Assembly (NCBI RefSeq): GCF_028368975.1
Contig: NZ_JAQNDM010000002.1
Span: forward strand, 9,852,425-9,916,424
Length of the DNA: 64,000 nucleotides
Direction of reading: 5' to 3'
DNA from: Stigmatella ashevillena
Lineage (GTDB): Bacteria > Myxococcota > Myxococcia > Myxococcales > Myxococcaceae
The translations under genes and the position numbers were made by a program. The notes below the pieces were generated by a model, which saw nothing but the letters and a program-made list of their open reading frames with translations, did not search any database and was not told where the DNA came from. Within the stretch, counting starts at the first letter, position 1. Each line of letters starts with the position of its first letter. This document shows, one piece after another, positions 1 to 64,000 of this stretch.

Positions 1-223
1 CGGCCCCCGACGCCAGGTTGCCCCCGGAGATGTTGTTGCCGGCGAAGGTGACGTTGAAGCCGCACCGGTTGATGAAGCGCAGCGTGGTCTTCCCATCGCC
101 CTTGACCGCGCAGCCCAGCGCCTGGGTCTCGCTGCCCACCTCTTCGAACTCGCCCGTCTCCTCTATCCCCGCGCAGCCCAGACCGGACAACATCGTCATC
201 AGTACAACACCGTATGCCTTCAT
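1..223 (-). CDS. Secreted/lipoprotein, C-terminus cut by window edge
   Basis: The ATG at 223-221 is preceded on the minus strand by a GGGAGGGGAC ribosome-binding site. The 74 visible residues begin MKAYGVVLMTMLSGLGC, a short type II-like signal peptide with a non-canonical lipobox (GLGC). An acidic spacer follows, containing SETQAL, a stretch common just after the leader of myxobacterial exported proteins. After this come two Cys and an Asn/Gly-rich segment (FAGNNISGGNLASGA). No domain is recognisable in the visible part. The gene continues beyond base 1, so its length and function are unknown. Confidence 0.7.
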   Translation of the reverse strand, partial: MKAYGVVLMTMLSGLGCAGIEETGEFEEVGSETQALGCAVKGDGKTTLRFINRCGFNVTFAGNNISGGNLASGA

Positions 224-513
224 GGATGTCCCCTCCCTCGTTTGGAATGAATGGCGAAAGCCATTTCCGAGCCCGCTTAATTAGAATTAACCGCTAAGCA
301 AGTAAAGCTGAAATAGCGGTTTTTCATCGAGTGCGGTAACCAAGGTGAAGGAGTGTGGATCAGAATTTGCTGGCAGACTCCCAAGGGGACCTGGCCCAGC
401 CTTGACCCGCCCCCCCCCCGGACAGCCAGGGCGGGTTCGCCCCCAGTTCCTGCCAAGGAGCTCGCACAAGCGCGTGTTGCCACCCACCCGGGAGCCGGGC
501 CTTTGGGCCGGAG
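224..513. other. Intergenic, no gene seen
   Basis: There is no convincing coding frame between the lipoprotein start and the IS element. An AT-rich stretch at about 276-320, in contrast to the GC-rich surroundings, lies 50-100 bp upstream of the lipoprotein start. It is the natural place for that gene's promoter, but I cannot fix -35/-10 boxes. Confidence 0.5.
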
Positions 514-514
514 A

Positions 515-539
515 TGGGCTTGCCCCGATTTGGTGGACA
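515..539 (+). repeat. IS3 left terminal inverted repeat
   Basis: Starts TGGGCTTGCCCCGATT. It is a perfect reverse complement of 1752-1776, and one further outer base pair (514/1777) is also complementary. Confidence 0.92.
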
Positions 540-545
540 GTGGGT

Positions 546-1421
546 TTAAGCTGCCAACGTAACAGGTAGTGCGGTTCGTTCAAACTCCAATGGGGTCATG
601 TAGCCCAGCGTCGAGTGCCGCCGGGTGCGGTTGTAGAAGACCTCGATGTACTCAAAGAGGGCCGAGCGGGCCTGGTGACGCGTATCGAACTGGGTCTGGT
701 AGACCAGTTCCATCTTCAGGCTGCTGAAGAAGCTCTCCACGACGGCGTTGTCCCAACAGTTGCCCTTCCTGGACATGCTGCACTGGATGCCGCGGGAGGC
801 GAGGGCGTGCTGGTACTCGGCGCTGGCGTACTGGCTGCCTCGATCCGAATGGTGGATGAGCCCCTTGGGAGGCTGTCGTCCCTCCAGCGCCATCTCCAGG
901 GCCCCGAGCACCAGAGGGGTGTCGATGTGCTCACTCATAGACCAACCCACTACCATGCGTGAGAACAAGTCCAGCACCACCGCCAGGTACAGCCACCCCT
1001 CTCCCGTCCAGATATAGGTGATGTCCGTGGACCAGGTGCTGTTGGGCTTGTCGGGAGAGAAGTCTCGGTTCAAGACGTTGGGTGCCACGGGGTTGGGGTG
1101 TTTGGAGTCCGTGGTGCGCACCGCTCGGCGCTTCTTTCGTGCTTGGAGCTTCTGCTCTTCCATGAGGCGAGCCACTCTCTTGCGGCTCACCTTGCGCCCT
1201 CGGGCACGCATCTCCGCATGCACCCGGGGGCTGCCATAGGTGCCACGGCTCTCCTGGTGCACCTTGGCCACCTCCTCGGCCAGTTGTTTGTCCTGCTGCT
1301 GGCGCGCTGACTCCGGGCGCTCTCTCCAGGCGTAGTAGCCTGAGCGCGACACGCCCAACTGCTCACACAGGAACTCCACCGGGAAGTGGGCCTTCTGCGC
1401 GTCGATGAACTCGAACTTCAC
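546..1421 (-). CDS. IS3 transposase OrfB (DDE catalytic part)
   Basis: 291 residues. An N-terminal helical region (LGVSRSGYYAW) is followed by the rve/integrase-like core. The DDE residues are visible in STDITYIW (first Asp), IHHSDRGSQYAS (second Asp) and DNAVVESFFSSLK (Glu), the hallmark of IS3-family transposases. The annotated start is a GTG overlapping the orfA stop. The family normally makes the active enzyme as an OrfAB fusion by -1 frameshifting at 1454-1460, so the separate product is probably minor or absent. It is intact with no internal stop. Confidence 0.93.
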   Translation of the reverse strand: MKFEFIDAQKAHFPVEFLCEQLGVSRSGYYAWRERPESARQQQDKQLAEEVAKVHQESRGTYGSPRVHAEMRARGRKVSRKRVARLMEEQKLQARKKRRAVRTTDSKHPNPVAPNVLNRDFSPDKPNSTWSTDITYIWTGEGWLYLAVVLDLFSRMVVGWSMSEHIDTPLVLGALEMALEGRQPPKGLIHHSDRGSQYASAEYQHALASRGIQCSMSRKGNCWDNAVVESFFSSLKMELVYQTQFDTRHQARSALFEYIEVFYNRTRRHSTLGYMTPLEFERTALPVTLAA

Positions 1422-1723
1422 TTCGAGCCCTCCTTCGCGAAGAAGGCCGCTGCTTTTTTTAAGAAGTCCCGCTCCATGAGCAACTGCCGGTTCTCCTTCC
1501 TCAGCTGCAGCAGTTCCTCCCGCTCAGATGGACTCAACGGCTCGGGCCCGGAGGGGGCCTCGCTTCGCTCGGCGTGCTGCACCCACTGGCGCAACGCCGA
1601 CTCCGTCAAGTCCAGGTCCTTGGCCACCTGCGACAGCGACTTGCCTCCTTCTCTGGCAAGCCTCACTGCTTCGGCCTTGAACTCCTCGCTGAACTTCCGC
1701 CTCTTCCTTCGCTCCATCGACAC
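1418..1723 (-). CDS. IS3 OrfA, helix-turn-helix DNA-binding part
   Basis: 101 residues. The HTH_Tnp_1 type N-terminus (RRKFSEEFKAEAVRLARE) is followed by a leucine-zipper-like C-terminal helix (LLQLRKENRQLLMERDFLKK) used for oligomerisation. It is preceded by a GGAGGAGTG ribosome-binding site. The frame passes through the A7 run and ends at a TGA overlapping the OrfB GTG. By family knowledge OrfA binds the terminal repeats and regulates transposition. The -1 frame product joins OrfA to the OrfB catalytic domain. Confidence 0.92.
   Translation of the reverse strand: MSMERRKRRKFSEEFKAEAVRLAREGGKSLSQVAKDLDLTESALRQWVQHAERSEAPSGPEPLSPSEREELLQLRKENRQLLMERDFLKKAAAFFAKEGSK
1454..1460 (-). promoter_or_regulatory. 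Programmed -1 frameshift slip site
   Basis: A run of seven A followed by G on the minus strand, read TTA AAA AAA G in the OrfA frame. A -1 slip here leads straight into an open frame (LLREGGLEVKFEFIDAQ) continuous with OrfB. This is the standard A_AAA_AA(A/G) arrangement of IS3 elements. Confidence 0.85.
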
Positions 1724-1751
1724 TCCTCCTTGTGCTTCGACTTATCGGGGG

Positions 1752-1776
1752 TGTCCACCAAATCGGGGCAAGCCCA
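1752..1776 (-). repeat. IS3 right terminal inverted repeat
   Basis: Perfect partner of 515-539. It lies upstream of orfA, so it is the transcriptional-start-side end of the element. Confidence 0.92.
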
Positions 1777-1857
1777 TTTAGAGGTACTGGAGCAGGAGTT
1801 GAACCACACGGTGACTCGCGATAGCGCGGGCTCTGCGTTCGGTACGCGGAGTCACCC

Positions 1858-1922
1858 ATGAAGAATGAGACACGGCGGTGGGTAGAAGCAGGGATCGTCC
1901 TGGCCAAGGAACCCAAGGCGGT
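1858..1922 (+). pseudogene. 5' fragment of a small unknown gene
   Basis: An ATG at 1858 opens a protein-like stretch, MKNETRRWVEAGIVLAKEP, followed by KAVACP, with a GGAG upstream. It looks like the start of a small Cys-containing protein. From about 1920 the sequence reads better in another frame as transposase debris, so this is probably a fragment joined to unrelated DNA. The frame formally continues to a stop near 2010. The function of the original gene is unknown. Confidence 0.3.
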
Positions 1923-2066
1923 CGCGTGCCCTGCTTGGTGCCTCTACCTCGGACAAACTTCACGAGGTTCCACGGCGTCTTCGCTCCAGGCGCCAAACTG
2001 CGGCCATTTCTGATCCCTCCCGCCGGGGAGGCGGGGGAGGAGGCGGGACCGCAGGAAGGGAACCCG
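1923..2066 (+). pseudogene. IS91-family transposase fragment (central part)
   Basis: In the frame starting at 1923 the translation contains LVPLPRTNFTRFHGVFAP followed by GAKLRPFLIP. This matches from memory the conserved R-F-H-G-V-F-A-P segment in the C-terminal half of IS91/IS801-type transposases. Nothing upstream resembles the catalytic HxH region. Downstream the frame drifts into Gly/Glu-rich sequence with no family resemblance. It is therefore a remnant rather than a working gene. A second remnant matching the extreme C-terminus lies at about 6440-6562 on the same strand. Confidence 0.6.
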
Positions 2067-2173
2067 TCGTTGGCCCCAGGGATAGAGGAGACGAAGAGCA
2101 TGGCTCTCACCTCTAGTCACTACGGGCTTGGGCGAGGAGTTACGATTTTGCAGGGAATGAGCATGATGCTCCC

Positions 2174-2629
2174 CTATTTCAGGCGGACCTTATGCCGCTC
2201 CACGGTATCGTTGGGCCGTCCCATGAAGGTGTCGAGCAGGCGTTCCTCTACCCCCAACTCTTCCCAAACAGAGGCGCGCTCAAGCCCGACGCATTCTTGC
2301 GGTTCCGCACTTCTCTCATTACCAGCGGTATCGAAAATCAGGCAGTCGCGAAAGTTCCCCCGGTCCTGCATGAACTGAACGATGGGTTGAGAAAACTGCT
2401 TTTCCAGCTTCCTCCACCCGATGAGTTCCCACTCTCTTTCCCCCATATGGCGGACAGACAGCTTAAAGAGGATGGGCTTGGAGGCAATCCGGTCCAGGTT
2501 GGAATCCAGAGTCTCGGTCCTGTAATTGTAATAGGCGTCGTGCGGCAACTTCAGCACCCGGCCGTAGCCAAAGGAGCCGTCAGCCAGGGGTATTCTCAAG
2601 AACGAGCCTGGCTTGTAAAGGCGCGGCAT
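2174..2629 (-). CDS. Imm26-type immunity protein
   Basis: 151 residues. The N-terminus (YKPGSFLRIPLADGSFGYGR, residues about 5-24) carries the motif of the Imm26 immunity family found beside polymorphic toxins. There is no signal peptide, so it probably acts in the cytoplasm. The start codon lies 3 bp after the stop of the upstream lipoprotein toxin gene, indicating one transcript and coupled translation. The inferred role is to bind and neutralise the cognate toxin domain. The C-terminal third (VERHKVRLK end) is not family-diagnostic. Confidence is high for the family and moderate for the partner. Confidence 0.82.
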   Translation of the reverse strand: MPRLYKPGSFLRIPLADGSFGYGRVLKLPHDAYYNYRTETLDSNLDRIASKPILFKLSVRHMGEREWELIGWRKLEKQFSQPIVQFMQDRGNFRDCLIFDTAGNERSAEPQECVGLERASVWEELGVEERLLDTFMGRPNDTVERHKVRLK

Positions 2630-2632
2630 CTG

Positions 2633-3661
2633 CTAATACCCCGTGTAACGGTCAAGTAGGCCCCACAACTCCGTGGCGGCGTCGTGAAACCGGCGGCCTC
2701 GCGGATTGTCCTTTCCCACGCCGCGTACAGCATTCTCTGTGCGATAGGGCTCTCCGGTATCAGAGCGGGCGCCTCCCAGTGAATCAATCAACTGTTGCTC
2801 TCTTCCACGAATCCGCCAATACGCGACGTCATCATATCTCCGGCCATAGTCGATGGCGCTCCCAACATCAAACCTATCGATTTCCGCATCGGCGAACGCA
2901 GCGTTCTTTGGCTCGACGTTCTCATCCATGTGATGATTTTTGTCGCGAAGGAGAACGGCCGCTATCGCTTGAAGCGCGAGGGACTGCCTGAGATCAACGA
3001 CCATGCTGGTCCGCCCCGCGTAGTAGAGGCGAGTCGTCTTGTTGAGCTTCGTGTAGGTGACATAGATACGCCCCAGCCGTTTCTTGTCACCCTTGTTGGG
3101 CTCTGACCGGGGCGCGGCACCCGGAGGAGCCTGGGCCGAGTATTGACCTTGGACCCAGCCCTTCACATCGCCGAAATGCGTGCCGTAGTACTCGTCCGCG
3201 ATGTCGATGGGAGTCTTCTCCCCATTAGCGGCTGCCTTGGCCGTCAGGCACACCAGCAGGCCGCTGCCGACCGCCGCCACCACCGCGCCTCCCACTACCA
3301 CCACCTCTCCCGCCGCGCCGCCAGCCCCGGCCCCCGCCCCCAGGCCGCCCTTGGGCACGAGCCGGAGCAGACTGCGGGGGACGCCATCCCCCAGGCCCTT
3401 GCCCGATAGCCCCTGCAGGGGAGGTGCCGAGCGTGGAACGAGCGGTTCCACGGGAGCAGTCCCGGCTGGCGCCGTCACCAGCACCACCCGCATCCCCGCT
3501 CGAGGGGCCTCCACCGCCTCCTTGCGTGCCCCGGCCGCACCATCACGGCGCGGGACATAGACACAGCGCTGGGACTGCTCCGGGGTACTCCGGATGCTCG
3601 GAGCCGTGCCGCTACATCCCACCAGCACCATGCACAGCAGCACCACCCACCCACGAGACAT
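2633..3661 (-). CDS. Lipoprotein polymorphic toxin, GIY-YIG-like C-terminus
   Basis: I start at ATG 3661 (GGAG upstream) because it yields a clean lipoprotein leader, MSRGWVVLLCMVLVGC, with lipobox LVGC; the longer frame to 3727 lacks this. Of 342 residues, the middle is a Pro/Ala/Gly-rich linker with a hydrophobic glycine stretch. The last ~150 residues form a toxin-type domain: IYVTYTK, LYYAGRTS, RDKNHHMDE, YWRIRGREQQLID and NAVRGVG. The Y-x-T-Y...YYAGRT arrangement resembles a GIY-YIG nuclease core (inference). The Imm26 gene follows directly. The layout of lipoprotein leader, linker and C-terminal nuclease matches SitA toxins of Myxococcus, which pass between siblings by TraA/TraB outer-membrane exchange. 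Confidence 0.75.
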   Translation of the reverse strand: MSRGWVVLLCMVLVGCSGTAPSIRSTPEQSQRCVYVPRRDGAAGARKEAVEAPRAGMRVVLVTAPAGTAPVEPLVPRSAPPLQGLSGKGLGDGVPRSLLRLVPKGGLGAGAGAGGAAGEVVVVGGAVVAAVGSGLLVCLTAKAAANGEKTPIDIADEYYGTHFGDVKGWVQGQYSAQAPPGAAPRSEPNKGDKKRLGRIYVTYTKLNKTTRLYYAGRTSMVVDLRQSLALQAIAAVLLRDKNHHMDENVEPKNAAFADAEIDRFDVGSAIDYGRRYDDVAYWRIRGREQQLIDSLGGARSDTGEPYRTENAVRGVGKDNPRGRRFHDAATELWGLLDRYTGY

Positions 3662-3875
3662 GCAGCGACTCCGGACGTTGGCTCCCACCGGCATGCATTC
3701 GAGCTTACAGGCGCGCCGCGCGTTCATGTCAACGCCAAGCTCCGAGGCGGAGAACCTACGGTGTTCTTACCGGTAGGCCCTGCGTAGGGCTTGGCGCCGC
3801 TCGGGTCCTCCCCGGCCACGCGGTACAGCCGGGCATGCGGTGACAGGCTCACCGCCTGCCTCTTATGCGCTCCGG
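3662..3875. other. Toxin upstream region, nothing firm seen
   Basis: No supported gene. It contains the toxin ribosome-binding site (GGAG near 3672) and presumably its promoter. A short minus-strand frame (about 3724-3930) has no recognisable domain and no ribosome-binding site, and I do not call it. Confidence 0.4.
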
Positions 3876-3915
3876 ATTTGGTCCAAATTTGGTCCGCCAA
3901 GAACCGATTTGGTCC
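3876..3915 (+). repeat. TTTGGTCC iteron cluster A
   Basis: Three copies of ATTTGGTCC at 3876-3884, 3887-3895 and 3907-3915, the last extended to CCCC. The same motif is clustered at 6104-6143 at a similar distance from a tRNA-like repeat. Spaced short repeats beside a tRNA 3' end resemble arm-type integrase binding sites; that role is inferred. Confidence 0.7.
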
Positions 3916-3959
3916 CCGCTGGCGATACACACCTCCTCGTTAAGAGCGGACTCGGCTCA

Positions 3960-4007
3960 AAGCGGCGGGTTGTTCTGCATGGAAGCGGCGGCAATCGAAC
4001 CCGCCGC
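3960..4007 (-). repeat. tRNA-3'-end-like repeat, copy A
   Basis: The minus strand reads as a T-arm with loop GGTTCGATT and the acceptor-like end CCGCCGCTTCCA. A second partial copy of the AAGCGGCGGG block precedes it on the plus strand. About 35 nt away (4029-4036) the minus strand carries AGTTGGAT, a D-loop-like string. The stems do not close into a full tRNA, so it is a decayed or duplicated fragment. It is about 90% identical over 45 bp to copy B at 6185. It separates the first toxin/immunity cassette from the second. Confidence 0.6.
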
Positions 4008-4106
4008 TCGGAGCTTCTGGCGAGAGCGATCCAACTCGGTCGAGAGCGGTTTCCGTAAAGACTTCCCAGCACGGTACTCCCACAGAGGGCTTGTGTGCTG
4101 GCGAGC

Positions 4107-5021
4107 TTAGTCGAGGAAGCGACTCTCCCACCGGCGGGTGTCTTCCTCGGACTGGCCGAGCATGCGCCCATCTGGATCGCGGAAGAGCCAGGGCTCCAGG
4201 ACACGGGCCAGTTCCCGGTAGGCTGGCAGCGTATCCCCTCGCTCTGTGTCGCCCGCTTCGGGCCATGCGCCCAGGGTGATGAGCACCTTGTCCCTGGCCA
4301 GTTCCTGAACGGTCGTGCCACGACTGTGGAGCTGTGCGCGCAGCCCCTCGGCGCCACCAAGATCTCCCAGCACAGGCTGTCCCAGGAACGTGAGCCAAGA
4401 GGGGCCTCGCACACGGGTTCCAATGTCCCACGAGTGATCCGAGGGTGAGTCGTAGACGTCGATGCCCGGATACCGGAGCCAATACCGGGCCACTTGCCGC
4501 CGGATGCCCACCAGGGAGTACTCGGCATTAAAGGACAATCCTCCGTGCCCAGAGCAGAGGGGCAAGGGAGCCGCCCACTCCATGGCGAGCTCGCGGACGC
4601 GCTCTGGGCCATGTTCCTCCAGGAACTCAGTGGGGAGCCAGAATGTGGCCGTGCAGACCGCGCCCGGATTCTTTGCTACATGAGGAGCTTGGAGATCCTT
4701 GCCCCAGTAGTTGAAGCGATACCGGTTGTCGTTGTCGGCTCCGTCTCTGAGCCGGATGATGGGAAACTGGCGCTCGCGGAGTTCCTTCCGTGTGAGATCC
4801 CAGCCTCGTTCATCCAGCGGTTGTGGCTCTCCCTCTTCATCCAGGTACCAGCCCAACGCTTGCGGCCCTACGGCACGGACATAGGCCTCCAGCGACTGCG
4901 AGATGTTCTCAACGAGCTCCCGATGGGAATGCCGCATGTAGAAGCTGATGCTCAACCCTTCGCGCATCAGCTCGAAGTCCTCTTGGTCGCGGAGGCGTAT
5001 CCGAGGGTAATGCTCGGTCAT
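4107..5021 (-). CDS. DUF3396 / TsiV-type immunity protein
   Basis: 304 residues, cytoplasmic by appearance. The DUF3396 signature segments are ATFWLPTEFLEEHGPERVRE (about residues 126-145), LCSGHGGLSFNAEY and WLRYPGIDVYD, then the C-terminal SWLTFLGQPVLGDLGG and LGAWPEAGD. Pfam groups this family as type VI immunity (TsiV). The ATG overlaps the stop of the upstream lipoprotein toxin gene by 4 bp (ATGA), so the pair is translationally coupled. A paralogue with the same blocks lies at 19800-20708. The inferred role is neutralising the adjacent toxin. Confidence 0.85.
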   Translation of the reverse strand: MTEHYPRIRLRDQEDFELMREGLSISFYMRHSHRELVENISQSLEAYVRAVGPQALGWYLDEEGEPQPLDERGWDLTRKELRERQFPIIRLRDGADNDNRYRFNYWGKDLQAPHVAKNPGAVCTATFWLPTEFLEEHGPERVRELAMEWAAPLPLCSGHGGLSFNAEYSLVGIRRQVARYWLRYPGIDVYDSPSDHSWDIGTRVRGPSWLTFLGQPVLGDLGGAEGLRAQLHSRGTTVQELARDKVLITLGAWPEAGDTERGDTLPAYRELARVLEPWLFRDPDGRMLGQSEEDTRRWESRFLD

Positions 5022-5875
5022 CGGTAGACTCCCAGGTGAGGCTGAACCCGTGCAGGATTACCACCCAAGGCCTTCTGGTACACCTCTCCCTGGGGCTTGC
5101 CCGCATGTGGATTTCCTTCGGGGTACGTTCTCCAATCAGAACGTTTGGAGCTTGTTGCACACGGGAACTTGTAGTCGTAAAGGTCCTGGACCCGATGAGG
5201 TTGTCCTTCGTGGAGGACGATGTCGGGCTCGATGGTTCCGCGAAGCTCCGCGCTGCGCCCCTGTCTCAGCAACGTCTCCACCACCTCGCGAGGGAGGTAT
5301 TCGGCCTTGCCCGTCTCCGGGTCGACTCGATAGCGGGGTTGGATGCTGAAGCCTCCCGGCTTCAACTCTTGGAGCTGTTTCTCAGCACACTGGAGGGCGA
5401 GAGCATGCTGCTCCAGGCCCAGCTGCATCGCTCGTGTGATGGGCTGCCCCTTGCTGTCGGTGCCGACGACCTCCTTGCACTCCTCGCGTGTGGGGGAGCG
5501 CCCAAAATGTTTGAGCATCACCTCGGAGCGTGCCGTATCTGCGCACTCGGTAAGGGCCGCATCAATGCGGGCCCGCAGCTCGGCGTCCAGAGAGTGACCC
5601 GCTTGGATGACAGCCGCGCCCGCCATACTGGTGGTCAGCACAGGAACGCTTGTCGCGGGGAGGGGAGGTGGTCCCGCAGGAAGATTGGGGACCACTCGGA
5701 GTCCTGGCGTGGGCGGGCAGTTGGCCGGGTTCCTGAGGCAAGTATTCGAAACGGAATCCGGAACCTGAGCATACTGGCGCGGCACCCCGTAGCTGGCTGT
5801 GCCACAGGCCGTAAAGAAGAGGACAGCGCTGAGTGCCCTCCACACCGCCCACCCAAATGGATCTTTTCGCTTCAT
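5018..5875 (-). CDS. Lipoprotein toxin, PD-(D/E)XK-like C-terminus
   Basis: The start is taken at ATG 5875 (GGAG upstream), which gives a lipoprotein leader with a Phe-Phe-Thr-Ala-Cys lipobox; the open frame runs upstream to 5968 without a leader. Of 285 residues, a Pro-rich spacer is followed by an Ala-rich helical region with CADTARSEVMLKHFG. The C-terminal domain holds RYRVDPETGKAEYLPREVVE, TIEPDIVLHEG and VQDLYDYKFPC. The order E-P-D, about 15 residues, then D-Y-K fits a PD-(D/E)XK nuclease core (inference). It ends with a W-x-x-YP...GEVYQKALGG block. The partner immunity gene overlaps its stop. SitA-like delivery by outer-membrane exchange is plausible from the lipoprotein plus nuclease layout. 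Confidence 0.72.
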   Translation of the reverse strand: MKRKDPFGWAVWRALSAVLFFTACGTASYGVPRQYAQVPDSVSNTCLRNPANCPPTPGLRVVPNLPAGPPPLPATSVPVLTTSMAGAAVIQAGHSLDAELRARIDAALTECADTARSEVMLKHFGRSPTREECKEVVGTDSKGQPITRAMQLGLEQHALALQCAEKQLQELKPGGFSIQPRYRVDPETGKAEYLPREVVETLLRQGRSAELRGTIEPDIVLHEGQPHRVQDLYDYKFPCATSSKRSDWRTYPEGNPHAGKPQGEVYQKALGGNPARVQPHLGVYR

Positions 5876-6103
5876 GGAGGGCTCCGTTCCAAAGGTTCTC
5901 GCGATTCTACCGAAGTGAGCGCTGCTCCCTCTCCATCCGTTGAGAGCAGCCCGAGTGCTGTCGTACACCCCCTCCCTCGAACACCGTGCTGGTGGGTGAG
6001 GGAGCGGCCTGTCGAGCCCGAAGGAGGACGCAAGGCGGCCGCTGTGTCAGCGTCCTGCGCGCCCTGTCCTCACTCTGAGTGGCAAGCCGGGCGCGGCTCG
6101 TGA

Positions 6104-6143
6104 GTTGGTCCTTTTTGGTCCCCAAAGATCAAATTTGGTCCCC
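6104..6143 (+). repeat. TTTGGTCC iteron cluster B
   Basis: GTTGGTCC (6104-6111), TTTTGGTCCCC (6113-6123) and ATTTGGTCCCC (6133-6143). It repeats the arrangement of cluster A and lies 42 bp before tRNA-like copy B. Cluster A lies 45 bp before copy A. Confidence 0.7.
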
Positions 6144-6184
6144 GCATGCAGGCGCCATCACCTTTTTCAGAGGGCGCAAGACTG

Positions 6185-6299
6185 GAAGCGGCGGGTGCTC
6201 TGTATGGAAGCGGCGGGAATCGAACCCGCAACAAGGCGGAAGCAAAACCCTAAGCAGGTCGCGCTGTTACCGGCTAACGCCTTGATCTCACAGTGGATC
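6185..6299 (-). repeat. tRNA-like repeat, copy B (longest)
   Basis: On the minus strand it reads GGCGTTAGCCGGTAACAGC (D-arm-like, shortened), GCGACCTG, a 15-nt segment absent from copy C, CCGCCTTGTT, then the T-arm GCGGGTTCGATTCCCGC and the acceptor-like CGCTTCCA. The T-arm pairs perfectly, but the acceptor and anticodon stems do not form, so it is not a working tRNA. The T-arm half matches copy A and the D-arm half matches copy C. Copy B therefore links the two accessory cassettes. Confidence 0.6.
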
Positions 6300-6311
6300 G
6301 TTCCTCCGCTC

Positions 6312-6340
6312 CGTCCCGTCTCGTCCCGTCTCGTCCCGTT
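6312..6340 (+). repeat. Short tandem repeat (10-bp unit)
   Basis: CGTCCCGTCT twice and a third, nearly complete unit. It is non-coding and lies between tRNA-like copy B and the transposase remnant. Confidence 0.7.
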
Positions 6341-6439
6341 CAATTCCCCGCTGGAGGGTCACACTGGGGGCACATGCGGCCCAACAGGGGCAATCTGCTT
6401 GGACACGAGCGGCCTGAGTTCCACAGGCTCCCAGGAGCC

Positions 6440-6562
6440 CACTGCGGGGCCAGGCGCCGGATGTTGGCCTAGCTTACGGCCCGGCAAGCGGTGCGCTCGA
6501 TGGTGGAGCACTTGGGCCTGCCCTAGCAGCCGCCGAGGTTGGCCTAGGCGCAGGGGTCAATC
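6440..6562 (+). pseudogene. IS91-family transposase C-terminal remnant
   Basis: In one plus frame the translation reads CGARRRMLA, stop, LTARQAVRSMVEHLGLP, stop, QPPRLA, stop, AQG. This follows the recognisable IS91-type C-terminus (CGG-RRR-VLA...A-VR-ILEHLGLP...PPPLAPA), with in-frame stops proving decay. It is the part of the protein that should follow the fragment at 1923-2066. The two could be halves of one copy split by the toxin cassettes. Confidence 0.55.
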
Positions 6563-6709
6563 CAGAGCGTGCGGTGCTTACCTCACAGCCGCGTATTCAC
6601 CGACAGGAGCACGTGGTGGCCATCCGCGACTCTCTCACCACGGCTGGGAGGCCCTCGTAAACTGCCCTGTCCCCCCTTTTCAAAATGATGGGATTCATCG
6701 TGAACAGCC

Positions 6710-7591
6710 TCACAGGTATTGAAAACCAGTCATAAATATTGGAGTTTTACCACTATTGATTCTTTTCAGGGCACCAAGCTTTTTGCGTTTGACATCAACT
6801 TCCACATGAACGCCATCATTGGCAATAATAAATTTGAGGTGCGTTGGCTCCTCGCCATCCGTCCGATCACAGTGGTCAAAGTTGCCGGAATTCCAAATTA
6901 GGCTAAACCAACCATCCGCATCAATCGCCCATATTTGCACATACATGCCGTTCTTCGACCGCTTCACGGCGACCTCGGACTCCGATGCAGTCTCGCTGGA
7001 CCCAAGGTTAGCAGCGACAAGCGCAGTTGGATAACTGGCGCTCATAATATCACGAATAACAATAAAGACATGCAACGTCGAGCCTGTTGTATTTTTAACT
7101 GACACGAAACACTTATCGCCTGGTCGCTCAATAAGCCTCGCATCTTCCTTGGCCTCACTGCTGCGTGACGCTATCCAAAACCACGGCGTAGCATCATTGG
7201 TGCGATCAACATAGGCTAGGCCAGATTCGTTCCTTGTATCCCCCATATTACACCCCACCCACCAACGGCTCCAAAAGTACCCATATGACCATAGAGCTGA
7301 ATCCTCCATGCCTTCCCTAGTATTGTTCCCCCAGTACCACACATACGCCATCCAAAAATCCGGTTCACTCGAAACGTTGACTGTCGTCGAAGGAAACGAG
7401 TGCGGTCCGGCGAGGAAGTAGTTCACGTCGATCTGCCCGCTTGTGCCACTCTGATGAATAAGCAGCATCGCTGCTGCCCGATCAGACTTCGAGCGCATCT
7501 CGATAGGGAAACTCCGAGGATTAGTCCCCAGAGCGGGGCATGTAACTACGAGCGGTGACCTTATATCCGCAAGGCGTTTAACGGCACTCAT
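6710..7591 (-). CDS. Unknown protein, AT-rich accessory gene
   Basis: 293 residues with a strong ribosome-binding site (AAGAGGGAAAGAG) before ATG 7591. I do not recognise a family. The protein has no signal peptide or membrane segment. It is rich in Trp, Tyr and Phe (WMAYVWYWGNN, YGYFWSRWWVGCN, TPWFWIASRS) and in alternating beta-type sequence (LHVFIVIRDI, MYVQIWAIDADGWFSLIWN), suggesting a beta-sandwich. Base composition is visibly more AT-rich than in every neighbour, a sign of recent transfer. It lies inside the segment bounded by tRNA-like copies B and C, together with the GHKL ATPase. Confidence 0.7.
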   Translation of the reverse strand: MSAVKRLADIRSPLVVTCPALGTNPRSFPIEMRSKSDRAAAMLLIHQSGTSGQIDVNYFLAGPHSFPSTTVNVSSEPDFWMAYVWYWGNNTREGMEDSALWSYGYFWSRWWVGCNMGDTRNESGLAYVDRTNDATPWFWIASRSSEAKEDARLIERPGDKCFVSVKNTTGSTLHVFIVIRDIMSASYPTALVAANLGSSETASESEVAVKRSKNGMYVQIWAIDADGWFSLIWNSGNFDHCDRTDGEEPTHLKFIIANDGVHVEVDVKRKKLGALKRINSGKTPIFMTGFQYL

Positions 7592-7667
7592 TTCTCTTTC
7601 CCTCTTTACAAATGCGCCTGTGCCGACGTGTGATCGGCCGCCGGTGCGGCGCGGTAATCATCAGCAT

Positions 7668-7688
7668 TATAGCAGTGACCATGCTATA
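7668..7688. promoter_or_regulatory. Inverted repeat upstream of the AT-rich gene
   Basis: TATAGCA and TGCTATA separated by 7 nt, centred about 87 bp upstream of the unknown gene at 6710-7591. It could be an operator or a remnant structure. No regulator for it is identified. Confidence 0.3.
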
Positions 7689-8034
7689 GCTCCTCTCGAT
7701 TGTGATACTGTCGTCGCCCCACTTCGCCGCGCCTTTGTTATCAGGGAGAACGGGAGAAAGGACTAGAGAGGGGCGGCGGCCAAGGCTGTTAGCCGCGTCG
7801 CCTTTGCCACTTCGCGATACCGCAGCCTAGCCCCAGCCCTCCCCGCCCGGCCTGCTGCGGGGCAATGAGCGACACGCCGCGCAAGCGCGAGCCCCCGGCC
7901 TCCAGGTGCTCTTTGCCGTGTCAGCTTGGCTTTCCATCGGTTTCGCATGGACACCGTGGAGGCGTCTCCGATCCGTGCGTCGGGCGCGCTCCAGTAGATC
8001 GATACGCTGCCTCTTTGGTGGCGAACTGTCCCAT
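7689..8034. other. Intergenic, no gene seen
   Basis: About 350 bp between the ATPase stop and the start side of the unknown gene. No frame with a ribosome-binding site or recognisable domain was found on either strand. Composition returns to GC-rich. Confidence 0.4.
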
Positions 8035-9951
8035 CTATGTAGATCCGCGAGCCTTGCCGAACTTGCTTCCGAGCCGCGTGGTAATAATCGCGTCCTCTGT
8101 GACCAGCCCAAGCAATGCCATCGTCAATGCGTGAGGCGAGCGCAACTCCTTGTCCACCTCCTGTGAAGGAAGAAGGGAGCGAAGGTACTCGGAGTGAGCG
8201 ACTTTGGCGACAGCGACCTCTTTGTAGACGTTCAGAACCTCGACTCCTATCTGCTCGGCAAAGTGGTCCGGGTACTGAGACTGGTAATGATCGATCTGCT
8301 GAGTGAGTACTGGATGCTCCACATTTAGAAGCACTACGCCACCAGGGAACTCTGGGTCATGGGGCTGCCAAGCCGCGAGCAACCCCTTGTGCTCCATGTC
8401 CTCGGCTTTGACGGCTCTACAATGAGGTAGTCCACCACCCACACGAGTTGGACGCGCTGGAACATTGCCAGGAACAGAGCCTATTCGCTCTTGACCTGCG
8501 GTCCCTCCAACTCCGCCAGAAGAGCCGCTGCTGCTACTACCTTTCGTAGCAGCCGTTGAACCGGACGACTTCTCCCCCCTCTGAACGGGCTTGACGGTTG
8601 CTCCTCCTGACTGTTGAGCAACAAGGCGGGTCATCTTCCATCGTGAGCCGAAGCGCTCGATGAGTCGGTCTCGCCATGCTTCATCATCGATAGACTTGGC
8701 ATCACCCGCCCTCGCTTCTGCAAGAGCCTTTCTAACCGCATCGGGCATCCTGTCTGCAAACTCATTCGCCCACTCATTGATTGGCAGGTCGTCTCCCGCA
8801 TTGGGCCCACCCCGAAGCTTGAGCGCGTTGCGATCCGTGGTTGGGAAAACTCCACGCCGCGTCTTGGGATCGAACTCCTGTGGACGAAACACTGCCCATA
8901 GGCGCTGACGAACGGGAGTGCTGCTCACGCCAAGTGCACGGTAGACTGAGTGATGGGTCTGATAGTTATACAATTCGTTCTTATACAACGCAGCAATGAA
9001 CCCGTACTGAGGAGCATAGCCGTGGACCTGCGGTCGCCCTCCTGACCAGAGAAACCAATCAACATTGGTTCCATCACTGAGTTCGATCGTCCCCTTGTCG
9101 GCTAACTTACCGCCTTCAAAACCGCTTGGATATTCGATCCAATGGCGAGCGCCCTGAATGAGCCGCTTCGTATTCGCCCGCGTCTCGTCGGTACGAGCCT
9201 CCTTTTCGCTCCGTGGCCACTTAGACTTGGTGTCAGAGCGGAAGTTATCAACATAAACCTCAACCCCCGCGGGGAACGTCCAAATTCGTTGGTTGAGGTA
9301 CTTTGCCACACCGTGCACACCCGCCTCTCCGCGGTTTGGATCTCCAAGCACGGTGTCCTCTTGCGCGCTATTTCCCAGAAGTACAACGACTGTGCCATGC
9401 TCTTTGAGCCACGGCGGCTTGATAGCGGCCCAATCGCAACCGTGCTCAGGATCGTTGAATGGACGAACGACAGTTTCGATAGTCGTTACTCCACTATCGT
9501 CCTCAGCGTCCAGATAACGGAGACCATACTCACCCGTATCAGGGTCACGTTGGAGCCATACCATCGAAGGATCCCCGTTGACCCAGGACACGACAACCAC
9601 CCCATGAGTGTTCCAGGGCAGGATCGAGGTCTTCGACCCCACGCCAAAGTTCTCAGCCTCACCACCAATTGGCTTTCCTCCACCGCCGAACGTGTTGAAG
9701 AATTCGATTAGTTGCTCGGAGGTCATCCCATTGCCATTATCAGCGATGAGTCGGCGATATACGCCCTTCGACTCAACTGCCTGCCATTCGATGCCATACT
9801 CAATTCGGGTGGCATTGGCTTCGATAGAGTTGATGAGAGTCTCGCGAACCCACTGAAAGGCGCCACCTTCACGGTATGTCCTCTCGATGAAATGCTGGGT
9901 GCCAGCGGCCTTCATCGGGGAAAGACGACTCGACGACCTTTTTGCCACCAT
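8035..9951 (-). CDS. GHKL (MORC/Hsp90-like) ATPase
   Basis: The start is taken at ATG 9951 (AAGGA upstream); a GTG at 10026 would add an unlikely 25 residues. 638 residues. The N-terminal ATP-binding Bergerat fold shows the N-box RETLINSIEANAT (Asn41), DNGNGM (G1 box), FNTFGGGGKPIG (lid) and FGVGSKTSIL (G2 box). The middle is an uncharacterised alpha/beta region. A Ser/Gly linker (about residues 485-515) then joins a C-terminal domain of ~125 residues. Stand-alone GHKL proteins of this type have been linked by comparative genomics to restriction or defence loci and to MORC origins. A defence role here is inferred only from the accessory setting beside tRNA-like repeats. Confidence 0.8.
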   Translation of the reverse strand: MVAKRSSSRLSPMKAAGTQHFIERTYREGGAFQWVRETLINSIEANATRIEYGIEWQAVESKGVYRRLIADNGNGMTSEQLIEFFNTFGGGGKPIGGEAENFGVGSKTSILPWNTHGVVVVSWVNGDPSMVWLQRDPDTGEYGLRYLDAEDDSGVTTIETVVRPFNDPEHGCDWAAIKPPWLKEHGTVVVLLGNSAQEDTVLGDPNRGEAGVHGVAKYLNQRIWTFPAGVEVYVDNFRSDTKSKWPRSEKEARTDETRANTKRLIQGARHWIEYPSGFEGGKLADKGTIELSDGTNVDWFLWSGGRPQVHGYAPQYGFIAALYKNELYNYQTHHSVYRALGVSSTPVRQRLWAVFRPQEFDPKTRRGVFPTTDRNALKLRGGPNAGDDLPINEWANEFADRMPDAVRKALAEARAGDAKSIDDEAWRDRLIERFGSRWKMTRLVAQQSGGATVKPVQRGEKSSGSTAATKGSSSSGSSGGVGGTAGQERIGSVPGNVPARPTRVGGGLPHCRAVKAEDMEHKGLLAAWQPHDPEFPGGVVLLNVEHPVLTQQIDHYQSQYPDHFAEQIGVEVLNVYKEVAVAKVAHSEYLRSLLPSQEVDKELRSPHALTMALLGLVTEDAIITTRLGSKFGKARGST

Positions 9952-10052
9952 GGCGCTGCTGTCCTTGCCTATGCACGAGGCTTTGAACTTGGGCTTGGAC
10001 GGAACTGCCCAGGCCCACAGGGGCACATTACTATGAGGACTTCCTGCTTCAA

Positions 10053-10136
10053 TTTGGAGGCGGTTGGAATCGACCCCGCAACAAGGCGGCAGGTCGCGCT
10101 GTTACCGGCTAACGCCTTGATCTCACACCGGATCGC
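10053..10136 (-). repeat. tRNA-like repeat, copy C
   Basis: Shares with copy B the T-loop block (GGAATCGA, then CCCCGCAACAAGGCGG) and an identical 38-bp block starting CAGGTCGCGCTGTTACCGG, but lacks the 15-nt segment. CAAGGCG and CGCCTTG can pair around an inner GTTA/TAAC hairpin. The repeat lies about 100 bp upstream of the ATPase start on one side and within about 20 bp of the next gene's first open codon on the other. It marks the right edge of the accessory segment. Confidence 0.6.
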
Positions 10137-10180
10137 TCCCCATACGCAGGCTGCACCTGTCCTTCGAAGAGCTCCGGGGC

Positions 10181-11458
10181 TTGGCGAGCGCCGATCTCCA
10201 GCCGCCGATCGTGGTCCATCAGAACGGTCAGCCCCAGGTCTACGGGACCCTGAAAACGCTCCTCGATCATTTCAAGAGCACCCCAGGGCTCACCGAGCGC
10301 GCCACCTGCTTCTTCAGCCCCAGCGGGAGTGGCAATATCGCCGTCCTTGGCTGGGATCACGCGATGGTGATCAAGCGGCTGCAGGGTCGATACTGCGTGA
10401 CGGACATCTACGCGCACTTCGGCAAGACCCGCTCCTCGCCGGCGCAACCCATCTTTGGGCATGTCTCGCTCGGGAGACCGATCGAGCGGCTCGACAGTGG
10501 CAGGGGAGTCAGCAACTTCTCGTTCCATCCGCACCCGTGCAAGAGCTGCAAGGGCGAGTGCAGGTGGGTGCGTGTCGCGCTCCCTCAGCCCGTGCACATC
10601 GATCGCGTCGTCACCTTCCAAGCCAGCTCCTGCTCGGTGTGCATCCTCCATCACCAGAACAACAGCGAGATCGTCATCTCGCACATGGACGACGGGCCGC
10701 CCATCCCTGTCGGGCATATCTACCGTCAAATCTTCGGGCCGCCGACCTTCCCGCTGCACGTGATCGCTTCGGTGTTCCCGGACTTCGGCGAGATGCAAAA
10801 GGTGGCGCAGAGCTGCGCCGTGGTCGGCGCCGAGCCGATCTTCTTTCGCCGCGGGCCGATGACACCTGATGGTTCGTCCGCCTACCTCGGTTGGAGTAAC
10901 CTCGAGTCTGGGATCCTCTTCCCGCCGGCGGCGCCCTGCGCCACGTTCCTCGGGGTCGTCGGCGCGGCGCAGGTCTACAAGACGGCCATCGTGAAAGAGC
11001 TGCTGAGGTACGGCCCCTCTCGCACGCTCGTACCGACCGCGTTCCAGGGCTTGAGGGGCTGGACTCATCACGGGCTCAGGCTCGATCATATCCTCCACAT
11101 GACGGAGCATGAGCTGACCAACCTCAGCGTGACGCTCCACGGGACACAGTTCGGCCTCACCCACCTGTTTCTGGCCAACCAGATTGGCTTGGCGCTGTTC
11201 GCGCTCAATCGGTCCGGTTCCGAGCTGCCGCGCCTCAAGTCGGCGAACGAGACGAGCTACTCCGCCGCGGGGCTCCGAGCGCTGCTCATCTATGCCCACA
11301 TCTCGGATGGCGTGAAGAACGAGAAATTGATCGCGGAGGTCGTCGAGCTCATCGAGACGCTGACACCCCTCCTGCAGTTCGCGTTTGCCGTCCCGCTGAA
11401 CCCTGCGACGCGCCAAGTCATGAGGGAGGCGCTGGGCAGACTGCGGAGGCCGAGCTGA
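10181..11458 (+). CDS. Unknown Cys-motif protein, start probably lost
   Basis: The frame is open from 10121 to 11458. There is no ATG or GTG near the beginning; TTG 10181 is only the first usable codon, and the protein-like text already runs upstream (RRLHLSFEELRGL). The gene may therefore be 5'-truncated by the tRNA-like repeat ending at 10136, or start at an unusual codon. About 425 residues. HPHPCKSCKGECRW (~112-125) and ASSCSVCILHH (~150-160) give two CxxC pairs suggesting a zinc site. The C-terminal half is helical with no recognised domain. A 435-aa open frame on the opposite strand is lower-quality, Arg-rich shadow. Confidence 0.6.
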   Translation: MASADLQPPIVVHQNGQPQVYGTLKTLLDHFKSTPGLTERATCFFSPSGSGNIAVLGWDHAMVIKRLQGRYCVTDIYAHFGKTRSSPAQPIFGHVSLGRPIERLDSGRGVSNFSFHPHPCKSCKGECRWVRVALPQPVHIDRVVTFQASSCSVCILHHQNNSEIVISHMDDGPPIPVGHIYRQIFGPPTFPLHVIASVFPDFGEMQKVAQSCAVVGAEPIFFRRGPMTPDGSSAYLGWSNLESGILFPPAAPCATFLGVVGAAQVYKTAIVKELLRYGPSRTLVPTAFQGLRGWTHHGLRLDHILHMTEHELTNLSVTLHGTQFGLTHLFLANQIGLALFALNRSGSELPRLKSANETSYSAAGLRALLIYAHISDGVKNEKLIAEVVELIETLTPLLQFAFAVPLNPATRQVMREALGRLRRPS

Positions 11459-11509
11459 TCAGAAATTGCTCCCTCACGCAGGCTCATACACGGCGACGGC
11501 CACCCCGTA

Positions 11510-11896
11510 TCACGGTGACGGAGCCAGACAGGCGTAGACGGTGAAGACCACGTCGGCGCCGAGGCCTGCGGCGCGGGCCAACACTGTTGAGGACAACCGG
11601 AAGGCCGCGTCGTGCGGCGAGGCTCCGGACTGGATGCCGACGTCCAGAGTTCGCGCTGTGCACTGCGCCCACTCCTCGCGAGCCTCCGCCGGGAGGGCGT
11701 CGATGAGCGACAACAGCTGTTCCACCGCCTCCTCAGGCGAGGAGGGTTGCTCGGCGAGCTCCAGGCTCGCGCCCCCACCCTCATTGTTCAGCACAATGAC
11801 CGATTCGCCGAGCGCGGCCAGCGGCCTGGAGACGCCCACCTGGCTCTCAAGAATGAGGTCGACATTGAGGAACGCGGTCTCCGCGAGCGTTGTCAT
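11510..11896 (-). CDS. Unknown small acidic protein
   Basis: 128 residues from ATG 11896, preceded by a GGAGGAGACGCACC-type ribosome-binding site. No recognised domain. The N-terminal half is beta-like (FLNVDLILESQVGV, SVIVLNNEGGG). The C-terminal half is helical and acidic (PEEAVEQLLSLIDALPAEAR) and ends with an Ala-rich hydrophobic helix. There is no signal peptide. It lies downstream of and co-directional with the DUF3052-like gene. The function is unknown. Confidence 0.55.
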   Translation of the reverse strand: MTTLAETAFLNVDLILESQVGVSRPLAALGESVIVLNNEGGGASLELAEQPSSPEEAVEQLLSLIDALPAEAREEWAQCTARTLDVGIQSGASPHDAAFRLSSTVLARAAGLGADVVFTVYACLAPSP

Positions 11897-11914
11897 GGTG
11901 CGTCTCCTCCGCGC

Positions 11915-12055
11915 TCACTTGGCGGGAGTGAATTTGCAGTGCCCCAGGCAGCCCCGGCAGATCTTCGGAGCCTTCTCGCGAGCATCCGCTTGGCACGACG
12001 CCGTGTTCGTGCCCGTCCCTTTGTAGGGTTCCTTGCAGCGGCCATCCTTGCGCAA
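11915..12055 (-). CDS. Possible Cys-rich micro-protein
   Basis: 46 residues from TTG 12055 (LRKDGRCKEPYKGTG...). Five cysteines include C-x2-C-x3-C near the end (ICRGCLGHCKFTPAK). The upstream frame stays open into the DUF3052-like gene, and no ribosome-binding site stands out, so the start is uncertain. I include it because the Cys spacing looks selected and it fills an otherwise empty gap between co-directional genes. It could be spurious. Confidence 0.3.
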   Translation of the reverse strand: MRKDGRCKEPYKGTGTNTASCQADAREKAPKICRGCLGHCKFTPAK

Positions 12056-12086
12056 CTCGGAAGGGCTTGCCGTCTCGTGTTTCCAC

Positions 12087-12437
12087 TCACTTTGCTGGAC
12101 GGAAGCGCATGGCGCTCCAGACGGCGTCGATTGCCACCAAGCGCACTCCCTGGATGCCTTGTGTCTCCAAGTGATTCCAGAGCACGTCCCGGTTGAGATC
12201 CGTTCCCAGGAGCTTGGCCTTGGGGTACGCCGCCCAGGCGAGGCGATCCTCCTTCGCCGCCGCGATGAGGGGGGCGCACTTCGCATCCACCTCGGCGAGC
12301 GTCTTGACGAAGACGAGGATGGCCTCTGCTTGGGTGGATGTCGTGACCGTGACGTCGTCCAGGTCGATGTCCGCGGGCTTGCCCACGACGCGGACCTTCA
12401 TTCCATCCTTGAGGTTCAGTTTCTTCGCGAGGCTCAT
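12087..12437 (-). CDS. DUF3052-like small protein
   Basis: 116 residues: MSLAKKLNLKDGMKVRVVGK, then an ILVFVKTLAEVDAK segment, APLIAAAKEDRLAWAAYPKA and a C-terminal VWSAMRFRPAK. The K-L-x-L-K-x-G-x-x-V...W-x-x-YPK pattern fits the DUF3052 family of small cytosolic proteins, recalled from memory without a search. The biochemical role is unknown. A GGAT-type ribosome-binding site is weak. It is probably co-transcribed with the hemerythrin gene upstream (114-bp gap) or autonomous. Confidence 0.6.
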   Translation of the reverse strand: MSLAKKLNLKDGMKVRVVGKPADIDLDDVTVTTSTQAEAILVFVKTLAEVDAKCAPLIAAAKEDRLAWAAYPKAKLLGTDLNRDVLWNHLETQGIQGVRLVAIDAVWSAMRFRPAK

Positions 12438-12550
12438 GGGAGGCCTGATGAATCCTCAGCAAGCCTCTTCTTGTCCAACGGTATTGAGCGCCACCTGGAG
12501 GGGAGCCCAAGAAGGCAGGAGGCAGTGATGCCCCCCGCCTCCGCTCTGCC

Positions 12551-13204
12551 TTACATCGGAGCGTGGTGCTCGGCGTTCAGGGTGGGGAGGGGCATGATGC
12601 CCTTCACTCCGCCCTTCTTGGATGCCTTTCGGGTGGGCTTCCGGGAGGTGCTGGCCTTGCGGCGCACGGCTCGGACGGCATCCCGGCCCATGTCGAGCAC
12701 GGCGGACACGGCCCCTGCCACCACATTGCCCGGCGGAGTATCCGGAGACCTGGGGTGAGGGCGGGTGGGCGCGGCCTTCTTGGCCAGCGTCAACGCGTTC
12801 GCCATCTCCCTGAGTTCGCGGGGGGTGAAGGCCTTGCGCACCTGGGGGAACAGTTCCTCCTCTTCCTCGGTGACGTGGTGGCGGATGCTCTCCATCAGCA
12901 CACTCACCTTGGCATCGAAGCGCTCGGCGTCGGCCGGCAGGGAATCCAGCTCCGAGAGCAACCACTTCGCCACGTGGTGCTCCTCGAGCGCCTCGAGTAC
13001 CTGGGGCTCGAGCTTTTCGGCCTTGGCACGCACCGCTGGATAGAAGACCACCTCCTCGATGGCCGCGTGAACGGCCAGCTCGCGGATGATCTGATCGACC
13101 AGCTTGCGCTTGAGCTTCTTGGCGCTGTCACCTGCTTTTTCGAACTTGCGGAAGAGCGTCTCCACCGTCTTGTGGTCCGCTTTCAAGAGCGCGATGGCAT
13201 CCAT
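12551..13204 (-). CDS. Hemerythrin HHE-domain protein
   Basis: 217 residues. A four-helix HHE domain occupies about residues 1-140, with iron-ligand candidates in LKADHKTVETLF, HAAIEEVVFYPAV, EEHHVAKWLL and IRHHVTEEEEELFP. Such proteins carry a diiron site for O2/NO sensing or stress. The C-terminal 75 residues are an unusual basic tail (AVRRKASTSRKPTRKASKK) that could bind nucleic acid or the membrane surface. No signal peptide. Start ATG 13204 has GAGGGAGGGAC upstream. Confidence 0.85.
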   Translation of the reverse strand: MDAIALLKADHKTVETLFRKFEKAGDSAKKLKRKLVDQIIRELAVHAAIEEVVFYPAVRAKAEKLEPQVLEALEEHHVAKWLLSELDSLPADAERFDAKVSVLMESIRHHVTEEEEELFPQVRKAFTPRELREMANALTLAKKAAPTRPHPRSPDTPPGNVVAGAVSAVLDMGRDAVRAVRRKASTSRKPTRKASKKGGVKGIMPLPTLNAEHHAPM

Positions 13205-13369
13205 CGGGTCCCTCCCTCTTCATGAGGCATTCCCGTCCTTCGGGATGTGCCTGTTTGCTGAGGAAGTTGGCGACGCTTCACGCCATATGCCGGAAAACGG
13301 GTGAGAGCGGGGCTCGTCAGGCAGGTGGGCAGGCAAGCGTTCGGGGGCAGCGTGTCTGGCTCAACGCCC

Positions 13370-14224
13370 CTACAAGGCCGCGGGGGATTGCAGGAGGCGT
13401 CCGCCCTTGAAGCCGCGCAGGCGCACATACCGCGTGAAGTCCCGGAGAAACGCCTCGGAGGGGAGCCCCACGGTGCTGGCGAAGGCCGTTTGGAAGTCGG
13501 GCCCCTGGCGCATCGCGTGGATCAGCCGTTTCACCGTGTCCTGTCCGTAGCGGTTCATGAGGAAGACGAAGGCGTGGTGGGCCGCGCCATACGCCACCTG
13601 CATCTGCTGCTCGAAGAGTTCTTCTGGCTGAAGCAACGGCTCCCAGTCCGGGTTGTCCTCCAGGGTCCGGGCGAGCTGCTCCAGCGTGGGCCAGCGGTAG
13701 GCCTGCTCCGCCGTGTACGAGGCCATGCCCTCTCGGAACCACGCGGGGATCTTCTTCTGGGTCCAATCGCTGGAGGAGGCGGCGAGCTGGAACATCACCG
13801 TGTGGGTCAGCTCGTGGAGCAGCAACTCATCCAAGTCCCGTTGCGAGGCCTTCAGGGGATGCCAGGTGTCCGGGGCCTGTACGTCCAGCAGATCGTAGCG
13901 CGCCCAGGCCCGCAGCCACTCGTAGCCGGAGCGGCCCGTGGCCCGCTCCAGGGCGCCATGGTCTGGCTGGAGGCGCACCGTGACGGGCTGGGTGAGCCGC
14001 CCCCACTGCGTGAGCCGGGGGGTGGCGTTTTCGATGGCCACCTGGAGCATCGCCGCCTCCCCTTCCTTCCGGGAGGGGGATTCGAGGATGAAGACGCCCA
14101 GGCCTGTTTCGAGGGGGGCCGCCTGCGCGGCCAGCGCCGAGCGTGGGCCCAGGCACCCGGTTCCCAGCAGCAGGCAGAGCGCCGCGACGAGTCCTGCCCG
14201 GATGTGGCTCCTTGCTCCCGTCAC
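13370..14224 (-). CDS. Exported zinc metallopeptidase (gluzincin-like)
   Basis: The start is set at GTG 14224 (GAGTGAGGAA upstream, just after the preceding gene's stop at 14232); the frame extends further but would overlap that gene. 284 residues. Signal peptide with LLLGTGC (possible lipobox). The catalytic motif HELTHTV (HExxH) is followed about 20 residues later by PAWFREGMASY, the third-ligand Glu block of the Peptidase_MA-like family. The N-terminal region is beta-rich. It probably acts on periplasmic or surface proteins. It forms an operon with the AlkP-superfamily gene. Confidence 0.8.
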   Translation of the reverse strand: MTGARSHIRAGLVAALCLLLGTGCLGPRSALAAQAAPLETGLGVFILESPSRKEGEAAMLQVAIENATPRLTQWGRLTQPVTVRLQPDHGALERATGRSGYEWLRAWARYDLLDVQAPDTWHPLKASQRDLDELLLHELTHTVMFQLAASSSDWTQKKIPAWFREGMASYTAEQAYRWPTLEQLARTLEDNPDWEPLLQPEELFEQQMQVAYGAAHHAFVFLMNRYGQDTVKRLIHAMRQGPDFQTAFASTVGLPSEAFLRDFTRYVRLRGFKGGRLLQSPAAL

Positions 14225-14231
14225 GCGTTCC

Positions 14232-15167
14232 TCACTCCACGGCCAGCCAGCGCAACACCGTGCGGCCCACATCGGCCACGGTGGCCAGCGCCTCCAGTTC
14301 TGGCGCGGGCGGCCCGAAATAGAGCACGGGCACGGGGTTCAGGGTGTGGCTCCGCGTGGAGAGATCCTCCACATTCCCATGGTCGCTGCAGATGAGGATC
14401 CGGGCATCCTCTGGCCGGGAAGCGATCAGCTCCCGTGTGAAGTGCTCGAAGGTGTCCAGGGCACTCAGGGCCGCCTCGAAGTCCTGGGCGTGCCCGGCCT
14501 CGTCCGCCAGGTAGTGCTCGAAGAAGGTGAAGTCCATCCCCTCGGCCACCCGCCAGAAGATGCGCGCGGCCTCCTCGGGCGTGCGCTGGGGCAGGGTGAG
14601 GCCCCGGTTCAGGGCCCGCTGGCCGGTGATGTCGTGAGAGAGGCCCTCTCCCCCCCGGGCGTCGTCCAATGTGCGCAAGGGGACCTTCCCGGCAGCGAAG
14701 GCCAGGGTGGAGGCGGAGGGCTTCAGGCGGCGCAGCGCGGCGGGGGGAAAGGTGAACTCGGGGGGCGAGGTGGAGGCGCGGCGGGGCAGCTTCAGCGCAT
14801 CCAGGTAGGAGGCCGGGTAGGTGTTGGCGAAGGTGGCCGAGCGGCCCGCGGCCACCAGCCGTTTGACGAGGGAGCGCTCGGAGAGCAGTCCCTGAAGGGG
14901 GGCATTGGGGTAGCCCAGCACGTGGCGGCGGATGAGGGCCGGGGCAGGCTCTCCGGTGAGCAGGGCGGTCTGGTTGGAGGCCGACTGGGGACGCCCCTCC
15001 ACGCCGAACGTGGTGTCCACGGGGTGGTATTGTCCGTTTTCCGGAAGGCGGGGCCCGGACGCCTCGCCGAACCGGGAGAGCAGGTGCTCTCTCCGGGCCA
15101 GCGGGTTGATGGAGGGGTCCTTCCGGCCTACTCCCACACCATCGATGAAGAGGAGGGCGACGCGCAC
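14232..15167 (-). CDS. AlkP-superfamily metalloenzyme (iPGM/PPM-like)
   Basis: I prefer GTG 15167 (VRVALLFIDGVGVGRKD) as the start; a GTG at 15206 is possible but would leave 2 bp to the divergent gene. About 311 residues. Metal-binding motifs of the alkaline phosphatase superfamily are visible: FIDGVG (first Asp), SASNQTALLTG (nucleophile region, Ser/Thr), FFEHYLADEAGHAQDF (Asp...His) and ICSDHGNVEDLS (DH). The pattern is closest to cofactor-independent phosphoglycerate mutase or phosphopentomutase relatives, but it is much shorter than iPGM, so the substrate is unknown. It is followed by the metallopeptidase gene. Confidence 0.75.
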   Translation of the reverse strand: MRVALLFIDGVGVGRKDPSINPLARREHLLSRFGEASGPRLPENGQYHPVDTTFGVEGRPQSASNQTALLTGEPAPALIRRHVLGYPNAPLQGLLSERSLVKRLVAAGRSATFANTYPASYLDALKLPRRASTSPPEFTFPPAALRRLKPSASTLAFAAGKVPLRTLDDARGGEGLSHDITGQRALNRGLTLPQRTPEEAARIFWRVAEGMDFTFFEHYLADEAGHAQDFEAALSALDTFEHFTRELIASRPEDARILICSDHGNVEDLSTRSHTLNPVPVLYFGPPAPELEALATVADVGRTVLRWLAVE

Positions 15168-15208
15168 GGGCTCTGACTGTATCCTCGAATTCCTCGGCTC
15201 CGTCACCT

Positions 15209-16297
15209 ATGGCCATCCACGGCGATCTCTTTAGCTACCCCCTCCCTGAACTTCTCCAATGGCTGGACGGCTCCCGCAAGACGGGGACGTTGCAGCTCTC
15301 GTGGGAGGCGGGCGAGCGCAAGCTCTTCGTCCTCTCCGGCCAGGTCACGGCCACCTCCAGTGCCGGTCTTCGAGAGCGCGTGGCCCGGCTGTCGGAGCTG
15401 GCGCGGCTGTGCCGGGGAAACCGCGTGCTCGCGGCCTTCGACGAACTGCAACGCAACCCCGACGTGGAGGACGCCTTCCTGATGCATGGGGTGGACGTGC
15501 GGATGGTCCGGGAGATGGGCCGCGAGGAACTGGTCAGCTCGGTGATGGACCTGACCATGGCGGGCCGGGGCTCGTTCCACTGGACGGAGGACGGGGACCG
15601 GACGGGGGAGGACTGGCTTCCGTCGGACATGAGCCTCCGGGAGTTGCTGTTCGAGTCGCTGCGCTGGGTGGACGAGCACGCGGATGTGGAGCGGGCGCTG
15701 CCCATCGACGCGATGAGCGTGCGGGCCTTGGGCCCCGCCAGCCTCAGTCAGCCGTTCTTGCACCGGGCCCTCCTCACCCTGTGCGCCCAGCCTCAGAACC
15801 TGGGGAGGCTGCGGCTGTCCATGGGGGTGTCGCGCTCGTCGGTGACCCGGCGCGTGTATGACTTGCTGCGGCTGAAGCTGGTGGAGGTGGAGGGGGCGCC
15901 CCATGTGGAGGCGGACCCCGTGGTGGAGATGCTGGAGAAGGGCGCCGTGCTGGTGCGAGAGGGGCAGTTCGACTCGGCGGGCATCATCTGCGCCTCGTTG
16001 TTGGCGAGCGATCCGGCGGATCGGCGCGTGCGCGAGTTCGCACGCATGGTGCAGCGGGAGCACGTGGCGGCGCTCTACGGAGAGCTGTCCCCCGTGGCGG
16101 TGCCGGTGATGATCCATGATCCCCAGGCGATGACGCTGCTCAAGCCCGAGGAGCGGCAGATCGCCGGCCTGGTCAATGGGCACTGGGATGTCGCGACCCT
16201 GGTGCTGGCGGTGCCGGCGCGCGAGCTGGACACCCTGCGCACGCTGGCGAAGCTCACGCGCATGGGACTGCTCCAGCTCACCTCGCCGCGGCGCTGA
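15209..16297 (+). CDS. DUF4388 (PATAN-like) protein
   Basis: 362 residues. The N-terminal DUF4388 domain (MAIHGDLFSYPLPELLQWL, then SRKTGTLQLSW and LFVLSGQVTA) is followed by a helical region and a winged-helix-like segment (LSMGVSRSSVTRRVYDLLR, about residues 204-222). The C-terminal tail repeats a winged-helix-like block. DUF4388/PATAN proteins are abundant in myxobacteria and act as scaffolds in signalling and motility; the exact role is unknown here. It is transcribed divergently from the AlkP-family gene with at most about 41 bp between starts, so promoters overlap coding sequence. Confidence 0.75.
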   Translation: MAIHGDLFSYPLPELLQWLDGSRKTGTLQLSWEAGERKLFVLSGQVTATSSAGLRERVARLSELARLCRGNRVLAAFDELQRNPDVEDAFLMHGVDVRMVREMGREELVSSVMDLTMAGRGSFHWTEDGDRTGEDWLPSDMSLRELLFESLRWVDEHADVERALPIDAMSVRALGPASLSQPFLHRALLTLCAQPQNLGRLRLSMGVSRSSVTRRVYDLLRLKLVEVEGAPHVEADPVVEMLEKGAVLVREGQFDSAGIICASLLASDPADRRVREFARMVQREHVAALYGELSPVAVPVMIHDPQAMTLLKPEERQIAGLVNGHWDVATLVLAVPARELDTLRTLAKLTRMGLLQLTSPRR

Positions 16298-16313
16298 GCG
16301 GGGGAGTCCGGGG

Positions 16314-17453
16314 CTAAGCCGTCTCCGGGAGCCGGGCGTCGTTCAGCCGGGTGAAGACCTGCATCAGGAAGTAGAGGGCAAAGGCCGCGTCATCCACGCG
16401 CAGGGCCTCCACCCGCTTGGAGAGCCCCTGGAGCCGCAGCAGATCCGCGCCGTCCGTGCGCAGCAGGAAGCCCTGCTGGGCCAGCGTCCCCTCGCCGGCG
16501 AAGGCGAGGGCGCGCCGGACCGCGTCCATGCAGGAGGCCACGCAGGTGCCATACTGGCCGCTGGCGAAGGCGGCCTCGGCGGCCCGGGCGTGATCAAACA
16601 GGTCCCCTGGCGCCAGGGCGCTCGCGGGGCCCATGACGCGCTGGCCGGCGGGGGCCGGGACGGGTGCGGACAGGGGGGCCGGTGTCTCCAGCCGGGGCGC
16701 CTGGGCGGTGGCGGCCTGGGGAGGGTTCTGGCGGGGCATGAGCGAGGGCGGATGGGCCGGGAGCCCCGTCTGGGAGGAGGAGCGGGGCAGGTGCTGGCTC
16801 AGCCGTGCCTCCAGACCGGCGCCCGGGTTCTCCACCGGCGGCGCGGTGGGGCGCGGAGAGGGGACGATGCGCTTGGCGCGCAGGTCCTTGATGACCAGCC
16901 GGGTGATGGACTTGAGCGTGTCCAGGACGCCCTGGCCGCTGGTGGCGGCGGTCTCGTACTCGGGCACCCCGCGCGTGTTGAGCACCGCGCGCAGCTGCTC
17001 CACGGGCAGCGTCTTCTCGATGTCCCGCTTATTCCACTGCATCACCAGCGGAAACCGGTCCAGGCGGACGCCCTGCTCCAGCAGGTTCTCCTCCAGGTTC
17101 TGGAGCGACTCGCGGTTGGAGTCCAGGGCCTCGGGTTGCGAGTCCGCGACGAACACCACCCCGTCGGCGCCCTGGAGCACCAGCTTCCGGGTGGCGTTGT
17201 AGAAGACCTGGCCGGGCACGGTGTAGAGCGCCAACCGGACTGAGCAGTCGTTGACGCGCTCCACCTTCACCGGAAGGAAGTCGAAGAACAGCGTCCGGTC
17301 TCCCTCGGTGGCGATGGACATCATCTCGCCCCGGTGCGCTGGCCGGATCGTCTCGTAGATCTTGCGCAAGGTCGTCGTCTTGCCCGACAGGCCCGGGCCA
17401 TAGAAGACGATCTTCGCGGCCACTTCGCGGGCCATCAGGTTCACGCTGCTCAC
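16314..17453 (-). CDS. MglA-like Ras-family GTPase with C-terminal extension
   Basis: 379 residues; MglA itself is about 195. The GTPase domain covers residues 1-~195: G1 GPGLSGKTTTL (residues 19-29), switch II TVPGQVFYNATRKL and G4 QWNKRD, all very close to MglA of Myxococcus. A Pro-rich linker (~200-290) then leads to a helical tail (FDHARAAEAAFASGQYGTCV...). In this family the GTPase sets polarity and motility. The tail is probably a partner-binding module (inference). The ATG overlaps the anmK stop by 4 bp, so the two are translationally coupled. Confidence 0.88.
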   Translation of the reverse strand: MSSVNLMAREVAAKIVFYGPGLSGKTTTLRKIYETIRPAHRGEMMSIATEGDRTLFFDFLPVKVERVNDCSVRLALYTVPGQVFYNATRKLVLQGADGVVFVADSQPEALDSNRESLQNLEENLLEQGVRLDRFPLVMQWNKRDIEKTLPVEQLRAVLNTRGVPEYETAATSGQGVLDTLKSITRLVIKDLRAKRIVPSPRPTAPPVENPGAGLEARLSQHLPRSSSQTGLPAHPPSLMPRQNPPQAATAQAPRLETPAPLSAPVPAPAGQRVMGPASALAPGDLFDHARAAEAAFASGQYGTCVASCMDAVRRALAFAGEGTLAQQGFLLRTDGADLLRLQGLSKRVEALRVDDAAFALYFLMQVFTRLNDARLPETA

Positions 17454-18604
17454 GGTGTCAGCTTACCTAGAACGACTTGGCGCCTCGCGCCAGTCGCGGA
17501 CGGCACATTCGCGGGGGTTCCGGAGAGGTACTCCGCCGCCAACAGGGCGAAACAGGCTGCTTCTTTCGCGCCTTCTGGGAATCCCAGCGTGTCCAGGGGG
17601 CGCACGGACAGGGGGGCCAGCCTCTCGGTGAGTCGGCGCATCAGGTGGGGATTGCGTGTTCCTCCTCCTGAGACGTACACCGCCTCCAGTGTCCTGAAGC
17701 GGGGCAGGACGTACGTCTCGTAGGCCCGGGCCATGGACTCGACGGTGAAGGCGAGGGCCGTGGCCATCAAATCATGGGGGCGCGTTTCCGGGCGTTGCCA
17801 CAGCCGGGCCAGGAGCGCGCCGCCGAACCCCTCCCGCCCGGCGCTGCGGGGAGGGGGCTGGGCGAAGAAGGGAAGGGCCAGCAGCTCCTCCAGGAGGGCC
17901 GGGAGGACGGTGCCTTGCCGCGAGAGTTGGCCGTCGAGATCGCAGTGGAGCTCATCCCCGGTGATGCGCCGCGCCAGCCCATCCATCACCATGTTGCCGG
18001 GCCCGGTGTCGAAGGCGAGGGTGTCCTCGAGCCGGTCCCCCACGACCGCCGTGTTGGCGATGCCCCCGATGTTCTGGAACGCCCGGGCCGTTCCTGGCTT
18101 CCGGAAGAGGGCCCAGTCGAAGTAGGGGATGAGGGGCGCGCCCTCGCCGCCCGCGGCCATGTCGCGCGTGCGGAAATCGCTCACCACGGGGATGCCCGTG
18201 CGCTCGGCAATGATGGAGGCCTCTCCCAACTGGAGCGTGGAGGGGACGGGGGAGAGGCTCGCGGGGAGGTGCGCCACTGTCTGCCCATGGGAGCCGATGA
18301 CGTGGATGTCTCCGGGAGCGAGGCCCGCGTGCGCGATGACGTCCAGGGCGGCTTCGGCGAAGCGCTCGCCCAGTTCGAAGTTGAGCTCGCACAGGGTGCG
18401 TGCGTCGTTGGCCCCGAGCACCCGCTGGATGAACGCCGGGGGAAAGGGGTGGGACACGTGCGCCAGCAACTCCAGCTTTACCTGGGCGCTGGTGCCCTCC
18501 ACCCGGCAGAGGGCGGCCTCCACCGCGTCCACGCTGGTTCCGGACAGCAGCCCGACGCACAGCCGCGAGGACGGAGCAGGAGGCCCGGGAGCGCGAGAAC
18601 TCAT
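17450..18604 (-). CDS. anmK: Anhydro-N-acetylmuramic acid kinase
   Basis: 384 residues, normal length. AnmK phosphorylates 1,6-anhydro-MurNAc released by lytic transglycosylases to MurNAc-6-P. Motifs: GLLSGTSVDAVEAAL (usual form MSGTSxDGxD; here Gly to Ala and the second Asp to Glu), IGSHGQTVAHLP, LGEASIIAERTGIPVVSDFR, FQNIGGIANTAVV, FDTGPGNMVMDG and YVSGGGTRNPHLMRR. The pathway continues with MurQ, encoded 2.1 kb upstream on the same strand. It is followed with a 4-bp overlap by the MglA-like GTPase. Confidence 0.92.
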   Translation of the reverse strand: MSSRAPGPPAPSSRLCVGLLSGTSVDAVEAALCRVEGTSAQVKLELLAHVSHPFPPAFIQRVLGANDARTLCELNFELGERFAEAALDVIAHAGLAPGDIHVIGSHGQTVAHLPASLSPVPSTLQLGEASIIAERTGIPVVSDFRTRDMAAGGEGAPLIPYFDWALFRKPGTARAFQNIGGIANTAVVGDRLEDTLAFDTGPGNMVMDGLARRITGDELHCDLDGQLSRQGTVLPALLEELLALPFFAQPPPRSAGREGFGGALLARLWQRPETRPHDLMATALAFTVESMARAYETYVLPRFRTLEAVYVSGGGTRNPHLMRRLTERLAPLSVRPLDTLGFPEGAKEAACFALLAAEYLSGTPANVPSATGARRQVVLGKLTP

Positions 18605-18713
18605 GGGGGAGAGTGTATGCCCTGGCCCCGTTCTCTAGGAGGGGGAGGGATGCTGACCAGACGTTCAGTTGTCCACTGCCTTGCTCTGCCTGTGGATGAC
18701 CGGCCGGAGTGGC

Positions 18714-19775
18714 TCAGGGTGGAGGTGCTGGAGGCTCCGCGCGGACGAGGAAGGACTCCTTCCACCGCAGCTTTGACTTCAGGGTGTCCTCGCGAAGCCA
18801 GTAGGCGACCGGAACAGGGGCGCCGCTTCGCAGACCCATGATCGGAATGCCCTGGTTCTGCACGTAGGGGTTCGTGGAGATCTGGGGAAACGGGTAGGGA
18901 TCATTGAGGAGGTACCACGTTGTGGCCTGCGTCTTCAGGTAGCCGACGATCAGCGCGAGGTGCAGGGGTGGCAGGAAGCTGTTCAGGCCCGGCTCCATCA
19001 CGGCGGAGGGGGTTCCGGGATTGAGGCTCGCCACGATGGGATTTCCCTGATCGAGCTCGCGCCGCACCTCGCTCGAGTCGAGGACGGGGGTGGCGGCGGC
19101 GAAGATTCTCGGCGTCCGCCGTCCGCTGGCCATGCGCTTGCGAGGGAAGTCCGTCAGCATTCCCACGAATTCGTGGGCGCTGCCGCCCGCCATGGACTTG
19201 CAGAAGTTGCAGTTCGAGCTGCACTCGAAGCGGGGGTTGCCCGAGAACAGGGCCCGGACGATGGTGCACTGCGAGGGGAAGCCCAGCGCGTCCTCCGGCC
19301 CGAGGACGCCGTAATGGCGGAAGAGCATCTCTCCGGCGGAGAGCCAGCTCCAGACAGGTTTGGACTGGGAGGTGGGGGGAACCGGCAGCTTCTTGAGCTG
19401 GACGTCCGGATCGCGCTGGAGCAGCGCGGAGCAGGAGACAGGGCCCTGCGTCAATGTTGCTTTCCAGGTGGAGTCCTCGATGGGGCCCTGGAGTTCCGCT
19501 TGGTAGTGGTGAGGGACGTTCGCGGTGACGCGCAGCTTCTCCTCCTCGAAGGAGACGGTCTTGAGTTGCGCCGAGAGCCCCTGCTGCTGCGAGCCCATGA
19601 ATCCCTCGAAGCCTTCAGCGCCCTGGGTGATGAACACGGTCAGCACGAAGGGCTGAGGGGGCTTCTCGGAGGCGGAGGCGGGTGGAGGGCAGGTCACCGG
19701 GCCCTCCCAGAGCCCTTCCAAAGATGGGGACGCCGACAGCACTGCAGCCAGGACGAAGGGCAGGAGTGTGTTCAT
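18714..19775 (-). CDS. Exported papain-like protein with Ser at nucleophile site
   Basis: Start ATG 19775 (TTGGGAGAC upstream) gives a signal peptide MNTLLPFVLAAVLSASPS; 353 residues. Residues ~20-130 form a beta domain. The C-terminal ~220 residues resemble C39/AvrRpt2-like papain-fold peptidases, with helix VWSWLSAGEMLFRHYG, PPLHLALIVGY (His272) and TWYLLNDPYP (Asn291). The helix normally begins NWCWAA with a catalytic Cys; here the codon at 19349-19347 is AGC, giving Ser143. It is therefore probably inactive or an atypical serine enzyme. A C-x9-C-x3-C-x2-C cluster (~170-192) is present. It follows a DUF3396 gene by 24 bp. Confidence 0.65.
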   Translation of the reverse strand: MNTLLPFVLAAVLSASPSLEGLWEGPVTCPPPASASEKPPQPFVLTVFITQGAEGFEGFMGSQQQGLSAQLKTVSFEEEKLRVTANVPHHYQAELQGPIEDSTWKATLTQGPVSCSALLQRDPDVQLKKLPVPPTSQSKPVWSWLSAGEMLFRHYGVLGPEDALGFPSQCTIVRALFSGNPRFECSSNCNFCKSMAGGSAHEFVGMLTDFPRKRMASGRRTPRIFAAATPVLDSSEVRRELDQGNPIVASLNPGTPSAVMEPGLNSFLPPLHLALIVGYLKTQATTWYLLNDPYPFPQISTNPYVQNQGIPIMGLRSGAPVPVAYWLREDTLKSKLRWKESFLVRAEPPAPPP

Positions 19776-19799
19776 CGGTGTGTCTCCCAACGCGTGTTC

Positions 19800-20708
19800 T
19801 CAATCGAGGAAGCGCCGTTCCCACTGTTGACGGACATTTTCGGGAAAGTAGGCCCAGGGTTCTTGAGGGTGGTGCAACTTGGGTTCCAGCGCGCGTGCCA
19901 GTTCTCTGTAGTGCGGCAGAGGATTGCCGACATCCATGTCTCCTGCTTCCGGCCAAGGACCCAGGGTGACGGCGACGCGCCCTCCCTCCAGGGACTGGAT
20001 CGCCGTATGGGATGAATGCAGGCGGGAGCGCAGGGCTTCAGCGCCGCCGAGTTGACCGAGAGTGGGTTGACCCAAGAAAGTCAGCCATGCAGGTCCTCTC
20101 ACCTGAGTGCCGAGATGCCACGAGAGGGATTCCACATCTGCGATATCCATTCCAGGGTAGCGCAGACACAGGCGAGCCAGTTCTTCCTCGGTATGACGAA
20201 CTCCTCTGATGGCGTTGAATGAAAGGCCTGCATGTCCTGAACTGAATGGCAGCGTTGCTCCCAACGCCAAGGCCAGTTCGCGCACACGATCAGGACCTTG
20301 TGCCTCCAAGAATTCAGTGGGCAGCCAAAATCCAACGGCTGAGACGGCATGTGGTGCGGTGTCTTTCAGCTGGCGGAGATCCTTGCCGTAATACTCAAAC
20401 CGGAAACCATGAATGCCTGCAGGGTCATCCACCAGCTCAAAGCCAGGCCATCGGCTTTCGAGCATCTCGCGCCGGGTGTCTTCCCATCCTTTGGCATCCA
20501 GCTCCAGCCAATCTCCTTGATGGTCGTTTGCCCAGGCCAGTGCGTGAGTGCCCACGGCATCCAGGTATGTTTGCAATGAGTTCAGAACTTCTTGAGCGAT
20601 CTCGTGCCTGGAACGTTGCAGATAGAAGCAGATCTTCAAGCCATCGCGAATCAGCGGGATTCCGTGGCTTGAGAGGACACGGACTGGAGGATGCGTGTAC
20701 TCCCTCAT
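19800..20708 (-). CDS. DUF3396 / TsiV-like protein (second copy)
   Basis: ATG 20708 overlaps the murQ stop by 4 bp (ATGA); a longer open frame upstream is antisense-type noise inside murQ. 302 residues with the same blocks as the copy at 4107-5021: AVGFWLPTEFLEAQGPDRVR, FSSGHAGLSFNAIRG, CLRYPGMDIAD, AWLTFLGQPTLGQLGGAEAL and LGPWPEAGD. This is a cytoplasmic immunity-type family. The downstream neighbour is the papain-like exported protein, its candidate partner. Its placement inside an amino-sugar recycling operon is unexpected. Confidence 0.82.
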   Translation of the reverse strand: MREYTHPPVRVLSSHGIPLIRDGLKICFYLQRSRHEIAQEVLNSLQTYLDAVGTHALAWANDHQGDWLELDAKGWEDTRREMLESRWPGFELVDDPAGIHGFRFEYYGKDLRQLKDTAPHAVSAVGFWLPTEFLEAQGPDRVRELALALGATLPFSSGHAGLSFNAIRGVRHTEEELARLCLRYPGMDIADVESLSWHLGTQVRGPAWLTFLGQPTLGQLGGAEALRSRLHSSHTAIQSLEGGRVAVTLGPWPEAGDMDVGNPLPHYRELARALEPKLHHPQEPWAYFPENVRQQWERRFLD

Positions 20709-21613
20709 TCTTTTTTCGGCGCCAATGTCCGCAGGGACGATGTCCGTAGCCGTTTGCGCGCCTCCTGGGGCTCGAGCTTCGTGAAATGCATGGCCAGCGC
20801 CACCTTCACCTCGCCCCCTGCGGACACCAGGAGCCGTTGAGCCTCTGCCAGGGAGAGCTCCGTCAGCTCCGCCACCATGCGCGCTGCCCGTGCCCGCAGC
20901 TTCGCGTTCGTCGGGCGCACGTCCACCATCCGGCCCCGGTACACCTTGCCCAGGGAGATGAAGGCCGTGGTCGTCAGGGCATTGAGGATCAGCTTCGTTG
21001 CCGTGCCGGCCTTCAGCCGCGTGGAGCCTGCCACCACCTCCGGTCCCGTAGGCGCCAGGATCAGGATGTCCACCGAAGTCCCTCGCTGGGGTGGGTTGCA
21101 GCAGACGAGCACCGTGTGAGCTTTGCGCCGTCGCGCTTCCGCCAGGGCTCCGAGGACGTAGGGCGTGGAGGCACTGGCGGAGATGCCGCACACCACGTCC
21201 CGAGGCCCCGCTCGGAAGCGGCGCACCGCCTTGGCTCCCTCTTGCGCATCGTCCTCCGCGCCCTCCACGGCGCGCGTCATCGCCCGGCGGCCGCCGGCCA
21301 GGGCGGCCTGGACTTGCGAAGGAGGGCTTCCGAAGGTGGGGGGACACTCGCTGGCGTCCAGCACCCCCAGGCGTCCACTGGTGCCCGCTCCCACGTAGAG
21401 CAACCGGCCACCCGCCCGCAATGCATCCGCCACCGTCCGGGCCGCCTCCGCCACAATGGGAAGGGTACCTCGAACCGCTCGGATGGCTGCCAGGTCTTCT
21501 TGATGCAACCGGCGGACAATCGCCTCCGGAGACTGGAGATCGAGATCGTCCGCGCGGGGATGAAGCCGCTCGGTGGGTGGGAGCGCGGCCGGACTTCGAC
21601 GCGGCTTTCCCAC
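20705..21613 (-). CDS. murQ: N-acetylmuramic acid 6-phosphate etherase
   Basis: Start GTG 21613, 17 bp after the rpmB stop, giving 302 residues (family about 300). MurQ cleaves the lactyl ether of MurNAc-6-P to GlcNAc-6-P, the step after AnmK. SIS-domain motifs: YVGAGTSGRLGVLDASECPP, GISASASTPYVLGAL (a variant of the usual GIAASGRTPY), STRLKAGTATKLILNALTTT and VDVRPTNAKLRARA. Cytosolic. Its stop overlaps the DUF3396 ATG. Confidence 0.93.
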   Translation of the reverse strand: MGKPRRSPAALPPTERLHPRADDLDLQSPEAIVRRLHQEDLAAIRAVRGTLPIVAEAARTVADALRAGGRLLYVGAGTSGRLGVLDASECPPTFGSPPSQVQAALAGGRRAMTRAVEGAEDDAQEGAKAVRRFRAGPRDVVCGISASASTPYVLGALAEARRRKAHTVLVCCNPPQRGTSVDILILAPTGPEVVAGSTRLKAGTATKLILNALTTTAFISLGKVYRGRMVDVRPTNAKLRARAARMVAELTELSLAEAQRLLVSAGGEVKVALAMHFTKLEPQEARKRLRTSSLRTLAPKKE

Positions 21614-21630
21614 CTGTGAGCGTCCGCGAC

Positions 21631-21822
21631 TCAGGCGGCCTTTACCACCTTGCCCGCCTTGATGCAGCGGGTGCACGCCAGAACGCGCTCGGTGCGGCCC
21701 TCGACGCTGGCCCGGATCTTCTGGAGGTTCGGCAGGGTCCGCCGCTTGGTCTTGTTGTTCGCGTGGGAGACGTTGTTCCCCACCAGCGGACGCTTTCCAC
21801 AGATGTCACACTTCCACGCCAT
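21631..21822 (-). CDS. rpmB: Ribosomal protein L28 (zinc-binding form)
   Basis: 63 residues from ATG 21822 (GGAGTTGGCTGTC upstream); three codons more are open upstream. [20 protein letters not shown] and [16 protein letters not shown] place two CxxC pairs, giving the zinc-ribbon C+ form of L28. It lies at the head of a minus-strand run with murQ 17 bp downstream. Confidence 0.95.
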
Positions 21823-21919
21823 GACAGCCAACTCCTTGAAAACAGGGGCGATTCAGGCAGGGCCCCGAAAAGAGCGGCGGAACCTACCAGAAATCCCCTG
21901 AAAATCCAGCCGATCTGCC

Positions 21920-23431
21920 TCACCCCTTCAGGGGGTTCTTCTTCTTGAGCATTTCCTGCACGAGCCGCGCGGCGCGCATTCCCGCCAGGAACTCGCCCTC
22001 CAGGCCAAGCCCAGGCAGCACCTCGCGACCCGCAAGCAGGATGTTCTTCGCCTGCGTGCGCTGGTTCAAACCCGTGACGCCCAGGAAGGCTTCCGCCTCG
22101 AAGGAGTAGAGGGGGTGGGGCATCAGCCTGCTTCCGCGCACCCCCCCTGCGTCCAGGTAGGGCACCGAGTGCAGCACCCGCTGGTTGCGGGTGAAGGGCA
22201 TCAGCGCATCCAGGTGCGCGTCGATCCGCTGGGCCACCTTCTGGAGGTGTTCCTCGCCCAGGTCCCGTGTGCTGGCGGGGATGAACACCCCGGCGCAGAG
22301 GACCCGCAGCGCCTCGTCCTCCTTGCCGCCCGGGGTGCGCGCTGGGTGCTGCTGGATCAACATCGCGCCCAGCTCCGCGTCCTCGGTGTCCACCAGCAGC
22401 AGCTCGCCCATGCCGCGCGGCAGCGCCGCCACCGGCACCACCCAGTTCACCGCGAACAGCAGCGAGCGGGTCGTCGAGGCATCCAACTGCTCCAACAGGC
22501 CCCGGTGCCGCTTGCGGTCCGTGACGAGCCGCCGCAGGGCGCCCGAGTCCGTGGCGGCCACCAGGCACGAGGCCCGGTAGACGACGTCCGAGCGCAGCAC
22601 CTTCACGCCCTCGAAGCGGGCCCCGTCGAAGGTGAGCTCCTCGACGATGAAGCTCTCGGAGTTCTCCCGGCTGAGCACGTCCCCGCCCAGCTCGGCCAGC
22701 CGCTTGACCAGCAACTCCCTCAGCCCTTCGATGCCGCCGGGATAGCGCTGGGGCGCCTGGAGCGCCTGGGACAGGGGGCGGGTGAGGGCCAGCGGCCCGG
22801 AGGACTTGTCCAGATGGGTGAGGAAGGGCTGAAGCCCGCGCAGCAAGGCCCCGGGCGGGGTGTTGCTGGACAGCCGGGGGTGGGCCTCCAGGCCCGCGTG
22901 CTGGCGGATCTTCTTGTTGAGCTTCCACGTCTCGAGCATGCCGTCCGGGGGAAGGTTGGGCTGCTCCTTGAAGAAGGCGTCGCTGGCCTCGTGCTGGGTG
23001 GTGGTGGCGGAGAGCGCCGAGAACAGGCCCTCGGCCGTCTCGCCGAACTCGCGCCCCAGCTCCGCGCGGCGCCGCGTCAGGTCGCCGTGCAGATCCACCC
23101 GGTGGCGCGGCAGGATGAGCTGCAACTCGGGCACGTGGGGCCGCAGGTTGCGCTGAATCGTGGAGGCAAGGCCCAGCTCGGTGAAGGCCTCCTCCACCGC
23201 GGGCATGGCCTTCAGGGACGGGGTGATGGACGGGGTGTAGGGCAGCACGTAGCCCCCGTGCTCGTAGCCGGTGCCCGTGCCGTCGTGTTCGATCAACAGG
23301 ACCCGGTGGCTGCGCCGGGCCAGGAGCGCGGCCGCGAGGGCCCCGCCGATCTGGCTGCCCAGGACAATCACGTCATAGACATGCCGGGAAGGGCCCGAGG
23401 GAAGCTGGAGTCTGGCTGGTTGCGTCGCCAT
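21920..23431 (-). CDS. FAD-dependent oxidoreductase (phytoene desaturase-like)
   Basis: 503 residues. The Rossmann FAD motif DVIVLGSQIGGALAAAL plus RVLLIEHD occupies residues 20-50. A middle substrate-binding region contains YPGGIEGLRELLVKRLAELG, characteristic of the CrtI/carotenoid isomerase superfamily. The C-terminal FAD block is LAGREVLPGLGLEGEFLAG. It lacks a signal peptide. Fold assignment is firm but the substrate is unknown; carotenoid or polyprenyl chemistry is possible. A prenyltransferase/lycopene-cyclase-domain operon lies 2.3 kb away on the other strand. It ends with a Lys-rich tail (EMLKKKNPLKG). The HAD gene lies just upstream (12-bp gap). Confidence 0.8.
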   Translation of the reverse strand: MATQPARLQLPSGPSRHVYDVIVLGSQIGGALAAALLARRSHRVLLIEHDGTGTGYEHGGYVLPYTPSITPSLKAMPAVEEAFTELGLASTIQRNLRPHVPELQLILPRHRVDLHGDLTRRRAELGREFGETAEGLFSALSATTTQHEASDAFFKEQPNLPPDGMLETWKLNKKIRQHAGLEAHPRLSSNTPPGALLRGLQPFLTHLDKSSGPLALTRPLSQALQAPQRYPGGIEGLRELLVKRLAELGGDVLSRENSESFIVEELTFDGARFEGVKVLRSDVVYRASCLVAATDSGALRRLVTDRKRHRGLLEQLDASTTRSLLFAVNWVVPVAALPRGMGELLLVDTEDAELGAMLIQQHPARTPGGKEDEALRVLCAGVFIPASTRDLGEEHLQKVAQRIDAHLDALMPFTRNQRVLHSVPYLDAGGVRGSRLMPHPLYSFEAEAFLGVTGLNQRTQAKNILLAGREVLPGLGLEGEFLAGMRAARLVQEMLKKKNPLKG

Positions 23432-23443
23432 GCGGGAGACACA

Positions 23444-24157
23444 CTACACAACGTCTTCGCGGCTGGCGCCTTTCCCGTGGGGGGAGGTCCGCAGCAGGGC
23501 TTCCAGCTCGGGTGGGAGCGAGGCGAAATCCGGGGCCGTCCAGTGGGCGCCCGCCTCGCGGAGCAGCTCCGGGGGGGTGGTCGAGGTGATGCCCACCGCC
23601 ATCATCCCGGCCGCCCGGGCCGCGCGAATGCCGTTCAAGGCGTCCTCGAAGACGACGCAAGCAGCGGGCTCCACGCCAATGTCCCGGGCCGCGGCGAGGA
23701 AGATGTCCGGCGCGGGCTTGCCGTGAACCACCTCCTCCGCGCCCACCACCCGCGCGAACGTGCTCCGGATGCCCAGCCCATCGAGCACCAACTGGCGGTT
23801 CTCCGTGGGCGAGGCGGTGGCCACGGCGAGGCGGACCTCGGCGGCCCGCAGCCGGGCGATGAAGTCCTCGGCCCCGCGCATGAGCGCCAGGTGCGGGGTG
23901 TAGAGGGTCCGGTAATGGGTCTCCTTTTCCAACGCAAGCAGGGCCAACTCCTCGGAGGGCACGGGCCGGCCGAGGAGCAGGGGGAAGATCTCCTCGTTCT
24001 TCTTTCCGGCGAACTCGCGCTCGAAGCGCTCGGCGGTGGCCTCCACCCCCAGGCGCCGGGAGATGGAGACCCACGCCTCGGAGTGGAAACGCATGTTGTC
24101 GACGAGGGTGCCATCCATGTCGAAGATGGCGGCGAGCAATCGAGGGGGCGCGGTCAT
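23444..24157 (-). CDS. HAD-family phosphatase (beta-PGM-like)
   Basis: 237 residues. HAD motif I FDMDGTLVDNM, cap-domain region with FAGKKNEEIFPLLLGR, motif II ATASPTENR, the motif III Lys in VHGKPAPDIFLAAA, and motif IV VFEDALNGIRAARAAGM. This is the subfamily of sugar-phosphate phosphatases and phosphoglucomutases. The substrate cannot be read from sequence. It sits 12 bp upstream of the FAD oxidoreductase and about 40 bp downstream of the permease, so it is likely co-transcribed. Confidence 0.88.
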   Translation of the reverse strand: MTAPPRLLAAIFDMDGTLVDNMRFHSEAWVSISRRLGVEATAERFEREFAGKKNEEIFPLLLGRPVPSEELALLALEKETHYRTLYTPHLALMRGAEDFIARLRAAEVRLAVATASPTENRQLVLDGLGIRSTFARVVGAEEVVHGKPAPDIFLAAARDIGVEPAACVVFEDALNGIRAARAAGMMAVGITSTTPPELLREAGAHWTAPDFASLPPELEALLRTSPHGKGASREDVV

Positions 24158-24198
24158 GCCCCTTGCTTATCGTGTCTGCCCTGGGGCGGGGAGCTTTC

Positions 24199-25662
24199 TC
24201 ATGCGGCGGAGGAGGGCCCCTCTGCCGGGGCGGGGGGCGCCTTGAGCAAGGTCACCTTGGGGCCCACGAAGGTGTGGCGCTGAGCCACCAGCCAGTAGAT
24301 CGCCAGCAGGGCGAGCGCTCCCGCGAAGGTGTAACCCGCAAGCTCGTTGGGGGGCAGGACGAAGAGCACGGTGATGCTGCCGCACCAGGCGAGCGCCAGC
24401 AAGTTGATGGGGGCGGACCAGCGTCCCAAGTCCCAAGGGCCCCGGTGAGACCAGATGCCACTGCGGCGGGCTCGGAACCCCACCCAGATGGGCAGGGCAT
24501 AGGAGGCATAGAGTGCCAGGGTGCTCAGCGCCACCATGGCGGCATAGGCGCCGCTCCAGAGGGCCACGAGGAACGCGCCCACGGCGCTGACCCACACGGC
24601 CACGTAGGGGCTCTGGAAGCGCTTGGACACGCTGGCGAGCTGCTTCGAGGCGGGAAGCCCGTTGTCGCGCGCGAACGCGAAGAGCATGCGCGAGTTGGAC
24701 GTGATGGAGGACAGGCCGCAGAACCACATGGCCCCAATTGTCACCCACACCAGGGCCCCTCCGATGGCCGGGCCCAGGGCGCCATACAGAATGTGGAGGA
24801 AGGGGTTGGGGGCCGCCGCCGCCGCCGGCAGGTCCGTGATGGCCAGCGTCACGGCGATGAGCAGTCCGTAGCCCACCACCGCGCTCACGGCCACCGAGAG
24901 GAAGATGCCCCACGGTGCGTTCCGGGTGGGGTCCACCGTCTCCTCGGAGACGTGGGCGCTCGCGTCATAGCCGGTGAAGGTCCACTGGGCCTGCAGCAGG
25001 CCGATGAGGAACCCATAGAGGTAGATGTTGCTCTCGGTGCTGAAGCGGGTGAGCAGGAAGGAGGGGTCCTGCTTGGGGGCGAATACGACGAGGGCGCCGA
25101 TGACCACCGCCACGCCGGCCACGTGGTACCAGGCCGACAGGTTGTTGAGCCATGCCACCGCGCGCACCCCGACGTGGTTGAGCACCGCGTGCGAGGTGAG
25201 GATGGCAGCATACAGGGGCAGCACATAGCCGCGCTCCCGTGGCCACCCGAGCATGTCCGCGAGGAACTCGGCCAACCCGTAGTCGATGCCCGCGGTGATG
25301 GCGAACTGGCCGACGGTGTTGAACCAGGCCGTGAAGAACCCGACCCGGGGGCCTCCCAGCATCGCAGACCAGTGGTACAGCGCGCCCGCGGTGGGAAAGG
25401 ACGAGGCGAGCTGCGCCAGGCTTGCCGCCACCGCGAGCGTCATCAGCGAGACCAGCGGCCAGCCAATCCCCATGACGAGCGGGCCACCGAAGCGCAGGCC
25501 GTGGCCATAGAGCGTCACCGCGCCGGTGAGGATGGAGATGATGGAGAAGGAGACCGCGAAGTTGGAGAAGCCTCCCATGTCGCGAAGCAGTTGCTGCCCA
25601 TAGCCCAGCCCCTGGAGCTGTGCCGCATCGGCCTCTTTTTGGCGCGCCCTGTCTTCACTCAT
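24199..25662 (-). CDS. APC-family amino acid permease
   Basis: 487 residues with about 12 hydrophobic segments. The N-terminal GFSNFAVSFSIISILTG and FGGPLVMGIGWP, then SFPTAGALYHWSAMLGG, GYDASAHVSEET and ITSNSRMLFAFARDNGLPAS, mark the amino acid/GABA/choline permease branch (ACT/BAT1-like) of the APC superfamily. It is an inner-membrane importer; the substrate is undetermined. It is the first gene of a run with the HAD and FAD-oxidoreductase genes. Confidence 0.9.
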   Translation of the reverse strand: MSEDRARQKEADAAQLQGLGYGQQLLRDMGGFSNFAVSFSIISILTGAVTLYGHGLRFGGPLVMGIGWPLVSLMTLAVAASLAQLASSFPTAGALYHWSAMLGGPRVGFFTAWFNTVGQFAITAGIDYGLAEFLADMLGWPRERGYVLPLYAAILTSHAVLNHVGVRAVAWLNNLSAWYHVAGVAVVIGALVVFAPKQDPSFLLTRFSTESNIYLYGFLIGLLQAQWTFTGYDASAHVSEETVDPTRNAPWGIFLSVAVSAVVGYGLLIAVTLAITDLPAAAAAPNPFLHILYGALGPAIGGALVWVTIGAMWFCGLSSITSNSRMLFAFARDNGLPASKQLASVSKRFQSPYVAVWVSAVGAFLVALWSGAYAAMVALSTLALYASYALPIWVGFRARRSGIWSHRGPWDLGRWSAPINLLALAWCGSITVLFVLPPNELAGYTFAGALALLAIYWLVAQRHTFVGPKVTLLKAPPAPAEGPSSAA

Positions 25663-25771
25663 GGTGGCACCATAGCGCGGTGCGGCACTTCAGAGCATCG
25701 ACAACCCGGAAGGGGACTGACACCCTGCGTCTCATGCGTGTTGACTACATCCTCTCCATGGCGGAGCGCCG

Positions 25772-26707
25772 GTGAATCCCACGCAGCGATGGGTGTATGC
25801 GCTGAAGCCCGCGAGCTGGCCGAAAGTGTTCGTTCCAGCGGTGCTGGGGCAGGCCGTGGGGGCCGCCAGCGCGGGCCGGCTGTCGGCGGGGGCGCTGGCC
25901 TTTGGCCTGCTCTGGATGCTCGCGGACGTCGCCTTCATTGTGCTGCTCAACGACTGGGGGGATCGCGAGGTGGATGCCCTCAAGCGACGCATGTTCCCGA
26001 AGGGGTGCTCACCGAAAACCATCCCCGATGGCATTCTGCCCGCCCGGGCCCTGCTCGTGGCGGGCCTCGGGGCGGGGGTGTTGGCCCTGCTCGTCGCTGG
26101 AGTCGCAGGGGTGCTCCTGGCGCGCCCGGCGTTGCTTCCCCTGGCGGCGCTGGGCCTGTTCGTGTTTGCCGCCTACACGTTGCCGCCCTTGCGGCTCAAT
26201 TACCGGGGTGGGGGCGAGGTGCTGGAGATGGTGGGGGTGGGTGGTGTGCTGCCTGCTCTGCATGCCTATGCGCAGTGTGGCCAGTGGGCGCCTCTGGAGC
26301 TGAAGCTCCTGGCCCCGGGCCTGCTGGCGCTCTGTCTGTCGAGCGCCCTGGCCAGTGGGCTGTCCGACGAAGAGAGTGACCGGGCCGGAGGCAAGCGCAC
26401 CTTCACCACGCTTCTGGGCAATCCGGTGTCTCGCCGGGCCTCCGAGGCCCTGTTGGTGCTGGGGGCGCTGCTCTGGCTCGGCGCCGCGTGGCTGAGCGGC
26501 AACGCACTTCCGCGGGGAGGTTTGGTGCTGGCCGCGCTGCTCACGTTATTCTTCGCGGCGCGCGTGTGGAGGAAGAGTCCGTCGGCGGTGACGAATGCTT
26601 TTGGTGCGCAAGCGGCCTACAAGCTGGAGCTGCATCGTGCCATCTGGTGGGCAACCCTCGCACTCTCCGCGTGGGTGCTTGCCACGGGCCTGGGTGAGCG
26701 ACGGTGA
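25772..26707 (+). CDS. UbiA-family prenyltransferase (first copy)
   Basis: 311 residues from GTG 25772, about eight membrane helices. First Asp-rich motif LLNDWGDREVD (residues ~58-68, NDxxDxxxD form) and second GLSDEESDRAGGKRT (~194-208) are the Mg-prenyl diphosphate sites of UbiA/MenA enzymes. YTLPPLRLNYRGGGEVLEM is the conserved Y-x-x-x-P...RGxGE block. It transfers a polyprenyl chain to an acceptor of unknown identity. Its stop overlaps the next gene's GTG by 4 bp (GTGA). A paralogue lies two genes on. Confidence 0.88.
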   Translation: MNPTQRWVYALKPASWPKVFVPAVLGQAVGAASAGRLSAGALAFGLLWMLADVAFIVLLNDWGDREVDALKRRMFPKGCSPKTIPDGILPARALLVAGLGAGVLALLVAGVAGVLLARPALLPLAALGLFVFAAYTLPPLRLNYRGGGEVLEMVGVGGVLPALHAYAQCGQWAPLELKLLAPGLLALCLSSALASGLSDEESDRAGGKRTFTTLLGNPVSRRASEALLVLGALLWLGAAWLSGNALPRGGLVLAALLTLFFAARVWRKSPSAVTNAFGAQAAYKLELHRAIWWATLALSAWVLATGLGERR

Positions 26708-27429
26708 GTGAACTCTCAGAAGGTCTTCGCCTCGAGTTGCAGCGGCTGGAGCCTCTGCTGGGGGCGTGTGCTTCGTTGGATGCCACCCGGTCCCGGGCCT
26801 CTCTTCCCTGGGAGTTGGCGGAGAGTCTGGTGGAGGGCTCCGGTGAGGCGGAGCGGAGCCGGGCCTTCGCTCAGGGATTGATCGAGGTGGTGCGTGCCAT
26901 CGTGGAGGACTTCCCGGACAACATCTTCTGGGACCTGGACTATCTGGCCGGTCGGCTCTGGCTCGCGGGCGGGCCCCAGGAGACGGCGCATCTCGCGGGC
27001 CGGGTGGTGAGGCTGTGCCGGGGTTTTGGCAACAAGTCCGTGCTGCGCTTCCGGTACATCCATGACTTCCTGTTCGGTTACGACTGGGCCCGCTGGGTCC
27101 TGCGCCAACCGGACGCGCGCGCGAACACCGGGCCGTTCGACTTGGGGTTCCTGGACTACCTCGATGCCCGGCGCGAGGAGCTCGTGGAGCTGATTGCCAG
27201 AAATGACGCCAAGTATGGCCCGCTTCGAGGCAAGGAGTTCCGCAACCCCTTCATCTTCTGCCGCGAGCCCCCCGACGAGTCCCAACTGCATCAAGTGCTT
27301 GCCCAGGCGGATCTCATCCCCGTCAAGGCCTGGCGCTTCGATGGGGAGCGCCGCTGGCACCTTCCCTTCGCTGACCTGAGGGCCGAGGCGGCCCTGCGCC
27401 TGGGCTTGGCGCGAAGAGACGGTCCATGA
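26704..27429 (+). CDS. Unknown protein between two UbiA genes
   Basis: 241 residues with no recognised domain. Cytosolic, acidic and largely helical. Notable blocks are EDFPDNIFWDLDYLAGRLW, FGNKSVLRFRYIHDFLFGYD and FRNPFIFCREPPDESQLHQV. Start GTG overlaps the first UbiA stop, and its stop overlaps the second UbiA ATG, so production is tightly coupled to both prenyltransferases. This suggests a subunit or acceptor-modifying partner, which is inference only. Confidence 0.7.
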   Translation: MSELSEGLRLELQRLEPLLGACASLDATRSRASLPWELAESLVEGSGEAERSRAFAQGLIEVVRAIVEDFPDNIFWDLDYLAGRLWLAGGPQETAHLAGRVVRLCRGFGNKSVLRFRYIHDFLFGYDWARWVLRQPDARANTGPFDLGFLDYLDARREELVELIARNDAKYGPLRGKEFRNPFIFCREPPDESQLHQVLAQADLIPVKAWRFDGERRWHLPFADLRAEAALRLGLARRDGP

Positions 27430-28334
27430 AGGAGAGAGGGGCGCTGCTCCGGTCTTGGATTCAAGCGTCCCGGTTGCCCTCGCAATCGTATATCGCGCTC
27501 CCCTTGTTGCTCGGGCAGCTCGTCGCCGTGCGCGCGCGCGGGGAGACGCTCGAGTACGGAACGCTGGTGGGGGTGCAGCTCTTCGGATTCTTCGATCAGC
27601 TCTTCATCGTCTACGCCAATGACTGGGCAGACCAGGAGACGGATCGCCGCAACCAGACGGCCACTGTCTTCTCGGGGGGCTCCCGCGTGCTGGTCGAGGG
27701 ACGGATCTCTCCCCGGGCACTGGGCTGGGCGGCGGTGGCCTGCGCGGGGGCGTTGCTGACCGTGTCGGTGGGGTTGGCGGTGGCCCAAGGCGCGCCAGGG
27801 CTCGTGCCGTTGGCCCTCGCCGCGCTCGGGCTGTTGTGGGCTTACAGCTATTCCCCCCTGCGGCTCTCCTATCGTGGGGGGGGAGAACTCCTTCAGATGG
27901 TGGGAGTCGCGGGCGTGCTCCCGCTGTATGGCTACCTCGCGCAAGGGGGCTCGCTCGGGGATTTTCCCTGGCTCCTGGCCTTGTCGCTGCTGCCCACGCA
28001 CCTGGCCTGTTCGATCGCCACCGCGCTTCCGGACGAGCCCTCGGATCGGGAGAGCGGCAAGCGCACGGTGCCCGTCCGGCTCGGGGGCGAGGGGGCGGTG
28101 TGGGCCATCGCAGCGCTGAATGCCCTCACGCTCGCGCTGACCCCGCTCGGGTGGGCCGCCGTGGGGCTGACCGTGGGCTGGGAACTCCTCGTTCCAGCCG
28201 CCGCCACGTTGGCGGTGCTGAGCTTGCGCCCCGCGCCCCCTGGCTCCCGCCTCATCCAGGTGCGGGTCGCGGCTTGCATCACCGCGACCCTGGCCGGGGT
28301 GGGGATACCCCTCCTGGGTCTGGCGAGCCGGTGA
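27426..28334 (+). CDS. UbiA-family prenyltransferase (second copy)
   Basis: 302 residues, about eight membrane helices. Asp-rich motifs YANDWADQETDRR (~63-75) and ALPDEPSDRESGKRT (~199-213), plus YSYSPLRLSYRGGGELLQM, nearly the same block as in the first UbiA gene, so the two are paralogues. The MenA-like pattern suggests an aromatic or isoprenoid acceptor. ATGA overlap with the upstream gene; 7 bp to the lycopene-cyclase-domain gene. Confidence 0.88.
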   Translation: MKERGALLRSWIQASRLPSQSYIALPLLLGQLVAVRARGETLEYGTLVGVQLFGFFDQLFIVYANDWADQETDRRNQTATVFSGGSRVLVEGRISPRALGWAAVACAGALLTVSVGLAVAQGAPGLVPLALAALGLLWAYSYSPLRLSYRGGGELLQMVGVAGVLPLYGYLAQGGSLGDFPWLLALSLLPTHLACSIATALPDEPSDRESGKRTVPVRLGGEGAVWAIAALNALTLALTPLGWAAVGLTVGWELLVPAAATLAVLSLRPAPPGSRLIQVRVAACITATLAGVGIPLLGLASR

Positions 28335-28341
28335 GGCGGCC

Positions 28342-29031
28342 GTGGCCTACGACTTCCTGGTGCTGGCGCTGCTGTTCCTGGTCCCGGGAGCCCTCATCTG
28401 GCTGCTGCGGCCGGATTTGCGTGGGCTGATGGGCAGGGCTGTCCTGCTCTCGCTCCCGTTCGCGGCGACGGAGTGGCTCTTCTATCCGGAGTACTGGGCC
28501 CCGAGGTTCCTGTTCGGGCTGGCGGACCGGCTCGGGTTCGGCATCGAGGACGTGCTGTTTGTCACAGGGCTGGGCGCCTTTTCCTCCACCGCCTATGCCG
28601 TCGCCTTTCGTCGGCGGGTGATGGCCAGGGCAAGTTCCTCCAGGCCCTGGCAGCGGTCCGTGGGCGCCATCGTGGCCGTGCTGGCCCTGGCGGGAGGATT
28701 GCGGATGGTGGGCCTGCCCATCCTCTATGCCGCCGTCGTGGCGATGGGGGCGGGCGCCGTGGGGGTGCTGAAGGTGAGGCCAGACCTACGGGGGCCGGGC
28801 CTCCTGGGGGCGCTGGTGTCGGTGGCGATCTACCTCGGGTTGTGCCTGATCTTCGCGGCGCTCGTCCCCGGTGTCTTCGAGCGTGCGTGGCGGCCAAGCC
28901 TCTTGCTGCCGGGCCGGTTCCTGGGCGTTCCGCTCGATGAGTTGCTGTACGGCTGGGGCGCGGGGCTCGCCGCCACGGTGTTTCCAGCCTGGGCCTTCGG
29001 CTTCGGTTTCACGCCGCTCCCGCGCCGGTGA
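28342..29031 (+). CDS. Lycopene-cyclase-domain membrane protein
   Basis: 229 residues from GTG 28342, six to seven hydrophobic helices arranged as two similar halves. Each half begins with an LLRPDLRG / KVRPDLRG element. They then carry GFGIEDVLFVTGLGAF and GVPLDELLYGWGAG, matching the P-(I/L)-(E/D)-(E/D)-x-L-(F/Y) motif of CrtYcd/CarR-type lycopene cyclases. It probably acts on a linear polyprenyl or carotenoid product in the inner membrane. It is last in the UbiA-unknown-UbiA operon. C50 carotenoid loci also pair UbiA-type elongases with such cyclases. Confidence 0.72.
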   Translation: MAYDFLVLALLFLVPGALIWLLRPDLRGLMGRAVLLSLPFAATEWLFYPEYWAPRFLFGLADRLGFGIEDVLFVTGLGAFSSTAYAVAFRRRVMARASSSRPWQRSVGAIVAVLALAGGLRMVGLPILYAAVVAMGAGAVGVLKVRPDLRGPGLLGALVSVAIYLGLCLIFAALVPGVFERAWRPSLLLPGRFLGVPLDELLYGWGAGLAATVFPAWAFGFGFTPLPRR

Positions 29032-29046
29032 GCGGACAGGCCGGAG

Positions 29047-30144
29047 TCACGGCTTCGGGAGATCCACGCGGTAGAGGCGGATGGGCCACTCGATCTGCGA
29101 CTCCCGGTTGTTGAAGAGCGCCACCCGGTCCATTTGGGGCACTGGCAGCCACAGGGTGCCACGGCGATCGAGGTAGGGGGCATCCGCCCAGTGCAGGCGC
29201 GGATCCGTGAGGATGGTCTCCACGCGGCGATCCGGCGTCAGCTTGCGCAGGCTGCTGGTGGCCAGGTCGGTGAAGTAGAGGTTGCCCTTGCGATCCATGG
29301 CGGTGCCGCCCACGGCGGGCAGGTCGAACCAACGCTCCACGTGCGATGCCAAGGTGGCGGGGTCGACGCGAGGATCATCCAGCCATTTCGTCTCGATGCG
29401 CCAGAGCGGCCCCGCGAGCGGCGCGAAGTAGAGCCAGCGCCCATCTGGGCTGACCTCCAGCGGATCCGAGTGGACCTTGAGGGGCTGGCCATCGGGGGCC
29501 AGGAGCGTCTTGCCGCCGAGCGTGATGAGGCGATCATCCGGCGCCGTGGTGAAGGGGCTCTGGTCCAGGACACGCCGCGCCGCGCCCGTGTCGAGGTTCA
29601 GCACGATGATGCCCGGCCGTCCCGCGTCGGTCAGATAGGCTTGGCGGCCGTGGAAGCGGATGTCGTCGACGTAGCTGTGGGTCGTCGCCGCCTCGGGCCC
29701 CAGGACATAGACCCGCACGACCTTCCGCGTCTTCAGATCGATGCGGACGAGCTTGGCCCCTCCGGGGACCACGGTGCCCCCGAAATCCGAGGCGCCGGTG
29801 TCGACGACCCAGAGATCATTGTTTTCGCCCCGGTGGATGGCATTGACGTTGATGAAGCCCTTGCTGGCGTCCTTTCCTGGTTGCCAGTCGTTCCAGGCGG
29901 CGTCGGGGAAGGGCACAGGCTGGCCCTTGGCGTCGATCTCCGCCACGGAGGGGCCCTGGGAACCGGTCCAGCGGGGGGCGCTGACCAGTATCCGGCCCTG
30001 ATCGTCCACGGCGGCGCCGTTCCAGATCATCCCGCGGCTCTCCGCGGCGATGGTGAGCGGGGGGGGAGCGGCTTGGGCCAGGGGCGCCAAAGGACTGCCG
30101 AGTACGGCAAGGGCGGCGATGAGCGAGAGGAGGAGGGTTTTCAT
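29047..30144 (-). CDS. Exported yellow/MRJP-like beta-propeller protein
   Basis: Start taken at ATG 30144 (AGGATG upstream; ATG 30153 is also possible). Signal peptide MKTLLLSLIAALAVLG...AQA. About 365 residues in repeating beta blades: GAAVDDQGRILVSAPRW, NDLWVVDTGASDFGG, SYVDDIRFHGRQAYLTDAG, DPLEVSPDGRWLYFAP and AMDRKGNLYFTDLATSSL. This is the major royal jelly/yellow and SMP-30-like family. Ligand or enzymatic role unknown. It is divergently transcribed from the LysR gene (about 67 bp between starts), suggesting control by it. Confidence 0.8.
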   Translation of the reverse strand: MKTLLLSLIAALAVLGSPLAPLAQAAPPPLTIAAESRGMIWNGAAVDDQGRILVSAPRWTGSQGPSVAEIDAKGQPVPFPDAAWNDWQPGKDASKGFINVNAIHRGENNDLWVVDTGASDFGGTVVPGGAKLVRIDLKTRKVVRVYVLGPEAATTHSYVDDIRFHGRQAYLTDAGRPGIIVLNLDTGAARRVLDQSPFTTAPDDRLITLGGKTLLAPDGQPLKVHSDPLEVSPDGRWLYFAPLAGPLWRIETKWLDDPRVDPATLASHVERWFDLPAVGGTAMDRKGNLYFTDLATSSLRKLTPDRRVETILTDPRLHWADAPYLDRRGTLWLPVPQMDRVALFNNRESQIEWPIRLYRVDLPKP

Positions 30145-30211
30145 GCCGCGCATCCTGGGTTCTTTCCGCGAAGCGAAGAACGCGCTAGGGAGGACAAACA
30201 CTTTCTTCCGA

Positions 30212-31162
30212 ATGACGAAAATGGTCCGGCTCGAAGACCTTCAGGTGTTCGTCGAGGCAGCGGATGCGGGCAGCTTCTCGGCCGCCTCCCGTGTGTTGAA
30301 TGTGACGCCGGCCGTGGCCAGCACGGCCATGAAGCGGCTGGAGCGGGCGCTCGATGTCCGCCTGTTCGTCCGCTCCACGCGCAGCCTGCGCCTGACCGAC
30401 GAAGGGGAGCGTTACCTGGCGCATGCCCGCCTCGCGCTGAGAGCGCTCGAGGATGGGCGCATGACCGTGGCGCGGAAGAAGGGGGACCTGACGGGGATCC
30501 TCAAGCTGTCCGTGCCCTCGGATTTTGGGCGCAACGTGCTGCTGCCGTGGCTGGACGAGTTCCAGAACGCGTTTCCGAAGCTCACCGTGCAACTGCGCGT
30601 CAGCGATCGCGTGGCCGATCTGTACCGTCAGCCGGTGGATGTCGCCATCCGCTATGGGACGCTGGAGGACTCGGCGCTGGTGTCCCAGCCCCTGGCCCCC
30701 ACCAACCGCCGGGTGTTGTGCGCGGCCCCTGCTTACCTCGCACGCCATGGCGCTCCCGAGACCCTGGACGGGCTGCGCCGCCACAACTGCCTCCGGTTCA
30801 CGCTCGGAGATGTGGTGCATGACCGCTGGAGCTTTCAGGGACCCAAGGGGGCCCAAGTCATCGTCGTGGACGGCAATCGCTTCTGCGATGACGCCGACGT
30901 GGTCCGCCGCTGGGCCCTGGCGGGGCAGGGCATCGTCTACAAGTCGTTTCTCGACCTGGCGGGGGACCTGCAGGCGGGGCGCCTCGTGCCCCTTCTTCCC
31001 GCATATAAAGGAGAGCCCACCCCGCTTCATCTGGTCTGCGCGCACCGCTCGCTGCTCTCGCCCGCGGTGAGCCGGTTGCGCGACTTCCTGAAAACCCGCT
31101 GCGAAGCCTTGCTCTCCACGATGGAGACGTTGCTGGCGCCGCCTACAGCTCCTCGTCGCTGA
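30212..31162 (+). CDS. LysR-family transcriptional regulator
   Basis: The start is ATG 30212 or ATG 30221 (MVRLEDLQVFVEAADAGSFS, the usual LysR N-terminus). About 316 residues. HTH: VTPAVASTAMKRLERALDVR (~30-49) then LFVRSTRSLRLTDEG. The effector-binding domain includes LKLSVPSDFGRNVLLPWLDE and VDVAIRYGTLEDS, of the subfamily close to DsdC/CrgA-type regulators. Its 3' end overlaps the convergent DUF523 gene by 20 bp. The divergent MRJP-like gene is the likely target. Confidence 0.92.
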   Translation: MTKMVRLEDLQVFVEAADAGSFSAASRVLNVTPAVASTAMKRLERALDVRLFVRSTRSLRLTDEGERYLAHARLALRALEDGRMTVARKKGDLTGILKLSVPSDFGRNVLLPWLDEFQNAFPKLTVQLRVSDRVADLYRQPVDVAIRYGTLEDSALVSQPLAPTNRRVLCAAPAYLARHGAPETLDGLRRHNCLRFTLGDVVHDRWSFQGPKGAQVIVVDGNRFCDDADVVRRWALAGQGIVYKSFLDLAGDLQAGRLVPLLPAYKGEPTPLHLVCAHRSLLSPAVSRLRDFLKTRCEALLSTMETLLAPPTAPRR

Positions 31163-31622
31163 CGGTGATGATGCCCGAGGCGTGCAGCAGGGCGGCGGTG
31201 ACTCCCCGGCCCTGCACGAGGCGCTCGCCCACGTAGGTGCCCTGGGTTCCGCAGGAGGGGCTGCGCTCCTTGAGCACCGCCACCGTGGCCCCGAAGCGCC
31301 GGGCCGCCTCCAGGGCCAGCTCCGCCCCTCGCCGGAACGCCGCCGTCTGGTCCTGGCCTGACTCCCGCTCCACTGCCTGGGCCTGTCCTGCGAGGACAGC
31401 CTCGCCGGTTCCCCCGCGAAGGACCACCGCGGGCCGGGGCGTCCCCATCCCCGCGCCCGTTTCCGGGCAGATGGGCACCACTTCCTTGCCCGCCAGGGCC
31501 TGGCTCACCCGGTCCGAGCCCTTCGACTGTCCATCGTAGCGGCACGCGTGGCCCAGCAAGCAGGCGCTCACCAGCACCACCCGGGACTCCCGCAGCGCCG
31601 CGCGCTTTTCTTCCCGTGTCAC
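31143..31622 (-). CDS. DUF523 protein
   Basis: GTG 31622 overlaps the purN stop (GTGA); a longer frame to 31649 would run inside purN. 159 residues. Family motifs: VSACLLGHACRYDGQSK, VVPICPETGAGMGTPRPA and LKERSPSCGTQGTYVGE. The conserved Cys residues suggest metal or redox chemistry; the function is unknown. Translationally coupled to purN. Confidence 0.88.
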   Translation of the reverse strand: MTREEKRAALRESRVVLVSACLLGHACRYDGQSKGSDRVSQALAGKEVVPICPETGAGMGTPRPAVVLRGGTGEAVLAGQAQAVERESGQDQTAAFRRGAELALEAARRFGATVAVLKERSPSCGTQGTYVGERLVQGRGVTAALLHASGIITVSDEEL

Positions 31623-32284
31623 CCCGGCATCCCCGGGTTGTGCAGGCATATCCCCTGGGCCGCGGGGGGCGCCGCCACGCGTGTGCGAGCGCCCTCCTGG
31701 GTCACCTTGCCCGTCACGGCCAGCCGCACCGCCAGCGGGAAGAGCTTGTGCTCCTCCGAGAGGATGCGCGTGCTCAAGCTCGCTTCGTCATCGTCCGGCA
31801 GCACGGGCACCGCCGCTTGGGCGAGGATGGGGCCCGTGTCCGTGCCCGCGTCCACGAAGTGCACCGTGCAGCCGGTGATCTTCACGCCTCGCTCCAGGGC
31901 CTGACGCTGCGCATGGAGCCCCGGGAACGCGGGCAGCAGGGAAGGGTGGATGTTCAACACCCGGCCCGGAAAGCCCGCCAGGAAGTCCGCGCTCAAGAGC
32001 CGCATGAAGCCCGCGAGGCACACCCACTCCACGTTCGCCGCCCGCAGCGTCTCCAGGAGGGCCTGCTCGAAGGCCGCCCGGGACCCGAACGCCTTGGAGT
32101 CCAGCGCCACCGCCGGCACGCCCGCCCGGCGCGCCCGCTCCAGTGCGTACGCCGTGGGCACGTTGGAGACCACGCAGGCAATCTCCGCAGGGTAATCCCC
32201 TCGCGCGCTCGCATCCAGCAACGCCTGGAGGTTGCTGCCGCTGCCGGACACGAGCACGCCGAGCCGCGTCCGCGCCGCGCTCAT
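31619..32284 (-). CDS. purN: Phosphoribosylglycinamide formyltransferase
   Basis: 221 residues. PurN transfers formyl from 10-formyl-THF to GAR in purine synthesis. Motifs: LGVLVSGSGSNLQALLDA, ACVVSNVPTAYALERA, VCLAGFMRLLSADFLAGF, LNIHPSLLPAFPGLHAQRQA (catalytic Asn/His) and TVHFVDAGTDTGPILAQA (catalytic Asp). The ATG overlaps the purM stop by 4 bp. The C-terminal tail (GICLHNPGMPG) is slightly long. Confidence 0.96.
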   Translation of the reverse strand: MSAARTRLGVLVSGSGSNLQALLDASARGDYPAEIACVVSNVPTAYALERARRAGVPAVALDSKAFGSRAAFEQALLETLRAANVEWVCLAGFMRLLSADFLAGFPGRVLNIHPSLLPAFPGLHAQRQALERGVKITGCTVHFVDAGTDTGPILAQAAVPVLPDDDEASLSTRILSEEHKLFPLAVRLAVTGKVTQEGARTRVAAPPAAQGICLHNPGMPG

Positions 32285-33315
32285 GGCTCGATGACCGCCG
32301 TGGCTTCGCCCGAGCCCTTTTCCACCCGTCCCACCGCGGTGGCCTTCACCCCGCGCGCGTTCAACGCGCCCAGCGCCGCCTCCACGTCCTCCTTCGCCAC
32401 CACCACGGTGAACCCCAGGCCCATGTTGAAGGTGGAGAACATCTCGTCCCGGGGCACGCCTCCCAGCCGGGCGATGACCTCGAACAGCGCGGGCCGGGCC
32501 CACGCCTTCTCGTTGAGCACCGCGCGCGTCCCCTCCGGCAGGCACCGGGGCAGGTTGCCGGGAATCCCGCTGCCGGTGATGTGTGCCATCCCCTTCACCT
32601 TCACTACCTTGAGCAGCGCCTGGATGTCCTTCACGTAGATGCGCGTGGGCTCCAGCAGGGCCTCCGCCAGGGGCCGGTCCAACCCCTCGGGCGTCGCGTC
32701 CAGGGCCAGCTTCCGGTCGTCCAGAAGCACCTTGCGTGCCAGCGAATAGCCGTTGGAGTGCAGGCCGGAGGAGGGAAGGCCGAGAATCACGTCTCCAGGG
32801 GCGATGGTCCGCCCATCGATGATCTCCGAGCGCTCCACCACGCCCACGCAGAAGCCGGCGAGATCATACTCTCCCCGCCCGTAGAACCCCGGCATCTCGG
32901 CCGTCTCGCCGCCCAGCAGCGTGCACCCGGCCTGCTCGCACCCGAGCGCGATGCCCTTCACCACCTCGGAGGCCGCGTCCACCTCCAGCCGCGAGGTGGC
33001 GAAATAGTCCAGGAAGAACAAGGGCTCGGCGCCACAGGTGAGGATGTCATTCACCGACATGGCCACCAGATCGACGCCCACCGTGCCGTGCCGCCCCGCC
33101 AGGAAGGCCACCTTCAGCTTCGTGCCCACCCCATCCGTGCCGGACACCAGCACCGGCTCCCGGTACTTTCCCGGGGGAAGGGCGAACAATCCGCCGAATC
33201 CACCCACACCGGACACCACCTCCGGGCGTACCGTGCGCGCGGCATAGGGCTTGATTCGCTCGACGAACGCGTCCCCCGCCTCGATGTCCACTCCGGATTG
33301 CTTGTAGGTCGTCAC
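32281..33315 (-). CDS. purM: Phosphoribosylformylglycinamidine cyclo-ligase
   Basis: GTG 33315 start, 344 residues. PurM forms AIR from FGAM with ATP. Motifs: VTTYKQSGVDIEAGD, VSGTDGVGTKLKVAFLAG, DLVAMSVNDILTCGAEPLFF, GGETAEMPGFYGRGEYDLAG and HITGSGIPGNLPRCLP. The reading frame formally stays open far upstream to 35640, but that is shadow over accD and its neighbours. Order purM-purN-DUF523 with two 4-bp overlaps. Confidence 0.96.
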   Translation of the reverse strand: MTTYKQSGVDIEAGDAFVERIKPYAARTVRPEVVSGVGGFGGLFALPPGKYREPVLVSGTDGVGTKLKVAFLAGRHGTVGVDLVAMSVNDILTCGAEPLFFLDYFATSRLEVDAASEVVKGIALGCEQAGCTLLGGETAEMPGFYGRGEYDLAGFCVGVVERSEIIDGRTIAPGDVILGLPSSGLHSNGYSLARKVLLDDRKLALDATPEGLDRPLAEALLEPTRIYVKDIQALLKVVKVKGMAHITGSGIPGNLPRCLPEGTRAVLNEKAWARPALFEVIARLGGVPRDEMFSTFNMGLGFTVVVAKEDVEAALGALNARGVKATAVGRVEKGSGEATAVIEP

Positions 33316-33370
33316 GGCCGGACTTCTACCGGCAAGGCCCCCGCCTTGTCTTGCCAACTGTGAAATTTGA

Positions 33371-33384
33371 CCCCAACGATGGGG
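33371..33384. promoter_or_regulatory. Inverted repeat before the Crp-like gene
   Basis: CCCCA-ACGA-TGGGG, 22 bp upstream of ATG 33406. It could be an operator or a 5' UTR hairpin for the regulator gene. TTGACC and TTGACT hexamers flank it, but no matching -10 is clear. Confidence 0.3.
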
Positions 33385-33405
33385 ACTGGTTGACTCGGAA
33401 TTCAG

Positions 33406-34056
33406 ATGGGCGCCGAGGAAACCCTTTTTCAGCGGTTCGGGCAGGAATTCCCCAAGGGCACGGTCCTCTTCCAGGAGGGCGAGCCTGGCAAGGACATGTT
33501 CGTCTTGCAGTCCGGGAAGATCACCATCTCCAAGAAGGTGCGGGAGGTGGAGAAGCACCTGGCCGTGCTGGGCCCGGGCGAGTTCTTCGGGGAGATGGCC
33601 ATCATCTCCAACAAGCCGCGCAACGCCACCGCCACGGTGACGGAGGATGCGAAGCTGCTGGTCATCGACTCGAAGACCTTCGAGGGGATGATCCGCGGCA
33701 ACTCCGAGATCGCCGTGCGGATGATCAAGAAGCTGGCCGAGCGGCTCTCGGAGATGTCCGCCCAGATCGAGAACCTCATGCACTCGGATCCCGCAAGCCG
33801 GGTGGTGCATCAGATTCTCCACGTCTGCCAGTCCCGGGGCCGCCCGGTGGAAGAAGGCATCGAGGTGGACTTCTCCCCGCGCGAGCTGCCGCAGCAGTTG
33901 GGGGTGGGCGAGCCGGCGATCCGGCTCATGCTGGACCGCCTGGAGCGCGCGGGCCTCATCGAACGCAGGGGTGACAGCCTCATCGTGTACGAAACGGCCC
34001 GGCTGCACGACTTCCTCCAGTATCTGGAGATGAAGTGGAAGTTCGGAGACCTCTAG
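33406..34056 (+). CDS. Crp/Fnr-type cyclic-nucleotide-binding regulator
   Basis: 216 residues. cNMP-binding jelly roll occupies ~1-120 (FPKGTVLFQEGEPGKDMFVL, LGPGEFFGEMAIISNKPRNA; the GE-M-ALL-like phosphate cassette reads GEMAII...PRNATA). A dimer helix follows, then a C-terminal winged helix (PRELPQQLGVGEPAIRLMLD). The PRNA cassette is consistent with cyclic nucleotide binding. No Cys Fe-S cluster. The next gene starts at the base after its stop and encodes a metallo-hydrolase of the cNMP phosphodiesterase type, so sensor and degradation may be linked. Confidence 0.85.
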   Translation: MGAEETLFQRFGQEFPKGTVLFQEGEPGKDMFVLQSGKITISKKVREVEKHLAVLGPGEFFGEMAIISNKPRNATATVTEDAKLLVIDSKTFEGMIRGNSEIAVRMIKKLAERLSEMSAQIENLMHSDPASRVVHQILHVCQSRGRPVEEGIEVDFSPRELPQQLGVGEPAIRLMLDRLERAGLIERRGDSLIVYETARLHDFLQYLEMKWKFGDL

Positions 34057-34812
34057 GTGAAGCTGAAAGTCCTCGGATGTCATGGTGGCGAGCTGCCCTC
34101 GTGCCGGACCACCTGCTTCCTCCTGGATGAGGTGCTCGCGCTGGACGCGGGCGCCCTCACCAGCTCGCTGTCGCTCGAGCAGCTCTGCAAGGTGGATGAC
34201 ATCCTCATCGGGCACAGCCACTTCGATCACACCAAGGATCTGCCGCTGCTGGCCGACCTGGTCATCGGTCGGCGCGAGCACCCTGTCACCATCCATGCCT
34301 CGCGGGAGTGCGCCCGGTCGCTGCGCAACTCCATGTTCAACAACGAGCTGTGGCCGGACTTCACCCGCATCCCCACGCGCAAGGCGCCGGTGCTGCGCAT
34401 CAAGCCGTTCCGGGCGGGCAGCACCTTCCAGATTGGCCCCTACACGGTGCAGTCCGTGCCGGTGAGCCACCCGGTGGAGTCCTGCGGCTTCATCATCACC
34501 CGGGGCAAGACGGCCTTGGCCATGAGCGGTGACACTGGCCCCACGGACCGGCTGTGGAAGGCGCTCAATCAGGCGAAGAACCTCAAGGCGCTGCTGGTGG
34601 AGACGAGCTTTCCCAACGCATTGCAGCAGTTGGCGGACCTGTCCGGGCACCTGACGCCGCGCACGCTCCAGTCGGAGCTGGCCAAGTTCAACCGGAATGG
34701 CACCGAGGTGCTCCTCTACCACCTCAAGCCCGCCTTCGTGAGCCAGCTCAAGCGGGAGCTGGCGGGGCTGCCCGTGGAAATCCTGGAGCTGGGGGACAGC
34801 TTCGAGTTCTGA
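34057..34812 (+). CDS. Metallo-beta-lactamase fold, class II cNMP PDE-like
   Basis: 251 residues from GTG 34057. Zinc motif IGHSHFDHTKDLPLLADL (HxHxDH), then VPVSHPVESCGFIIT (His), ALAMSGDTGPTDRLW (Asp) and C-terminal LLYHLKPAF (His). The overall pattern, including early LDAGALTSSLSL, resembles class II 3',5'-cyclic nucleotide phosphodiesterases (CpdP/PDE1 type). Ribosome-binding site lies in the tail of the Crp-like gene. Hydrolysis of the regulator's own ligand is an attractive inference. Confidence 0.75.
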   Translation: MKLKVLGCHGGELPSCRTTCFLLDEVLALDAGALTSSLSLEQLCKVDDILIGHSHFDHTKDLPLLADLVIGRREHPVTIHASRECARSLRNSMFNNELWPDFTRIPTRKAPVLRIKPFRAGSTFQIGPYTVQSVPVSHPVESCGFIITRGKTALAMSGDTGPTDRLWKALNQAKNLKALLVETSFPNALQQLADLSGHLTPRTLQSELAKFNRNGTEVLLYHLKPAFVSQLKRELAGLPVEILELGDSFEF

Positions 34813-34863
34813 AGAACCTGGGGGTTGACGTGAGGGCCAAGGCGGACTAACCCGGCGCCTCCC

Positions 34864-35715
34864 ATGGCCTGGTTCTCCAAGAAGCCCCGTATCGCCGCCC
34901 GCCAGGAGCCCACCGAGGAGCAAGCGCCTTCTCGGATGCAGGGCCTGTGGGCCAAGTGCGAAAACTGCGACGAGATCATCTACCGGCAAGAGCTGGAGAA
35001 GAACATCATGGTGTGCCCGCACTGCGAGCACCACCATCCCTGGTCCGCGCGCGCCCGGCTGGCCGGGCTGCTGGATCCGGACAGCTTCGAGGAGTTCGAC
35101 AAGGAGCTGGAGCCGCAGGATCCGCTCGGGTTCAGCGACTCCAAGAAGTACAAGGACCGGTTGAAGTCCACGCGCAAGAACCTTGAGGAGAATGACGCGT
35201 TCATCTCCGGCGTGGGCCGCATCGAAGGCCACCCCGTCTCCGTGGGGTGCTTCGTCTTCGAGTTCATGGGCGGCTCCATGGGCTCGGTGGTGGGCGAGAA
35301 GGTGACGCGCGTCTTCGAGCGCGCGTACGAGCTGAAATACCCCGCCATCATCTTCTCGGCCTCGGGTGGCGCCCGCATGCAGGAGGGCATCTTCTCCCTC
35401 ATGCAGATGGCCAAGACGTCCGCGGCCATTGCCCGCTTCCGCAACGGCAACAAGCCCTACGTCTCCGTGCTGTTGCACCCGACGACGGGCGGCGTGGCGG
35501 CGTCCTTCGCGTGGCTGGGGGACATCATCCTCGCCGAGCCCAAGGCGCTCATCGGCTTCGCGGGCCCGCGCGTCATCGAGCAGACCATCCGCCAGAAGCT
35601 CCCTGAGGGCTTCCAGCGCTCCGAGTTCCTGCTGGAGCATGGGATGATCGACGCCATCGTCCCGCGCAAGGAGATGCGCTCGCGTCTGAGCCAGCTCCTG
35701 CGGATGGTGGGCTGA
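34864..35715 (+). CDS. accD: Acetyl-CoA carboxylase carboxyltransferase beta
   Basis: 283 residues. The N-terminal zinc ribbon KCENCDEIIY...VCPHCEHHHP (Cys ~31-53) is followed by the carboxyltransferase core: FVFEFMGGSMGSVVGEK, IIFSASGGARMQEGIFSLM, YVSVLLHPTTGGVAASFA and LIGFAGPRVIEQTI. It makes malonyl-CoA with AccA/B/C, encoded elsewhere. It is followed 11 bp later by folC, a conserved pairing in many bacteria. Confidence 0.97.
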   Translation: MAWFSKKPRIAARQEPTEEQAPSRMQGLWAKCENCDEIIYRQELEKNIMVCPHCEHHHPWSARARLAGLLDPDSFEEFDKELEPQDPLGFSDSKKYKDRLKSTRKNLEENDAFISGVGRIEGHPVSVGCFVFEFMGGSMGSVVGEKVTRVFERAYELKYPAIIFSASGGARMQEGIFSLMQMAKTSAAIARFRNGNKPYVSVLLHPTTGGVAASFAWLGDIILAEPKALIGFAGPRVIEQTIRQKLPEGFQRSEFLLEHGMIDAIVPRKEMRSRLSQLLRMVG

Positions 35716-35726
35716 GCACCCACGGC

Positions 35727-37034
35727 ATGTCGCTGCCGCGCACGCCGGAAGAGGCGTTGGGCTTCCTCGCGGGGCTCAACCCGTCCGGCATCAAGCTGGG
35801 TCTGGAGCGGGTGCGCGAAGCGCTCGCCGCCCTGGGCCATCCAGAACGCCAGTACCCTTCGCTCCACGTCGCGGGCACCAACGGCAAGGGCAGTACCTGT
35901 GCCTTCGCCACCGCGGCCCTGAGCGCCGCGGGGCACCGGGTGGGGCTCTACACGTCGCCCCACCTGGCCTGCGTCAACGAGCGCTTCCAGGTGGCGGGGG
36001 CGGACATCTCCGATGAAGTGTTGGGGCGCCGCATCCTCGAGGTCCTGGCGCGCTACCCGGACGCCGCGCACACGCCCGCCCCCCTCACGTACTTCGAGTT
36101 CGCCACGGTGGTGGCGCTCTGGCATTTCGCCCAGGAGCGCGTCTCGGTGGCCGTGCTGGAGACGGGCCTCGGGGGCCGGCTGGACGCCACCAACACCGTC
36201 ACACCGCTCGTCACGGCCATCACCCCCGTGTCGTTCGATCACATGGACTACCTGGGCAATACCTTGGAGGCCATCGCGGGCGAGAAGGCCGGCATCCTCA
36301 AGCCCGGCGTGCCCGGGGTGCTCAGCCGCCAGGAGCCCGAGGCCCTGCGGGCCCTCTGCCGAGTGGCGGATGAAGTGGGGGCCCCGGTTCTGCTGGAGGA
36401 CAGGGACTTCGCCCTAACAGGCGAGAAGGAGGGGACGTTCGGTTACCGGGGCGCGCGATACCAGCTCGCGGGCCTCTCGCTTGCCCTGCGAGGCCCTCAC
36501 CAGCGGCAGAACGCGGCGGTGGCCCTGGCCGCGCTGGAACAGTTGGATGCCCGGGGCGTGGCGGTGTCCGCCGAGGCGGCACGCGCGGGTCTGGCCTCCG
36601 CGCGCTGGCCGGGACGCCTGGAGGAGCTGGGCAGCCAACCGCCCGTCCTCCTGGATGGCGCCCACAACCCCGCGGGGGTGAAGGTCCTGCTGGCCTCACT
36701 GGACGCCCTGTATCCAGGCAGGAGCCTGCACGCGGTCTTTGGAGTCGTCGCCGACAAGGATCGGGGGCCAATGATGCGAGGCCTTTTTCCCCGGTGTGCC
36801 TCCGTTCATCTCGCTCCCCTGGACACCCCGCGCTCCCTGGCGCCCGAGAAGTACTTGCCCGAAGCTCAAGCGCTCTGTGCGGATGTGTATGCCCATGCCT
36901 CCCTGGAAGAGGCCCTGGCAGGCGCCAGGGCCCGGGCTCAGCCAAGCGATGTCATTCTCTGCACGGGCTCGTTGTTTCTCATCGGCGCTATTCGCTCTCA
37001 GATCATGAGAAACCTTGGCGCAATACACAGATGA
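35727..37034 (+). CDS. folC: Folylpolyglutamate / dihydrofolate synthase
   Basis: 435 residues. P-loop VAGTNGKGSTCAFATAAL (~48-65), omega-loop region LYTSPHLACVNERFQVAG, LETGLGGRLDATN, VSFDHMDYLGNTLEAIAGEK, and C-terminal LLDGAHNPAGVKVL. It adds glutamates to folates in the cytosol. Length and motifs are normal. It is second in the accD-folC pair. Confidence 0.95.
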   Translation: MSLPRTPEEALGFLAGLNPSGIKLGLERVREALAALGHPERQYPSLHVAGTNGKGSTCAFATAALSAAGHRVGLYTSPHLACVNERFQVAGADISDEVLGRRILEVLARYPDAAHTPAPLTYFEFATVVALWHFAQERVSVAVLETGLGGRLDATNTVTPLVTAITPVSFDHMDYLGNTLEAIAGEKAGILKPGVPGVLSRQEPEALRALCRVADEVGAPVLLEDRDFALTGEKEGTFGYRGARYQLAGLSLALRGPHQRQNAAVALAALEQLDARGVAVSAEAARAGLASARWPGRLEELGSQPPVLLDGAHNPAGVKVLLASLDALYPGRSLHAVFGVVADKDRGPMMRGLFPRCASVHLAPLDTPRSLAPEKYLPEAQALCADVYAHASLEEALAGARARAQPSDVILCTGSLFLIGAIRSQIMRNLGAIHR

Positions 37035-37049
37035 GCATAAGTTTGAAAC

Positions 37050-38327
37050 ATGCGTCTCCCGGATGACTGGAGAGTCGAGGCCTCGGGGCCGCGAATACCC
37101 ACCGTCGACGAGGTCGACTTCCGGGCGCTGTATCAAAAGACGAACTACGTCGTAGAGACGGCGGACGGCTGGTCGCTGGTGATGACGCGGTACCGGCCCG
37201 TGAAGCAGCCGTTCCCTCAACCGCTCTTCGGCGAGACGCTGTTGATGGTTCACGGTTTCTCGCAGAACCGGCACGCCTGGACGAGCGGTCAGTTCGTCAA
37301 GAACCTGCTCTTCTTTGGTGCGGACATTCACATCCTGGAGCTGCGCGGCCACGGCAAGAGTTCCATTGCTTTCCAGCGTGAGAGGGCCCAGCGCTTCCAT
37401 CGGCCGCTGCCTCCGGATCTCGACTACGGCTGGGACATCGACAGCTATTTCCTCTACGACTTGCCCGCGGCCGTCTCCGGGGTGAAGCGCATCACCCGGC
37501 GGGACCGGATCTTCTACTGCGGACACTCCATGGGCGGGATGCTCGGCTATGGCTATGCCGGCATCCACAATGACTTCGAGGGGCTCATCACCATCGGCTC
37601 CCCCGCGGACCTGGGACGGGGCTTCTTCCTGCTGAAGGCCCTGGCACTCACGGCCCCGGCCGTCGGAGGGCTGGTGGACATGACCCTGGGGGGCGTTAAC
37701 GCGCAGCGCCGGTTGAGCCACCTGGGCTGGTCCGCCGTGGCGCGCGGCGCGGGGTGGGTGAGCCGGGAGCTGGGCCAGCGCCTCGCGCCCCAGGTGGAGC
37801 CCAACCCGGCAACCTTCCGGTACGTGCCCGTGGATGCCTGGCTGAAGTATGCGGAGAAGCAGCTGGCCCGGGCGGAGGGGCATGCGCTCTATGAGCGCCT
37901 CGCCACGCGCGTCAACCGGTTGAGCAACCCCGCTCGTGTCAGCGCCCATGACATCCGCTGGCTCTTGCGAGAGGGCGGCGAGCGCGAGCCGCGCAAGGTG
38001 CTGGAGCAGTTCGCCCGCTGGATCCGTCGCGGGGAGATGGTCTGCTACCGCACCGATTACGACTTCAAGCGCGGTTTTTCGAAGATCAAGATCCCCATGG
38101 CCATCATCTTCGGGGACATGGATCCGCTCGCCTCGGTGGAATCCACTCGGAGTGTCTACCGGGCCGCCCAGAGCGAGTACCTGCTGTGGCGCCCCGTGAA
38201 GGGCAACAGCCACGTCGAGCTGACGATGGGGCACGACATCCGGCAGATCTGCTACGACATCAAGAACCTTATTGAGTACGCGCGGACCCACCGCGCGCAC
38301 TCACCGGTGCTGCCGCGCATTCGTTAG
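37050..38327 (+). CDS. Alpha/beta hydrolase
   Basis: 425 residues. Oxyanion strand LLMVHGFSQNRHAW, ILELRGHGKSS and nucleophile elbow FYCGHSMGGMLGYG (Ser ~158). The late Asp is in AIIFGDMDPLASVE and the His in KGNSHVELTMGHD, completing a Ser-Asp-His triad. There is a large helical cap between residues ~190 and 310. No signal peptide. The family includes lipases and polyester or polyhydroxyalkanoate enzymes; the substrate is unknown. It begins 15 bp after folC. Confidence 0.85.
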   Translation: MRLPDDWRVEASGPRIPTVDEVDFRALYQKTNYVVETADGWSLVMTRYRPVKQPFPQPLFGETLLMVHGFSQNRHAWTSGQFVKNLLFFGADIHILELRGHGKSSIAFQRERAQRFHRPLPPDLDYGWDIDSYFLYDLPAAVSGVKRITRRDRIFYCGHSMGGMLGYGYAGIHNDFEGLITIGSPADLGRGFFLLKALALTAPAVGGLVDMTLGGVNAQRRLSHLGWSAVARGAGWVSRELGQRLAPQVEPNPATFRYVPVDAWLKYAEKQLARAEGHALYERLATRVNRLSNPARVSAHDIRWLLREGGEREPRKVLEQFARWIRRGEMVCYRTDYDFKRGFSKIKIPMAIIFGDMDPLASVESTRSVYRAAQSEYLLWRPVKGNSHVELTMGHDIRQICYDIKNLIEYARTHRAHSPVLPRIR

Positions 38328-38410
38328 GGTTCCGGCAGACAGCATCAATGGAAAATTGGAGCCCCCGAGGGCTTGCTCTACATTGACGCCCTCTCAGAAG
38401 GGAACAGTCG

Positions 38411-39817
38411 ATGAAGGCCTATGCGGTGGCCGTGGTGGGCTGGGTGTTGCTGCCCCTGCTCGCACTCGCGCAGGAGAAGGCGGCGCTGAACTCCATCACC
38501 CGCGTGACGGTGAATGGCGGCGTGGTGGAGATTGCTGGCAGTCAGAAGCCGAGCTTCACCACCTTCACCATGACGGACCCTCCGCGGCTCGTCATCGATA
38601 TCTCCGGCGCGGTGCTCACCGGCGTTCCCGAGGAAATTCCGGCCCGGGGCGGAGGCGTGACGGGGTTGCGCACGGCCAACTACGGCTCGGAGGCGACGGC
38701 CGTGGCGCGCGTGCTGATCGGCTACGAGCGGGACGTGGAGACGGACATCCAAGTGTCCAACCACGTCCTCTTCGTCAAGGTGCTGGAGGAGGGCAGCCAG
38801 GCCGTGGCCCAGGCGCGGCCCTTCGAGAGCGAGCAGGCCCCCGCGCAAGGAAGTGGCACGGCAGCCGAGCCTGCTTCGCCGGATGCTGCCCAGGCCAGCG
38901 CGGCGGCGCAGGCCGACCGGGAGGCCCAGGACAAGGCGGCGACCCAGGCCAGTGCGGCGGCGCGGGCCGACCGGGAGGCCCAGGACAAGGCCACGGCGCA
39001 AGAGGAGGAGACACGGCGCCGGGCCCAGGAGACGGCGGCCGCCGAGAAGAAGCGGCAGGAGGAAGCGGCGCAGGCTCAGGCCAAGCGCCAGGAAGAGGCG
39101 AAGCAGCGCGAGGAGACGGCCCGGGCGCAAGCCGAGGCCCGCAAGGCCGCGGAGGCCGAGGAGAAGCAGCGGCAGAAAGAGGAAGCGCAGGCCAAGCGTC
39201 AGGCGGAGGCTGAGGAGAAGCAGCGCAAGCAGGACGAGGCGCGTGCGCAGGCCGAGGCCCGCAAGGCCGCGGAGGCCGAGGAGAAGCAGCGGCAGAAAGA
39301 GGAAGCGCAGGCCAAGCGTCAGGCGGAGGCCGAGGAGAAGCAGCGCAAGCAGGACGAGGCGCGTGCGCAGGCCGAGGCCCGCAGGAGCGCCCAGGCCGAG
39401 GAAAAACGGCGTCAGCCGCAGGAGCCCCGCGTGGCCAGCGCCGAGCCCCCTGCCCGCGAGGTGCCACGCGAGTCAGAGGCCGCGCCGGGAATCTCCGAGA
39501 AGCGGAAGACGCTGGAGATTGTCGGCTTCCAACAGCGCACGGGCTCCTCGCGTGTGTACATCCGCACGAACGAGCGTGTTCAGTATAAGGTTTCCCAGAG
39601 CGACAGGGAGATCCTCCTCGAGCTGGAGAACACGCAGATCGGCAAGGGCAACAACACCCGTGCGCTCGACACGTCCTTCTTCGACACCGCCGTCTCCCGG
39701 GTGGATCCCATCGCGGGCCCAGGCCGCTCCGTGCGCGTTTCCATCCGGCTCAAGGAGCCGGTGTCCGTCCAGACGCGCCAGGAGGGCAACACCATCTCCT
39801 TGGATTTCCCCCGCTAA
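38411..39817 (+). CDS. AMIN-domain envelope protein with coiled-coil repeat
   Basis: 468 residues. Signal peptide MKAYAVAVVGWVLLPLLALA. The N-terminal AMIN domain (ITRVTVNGGVVEIAGSQKP, PRLVIDISGAVL, RVLIGYERD) binds peptidoglycan in PilQ and amidases. A long charged coiled coil (~150-345) of Ala/Glu/Lys/Gln includes two 40-residue tandem repeats. A second AMIN-like domain (~365-468: GSSRVYIRTNERVQYKVSQ, SVRVSIRLKEP) closes it. It probably spans the periplasm. The lptD gene begins 15 bp downstream. Confidence 0.8.
   Translation: MKAYAVAVVGWVLLPLLALAQEKAALNSITRVTVNGGVVEIAGSQKPSFTTFTMTDPPRLVIDISGAVLTGVPEEIPARGGGVTGLRTANYGSEATAVARVLIGYERDVETDIQVSNHVLFVKVLEEGSQAVAQARPFESEQAPAQGSGTAAEPASPDAAQASAAAQADREAQDKAATQASAAARADREAQDKATAQEEETRRRAQETAAAEKKRQEEAAQAQAKRQEEAKQREETARAQAEARKAAEAEEKQRQKEEAQAKRQAEAEEKQRKQDEARAQAEARKAAEAEEKQRQKEEAQAKRQAEAEEKQRKQDEARAQAEARRSAQAEEKRRQPQEPRVASAEPPAREVPRESEAAPGISEKRKTLEIVGFQQRTGSSRVYIRTNERVQYKVSQSDREILLELENTQIGKGNNTRALDTSFFDTAVSRVDPIAGPGRSVRVSIRLKEPVSVQTRQEGNTISLDFPR
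39131..39370 (+). repeat. Two 120-bp tandem repeats inside AMIN gene
   Basis: Units 39131-39250 and 39251-39370 differ by only about one base (GAGGCTGAG versus GAGGCCGAG), with a partial third unit from 39371. They encode 40 residues of coiled coil (residues 241-320). The near-identity at silent positions indicates a recent duplication, so length may vary between strains. Confidence 0.9.
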
Positions 39818-39832
39818 GCGGAGCGATGAGCC

Positions 39833-42424
39833 GTGTCGCCGCGTCCTCGCGGCGGCCTCTCGCGCGGATGGGCCATGAGTCTCCTCCTTCCGGTCACCGT
39901 GGCGCTGCTCGTGTCGGCGCAGATTCCCCTGGCGACTCAGCTCCAGCTTCCCACCGGGGAGACGGTCGAGGTGACCGCGGATCTCGTGGTCTCCGAGCCA
40001 GAACGCCAATTGCTCATCGCCCGCGGCCACACGCAGTTGCGCACGGGCGGGACGGTGCTGCGCGCGGACGAGGTGACGTACGACCGGGGGGCGCAGAAGG
40101 TGAGCGCCACCGGCGGGGTGATGTTCGTCAGCGGCCTGTTCGCCGCGGTGGCGGATGCCGTGACGGTGGACCTGGAGTCCAATGAGGCCACCGTCGAGGG
40201 CGGCCTCTTCATGCAGAAGCGCAACGTCACCCCGGAAGCGCTGGCGGCCGCGGAGACGCCCCAGCAACTGCGCGAGATGGGCGAGACCCCCGTGCTCATG
40301 CGCGGCACGCGCATCCGGCGCACGGAGGCCAACACCTTCGTGGTGGAGGATCTCGTCTTCAACCCATGCGCGTGTGGCCCCGGGGAGCCGAACTGGCGGC
40401 TGGAGGCCCGGGACGCATCCATCGTCATGGGCGAGCGGGCCATCCTCACCTGGCCGGTCGTCTACCTCTATTCGGTGCCAGTGTTCGCGCTGCCCTGGCT
40501 GTACCTGCCGTTGGCCGAGCGGCGCACCGGCCTGCTCATGCCCCGCCCGAGCACCTCCAGCCTCGGCGGTTTCGGCATCGAGCAGCCAGTCTTCATCACG
40601 CTGGGGCGCAGCTACGATCTCACCGTCACGCCGGGTTACTACACGGGGGCCTCCCAGGAGACGCACGATCTGGGCAACGGGACGCTCCGCAAGGAGCCGC
40701 GCTACGTGGGCATCCGCGGCCCGCGCCTGCTGACGGAGTTCCGCTACGTCCCCAGCGAGCGCACCCGGGGCCGGGCGACGCTCGGCTTCATCTACGACTT
40801 GCAGCCCCTCCGGGACCCGCGCACGGGGGCCTTCTTCCGGGAGGGGAACCAACCCGTGGGAGCGGCCATCACCCAGGCGCGCGGGCTGCGCGGCGAGGCG
40901 TCCTGGCAGCACATCCAGGAGATGGACCAGGGGTTCTCCAACCGGGTGGATGCCGCCTTCGTCTCCGATGGGTACTTCACGCGGGATCTCACCGCGGACG
41001 TCGTCGCCCGCGAGAACCAGTACCTGCGGAGCACCGGTTCGATCTCCCACCGGGGAGAGGAACACTCCCTCGGCCTGGAGGTGGCCATTCGCCAGGACAT
41101 CCGCTGGGCCTATTCGTTTCTCCGGGAGGACCGGGTGCCCGCGGCGGCGGATCCTCTCCGGCCCGTTCTTCGCGGCCCCCGCACCTTCCAGAAGCTGCCC
41201 GCCCTCACGCTCTCGCTGCCCGAGCGGCGCCTGGGCAAGCGGTGGGCCCTGGGGATGCGCATGGAGTTCAGCCGCCTGTCTCCCCTGACCGAGCGGTTCG
41301 GGGACGAGGGAGAGGATGGCCTCTTCGACGCCTCGGGTGCCCAGGTCGTGCTCGGGCCCGAGGGCGTGCCCCAGGCCCTTGCGGATCCGGCGCAGGCCAA
41401 CGGGCGCTTCGATGCCTCGGATCGCGAGGCGCGGAACCGGTTGGATCTCTTCCCCCGGCTCTCCACGTCCTTCGGATGGGGGTCCTTTGCCCGGGTGACG
41501 CCTGCGGTCGCGCTGCGGCAGGACTTCTATGTGGGAGAAGTCTCGGGCCACCTCGCCCAGCGGGGATACCCCATGGTGGATCTCCAGGTGGATTCCGAGC
41601 TGGCCCGGAGCTACGTCCGCTCGGAGGCCACCTACCGTCACACCCTCACGCCCTCGGTCCACCTGCGCTATGTCCCCGGCGTGTGGGGTGGGGTGCCGCC
41701 GCCGGGGGCCTCGCCGGGGGGGGCGGCCCAGCGCTACGACGAGATCGACTCGGCGCTGCCCGTGGGGCTCAGCGGTCAGGACGAAGGCTTCCTGCACGCC
41801 GTGGTGGAAGTGACCCAGTCCCTACAACTGAAAAAAGGACAGTCACTGCGTGAACCCCTCCGGTTGCATGTGGGCCAGGGGTTTGATCTGACCCGTTATG
41901 CGCCCCTGTGGAAGGAGGCGAGCAACCAGCAGGCGCCCGTCCTGCGAGACACGTTCGCGCGGTTGCTCGCCCGTGTCGGTATTTTCAGCGCCGCCGCGTT
42001 GGTCCGTTATGACACTCAGAGCGCTCAGATTGCTCAACTCAGCGCAGAGGCCAATGTAGACAATGGGCGGGGCGGGGCGCTGTATGCACGATATGACGAC
42101 TTGCTCGCGGTGGGTTCGGATCGACTCCGCCGGGGGATCGATGCCTTGGTTGGTCCGTCGTCGGAGAGCCGGGCGCGTGCTCAGCTTCTGACCGCTGGAG
42201 GACGTTTGACGCTCGGCATCGGACTCGGTCTGCGGTACGAAGCCATCGTGCAGCCGCTCGTCAAACAGCAGTCTCCACTGGCACAGCAGATCCTGGGTGT
42301 GTCATATGGGCCTGCCTGCGACTGCTGGCGCATCGAGGGGGTTGCCACGCTGCGGCGGGGTCAGAAGCTGCCCGATTTCGGGGTGAATTTTGATGTGACC
42401 GGCTTCGGATCCTTTGGGTCTTGA
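39833..42424 (+). CDS. lptD: LPS-assembly protein LptD
   Basis: GTG 39833 gives 863 residues; ATG 39875 would start right at the signal peptide. The N-terminal OstA/LptA-like jelly roll (VVSEPERQLLIARGHTQLRT, VLRADEVTYDRGAQKV) is followed by the LptD junction PCACGPGEPNWRLEARDA and VPVFALPWLYLPLAERRTG. A C-terminal beta-barrel of alternating aromatic strands makes up the rest. It inserts LPS in the outer membrane with LptE. The family's paired Cys are only partly visible (CAC, CDC). Same operon as the AMIN protein. Confidence 0.88.
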   Translation: MSPRPRGGLSRGWAMSLLLPVTVALLVSAQIPLATQLQLPTGETVEVTADLVVSEPERQLLIARGHTQLRTGGTVLRADEVTYDRGAQKVSATGGVMFVSGLFAAVADAVTVDLESNEATVEGGLFMQKRNVTPEALAAAETPQQLREMGETPVLMRGTRIRRTEANTFVVEDLVFNPCACGPGEPNWRLEARDASIVMGERAILTWPVVYLYSVPVFALPWLYLPLAERRTGLLMPRPSTSSLGGFGIEQPVFITLGRSYDLTVTPGYYTGASQETHDLGNGTLRKEPRYVGIRGPRLLTEFRYVPSERTRGRATLGFIYDLQPLRDPRTGAFFREGNQPVGAAITQARGLRGEASWQHIQEMDQGFSNRVDAAFVSDGYFTRDLTADVVARENQYLRSTGSISHRGEEHSLGLEVAIRQDIRWAYSFLREDRVPAAADPLRPVLRGPRTFQKLPALTLSLPERRLGKRWALGMRMEFSRLSPLTERFGDEGEDGLFDASGAQVVLGPEGVPQALADPAQANGRFDASDREARNRLDLFPRLSTSFGWGSFARVTPAVALRQDFYVGEVSGHLAQRGYPMVDLQVDSELARSYVRSEATYRHTLTPSVHLRYVPGVWGGVPPPGASPGGAAQRYDEIDSALPVGLSGQDEGFLHAVVEVTQSLQLKKGQSLREPLRLHVGQGFDLTRYAPLWKEASNQQAPVLRDTFARLLARVGIFSAAALVRYDTQSAQIAQLSAEANVDNGRGGALYARYDDLLAVGSDRLRRGIDALVGPSSESRARAQLLTAGGRLTLGIGLGLRYEAIVQPLVKQQSPLAQQILGVSYGPACDCWRIEGVATLRRGQKLPDFGVNFDVTGFGSFGS

Positions 42425-42492
42425 TTCGGACCTCGAAGTTGACGCACAGAGGAATTCCGAAACGCCCTCAGTTGTTTTAATTACCCAGTCAA

Positions 42493-42870
42493 ATGTCTCA
42501 ACCGGAGGACATGCTCTTCGTGTCGGAACTCGGAAAACGTATCGGCCAACGCATCCGCGAGCTTCGCACGCAGAGACCGGAGCGGTGGACCCAGGAAGAA
42601 CTCGCTGAGCGAGCGCAGATCAGCGTCTCGTTCTTGTCCATGATCGAACGCGGTGAGCGCGTGGCCCATGTGGAGACACTGGCCGCGCTTGCCGGTGCCC
42701 TCGGCGTCAGCCTGGGGGAACTGTTCGCAGGGACGGAGCAGTCGCTCGCTCAGACGGAGGATCTGCTCCGCCCGCTGTCGGACTTTGCCCGTGCCCGCGG
42801 TTTGACGGCACGTGATGTAGAGCGCTTGCTGGGGGTGGCGCGCGCCATGTTCAATGGCACGGCGGCCTGA
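42493..42870 (+). CDS. XRE-family HTH regulator
   Basis: 125 residues. The HTH_3 domain spans residues ~14-75: RIRELRTQRPERWTQEELAE, then RAQISVSFLSMIERGERV and LAALAGALGVSLGELFAG. The C-terminal 50 residues are helical (SDFARARGLTARDVERLLG), possibly for dimerisation. A GGGTCTTG-to-TTAATTA region upstream is AT-richer and probably holds the promoter. A hairpin follows the gene. The target is unknown. Confidence 0.88.
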   Translation: MSQPEDMLFVSELGKRIGQRIRELRTQRPERWTQEELAERAQISVSFLSMIERGERVAHVETLAALAGALGVSLGELFAGTEQSLAQTEDLLRPLSDFARARGLTARDVERLLGVARAMFNGTAA

Positions 42871-42878
42871 GAACCCCA

Positions 42879-42902
42879 CGGCGCCTTGACATAAAGGCGC
42901 CG
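42879..42902 (+). terminator. Hairpin after XRE gene
   Basis: 9-bp stem CGGCGCCTT/AAGGCGCCG with 6-nt loop GACATA, beginning 9 bp after the stop. It has no T-tract, so it may be a weak terminator or an mRNA-stabilising hairpin. Confidence 0.5.
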
Positions 42903-43013
42903 GGACGCAGGGGCTGTTCTTGACTGGACGCACAGCCGCCCAGGAAGATGGGAACTGTTGGGTATGCGCCAGTCGGGCGCATGCCGTTTTCTCATCGACT
43001 GGAGACACCGCAG

Positions 43014-44555
43014 ATGCGTCTGGGTCTGGCCTCATGCGTGGCGCTCGCAAGCGTCTTCTGGGTGGCGTGCGAGCCCCCTCCCCCTGCCACGCTTGAGTTC
43101 GTGGATCAGTCCCCCGCCCAGCCTCGGTTGGGGGAAATCACCACGGTGCGTTTCCGGGCCGTCGACAGCCGGGGTCTCCCCCAGGCGGGCAGCACGGTCT
43201 CATTCCGGTTGCAGCCGGAGGTGCCGGGGGTCTCCCTCAGCCCCACCGAGGCGAGCACCAACGTGGGCGATGGCATCGCCTCCACCCAGATCATCGCCAC
43301 TGGCCGTGTCGCCTCCGCCGTGGTGGTGGCCACCTCGGGTGACAAGACGGCGGTGAGCCCGGCGGTGAGCTTCGCGGGCGCGAACGCTCACAGCAAGCAG
43401 TTCACCTTCCAGTGCGGCGAAGTCGCCGGCAACGCCTCCGGTGGTGTCCACGCCATCGGCGCCTATGACGAGACGCGTTATCTCATCGCCGGTGTGAAGC
43501 TGCGGTGCACCGCGCACGTGGCGGATCGCAACGGCGACGGCATCGCGGGCGCCCAGGTCTCCTTCATCACCGAGGCGGGCACCATCGGGCCGAGCAGCAC
43601 CTCCATCACGGACGTGGTGGGCAATGCCCAGGTGCTCTACAAGACGTCCTACCCGTTGCCGGTGGAGACGGATCCGGGCACCTTCACCTGGAGCCCCATC
43701 AACGATGCCACCCACACGGGGGATTACCTGGCCCCCCTGTGGATGCAGCCGTTCATCTGGACGGAAAACCCGATCCGGGACTACGGCACCGCCATCAACC
43801 CGCAGACCCCCCGGCCGGAGCCCTTCCGCAAGGATCCGCTGCGCCCCAACCGCATCAACAACCCGCGCGACAACCTGGTGGCGATGATCGCCGTCACCAC
43901 GGGCGAAGAGGGGTATGACGACGCCAACAACAACGGCCAGTTCGATGCGGGGGAGACCTTCGTGGATCTCACCGAGCCGTTCGTCGACAACAATGACAAC
44001 GGCACGTGGGATGCCGGTGAGCGGTTCGTGGACACCAATGCCAACGGCCGGTGGGACGGGAAGAACGGCCAGTTCGACGCCAGCACGCTCATCTGGGTGC
44101 AGGAGCGCATCCTGTGGACGGGCTGGCCGCACCCCATGGATCGCGACCTGACGCCGCTCAACGAGGTGCCCGTCGTGCGCCAGTTGTCACCCCCCGCGGG
44201 GACGACCGTGAACGTGGGCCACTTCGCCGAGGTGTTCTCCACCTTCCTGCTGGCGGACCCCTGGTTCAACGGGCTCGCCCGCAACTCGAACGAGGACGGC
44301 TGCAAGGGAGGCGCCGTAGGCCCGGTGGTCGTGGATCCACTGCCCAAGGGGGTGGCCTACACCTACCCGGCGTTCACCGTGGAGATCTACAAGATCCGCG
44401 ATGCACACGACATCCAGGCCGACCCGCCCCCGGCCCCGTTCCCGGCCCCGGGCATTGCGTTCGACGTCAACGCCTCGTGCTCCTACACAGGCTCGCCCGA
44501 GGAAGGGCACGTGGTGCTCGTCCCCGCGCCGCCCCTCAAGGGCCTCGTCCAGTAG
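43014..44555 (+). CDS. Lipoprotein with Ig-like and Ca-loop repeats
   Basis: ATG 43014 (GGAGACACC upstream) gives lipoprotein leader MRLGLASCVALASVFWVAC; 513 residues. An N-terminal Big_1-like Ig domain (FRAVDSRGLPQAGSTVSFRL) and a second Ig-like domain (AHVADRNGDGIAGAQVSF) are followed by three EF-hand/dockerin-type Asp loops: DDANNNGQFDAGE, VDNNDNGTWDAGE and VDTNANGRWDG (~295-350). The C-terminal domain contains Cys pairs. It is probably surface-exposed and calcium-stabilised. Function unknown. Confidence 0.78.
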   Translation: MRLGLASCVALASVFWVACEPPPPATLEFVDQSPAQPRLGEITTVRFRAVDSRGLPQAGSTVSFRLQPEVPGVSLSPTEASTNVGDGIASTQIIATGRVASAVVVATSGDKTAVSPAVSFAGANAHSKQFTFQCGEVAGNASGGVHAIGAYDETRYLIAGVKLRCTAHVADRNGDGIAGAQVSFITEAGTIGPSSTSITDVVGNAQVLYKTSYPLPVETDPGTFTWSPINDATHTGDYLAPLWMQPFIWTENPIRDYGTAINPQTPRPEPFRKDPLRPNRINNPRDNLVAMIAVTTGEEGYDDANNNGQFDAGETFVDLTEPFVDNNDNGTWDAGERFVDTNANGRWDGKNGQFDASTLIWVQERILWTGWPHPMDRDLTPLNEVPVVRQLSPPAGTTVNVGHFAEVFSTFLLADPWFNGLARNSNEDGCKGGAVGPVVVDPLPKGVAYTYPAFTVEIYKIRDAHDIQADPPPAPFPAPGIAFDVNASCSYTGSPEEGHVVLVPAPPLKGLVQ

Positions 44556-44635
44556 CCGGGCAGTAGCCAGGCGACAAAGGGCTATTGACCGCAGGCGCCT
44601 GCCTCCGTAGGGTCCTCCACGGCTGATTTCTGAGT

Positions 44636-44645
44636 CAACCGGTTG
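44636..44645. promoter_or_regulatory. Palindrome upstream of TetR gene
   Basis: CAACCGGTTG, a perfect 10-bp palindrome directly before the GGAGGA ribosome-binding site of the TetR gene. It is a candidate autoregulatory operator. Confidence 0.35.
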
Positions 44646-44655
44646 TGGAGGACGT

Positions 44656-45348
44656 GTGAGCCAGCAGAGCAGCAAGGCAGTCGAGGGGGGATCCCGGGAG
44701 GGGGAGCGTCGCAGGACCATCCTCCGAGCCGCCATCGACGTCTTCGCGCGCAAGGGCTACCACGGCTGTCGCATCGCGGATGTGGCGCGCGAGGCCGGGG
44801 TGGCCTACGGCCTCGTCTACCACTACTTCAAGAACAAGGATGAGCTGCTGGAGACCGTCTTCGAGACGGGCTGGAGCGGCTTCGTCTCGCGCATCCGCGC
44901 GGTGGTGGAAGCCGAGGGGCCCGTGGGCCCCAAGGTGCGCGGCATCACCGATGTGGCCTTCGATGCGTACCGGGTGGATCCCCGCGCGGTGAAGGTGCTC
45001 ATCGTCGAGATTGCCCGCAGCCCCGGCGGCCATGTGAACCGGCAGAGCGCCTTCGTCGACACCATCCGCATGTGCGCGGAGATGTTCGTCCAGGCCCAGG
45101 CCACCGGTGAGCTGCGGCCCGAGGTGGATCCGCTGCTGGCCTCGGCGCTGCTCTTCGGCTCCATCGAGATGGGGCTCACCGCGCTCGTGATGGGGTTGGT
45201 GGACCCGCGGGACACCGACATGCTGGAGCGCGCCCGGCAGCAGATCGCCGGCACCTTCCTTCACGGTGTCCTGACGCAGGATGCCGCCGCCGCGGAGGAG
45301 TCATGGAAGAAGTCCGCTATGCGGTCCAAGGGCACCAAGCACTTGTGA
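44656..45348 (+). CDS. TetR-family regulator
   Basis: 230 residues from GTG 44656 (GGAGGACGT upstream). HTH: RRTILRAAIDVFARKGYHGC, then RIADVAREAGVAYGLVYHYF (~20-62), the usual TetR signature. The C-terminal ligand domain resembles FadR/PsrA-type acyl-CoA-responsive regulators (inference). Its 3' end overlaps the enoyl-CoA hydratase gene by 46 bp, so the pair is a co-transcribed fatty-acid or branched-acid catabolic unit that the regulator probably controls. Confidence 0.9.
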   Translation: MSQQSSKAVEGGSREGERRRTILRAAIDVFARKGYHGCRIADVAREAGVAYGLVYHYFKNKDELLETVFETGWSGFVSRIRAVVEAEGPVGPKVRGITDVAFDAYRVDPRAVKVLIVEIARSPGGHVNRQSAFVDTIRMCAEMFVQAQATGELRPEVDPLLASALLFGSIEMGLTALVMGLVDPRDTDMLERARQQIAGTFLHGVLTQDAAAAEESWKKSAMRSKGTKHL

Positions 45349-46076
45349 CCATTGACCGGCCGAGGGCGCGCAACGCCCTGTCGCCGGAAGTCGTTCAAGG
45401 GTTGCTGGAGGCCATCTCCCAGGCGGAGGTGGATCCGGCGGTGCGGGTCCTGGTGCTCACCGGCGCCGGGGAGAAGGTGTTCTGCGCCGGGGGAGACCTC
45501 GGGCAGATGGGGGAGGGTGGCTTTCTGGCCACCCACGAGTCACGGCGCGCCTACGCCCTGCTGCTGTCGCGGCTGCAAGGCTCGCGAAAGCCCACGATCG
45601 CGCGGATCAACGGGCATGCGCTCGCCGGAGGCCTTGGGTTGGTGCTGGCCTGTGACATGGCGGTGGCCGCCGAGCACGTGGAACTGGGGACGCCGGAGAT
45701 CGACGTGGGGCTCTTCCCCATGATGGTGATGGCGCTCTTGCAGCGGCACGTGGGACGCAAGCGTGCCCTGGAGTTGGTGATGACGGGAGATCGGCTGTCC
45801 GCGCGCGAGGCGCTGTCGCTGGGCCTCATCAACCGGGCCGTGCCGGCGGCGGAGTTGGATGCGGCGGTGGGGGCCCTCGCCGCCAAGCTGGCCGGCAAGA
45901 GCCAGGCGGTGCTGGCGCTCGGGAAGAGGGCTTTTCTCACCGCCGAGGACATGCCGTTTCCCGCGGCGCTGGAGTTCCTGGCCTCCCAGTTGTCGCTCAA
46001 CACCCTGGCGGAGGATGCCGCGGAGGGCATCTCGGCCTTCTTGTCGAAGCGGCCTCCGGACTGGAAGGACCGCTGA
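45303..46076 (+). CDS. Enoyl-CoA hydratase/isomerase
   Basis: 257 residues. Crotonase fold: VTIDRPRARNALSPEVV, oxyanion-hole segments EKVFCAGGDLGQM and ARINGHALAGGLGLVLACDM, then GTPEIDVGLFPMMVM. The catalytic Glu of true hydratases appears in TPEIDVGLFP. The exact acyl substrate is unknown. ATG 45303 has GCGGAGGAG upstream, within the TetR gene. Confidence 0.9.
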   Translation: MEEVRYAVQGHQALVTIDRPRARNALSPEVVQGLLEAISQAEVDPAVRVLVLTGAGEKVFCAGGDLGQMGEGGFLATHESRRAYALLLSRLQGSRKPTIARINGHALAGGLGLVLACDMAVAAEHVELGTPEIDVGLFPMMVMALLQRHVGRKRALELVMTGDRLSAREALSLGLINRAVPAAELDAAVGALAAKLAGKSQAVLALGKRAFLTAEDMPFPAALEFLASQLSLNTLAEDAAEGISAFLSKRPPDWKDR

Positions 46077-46080
46077 GCCG

Positions 46081-46995
46081 CTAAGGGGCGGGTAGGGTCC
46101 GGGGCGCTGGGGCGGCGAAGAAGTCCAGCTTGAGCAGCGTCTCCGCATCCAACCAGAGATCATCGGCCTTCACCCCCCAATGCAGGTGGGGGCCTGTCAC
46201 CCGGCCCGTCTTGCCCACCTTGCCCAACGGATCGCCTTGCTGGACCTTCGCGCCCGGTTTCACGGTGATGCGCGAGAGGTGGAAGTAGGTGGTGTAGAGG
46301 CCTCCTCCGTGGTGGACGATGACCGTGTTGCCCGCGCTGTAGTTGTCGCGCGTCATCACCACCACGCCCTCGTTGGCGGCGTGGATGGGCGCGCCGGGGT
46401 CTCCATCGATGTCCGTGCCGAAGTGCTGGCTCTGGAGCTTGCCGTTGAAGGAGCGCTTGTCGCCGAAGGGCGCGGTGATGCGGTCCTGGCGCGGCCACGC
46501 GAAGTTCCGGGAGAAGAGGAGCGGCCCGAGTGGCTGAGAGAAGGCCGCGGCGAATGCGGCCTTGTCCGCGGCCATCCGGGCCTTCACCGCCTCGGGGGGT
46601 TGGACGTACTTGCCCGCCACGCGCAGCTCCCGGCTGGGGTAGCCCGGGTCCACCACGTCCAGGGTGCCATCCAGCGAGACCGGCGCGTTTCCCTCCGGCG
46701 CGAAGCCCAGCACCTTCACCTCGGCGGTTCCCGCGGTCAGCTCCACCGGAAGTCCGGACAGGGCCTGCCAGCCGCCCGTGGCTTCGTAGAAGCGCAGCGG
46801 TCTCCCGGCCAGCGTCCCCGTGGGCGTTCCGTTCAAGCCCCACACCGTGATGAGCACGGGATCTCCGGGCTTCGCCGTCCCGGGCTGGAGGGAGAAGCCC
46901 GGCTCCGCCTCGGCACGCCAGGCCAGCAGGCTCAGGGCCACCAGGGTCAAGCACAGGGGGAGGGACCAACGGCGGGCAGGGACGATCGACGGCAT
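46081..46995 (-). CDS. M23 (LytM) metallopeptidase
   Basis: ATG 46995 chosen because the signal peptide (MPSIVPARRWSLPLCLTLVA...AEA) starts there; no clear ribosome-binding site. 304 residues. An N-terminal Ig-like beta domain (~25-125) precedes the LytM domain: SQHFGTDIDGDPGAPIHA (His/Asp zinc ligands), VVVMTRDNYSAGNTVIVHHG and TGRVTGPHLHWGVKA (HxH). An intact zinc site suggests an active peptidoglycan endopeptidase. Convergent with the enoyl-CoA hydratase gene (4-bp gap). Confidence 0.92.
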   Translation of the reverse strand: MPSIVPARRWSLPLCLTLVALSLLAWRAEAEPGFSLQPGTAKPGDPVLITVWGLNGTPTGTLAGRPLRFYEATGGWQALSGLPVELTAGTAEVKVLGFAPEGNAPVSLDGTLDVVDPGYPSRELRVAGKYVQPPEAVKARMAADKAAFAAAFSQPLGPLLFSRNFAWPRQDRITAPFGDKRSFNGKLQSQHFGTDIDGDPGAPIHAANEGVVVMTRDNYSAGNTVIVHHGGGLYTTYFHLSRITVKPGAKVQQGDPLGKVGKTGRVTGPHLHWGVKADDLWLDAETLLKLDFFAAPAPRTLPAP

Positions 46996-47266
46996 GCGGG
47001 GACGTTCTACACCGGGAAGCCGGGAGCGCTGCTTCTTGGACGTGGGCGGCGAGTGCTTGCCCTCCCGGCAGGGAACATGCCGGGCCTTGACGGGCGGCCA
47101 GGTCATCTACAAGCGTCCAGGGCGCAAGAGCCATGTGTTCACCACCCGGACTTTGTCTGGTCGAGGAGCGAACGTCCGGGCTGCAATCAAGGGTGCGTGA
47201 CATTCCGTGGACCCGGACGTCTGCCTACCTTTTGGCCTGGACCACTTCATCCAGGGGGATGGCAGA

Positions 47267-47746
47267 ATGCCTCGCTCATACAGCTTTGATCACTTCCAGG
47301 TGCCGGCCGCGGAGCCTCGCAGCAGAGCGCTTCGCCGGGAGGACAAGCAGCACCTCGCCGAGTCACACCCCTCGAGCCCTGGGCAGGACGGTGGCATTCA
47401 TTACGGCAAGAGCCACGCGGAGACCGAGGAGATTCTCAAGGCCCGTGCCGCGGAACCGCGCCGTGCCGCCGCCCCGAAGGAGGAGCCAGAACAAGCCCCC
47501 GTGCAGATGAAGGCCGAGGCCACGCCGCCGGTCAACCGCAACACGGCCCCCATCGGTGCCGTGCCGTTCGCTGAGGAGCAGCCGCCCCGTCGGCGTCTGA
47601 AGGAACTGCTCGACGAGGCTTCGCGCCAACTCGACGCCATTCAGGGGGGCCTCAGCGACGTGAAAAAGGCCGCGGTGCGGTTGGCCTCGCTCCCCGCCGA
47701 AGCGGTTCGCCTGGCTGCGCGCCACCTGCGCTTCGTCGAGGGGTGA
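47267..47746 (+). CDS. Unknown charged cytosolic protein
   Basis: ATG 47267 with an AGGGGGAT ribosome-binding site (the frame is open 20 codons further up). 159 residues. The first two-thirds look disordered (Pro/Glu/Ala, EEPEQAPVQMKAEATPPVNR). The C-terminal third is an amphipathic helix pair (LKELLDEASRQLDAIQGGLS and VRLASLPAEAVRLAARHL). No domain recognised. It lies 16 bp before the EEP hydrolase gene. Confidence 0.6.
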   Translation: MPRSYSFDHFQVPAAEPRSRALRREDKQHLAESHPSSPGQDGGIHYGKSHAETEEILKARAAEPRRAAAPKEEPEQAPVQMKAEATPPVNRNTAPIGAVPFAEEQPPRRRLKELLDEASRQLDAIQGGLSDVKKAAVRLASLPAEAVRLAARHLRFVEG

Positions 47747-47762
47747 GGAGGGTGCCTGGGCC

Positions 47763-48527
47763 GTGGAGCTGACCCTCGTCTCGTACAACATCCACAGCGG
47801 CGTCGGCACAGATGGGCGATTTGATCTGCACCGGGTTGGCGAGGTGCTCCGGGAGACCCACGCGGATGTCATCGCGCTTCAGGAAGTCGGCGACTTCCGG
47901 AGCGTGACCGACCGCGAGGATCAACCGGAGCACCTGGCGGACATGCTCGGGCTGCACATGGCCTTCGGCCCCAACGTGGTGAAGGCCGGCCGCCGTTACG
48001 GCAACGCCATCCTCACCCGGCTGCCCATCCTCCAGTCGAAGAACTACGACCTGAGCGTCCCAGGCCGGGAGCCCCGGGGGGCGCTGCGGTGCGACCTGGA
48101 CCTGGGGGAAGGCAAGGCCCTGCACGTCTTCTGCCTGCACCTGGGGCTCTCCATTGGCGAGCGCCGCCGACAGGAGCGGCTGCTGCTGTCGGCGGACATC
48201 CTCCAGGATGCCGCGCGCAAGGACCCGGTGGTGGTCTGCGGGGATTTCAACTACTGGGGCAACAAGCCGGTGCCGGCCCTGGTGCGCCAGGCCATTCACG
48301 ACGTGGCCCTGGAGCTCGATGCCCCCGCCAGAACGTACCCCTCGCGGCTGCCCATGCTCCGGCTGGACCGTATCTTCGTGGACACGGGGGTCCGGCCCCT
48401 CTCCATCCGGCCTCACCGGTCCGAGCTGGCCAGCGTGGCCTCGGATCACCTCCCGCTGGTGATGCGTTTCGAAGCGCCGGTGATCGAAACGCGACTGCCC
48501 TCGGCGCCCGTACAGCTCATCGGGTAA
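47763..48527 (+). CDS. Endonuclease/exonuclease/phosphatase-family hydrolase
   Basis: 254 residues from GTG 47763. EEP motifs: LVSYNIHSGVGTDGRFD (Asn), VIALQEVGDF (metal-binding Glu), VVVCGDFNYWGNKPV (GDFN), LDRIFVD and SVASDHLPLVMRF (SDH). Cytosolic, no leader. Relatives hydrolyse phosphodiesters in nucleic acid, sphingomyelin or phosphoinositides; the substrate is unknown. Confidence 0.9.
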   Translation: MELTLVSYNIHSGVGTDGRFDLHRVGEVLRETHADVIALQEVGDFRSVTDREDQPEHLADMLGLHMAFGPNVVKAGRRYGNAILTRLPILQSKNYDLSVPGREPRGALRCDLDLGEGKALHVFCLHLGLSIGERRRQERLLLSADILQDAARKDPVVVCGDFNYWGNKPVPALVRQAIHDVALELDAPARTYPSRLPMLRLDRIFVDTGVRPLSIRPHRSELASVASDHLPLVMRFEAPVIETRLPSAPVQLIG

Positions 48528-48673
48528 CATGAGGTCTTCCAGCAGTGTTGGTTGGATGGCCAACGCTTGCGTCCGCTGGACACATTCGCTTGTGACGGGG
48601 TTGTCGCAGCGGGTGCATATGCCTAGGTTGGCTTCCGCCCGTGGGGACGACACGTGTGTGGTTTGGAGAACAG

Positions 48674-49135
48674 ATGAGCTTGGGGTCGGAACAGACGGAT
48701 CGCGGCATCGCCGCGCTCGTCGGGCGGATGGCCGATGGTTTCAGCCGCCTGGTGTCCCAGCACCTCACGTTGGCGCGCATGGAAATGGCCGAGGACGCCA
48801 AGGCCATGGGCAAGGATGTGGCCCGCATCGCCGCGTTCGTGCCCTTCGTCCTGGTGGGCTACCTCTTCGTGTGTGGAGCCCTCGCCGCCGTCCTTGCCCA
48901 TTGGTTGGGCCAGGCGGGCGGGCTGGTGACGGTGGGAGTCATTAACTTGATTGCCGGAGGCATTGGCATTCACCGGGCCATTTCACGTCTTCAGGAGCGT
49001 CAGGTCATGGATGACAGCGCTCAGGAACTTTCCCGCAGTGTGGCGGCGCTGGGCACGTCCGACCCGAAAGACACGGCGGCCCCGTCGGCCTCGACGTCTC
49101 GACACATGTTCAAGGAAACCCCGCATGCCCAGTAA
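48674..49135 (+). CDS. Holin-superfamily (phage_holin_3_6-like) membrane protein
   Basis: ATG 48674 (GGAGAACAG upstream), 153 residues. An amphipathic N-terminus (IAALVGRMADGFSRLVSQHL) precedes two membrane helices (IAAFVPFVLVGYLFVCGALA and GLVTVGVINLIAGGIGIHRA) and a soluble tail. This family of DUF1469-like proteins is typical of envelope-stress operons and not of lysis modules. Its end overlaps the next gene by 11 bp. Confidence 0.78.
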   Translation: MSLGSEQTDRGIAALVGRMADGFSRLVSQHLTLARMEMAEDAKAMGKDVARIAAFVPFVLVGYLFVCGALAAVLAHWLGQAGGLVTVGVINLIAGGIGIHRAISRLQERQVMDDSAQELSRSVAALGTSDPKDTAAPSASTSRHMFKETPHAQ

Positions 49136-49340
49136 TGGACATTCCAAGACCGAGCCCCGTAGCCCAGAAGCCCTGCGTGCCGAGATCGAACGCACCCGGG
49201 CGGAGCTCTCCACGTCCGTCAGCGCCCTGCGCGAAGAGGTGGCGGCCGCCGTGGACTGGCGCGAGTGGGTGCGCACCCATCCGCTGACCTTCGTGGGCGC
49301 GGCCTTCGCGGTGGGTTTTGTGCTTGGGCAGCGCCGCTGA
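49125..49340 (+). CDS. DUF3618 membrane protein
   Basis: 71 residues starting ATG 49125 inside the end of the preceding gene. RSPEALRAEIERTRAELSTS is the DUF3618 signature, followed by an amphipathic helix and one C-terminal membrane segment (FVGAAFAVGFVLGQRR). Commonly found with holin-like and YtxH-like genes, as here. Confidence 0.82.
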   Translation: MPSNGHSKTEPRSPEALRAEIERTRAELSTSVSALREEVAAAVDWREWVRTHPLTFVGAAFAVGFVLGQRR

Positions 49341-49390
49341 CTCCCTTTTTTCCGATTCAGTCCCAACATTCGCAAGAGGAGATGGCTTCC

Positions 49391-49591
49391 ATGGAAATCA
49401 ATCCGCAGCAGATTCAGGACCGCGCCCGTGACATCCAGGAGCGCATCGTTCCGCAGATCGACGAGGCCCGCCGCAACCTGGCGGATTTCAACACGCGCGC
49501 GGTGAGCTTCATCCGAGCCAACCCGGGCACCTGCCTCATTGGCGCCATCGCCGTGGGTTTCTTCGTCGGCCGACTCGCGTCGCGCCGCTGA
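49391..49591 (+). CDS. Small one-helix membrane protein (ElaB/DUF883-like)
   Basis: 66 residues. ATG 49391 is preferred over ATG 49382 because AGAGGAG sits at the correct distance. Amphipathic helix (IQDRARDIQERIVPQIDEAR), a basic loop, then CLIGAIAVGFFVGRLASRR. The layout is like ElaB/YqjD ribosome- or membrane-tethering proteins (inference). Confidence 0.75.
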   Translation: MEINPQQIQDRARDIQERIVPQIDEARRNLADFNTRAVSFIRANPGTCLIGAIAVGFFVGRLASRR

Positions 49592-49625
49592 GCCGCCCCT
49601 TCCTCGTCAAACCGGGAGCACATTC

Positions 49626-50057
49626 ATGACGACTTTCCAGAGTCCCCAGAACAACGGCGCACCGAACGGCACGGACAACAACGGGTTCGGCCAGCGCGTC
49701 GATCAGATCGGCGTGGACGCTCAGCAGTTGTGGAGCGATGCGCGCAGCGCGGTGACGGGCTTGTCCGAGACGCTCGACATCCGGGGCCGCGTGGAGCGCA
49801 ACCCTTACGGAATGGTGCTCGCCGCGGTGGGCGTGGGCTATGTGCTGGGAGGCGGGCTGTTCACGCCGCTCACCGCGCGGGTGCTCAAGCTCGGCGTGCG
49901 CCTGGCGGCACTGCCCTTCGTGAAGGATGAGCTGCTGGGCATGGCCGAGGCCGCGCTCCAGGGCTTCCAGGCCGGGCAGTCCAATGTCAGCGGCCAGGGC
50001 AATACCGCGGGCATCGGCGCCGCCCCCAGGACCTCGGGTCCCGGGACCATCAGCTGA
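49626..50057 (+). CDS. Unknown membrane-associated protein of small envelope operon
   Basis: 143 residues from ATG 49626 (GGGAGCAC upstream). Asn/Gly-rich N-terminus, a helix QLWSDARSAVTGLSETLDIR, then hydrophobic GMVLAAVGVGYVLGGGLF and VLKLGVRLAALPFVKDELLG. The C-terminal Gln/Gly-rich tail looks disordered. It shares the R-x-NP-(G/Y) then G-AVGVG-x-G pattern with the preceding 66-residue protein (RANPGTCLIGAIAVGFFVG). No named family. Confidence 0.7.
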   Translation: MTTFQSPQNNGAPNGTDNNGFGQRVDQIGVDAQQLWSDARSAVTGLSETLDIRGRVERNPYGMVLAAVGVGYVLGGGLFTPLTARVLKLGVRLAALPFVKDELLGMAEAALQGFQAGQSNVSGQGNTAGIGAAPRTSGPGTIS

Positions 50058-50105
50058 TCCGTCGTACCGCTTTCACACCCTCACACTTACCTGGAGACAT
50101 GACCC

Positions 50106-50378
50106 ATGTTCACCGCCAGAGATCTCAAGAAGCTCGACAAGGATGATCTGCTCAACCTCATCGGGCTCGAGACCCGGAAGGACACCGCGGACTACCTGCT
50201 GCCCGCGCTGGGCGCCTTCACCGTGGGCGTGCTGCTCGGCGTCGGCGTGGGCGTGCTGCTCGCGCCCAAGCCGGGCCAGGAGCTGCGCACGGACCTGCGC
50301 AACCGGTTCCAGAGCGGCCAGGATGCGATCTCCGGCGCGGTGAACCGCGCCACCGAGAGCGTCACCCGCAACGCGTGA
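50106..50378 (+). CDS. YtxH-domain membrane protein
   Basis: 90 residues. Soluble N-terminus (LDKDDLLNLIGLETRKDTAD), one membrane helix (ALGAFTVGVLLGVGVGVLLA), then the YtxH motif APKPGQELRTDLRNRF and a helical tail. This general-stress family is of unknown mechanism. Last gene of the five-gene run and followed by a strong hairpin terminator. Confidence 0.85.
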   Translation: MFTARDLKKLDKDDLLNLIGLETRKDTADYLLPALGAFTVGVLLGVGVGVLLAPKPGQELRTDLRNRFQSGQDAISGAVNRATESVTRNA

Positions 50379-50405
50379 TCCGAATCGCCGCTCCGGCGGT
50401 TCTCA

Positions 50406-50445
50406 GGCCCCTTGAGCGCGCAGTGCGCTCGGGGGGCTTTTCGTT
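50406..50445 (+). terminator. Rho-independent terminator
   Basis: GGCCCCTTGAGCGC / GCGCTCGGGGGGC forms a 12-13 bp GC-rich stem around GCAGT, followed by TTTTCGTTT. It lies 28 bp after the YtxH gene and closes the 48674-50378 operon. Confidence 0.85.
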
Positions 50446-50466
50446 TCTTCGGGTACACTGAGGCCC

Positions 50467-51450
50467 ATGCCGCTGAAGGATGGAGATGGACCCTCCAGAC
50501 CCCGCCGTCCCCGGACGCAGGCGCAGGGGCTCGTGGATCCGCGAAGGGATACGCCCAGGGACACCCCCTCCGTCGCGGAGCCTCCCGAGGCGCCTGGAGA
50601 CGTGCTTGTCCGCGTGCGAGGCGTAGAGACGCTGGAGTCGGCCTATGAGGCGTGGCTGGAGCTGAAGGCAGAGCATGGCGCCACGCGGGCGCGCTTCCAG
50701 GAAGAGCGGGAGCGGTTGGAGCAGCAGGGCAGCTTCCTGGTGGGCGCTGTGAGGGCGGCCGGACTGGAGCCGGACGCTGGGGCGGCTTCCGCGCTGGCAC
50801 CGGTGGGTGGGGAAGGGTTCCTGGGCGAGGCTCAGGCGCGCCTCTCCGAGCGGCGGGCGCACCTGGAGCGCCAGGAAGCGGACGCGGAGCGCCGTTACCA
50901 GGCGTCCTTCTCGGAGATCCGCGCCACGCTGGTGGATCGGATTCAGCGCTTCCTGGAGGCCACGCGCCCACGGCTTCAACTGCTGCTGCGCAAGGTGGAT
51001 GCTCAGCGCACCATCCTCCACGTGGCCCGCGTAGGAGGGGATGAGGCCGTGTTGCTCTGTTACCTCCTGGCCGGGCGCATCCCTTCCCGCTACGGCTTTC
51101 TCTTCGATGACTCCACGGAGGATGTCTCGTTGCCGCCGCCCGCCTTGTATGCGGACGAGGGGGTGCCTCCGGAGGGGGTTCGCCCGGGGGCTGCCCAGTT
51201 GGAAGAGCGTCTGAGGGCGCCCGGAGAGGTGGTGCCCCTCAAGGGGTTCCTGCCCGTCTTCGTCCCGAGGCCGGGGGGCGGAGAGACGTTCTTCCGGTTG
51301 CTGCAACGCGGGCCCGTCATGGAGGTGGAGGTGGCCGAGGGCGCCGCCTTCCGCAGCCTCCTGGCGCGCGAGGAGGCGGAGCGCTTTGCCGGCCACCTCC
51401 TGCGGCTCAAGCTCGCGGGGAAGATCGACCTGGAGCTGGAGGCGGGGTGA
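50467..51450 (+). CDS. Unknown coiled-coil protein
   Basis: 327 residues. A basic, disordered N-terminus (~1-45) precedes a coiled coil (~55-175: ELKAEHGATRARFQEERERL, QARLSERRAHLERQEADAER), then a C-terminal alpha/beta region (ILHVARVGGDEAVLLCYLLA, GRIPSRYGFLFDDSTEDVSL). No signal peptide. No family recognised. Confidence 0.7.
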   Translation: MPLKDGDGPSRPRRPRTQAQGLVDPRRDTPRDTPSVAEPPEAPGDVLVRVRGVETLESAYEAWLELKAEHGATRARFQEERERLEQQGSFLVGAVRAAGLEPDAGAASALAPVGGEGFLGEAQARLSERRAHLERQEADAERRYQASFSEIRATLVDRIQRFLEATRPRLQLLLRKVDAQRTILHVARVGGDEAVLLCYLLAGRIPSRYGFLFDDSTEDVSLPPPALYADEGVPPEGVRPGAAQLEERLRAPGEVVPLKGFLPVFVPRPGGGETFFRLLQRGPVMEVEVAEGAAFRSLLAREEAERFAGHLLRLKLAGKIDLELEAG

Positions 51451-51465
51451 GCGGGGGCCGCGGCG

Positions 51466-52311
51466 CTACCGCGTGCGGACCACGCCCACGTCCGCCGTGC
51501 CCGCCAGCAGGGCGCTGCCCAGGAAGAGGTTGCTGGATTCGGGGCCCCCGCTGCGCACCGATTGGAAGGTGACGAGATAGGTCTGCTGGGGCGCGGGGAA
51601 GGCCTCGGCGGGCAGGGTGATGCGCGCCTGCTTCCAATCCGAGGGGAAGGCGACGAGTTCGACCAAGTCGAGCGGCGCGGTGGGGACGTTGGTGTAGGTG
51701 GGCTTGCCGCGATCACCGTTCTGACTCAAGGGGACGACGGTGACGAAGCCAATGGTGCGATCCTGGCCCGAGGAGAGGGCGGAGCGATCCAGGGTCAGGG
51801 TCTGGCCGGCGGACAGGCGGACCACGCCCTCGGGGGGGTGCAGGGCGGTGAGCTTCTCCTGGGGGGGGGCGTTCTCCACCTGCCCCTCGTAGCGCGTCCC
51901 GTTCCGCTCCGCGATGAAGCGGTAGGTGGCGCCGCTCTGGTACTTCAGGCTGTTGTCCCCGTTGCCGGAGCGGCTGTAGGCGCCCGAGCCATCGGGCGTC
52001 AGGGTGACCGGCTCGCCCGTGGTGGGCGCCAGGGTGACGGTGGCGCCGGTGAGCCCCTGGGGCTTGGAATCCTCGCCCTCCCGGGTGCCAATGAAGGCGA
52101 AGGCGGCGGTCTGGGCGGGAATCGTCAGATCGCCTCCATCCGGGGGAGCGCCGCCATCCAGCCCCAGGAAGGCAGTGGGCGAGATGCTGACCTCGGGGGT
52201 GGAGAGCAGGGTGCCCACCATGACCGTGTCGGCGGTCAGTTGTTGAAGGTCGCACGCCAGGGGAAGCAGGCAGCAAGCGGCAGCGGAGAACAGCAGGAGA
52301 AGACGGTGCAT
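51466..52311 (-). CDS. Lipoprotein of unknown function
   Basis: 281 residues. Leader MHRLLLLFSAAACCLLPLAC with lipobox PLAC. The mature part is beta-rich with a carboxypeptidase-regulatory-like strand pattern (GLTGATVTLAPTTGEPVTLT, GSGAYSRSGNGD, ATYRFIAERNGTRYEGQVEN). Asp+2 after the Cys (CD) in E. coli would signal inner-membrane retention, but this rule is not proven for myxobacteria. Convergent with the coiled-coil gene and divergent from the CHASE2-cyclase gene. Confidence 0.78.
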   Translation of the reverse strand: MHRLLLLFSAAACCLLPLACDLQQLTADTVMVGTLLSTPEVSISPTAFLGLDGGAPPDGGDLTIPAQTAAFAFIGTREGEDSKPQGLTGATVTLAPTTGEPVTLTPDGSGAYSRSGNGDNSLKYQSGATYRFIAERNGTRYEGQVENAPPQEKLTALHPPEGVVRLSAGQTLTLDRSALSSGQDRTIGFVTVVPLSQNGDRGKPTYTNVPTAPLDLVELVAFPSDWKQARITLPAEAFPAPQQTYLVTFQSVRSGGPESSNLFLGSALLAGTADVGVVRTR

Positions 52312-52409
52312 GGGGCTCCTTGGCGCCAGAAGGGCGGGCCCTCGGGAAGGGCAGGGAGCATATCAGTCCCCGGACGCAGCGGGCGGGGGCGCGCTATCCT
52401 CGCGCCCCC

Positions 52410-55004
52410 GTGCAAAACCCTCTCGTTCAGTCCTCTGGCCGCCGCTTCCTCAAGCGCCTGGGGTTTGCGCTCCTGCAAGCCGTCCTCGTGGGCGGGTTGG
52501 TGGGCTCGCTCTTGTATTTCCGGGTGCCGCGCACCCAGCTCGAGGAGGAGGGGGCTTCCCCGACGTTGATCGCCTCCCTGTCCGAGCTCATCGAAGCGCC
52601 GGAGCGCTCCGCCTACGATGTTCGCGTGAGGCTGCTGGGGGAGTTTCTCCAACGCCAGCGGCGGCGAGAGCCCAAGGGGCAGGATCGCGTGGTGGTGGTG
52701 ACGGTGGATGACGACACGCTCGCCAATGCCCGGCAGAGCGAGTACCCCGGCCTGGCCTCCTACCCCTGGCCCCGGGAAATCACCGGTGGGATGACGAATC
52801 GGCTCGTGCAGGAGGGGGCCTCGGTCGTCCTGCTCGACATGCGCTTTCCGGAGCTGAGCCCTCGGACCTGCGCGCTCCCGCGCGCCGGGAAGGAAGGGCC
52901 GGCCGACGATGACTTCGCCTTCCGCAAGCTGCTGGATCAATCCCCCGGGCGCTCGGCGCTCGCCTTCTCCTGGTCCGTGCCTCGCGCGAGCCCGCCCTCG
53001 CTCCGGTTGTGGCCCTACCGGGTGCGCGTGGGCGGCCCCGCGGCGTTGCCCGAGGCCCGTGCCCAGGCGCAGCGGGTGCTCGCCGCCCAGCGCCCCGCCT
53101 TCCTCCTGCCCGAGGGGGAGCGCGTGGAGGTCTGGGCGGGGGCGGAGGACGAACGGGACGGGCAGCTCTTCGCGGAGCAGTTCGGCCTGGGCCCCATGAA
53201 GGTGGAGGAGCGCCGTGCGCGGGATGATGACCACCGGTTCACCGCGTTGGATCTCTTCGTCTCCCTGGCCGAGGTCGAAGTGGAGGGGTTGGATCCCTCC
53301 CGGTTGCTCCAGGTGCGCAACCTCCGGCACCCGGTGGCGCCGCTCCTGAGTCCCCAGAGCCTCTATGGGGCGGCCACGGGCTCGCCAGATCCGGATGGGG
53401 TCCTCCGGGGCATGATTCACCTCGTCAGCTATGCACCCCGCGAGGGCGCGTACCACGTGCTGCCCTCCCTGCCGCTGGCCGCGGCGATGCGGCAGGCGGG
53501 CACCCGGAAGCTGCGCTACGCGAACGGCCTGCTCCACGTGGGAGAGGCCTATGCGATTCCCATGGACGAGACAGGCTACAGCCTGATGCGGTGGGAGGCG
53601 GGGGACGTGGGCCGCTCGGCGGGGGCCTCGGTGTTCCGCACCGTCCGGGCCTGGAACATCCTGTCCAACCTCTTCGAGGCGGCCAACGGCCGGCCTCCCC
53701 GGGCCGATCATGATCTCGAGGGGCGCGCGGTCGTCCTCACCCACACGTCCTCGTATGCCACGGACTACAAGCCGACGCCCATCGGGAAGCTCACCCCGGG
53801 GGGCGCCCTGCTCGCGCAGTCGTTGGACAACATCCTTCAATCCCAGGGAATCCTTCGCGCGCCGCCGGACATGGACCTGGCGTTGACGGTGGGCATGGCC
53901 TTCGTGGGCGCGGCCATCGCCTTTTTCTTCAGCAACACCTTCCGCTCGGGCTTCGGCGCCACGCTGTTCTTCTCCCTCGCGGTGCTGGCGGGGCTGGGCT
54001 ACTGCGGGGCGGCCGGGTACGTCTTCGTGAAGCAGAGCCTGTGGATCGCCGTGGTGGGCCCGTTGACGGCCATGGGCGCCACGTTCCTGCTCACCACCGT
54101 GTATGTGGTGCGGACCGAGCGCGAGCTGCGGGACTTCGTCAACCACGCCCTCGGCCGCTACGTGAGCCCCGAGGTGGCGCGGCTCGTCACGCGGGATTTG
54201 ACGCTGCTCGTCCGCCCCGAGCGCCGGCAGGTGTCCGCGTACTTCTCCGCCATCGAGGGCTTCACCCGGCTCTCGGAGCAGATGCCGCCCGAGCAGCTCG
54301 TCCAGTTCCTCAACGAGTACTTCACGGAGATGACGGTGGCGGTGCGCTCCACCGGTGGCCAGGTCGACAAGTACATTGGAGACGGGCTGATGACCTTCTG
54401 GGGCGCGCCCGTGCGCACAGACCGCCACGCCCACCTGGCCTGTGAGGCCGCGATGAAGATGCACGCCGTGCTGCAAGAGCGCCAGCCGCACTGGCAGAAG
54501 ACCTATGGGCACCGCATCCAACTGCGCGCCGGCATCAACAGCGGCGAGGCCGTGGTGGGCGACATGGGCAGCGAGCTCAAGTCCAACTACACGGTGATGG
54601 GCAGGGCGGTGAACCTGGCCTCGCGGCTGGAAGTCGCCAACAAGGCCTATGGCACCTCGGTGCTCGTGGGCGAGGACACCGCCCAGCTCGCGCGCGATGC
54701 CTACGTCTTCCGCGAGGTGGATCGGGTGCTCGTTCCGGGCAACCCCGCGCCCATCCGCATCCACGAGCTGCTCGGCCGACACGGGCAGATCGCCCCCCGC
54801 GTCCAGGAGATGCTCGGCGTCTACGAGCAGGCCCTCACGGCCTACCACCAGCGGCGCTTCGATGAGGCGCTGGCCTTGTTCGAGCGGGGCGCTTCCGAGT
54901 TCCAGGACCCGGTCTCCGCCGTGTACTCGGGCCGGTGCCGCCGCTTCCAGGTGACCGCTCCGGCGGAGGACTGGAACGGCGTGTACGCGCTTCAGGAGAC
55001 GTGA
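52410..55004 (+). CDS. CHASE2-class III cyclase fusion, first metal Asp missing
   Basis: GTG 52410 chosen (no ribosome-binding site; possibly leaderless); 864 residues. One N-terminal membrane helix, periplasmic CHASE2 sensor (~40-465: RVVVVTVDDDTLANARQSEY, VVLLDMRFPELSP, LHVGEAYAIPMDETGYSL), three membrane helices (~480-565), cyclase domain (~600-770) and a helical TPR-like tail. The cyclase shows KYIGDGLMTFWGAP (Asp658), AGINSGEAVVGDMGS and GRAVNLASRLE. The first metal ligand, normally F-x-D-I-x-GFT, reads FSAIEGFT with Ala614 (GCC at 54249-54251). It may therefore be a pseudo-cyclase acting by sensing or dimerisation. Confidence 0.88.
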   Translation: MQNPLVQSSGRRFLKRLGFALLQAVLVGGLVGSLLYFRVPRTQLEEEGASPTLIASLSELIEAPERSAYDVRVRLLGEFLQRQRRREPKGQDRVVVVTVDDDTLANARQSEYPGLASYPWPREITGGMTNRLVQEGASVVLLDMRFPELSPRTCALPRAGKEGPADDDFAFRKLLDQSPGRSALAFSWSVPRASPPSLRLWPYRVRVGGPAALPEARAQAQRVLAAQRPAFLLPEGERVEVWAGAEDERDGQLFAEQFGLGPMKVEERRARDDDHRFTALDLFVSLAEVEVEGLDPSRLLQVRNLRHPVAPLLSPQSLYGAATGSPDPDGVLRGMIHLVSYAPREGAYHVLPSLPLAAAMRQAGTRKLRYANGLLHVGEAYAIPMDETGYSLMRWEAGDVGRSAGASVFRTVRAWNILSNLFEAANGRPPRADHDLEGRAVVLTHTSSYATDYKPTPIGKLTPGGALLAQSLDNILQSQGILRAPPDMDLALTVGMAFVGAAIAFFFSNTFRSGFGATLFFSLAVLAGLGYCGAAGYVFVKQSLWIAVVGPLTAMGATFLLTTVYVVRTERELRDFVNHALGRYVSPEVARLVTRDLTLLVRPERRQVSAYFSAIEGFTRLSEQMPPEQLVQFLNEYFTEMTVAVRSTGGQVDKYIGDGLMTFWGAPVRTDRHAHLACEAAMKMHAVLQERQPHWQKTYGHRIQLRAGINSGEAVVGDMGSELKSNYTVMGRAVNLASRLEVANKAYGTSVLVGEDTAQLARDAYVFREVDRVLVPGNPAPIRIHELLGRHGQIAPRVQEMLGVYEQALTAYHQRRFDEALALFERGASEFQDPVSAVYSGRCRRFQVTAPAEDWNGVYALQET

Positions 55005-55019
55005 GGCGAGAAGGAGGGC

Positions 55020-55376
55020 TCAGGGGCCCTCGTCCGGATCTCCGTAGTACTCCCGGACAGGTGCATCCTTCTCGATGTGCTCGGCGATGACCCGGCGCAT
55101 TCGCTCGGGGCTCATGCGCGAGTAGTAGACCTCTTCCGGCCAGCCCATGAGCTGATAGTTCTCGGGAGAGAGGGGATCCTTCTTCCGTCCCGTGTCCTCC
55201 CGGATGACGACGTTGGGCCCCATGTGGCAGAAGCCGTAGCAGCCACCACGGTACGCTTCGCAACGCGGGACGAGGCCCCGTTGGGCGAGTTCTTCCTGGG
55301 CAGCGGCAAAGACGGCGTTGGATCCGTTGGCCTTGCAATCCATGCCTTTGCACACGGACAGGCGATAGCGCTTCAT
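55020..55376 (-). CDS. 2Fe-2S thioredoxin-like ferredoxin
   Basis: 118 residues. LSVCKGMDCKANGS and CEAYRGGCYGFCHMGPNVVI supply the Cys pattern of the thioredoxin-fold [2Fe-2S] ferredoxins related to NuoE. The C-terminus (SPERMRRVIAEHIEKD, EYYGDPDE) is typical of the stand-alone family. It is last in the complex I operon, about 95 bp after nuoI, and may feed electrons or substitute for the missing NuoE. Convergent with the CHASE2-cyclase gene. Confidence 0.85.
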   Translation of the reverse strand: MKRYRLSVCKGMDCKANGSNAVFAAAQEELAQRGLVPRCEAYRGGCYGFCHMGPNVVIREDTGRKKDPLSPENYQLMGWPEEVYYSRMSPERMRRVIAEHIEKDAPVREYYGDPDEGP

Positions 55377-55470
55377 CCCTTCACCCTACGGAGTTTGTTG
55401 CACCCAGGGAAGGGTACCCCCGGACCCTGCCGGCTCTCTCGGTTTATGAGAAGCCAGCGGGCTCGGGGAG

Positions 55471-56205
55471 CTACTTGGGAGCAGGCAAGTGGGAGGCGGG
55501 AGCCTCGCCGCTGGCCAGCTTCGGGGGCTCATGGCCCGGGCCTACGGCGTGGGGCGTCTTGAGCTGAACCAGGCCTTCACCAATGCGGGTGTGGGCTTCC
55601 TTATGCGCGTGGTGCGGCTCGTGGGAGCTCTCGCGCTTGTTCCACGGATCCGACGGGTGCGAGACGGCAGGCCCCTTGAGCAGCTTGGGGATGTCGAACA
55701 CGAAGCCCTGACGGTTGTACTCCGGCTTCGTGTGCTCGTACGTGTCCATGCGGATGGCGTCCTTGGGGCACGCCTCCACGCACAGGCCGCAGACGATGCA
55801 CCGCAGCTCGTCGATGACGAACTGCGTGGGGTACTTCTCGATGACGCGGGACTTGCTCTCTTCTGCCTCCGGTTCGTACTCACCGGCCTCGATGTAGATG
55901 CACTGGGCGGGGCAGATGGTGGCGCACATGTAGCAGGCCACGCACCGGGGCTTGCCGTCCTCGCGGGGAACCAGCCGGTGCAGTCCCCGGTAGCCCGGCG
56001 GATAGACAGGCTTCTCCTCGGGGTACGAGACGGTGGTGACGAGGCTGGTGCCCGTGCGATCGACGACCTCGGTGTTCGTGTCCCGGGTGCCGAAGAGGTT
56101 GCGGAAGAAGTGCCGGGTGGTGATCGCCAGCCCGCGCAGCAACTCGGGGACGTAGCTCCGCTCGCGGATGTCCGTGCGGGGATCTTGGGTTGCCTTGTAG
56201 GCCAT
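55471..56205 (-). CDS. nuoI: NADH-quinone oxidoreductase subunit I
   Basis: 244 residues. Two [4Fe-4S] ferredoxin motifs, [15 protein letters not shown] (~89-103) and [14 protein letters not shown], carry clusters N6a/N6b. The N-terminal [18 protein letters not shown] is the membrane-facing helix. A C-terminal tail of about 55 residues beyond the usual end is His/Pro-rich ([16 protein letters not shown]). Peripheral arm of complex I. Confidence 0.95.
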
Positions 56206-56235
56206 GGCTTTCCTTGATGTGGCTTCTTCAGGAAC

Positions 56236-57726
<1,491 letters not shown>

Positions 57727-59613
57727 TTAAATCCCTCGCACGCGGGGCGTACCGAACTCGCGGTACCCCGCAGGACGGCCGTCGGCACCGGTGGGCAACG
57801 GATTGATGCCCGGCTTCTCGCGGTCCGGCGGGGACGCCTGATCCCAGTTGAATGAAGCGAACTCGGTCACCTGCGCGGCCAGCTCGCGGAAGACATCCCG
57901 CGCGGAGTTCCACGCCTGCGTGCCGCCCAGCGCCCGGCTGATCTCCGAGCTCCATCGCCAGTGCGGCACCGCCTCGCCCTTGGAGGGGTAGGCCTTGCGG
58001 AAGCGCTGAACGATGCCGTCCTGCTGGACGAAGGAGCCCTCATCCTCGATGTGCGCGGACGCCGGCAGCAGCACCGTGGCCTGCGCGGTGACGGCGGACT
58101 CGGTGAGCGCCTGGGCCACGAACACCTCGAGCTGGGCCGCCACCTGGGCGAAGGCCTCCTCGCTGGAGGGGACCTCGGTGCCCAGGGCGTAGAGCGCCTT
58201 CACCTTGCCGGAGCGGATCGCCGCCGTCAGGTCCTCGAAGGGCTTGAGCGTCAGGCCCAGCCCGCGGGCGATCAGCTCCAGGCCCTTGCGGTTGGGGTTC
58301 TTGTCCGCCGTCATCAGGAAGTGGTCCGCGTCGCCCTGCGGCCGACCACCCACGTACACGTCCTGGATGCCCAGCGTGGCCTTGGCGAAGCTGAGGCCTG
58401 CCAGCAGATCCTCGTTGGAGACCAGCGGCGAGGCCAGCACAGCCAGTTTCGCGGACTTCGCCAGGGGCTGGAGCGCCTGGGCCGCGGCCTTGGCCGCCTC
58501 CACGCGGCTCAGCACGGGCTGGGCGGTGTCCTTCGGCTGGGTGGCGCGGCGGCCCACGGAGGCGCTCAGCACGCGCCCCAGGTTCAGGGACTTGTACGAG
58601 AGCCGGCCCTGGTCACACATCCAGCTCTTGTTGATCGCCTCGTTCTCGCGGGGGCGGTAGCGGTAGGTGTCCTGCGACATCCAGTCCGCGTAGATGGCAC
58701 AGCCGCGCGAGCACCCGGTGCACACCGAGGGCGTGGCGGACAGGAACCAGGCGCGGGCCCGGAAGCGGAAGTCCCGGCTGAGCAGGGCGCCCACCGGGCA
58801 GACGTCCACCGTGTTGAGCGAGTAGTTGCTGCTCAGCTCGTTGCCGGGGAACACGTCGATGCGCTCGTGGCTGCCGCGGCCGAACACGCCCAGCTGCGGC
58901 TCCTTGGGGATCTCGTTCATGAAGCGCACGCACCGGGTGCAGAGGATGCAGCGCTCCTGATCCAGCACCACCCGGGGGCCGAGCACCTTGCGCTTGTTCT
59001 TCAGCGCCTTGCCGCCCTCCAGCCGCGAGGGGCGGTAGTCGTACTTCATGTAGTAGTCCTGCAGCTTGCACTCCCCGGCCTGGTCGCAGATGGAGCAGTC
59101 CACGGGGTGGTTGAGCAGCAGGAACTCCATCACCGCGCGCCGCTGCTCCTTCACCTTGGGCGAGGTGGTGTTGATGACCTGGCCCTCGGCCAGCGGCGTC
59201 TGGCACGCCGGCACCATCTTGGGCGCGTTGGAGGCCTCCACCAGGCAGATGCGGCAGTTGGCCGCGATGGAGAGGCGCGGGTGATAGCAGTAGTAGGGGA
59301 TCTCCGAGCCGACCGACTTGGCCGCGTCGATCATGTTCGTCCCCGGCTTCACCACGACTTCCCGGCCGTCGACGGTGCACGTGACGAAGCCCGGGTTCTT
59401 CGGCGGCGGGGGCTTGGGCGGGCCGCCCGCGGGAGGGGCGGGGGGCTTGGGGGGCGTGGTGCTGCTGTGGGCGACGGGCGGGGTGTCCGCCTTGGGGGCT
59501 GCCGGAGGATTGGAGGGCTCGGGGCCGATCTTCGCCGCGGGCGTGTCCGTGGGCGCACCCTTGGGGGGCGGCTGTGCGTCGCCCGTCGGCTTCTTGGAGT
59601 CGTTGTCGCTCAC
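57727..59613 (-). CDS. nuoG: NADH-quinone oxidoreductase subunit G (short form)
   Basis: 628 residues; E. coli NuoG is about 900. The first ~70 residues are Pro/Ala-rich low complexity. [2Fe-2S] domain (YYCYHPRLSIAANCRICLVE), His/Cys cluster (HPVDCSICDQAGECKLQDYY), [4Fe-4S] (RCILCTRCVRFMNEIP) and N7-like CTGCSRGCAIYADW. The molybdopterin-like C-terminal domain is truncated, though ATVLLPASAHIEDEGSFVQQ is recognisable. Overlaps nuoD by 4 bp. Confidence 0.93.
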   Translation of the reverse strand: MSDNDSKKPTGDAQPPPKGAPTDTPAAKIGPEPSNPPAAPKADTPPVAHSSTTPPKPPAPPAGGPPKPPPPKNPGFVTCTVDGREVVVKPGTNMIDAAKSVGSEIPYYCYHPRLSIAANCRICLVEASNAPKMVPACQTPLAEGQVINTTSPKVKEQRRAVMEFLLLNHPVDCSICDQAGECKLQDYYMKYDYRPSRLEGGKALKNKRKVLGPRVVLDQERCILCTRCVRFMNEIPKEPQLGVFGRGSHERIDVFPGNELSSNYSLNTVDVCPVGALLSRDFRFRARAWFLSATPSVCTGCSRGCAIYADWMSQDTYRYRPRENEAINKSWMCDQGRLSYKSLNLGRVLSASVGRRATQPKDTAQPVLSRVEAAKAAAQALQPLAKSAKLAVLASPLVSNEDLLAGLSFAKATLGIQDVYVGGRPQGDADHFLMTADKNPNRKGLELIARGLGLTLKPFEDLTAAIRSGKVKALYALGTEVPSSEEAFAQVAAQLEVFVAQALTESAVTAQATVLLPASAHIEDEGSFVQQDGIVQRFRKAYPSKGEAVPHWRWSSEISRALGGTQAWNSARDVFRELAAQVTEFASFNWDQASPPDREKPGINPLPTGADGRPAGYREFGTPRVRGI

Positions 59614-60857
59614 TGCTCGACCTCGCCGCCGATCATGTTGATCGTGTCAAAGGTGGGGATGAGGTCCGCCAGCATCTTGCCCTCGATGATGTGGGACACG
59701 GAGGAGAGGATGGGGAAGCCCGGGGCGCGGACGTGGACCTTGTAGGGCCTGCCGCGCCCGTCGCTCACCAGGTACCAGCCCAGCTCGCCGTTGGAGGCCT
59801 CGGTGGCGTCGTACACCTCGCCGGGGGGCACCTGGATGCCCTCCATGACGAGCTTGAAGTGGCTCATCACGCCTTCGATGGTGCCGTACACCTCGGGCTT
59901 GGGAGGCAGCGCGATGCGCCAGTCGTCCACGATGATGGGGCCGCCGGGCAGCTGCTTGAAGGCCTGGCGGATGATCCGGTCGGACTGGTGCAGCTCCTCC
60001 AGGCGCATCAGGAACCGGTCGTAGTTGTCCCCGTGCTCTCCGATGGGGACATCGAAGTCGAGCTGGTTGTAGACCCAGTAGGGCTTTGCCTTGCGGACGT
60101 CGTAGTCGACGCCCGAGGCGCGCAAGCAGGGGCCGGTGAAGCCGAAGCTCAGCGCGTCCTCGGCGTTGATGGTGCCGGTGCCCTTCATGCGGTCCACGAA
60201 GATGCGGTTGCGCAGCAGGAGGCCCTTCACCTCCACGAGCAGCTCCTGGATCTTGTCCAGCGACTTGAGCACCTTCTCGATCCACCCCTCGGGCAGGTCG
60301 CGGTTGAGGCCGCCCACGCGCCCATAGCTGGTGGTCAGGCGCGCGCCCGTCAGCTCCGACACCCGGTCCATGATGAGCTCGCGGCCCTCGAGGACCAGCA
60401 GGAACGGGGCAAATCCCCCCAGCTCCAGGCCGGTGGCGCCCACCAGGGTGAGGTGGTCCTGCATGCGGTGCAGCTCGGCGCCGATGACGCGGATGTACTG
60501 GGCGCGCTCGGGGATCTCCAGGCCGATGAGCTTCTCCACGGCGTTGAGGAAGCCGAAGTTGTTCATCAGCGCGGACACGTAGTTGAGCCGGTCCGTGTAC
60601 GGCAGGCACTGGGTCCAGGTGACGTTCTCGCAGCTCTTCTGGAAGCCGCGGTGCAGAAAGCCGATCTCCGGGTCCGCCTTGAGGATCGTCTCCCCCTCCA
60701 GCTCCACGCGCATGCGCACGGTGCCGTGCGTGGCCGGGTGGGAGGGGCCCATGTTGACGTACATCCGCTTGGTCTGGAGGTGCGCCTCCAGCTCTGATTC
60801 ATGGGCGTAGGCGTCGGTGTCCGGGTTGGAGTCTTCGGGCTTGGGGTGATCCGACAT
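59610..60857 (-). CDS. nuoD: NADH-quinone oxidoreductase subunit D
   Basis: 415 residues. MGPSHPATHGTVRMRVELEG and EIGFLHRGFQKSCENVTWTQ, then RLNYVSALMNNFGFLNAVEK and C-terminal VHVRAPGFPILSSVSHIIEG, are the conserved 49-kDa/hydrogenase-like signatures forming the quinone pocket. Start ATG 60857 has GGACACCCC upstream. Between nuoC (26-bp gap) and nuoG (4-bp overlap). Confidence 0.97.
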   Translation of the reverse strand: MSDHPKPEDSNPDTDAYAHESELEAHLQTKRMYVNMGPSHPATHGTVRMRVELEGETILKADPEIGFLHRGFQKSCENVTWTQCLPYTDRLNYVSALMNNFGFLNAVEKLIGLEIPERAQYIRVIGAELHRMQDHLTLVGATGLELGGFAPFLLVLEGRELIMDRVSELTGARLTTSYGRVGGLNRDLPEGWIEKVLKSLDKIQELLVEVKGLLLRNRIFVDRMKGTGTINAEDALSFGFTGPCLRASGVDYDVRKAKPYWVYNQLDFDVPIGEHGDNYDRFLMRLEELHQSDRIIRQAFKQLPGGPIIVDDWRIALPPKPEVYGTIEGVMSHFKLVMEGIQVPPGEVYDATEASNGELGWYLVSDGRGRPYKVHVRAPGFPILSSVSHIIEGKMLADLIPTFDTINMIGGEVEQ

Positions 60858-60883
60858 GGGGTGTCCTTGAAGGAGCCGGGGCG

Positions 60884-61429
60884 TCAGGAGTGGCCGCTGG
60901 TGCCGGGTCCGCGGAAGATGTCCTTGATGGGGCGCTCGGGGATCAGCGGCTGGCGGTCCCGGAGCGCGTAGTCCTTGCGCAGCGGGTGGCCCTGGAACTC
61001 CTCATACATGAGGATGCGGCGCAGATCCGGGTGGCCCGCGAAGCGGATGCCGTAGAAGTCCCACACGAAACGCTCCCACCAGTTGGCGCCCTTGAAGAGG
61101 GGCACCAGGGAGGGCACCTCGGGGTGGCTCTCCGTCACCCGGACCTTGAGGCGCACGTGCTCGTTGAGGGTGAGCGAGCGCAGGAAGTAGACGACCTCGA
61201 AGCGCGGATCGTTCTCGGCCAGGTGCAGCCGGTCCACGGCGTCCACGGAGACGAAGAGCTTGAAGTTCAGCTCGGGATCATTCTTGAGGAAGGCCACCAC
61301 CGTGGGCAGGTGTTGCGCATGGATGACCGCCCACGCGCCGCCAGCCCGGTCGACGTAGCGCTCCGCGACCGCCTCCGGGAGGTGAGCGGAGACTCTGTCC
61401 AACGCGAATGTGCTCAAGGGGCGTCCCAA
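60884..61429 (-). CDS. nuoC: NADH-quinone oxidoreductase subunit C
   Basis: 181 residues. The family signature near the end: WERFVWDFYGIRFAGHPDLR, then RILMYEEFQGHPLRKDYALR. Peripheral-arm subunit contacting NuoD and NuoI. It is the first complex I gene of this run. No nuoA or nuoB precedes it; the next gene upstream is an unrelated cyclase. Confidence 0.96.
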   Translation of the reverse strand: MGRPLSTFALDRVSAHLPEAVAERYVDRAGGAWAVIHAQHLPTVVAFLKNDPELNFKLFVSVDAVDRLHLAENDPRFEVVYFLRSLTLNEHVRLKVRVTESHPEVPSLVPLFKGANWWERFVWDFYGIRFAGHPDLRRILMYEEFQGHPLRKDYALRDRQPLIPERPIKDIFRGPGTSGHS

Positions 61430-61567
61430 TGGCAGGAGGATCCGCGGCTTTATAAGGACGGCGGACCGAGTGCGTCAACGTAAACCCCCAGCCATCTAGC
61501 GCACTTACGTGCCCTAGAAGCGCTCATGCGGGCAAGTGCCTCTCAGAGGGGGCCTCGGGGGGAATGC

Positions 61568-62842
61568 TCAGGCCGCCACGGTGGCGTCGGCCTGCTGGGA
61601 GGGCGTCCGGTTCCGGGGGGCATAAAGGGCCACCGGCTGGCTCTTGCCAGAAACGGCGGCGGGGGCCATCTCGTTCCAGAGGAAGGCGTCGCCTGCCTGC
61701 TCCCGGGTGGCGCGAGAGGCCAGGATGGGGACGCCCATCGCCTTGGTCAGGCCCTCGATGCGGCTGGCCAGGTTCACCGTGTCTCCAATGGCGGTATATT
61801 CCAGGCGGCGCGTGGCCGAGCCGATGTTGCCGAGCACGGCGGGGCCGGTGTGCACGCCTACCCCGATGCGCAGGCTGGGCTCCCCCCGGGCCATGCGCAC
61901 GGCGTTGACGGCCTCCAGCTCCCGGATCATGTCCAGGGCGCACTGGACGCCGCGCCGGGCGTGTGCGGGCTCGGAGATGGGCGCGCCGAAATACACCATC
62001 AGCGCGTCTCCGATGAACTTGTCCAGGGTTCCCCCGTGGCGGAACACCACCTCGACCATGCGGCCGTAGTACTCGTTGAGGAGCGTCACCACCTGCTCGG
62101 GGCGCAGGCGCTCGCTCAGCGAGGTGAAGTCCCGGATGTCCGCGAACAGCAAGGTGACTTCGCGCAGCTCCGGGGCCGTTTCGGAGCGGCCGAGGTCTTG
62201 CAACCGTTCGGCCACGGCCGGGGAGAAGTAGCGGCCCAGCCGGGCGCGCTTGAGCCCTTCGTTCGTGGCGGTCGTCAGCAGCGAGCGGATGCGCAGGAGC
62301 AGGTGGCAGGCCCCCGCGGCGCAGGCGCCCAGGACGACGACCGCAGCCAATTGGGCCCCCAACTCGATGTGGGCCTCCCGCTGGAGGGTGAGCTCCGCCA
62401 CGGCCGCGCACCCGGTCACCACCAACGTCATGGTGCGGCGCAGCGACAGGGCCGACAGCAGGATGAGCGTGGCGTAGATGCCCAGGGTGAAGCCCGCGAC
62501 CCCGCCGGGAGAGGGCGACAAGGGCAGGGCGATGTGCTGGAGCCAGTAGATGGCGGGCACGTCCACCAGGGCCAGGGACAGCCCGGCCCAGCGCCTGAGC
62601 CGCTCGAAGCGCTGGAGGGCCGCCACCGTCAGGGCCGTGACCGACCAGTACGCGGCGAAGGGAGGAATGTAGACGGCCCAGTCCTCCATGCCGCGCACGC
62701 GGCCGAAATACAGGGAGACGCTGAAGACCGCCGAGACGGCCAGGAGGCGCACCCACGACAGGTTCAGGGAGTTGTGGCCCCGCTCAGTCTCGAGCGTGCG
62801 AGCCAGTGTCTCCTGGGTGGTCTGTCCCACGGCGTCCATCAT
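61568..62842 (-). CDS. Membrane-bound class III adenylate/guanylate cyclase
   Basis: ATG 62842 start, 424 residues. Five to six membrane helices (~30-190), a short HAMP-like helix ([20 protein letters not shown]), then a complete class III catalytic domain (~230-400). Both metal Asp are present ([16 protein letters not shown] and [15 protein letters not shown]), with [20 protein letters not shown] and [18 protein letters not shown]. In contrast to the CHASE2 fusion at 52410, this one should be active. Divergent from the sulfatase-like gene. Confidence 0.92.
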
Positions 62843-62987
62843 GGCTTTTGGGCACCCCCCCGCTGGGCAGTGCTGCGCGCCGCGCATGTTGGCATGAGTT
62901 GGAGGCAAGCGCACGCCAGGGGTTGGGTGGAGGCGCTTGCCAGGCTGGAGGCGGCCTGCGGATTCGGATAGAGGCCCTGGGAACGCC

Positions 62988-64000
62988 ATGTCCTCCCGTG
63001 CGCCTCCGAGTCTCCTTCGCGGGTTGTTTTTCGCCTCCCTGTTGGGGGCCGGGCTGGGGTTGGGGCTGTTTGTCTGGGAGACGGAGCGCTTGCTGCGCTC
63101 GGCGGGCATCGGGGTAGGCGTGGAGGTGGAAGGGCCCTACGCGGCGCTGAAGGGGGCCATCGGTCCGTTGTTGCCGGGCCTGCTTGCCCGGGTTGCCGCC
63201 GTGTACGCCTTGGGCGGGGCGGTGTTGGGGGGGCTGGCCGGCGGGCTTGTCCGGGCGTGGGGCGGGGTGCGTTGGGTCTGGATGGCGCCTGCGTGGTTCC
63301 TGTTGCTGGTGCTTCAGGCCTGGGACCGGGCCCTTCACCGGCCCGCGCTCTTCGACGATCTGCCCGCGCTTCGGCCGGTGCTGGCGTGGCTGGTGGACCA
63401 CGGTGCACCGTGGCATCCCCGTCTGGCCGCGGGCCTGGGCCTGGGGATGACCCTGGCCGTGTGGGGATGGCGGGTGCGTCCCGGGAGGCGGGCCGTGGCG
63501 GCCGTGGCGGGGGTCGTGGCGCTGCTCGCGGCGGGGAGCGCGCTGCCCCTGGCCGGGGAGGCCCGGCATCCGCTCGTCGTCCTGATCGGCGTGGACGCGT
63601 TCCGCCCGGACCGGCTCCGGATGCTGGGGGGGACGGGGAACGTGGCGCCCACCCTGGAGCGCTTTCTGGGTGAGGGGGCCACGCTCTTTACCCAGGCCTA
63701 TACGCCGATTGCCCAGACGGAGCCTGCCTGGCGCTCGCTGCTCACCGGGCGGTGGCCTCATCGCACCGGGGTGCGGTACTCGCTCACGGCCGAGTCCCGC
63801 TGGATTCAGCTCCCCACCTTCGCCGGGCGCTTCACGGAGGCGGGGTGGCGCACGGTGTTCGCCACCGACTGCTCGCGCTTCCACTCGGAAGGGCCGGACT
63901 CTGGTTTCTCCACGCGCCTCCAGCCGCCCCGGGGCGCCGTGAACTTCCTGCTGGAGAAGCTGCGTTACCGGGGCGTGGGCCTCTTCGCGGACCATGGCCT
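62988..64000 (+). CDS. Membrane-anchored sulfatase/AlkP-superfamily protein, 3' end outside window
   Basis: ATG 62988 opens a frame that stays open to the last base (about 337 residues visible). Four to five hydrophobic helices occupy the first ~180 residues. The extracytoplasmic domain begins [20 protein letters not shown] (metal Asp), [20 protein letters not shown] and [20 protein letters not shown] (nucleophile region), matching sulfatase/phosphoglycerol-transferase-type enzymes. The usual C/S-x-P-x-R formylglycine motif is not evident ([12 protein letters not shown] instead), so a phosphotransferase or phosphatase role is as likely as sulfatase. Confidence 0.8.

Follow-up and report, generated by a model that had tools for sequence, protein, structure and literature searches.

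Four consecutive genes of Stigmatella ashevillena, lying within the window (the whole stretch of 64,000 nucleotides that was analysed), are encoded and inherited together and evolve under purifying selection. We tentatively propose that they form a self-contained, occasionally transferred cassette which may assemble a prenylated, end-cyclised membrane lipid. The genes encode two UbiA-family proteins (UbiA1 and UbiA2), the orphan protein MID and the lycopene-cyclase-domain protein LCYd (Table 1). A prenylated and cyclised lipid had been suggested in the first-pass annotation, and such a putative product fits both the anatomy of the operon and our survey of other genomes. No description of the operon was found among the titles and abstract openings listed by keyword searches of an open-access library.

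Table 1. Genes of the cassette, with positions in the window
Feature	Position	Strand	Basis
UbiA1 membrane prenyltransferase	25772..26707	+	ORF, 311 aa, GTG start; PF01040 match
MID soluble all-helical protein	26704..27429	+	ORF, 241 aa, GTG start; no Pfam/NCBIfam entry
UbiA2 membrane prenyltransferase	27426..28334	+	ORF, 302 aa, ATG start; PF01040 match
LCYd lycopene-cyclase-domain membrane protein	28342..29031	+	ORF, 229 aa, GTG start; PF18916 match

The junctions first described for the four genes were borne out, with 4-bp overlaps at GTGA and ATGA followed by a gap of 7 bp. The UbiA1/MID overlap is -4 in all 19 tabulated loci and the MID/UbiA2 overlap -4 in all 18, with the gap ahead of LCYd being +7 in 14 of 18 loci, -4 in three and 1425 bp in one, figures obtained with a script that picked whichever start codon lay closest to the start of the homologue and is thus biased toward junction agreement. 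The kept overlaps exceed chance expectation, and pairwise dN/dS medians are 0.27-0.39. Open reading frames in the fetched loci were called by a simple codon-usage script rather than an annotation pipeline, and the overlap and dN/dS tables leave out L054, include L049 without UbiA2 and LCYd, and include L043 and L050 for MID only.

The survey of the four-gene order proposed in the first-pass annotation was carried out in 195 genomes of the phylum Myxococcota. Twenty of them carry UbiA1 and UbiA2, and intact LCYd is found in exactly these genomes, each of which also has MID; the four genes are contiguous in 17 of the 20 (the exceptions being G094, G122 and G187). MID is present in 22 of the 195 genomes, two of which (G065 and G126) lack the other three genes; the count was 23 before removal of a match in G056 that sits in an ORF judged by eye to be Lon-protease-like. 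Sorangium also carries the gene set, which was probably acquired by transfer, although in Sorangium So ceGT47 the run MID-UbiA2-LCYd lacks an intact UbiA1. The tree of the analysis was built with FastTree. An apparent UbiA1-MID fusion in Sorangium locus L070 was dropped, as there is an unresolved residue inside the reading frame.

More distant relatives point to the cassette being the union of two modules, UbiA1 with MID and UbiA2 with LCYd. Outside Myxococcaceae and Sorangium, UbiA1 adjoins MID in all eight non-cyanobacterial MAG loci, divergently in two, and a UbiA2 orthologue was found in each of the seven searchable genomes of these loci, linked in two and unlinked in five (one of the five being truncated at a contig end). 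The second module stands by itself on a plasmid of Ilyobacter polytropus (Fusobacteriota), where relatives of LCYd (43.6% over 97%) and UbiA2 (48.6% over 71%) form an adjacent pair (ILYOP_RS12535-RS12530) with a 6-bp gap and, unlike in the cassette, in reversed gene order; this plasmid gave no UbiA1 or MID match. The partnership of MID and UbiA1 is not obligate, because MID occurs without the other genes in G065 and G126, without UbiA1 in all four cyanobacterial genomes searched, and without an intact UbiA1 in So ceGT47. UbiA2 relatives are present in other phyla, and partial sets were found in records labelled Fusobacteriota, Gemmatimonadetes, Latescibacterota, Gammaproteobacteria and Cyanobacteria.

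The phytoene-desaturase-like gene noted in the first-pass annotation does lie 2.3 kb away (21920-23431, its end 2341 bp from the operon), but it accompanies the cassette in the window's genus only; with this protein alone as query, as distinct from a systematic search for crt genes, no relative was found close to the cassette in other genera. For the same reason, linkage confined to the window's genus, the HAD, amino acid permease, MRJP and LysR genes were rejected as cassette parts. In L081 the two modules are separated by genes for an ABC ATPase and an ABC-2 permease (Pfam), as they are in L054, where the transporter pair was recognised by similarity to the L081 proteins. A PMT_2 protein (Pfam on L050) and its relatives are encoded upstream in three Pyxidicoccus/Myxococcus-type loci. 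Of the neighbours that were scanned, a minority of the total, none was recognised as a prenyl diphosphate synthase.

That two prenyltransferases are encoded is supported by matches of both UbiA1 (76.6 bits) and UbiA2 (85.7 bits) to Pfam UbiA (PF01040, cut-off 34.2), and both combine a PF01040 gathering score with the two Asp-rich motifs of the UbiA superfamily. Alignments of 20 rows show that the predicted metal/diphosphate motifs are retained in both proteins. UbiA1 has the motifs NDWGDREVD and DEESDRAGGKRT, with N60, D61, D64, D68, D199, D203 and K208 invariant; UbiA2 has NDWADQETD, FSGGSRVLVEG and DEPSDRESGKRT, with N65, D66, D69, D73, D203, D207 and K212 invariant. In sequence searches of the PDB, the two proteins matched chlorophyll synthase and others with the UbiA fold only weakly. 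The highest score on any listed NCBIfam model was 42.3 bits for UbiA1 and 53.9 bits for UbiA2, all far under cut-off; on the listed MenA models (cut-offs 225-555) the ranges were 17.6-40.4 and 17.4-53.9 bits, respectively, and TIGR00751 gave no match to either protein at E <= 1. Identification of UbiA1 or UbiA2 as MenA or heme O synthase was rejected, as genuine ones are encoded elsewhere and score above curated cut-offs, the genome's MenA (L002) reaching 214 bits on TIGR00751 (cut-off 102) and 344.8 bits on NF004751 (cut-off 264). The caveat that the pair might be standard MenA or UbiA enzymes for respiratory quinones is thus answered in the negative.

LCYd is a putative cyclase by domain membership. 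It passes the gathering score of Lycopene_cyc (PF18916; 44.6 bits, cut-off 27) over residues 128-215 in its C-terminal half only, and seven relatives scanned score 37.3-64 bits. The description of LCYd as a two-domain protein therefore holds for the C-terminal domain, whereas Pfam recognises nothing in the N-terminal half, and the two halves align only weakly to each other (hhalign probability 24%, E 8.5e-4). Paired acids occur at E69-D70 and D199-E200, of which E69, D70 and E200 are invariant in 15 LCYd sequences; D70 is lost in a Methylophaga relative that is 24% identical. The predicted structure (pLDDT 82.1) gave no significant match in a fold search (best E 0.51), an alignment with the Insig homologue MvINS (Z 7.3; 166 residues at rmsd 4.7) falls in the tool's uninformative range, and PDB sequence searches returned nothing credible. 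A match of 39 residues on a plasmid of Polaromonas (E 8e-3) was disregarded.

MID was aptly described as an uncharacterised soluble protein: it has no Pfam or NCBIfam match at E <= 1, and it looks soluble from its largest 19-residue mean hydropathy of 0.65. As a single query MID found no relative in the scan of genome contigs, and relatives were recovered once an alignment served as query. The alignment of 28 sequences has 30 invariant columns, including N73, D77, R117, H120, D121, R180, R187 and E192. The predicted structure is all-helical (pLDDT 93.9) and has no significant PDB match in the searches made here, with none at E <= 0.001 (best Foldseek E 1.7), a best VIA-align match, with a designed helical repeat (Z 5.9; 156 residues at rmsd 5.7), within the uninformative range of that tool, and nothing credible by PDB sequence search. 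Neighbours of cyanobacterial MID genes are YjbQ-like and Nif3-like by eye and give no functional clue.

One of the nearest known systems is that of C50 carotenoids, in which CrtEb acts with CrtYe/CrtYf in Corynebacterium. A UbiA protein with a CrtYcd-type cyclase is reported as the hallmark of C50 clusters (PMC5401885; PMC2889829). The cassette resembles such an elongase-cyclase system in that a UbiA-family enzyme is encoded with a CrtYcd/PF18916-type cyclase, and one or both UbiAs might extend lycopene or another crt intermediate by C5 units, with LCYd cyclising the ends to give a C45/C50 carotenoid. Phytoene synthase and CrtI are present in the window's genome, in G187 and in three Sorangium genomes (five of six LCYd genomes checked, G000, G187, G195, G196 and G197, have CrtI above cut-off together with PF00494, and G206 has neither), and in G207, which has no LCYd match, an unlinked UbiA2 is separated from a CrtI gene by about 7 kb. 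Unlike C50 systems, however, the cassette has two UbiAs and the orphan MID, and within the window crtE/B/I are not among its neighbours, as first reported: the operon is at 9.88 Mb of a 10.0-Mb contig, and the crt cluster at 3.87 Mb of the same contig. The window's desaturase-like protein, as query, found no relative beside the cassette outside the genus, the alignment of LCYd to the CrtYc/CrtYd of its own genome is confined to a PLEE-like motif, and the UbiAs fall far below the cut-offs of two candidate elongase models, NF009516 (205; UbiA1 36.8, UbiA2 36.9 bits) and NF009608 (217; UbiA2 22.2 bits). The MAG G206 has all four genes, no match to PF00494 (phytoene/squalene synthase) and a best CrtI-family score of 147.7 bits (cut-off 238.1). 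Carotenoid precursors may be dispensable for the cassette, because G206, G199 and G200, all carriers of UbiA1 and MID, are without a phytoene synthase match; these absences are weak, because all three genomes are MAGs that may be incomplete, two of which (G199 and G200) are similar to one another. The long-chain carotenoid of the first-pass annotation is thus possible in the window's genome, where a crt pathway is present, and weakened as a general role; overall we judge a C50-type function unlikely.

The UbiAs might instead be intramembrane terpene cyclases working without an acceptor, with LCYd cyclising further to a free terpene that is ABC-exported in some relatives. UbiA-type intramembrane terpene synthases have been reported (PMC9835599), and the cassette is compact with an exporter in two relatives, but it has no tailoring oxidase and both UbiAs keep the full Asp-rich transferase motifs (which do not separate cyclase from transferase), and we regard this as improbable. 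A second quinone or quinone-tail pathway, in which MenA-like paralogues would prenylate a naphthoquinol-type acceptor and LCYd would cyclise the tail end, seems improbable as well. Its basis is that NF004751 (MenA), which the genome's own MenA passes, is the best NCBIfam model for UbiA2 and for UbiA1 of L081, and that modified menaquinones named myxoquinones are produced by myxobacteria, with Myxococcus xanthus and Corallococcus as the reported sources (PMC8955186). Although MenA and MxqL, the DHNA prenyltransferases of the menaquinone and myxoquinone pathways, share the UbiA family with the window proteins, NF004751 scores are about 54 bits against 264, the cassette is patchy in the phylum, and myxoquinones are attributed to a men-type cluster that encodes a prenyltransferase of its own, mxqL (PMC8955186).

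For the prenylated, end-cyclised lipid that we favour, UbiA1 and UbiA2 would each take an allylic prenyl diphosphate, with Mg2+ held by NDxxDxxxD and DxxxD, and would each add a chain, in sequence, to a membrane acceptor. MID may be a cytosolic partner of UbiA1 that prepares or delivers a polar acceptor or handles diphosphate through its invariant Arg/Asp/His set, a role guessed from those residues. LCYd would then protonate and cyclise the free chain end, as lycopene cyclases do, with no lycopene needed. The co-encoded ABC-2 transporter of some relatives might export or flip the product, and the PMT_2-family membrane protein just upstream in the three Pyxidicoccus/Myxococcus-type loci may glycosylate it.

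With less confidence, we suggest that this may be a lipid pathway new to us, in which a lycopene-cyclase-type enzyme acts outside carotenoid metabolism on chains from a UbiA pair, together with MID as a new all-helical enzyme family, and which has been horizontally transferred between myxobacterial orders and occurs partly in other phyla. If true, MID would represent a new family of soluble proteins linked to prenyl transfer within the membrane, automatic annotation of LCYd-type proteins encoded beside UbiAs as carotenogenic should be avoided, and an unrecognised prenyl lipid would be hidden in Stigmatella-like, Archangium, Pyxidicoccus and Sorangium strains.

The cassette consists of four plus-strand open reading frames, UbiA1, MID, UbiA2 and LCYd, whose successive junctions are GTGA, ATGA and a 7-bp gap. 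Pfam PF01040 (UbiA family) matched genes 1 and 3, and the PF18916 match of gene 4 was confined to its C-terminal half; searches of Pfam and NCBIfam at E <= 1 gave no match for gene 2, MID. Among 195 genomes of the phylum, UbiA1, UbiA2 and intact LCYd were each found in 20, and these are one identical set in which MID is always present (20/20). One LCYd remnant was found in a further genome (G065), and MID occurs in 22 genomes once a match in G056 is taken out. The first-pass annotation had described the four-gene arrangement correctly, and the observation is stronger than was claimed there. Exceptions to contiguity are G094, with LCYd about 22 kb away, G122, with 1.4 kb ahead of LCYd, and G187, where UbiA1-MID is arranged divergently to UbiA2 and LCYd together with two ABC genes. 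In the MAG G206, an ABC ATPase and an ABC-2 permease likewise lie between UbiA1-MID and UbiA2-LCYd, the G187 genes being matched to these by similarity. Within the genus of the window, the cassette is absent from three of the seven genomes listed.

Coordinates of the cassette, its neighbours and related loci
Feature	Locus	Coordinates	Position
Four-gene cassette	window	25772-29031	+ strand
Amino acid permease gene	window	start at 25662	one flank, divergent from cassette
MRJP-like gene	window	end at 29047	other flank, convergent with cassette
PMT_2-family, glycosyltransferase-like gene	L051	10734-12047	directly upstream of cassette
PMT_2-family, glycosyltransferase-like gene	L053	11013-12317	directly upstream of cassette
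PMT_2-family, glycosyltransferase-like gene	L050	7513-8841	directly upstream of MID alone
MID with pieces of the other genes	L043 (G065)	8770-10194	
MID alone	L050 (G126)	8903-9625	
UbiA2 and CrtI gene	L164 (G207:C414)	23000-34377	about 7 kb apart
UbiA-family gene pair	L058 (G000:C1)	6604-8906	divergent
UbiA2 and third UbiA-like gene	L165 (G199)	8409-10174	adjoining
UbiA2 and third UbiA-like gene	L166 (G200)	3957-5149	adjoining
Cyanobacterial MID homologues	L077, L079, L083	~9911-10670	
Stretch with lycopene-cyclase-domain gene, Methylophaga thalassica plasmid	L189	2221-14916	near isoprenylcysteine-carboxylmethyltransferase-family gene
Stretch with lycopene-cyclase-domain gene, Croceicoccus marinus plasmid	L192	1330-3856	near isoprenylcysteine-carboxylmethyltransferase-family gene

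UbiA1 and UbiA2 each retain the N-D, D, D residues of one Asp-rich motif and the D, D, K residues of the other in 20/20 alignment rows, and all of these UbiA2 residues except the second are kept in a nine-member alignment extending to other phyla and to one paralogue from the window's own genome. In LCYd, E69, D70 and E200 are constant in 15 sequences; E69 and E200 are present in the Ilyobacter and Methylophaga relatives, and D70 is absent in Methylophaga. At a comparable place, canonical CrtYc and CrtYd carry PLEE, which we take to be the cyclase motif. The AlphaFold model of MID, built from 28 sequences (mean pLDDT 93.9, pTM 0.90), has twelve helices of at least four residues and no strands of three, and matched no PDB chain at E <= 0.001. 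Constant residues of MID include N73, D77, R117, Y118, H120, D121, R139, R180, N181, R187, E192 and R226, a polar set that would suit ligand binding or catalysis better than a scaffolding role. MID is also the gene left behind where the cassette has decayed: in G065 it keeps an intact 241-codon frame beside UbiA1, UbiA2 and LCYd that survive only as pieces, and in G126, where those three are gone, it stands between the flanking genes of other Pyxidicoccus/Myxococcus-type loci. Relaxed constraint is not visible in these two lone copies (median pN/pS against other MIDs 0.54 and 0.51; family median 0.50), a weak test because the gene losses may be recent.

An alignment-based scan of genome contigs with MID gave 22 loci: nine from Archangium, Pyxidicoccus, Myxococcus and Sorangium, eight from other non-cyanobacterial MAGs (two labelled Myxococcales) and five from cyanobacteria. 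UbiA1 adjoins MID in all eight of these MAG loci; in two of them, L072 and L073, the pair is divergent. UbiA2 orthologues scored 198-288 bits in six of the seven MAG genomes searched (that of L075 lies outside the count), on a model that gives UbiA1 proteins, counting fragments, about 88-129 bits. In the seventh genome, G200, a 101-bit UbiA2 piece lies at a contig end. LCYd was found in 4/14 genomes searched, three Sorangium and G206, and is in two pieces in Sorangium So0157-2. Sorangium So ceGT47 lacks UbiA1, with only a weak trace upstream. UbiA1 was found in none of four cyanobacterial genomes. Three cyanobacterial MID homologues, 33-36% identical and lacking a UbiA1 match, lie near YjbQ-like and Nif3-like genes (named by eye). 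The third UbiA-like protein of G199 and G200 (about 284-295 aa) has seemingly lost the NDxxDxxxD motif. A midpoint-rooted tree built from UbiA1+MID of 29 loci places Sorangium within the genera of Myxococcaceae, where it is the sister group of Archangium (SH-like support 0.96); this position suggests that its cassette was acquired by transfer.

On an Ilyobacter polytropus plasmid, an LCYd relative adjoins a UbiA2 relative; neither UbiA1 nor MID had a match in the plasmid collection. Plasmids of Methylophaga (at two places) and of Croceicoccus encode further LCYd-like proteins, whose neighbours are genes for transport, lipids, arsenic or housekeeping; none of the genes in these stretches is annotated as crt, in tables that are incomplete, and the second of the Croceicoccus records carries no annotation. 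The run around the Methylophaga thalassica gene also holds fatty acid cis/trans isomerase, cyclopropane-fatty-acid synthase family, phospholipase D-like and ABC transporter genes. A PMT_2-family membrane protein is encoded directly upstream in three Pyxidicoccus/Myxococcus-type loci (Pfam on one, clustering for the others).

A quinone is the least probable of the four products considered, and a free terpene, ranked third, is also improbable. The window's own genome has eight UbiA-family places, seven above cut-off. MenA, which passes its cut-offs, lies away from the cassette beside MenC-like and MenH-like genes (likeness by eye), and heme O synthase, at 281.5 bits, exceeds the TIGR01473 cut-off of 210.3. 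The 412-aa member of the divergent UbiA-family pair in this genome has GGSRVLV in common with UbiA2. A C45/C50 carotenoid, ranked second, is possible though doubtful. The carotenoid genes of this genome (CrtI-family, phytoene synthase, CrtYc-like and CrtYd-like) lie near 3.87 Mb and the cassette at 9.88 Mb on one contig. Among 18 genomes tested, TIGR02734 (CrtI family) was above cut-off in 11, and did not reach it in G199, G200, G202, G206 and three cyanobacterial genomes; cyanobacteria use a different desaturase. PF00494 was found in 15 of the 18 and not in G199, G200 or G206, an absence explicable by a missing contig since all three are MAGs. G206 has all four cassette genes; G199 and G200 are alike, both without LCYd.

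Against a prenyl lipid as product, five of the six LCYd genomes checked have both the CrtI and PF00494 families, and in the MAG G207 UbiA2 shares a contig with a CrtI gene; there UbiA1+MID is on another contig and an LCYd match is absent. We nevertheless rank first, if tentatively, the reading that the cassette would encode a pathway dedicated to a prenyl lipid whose end is cyclised.
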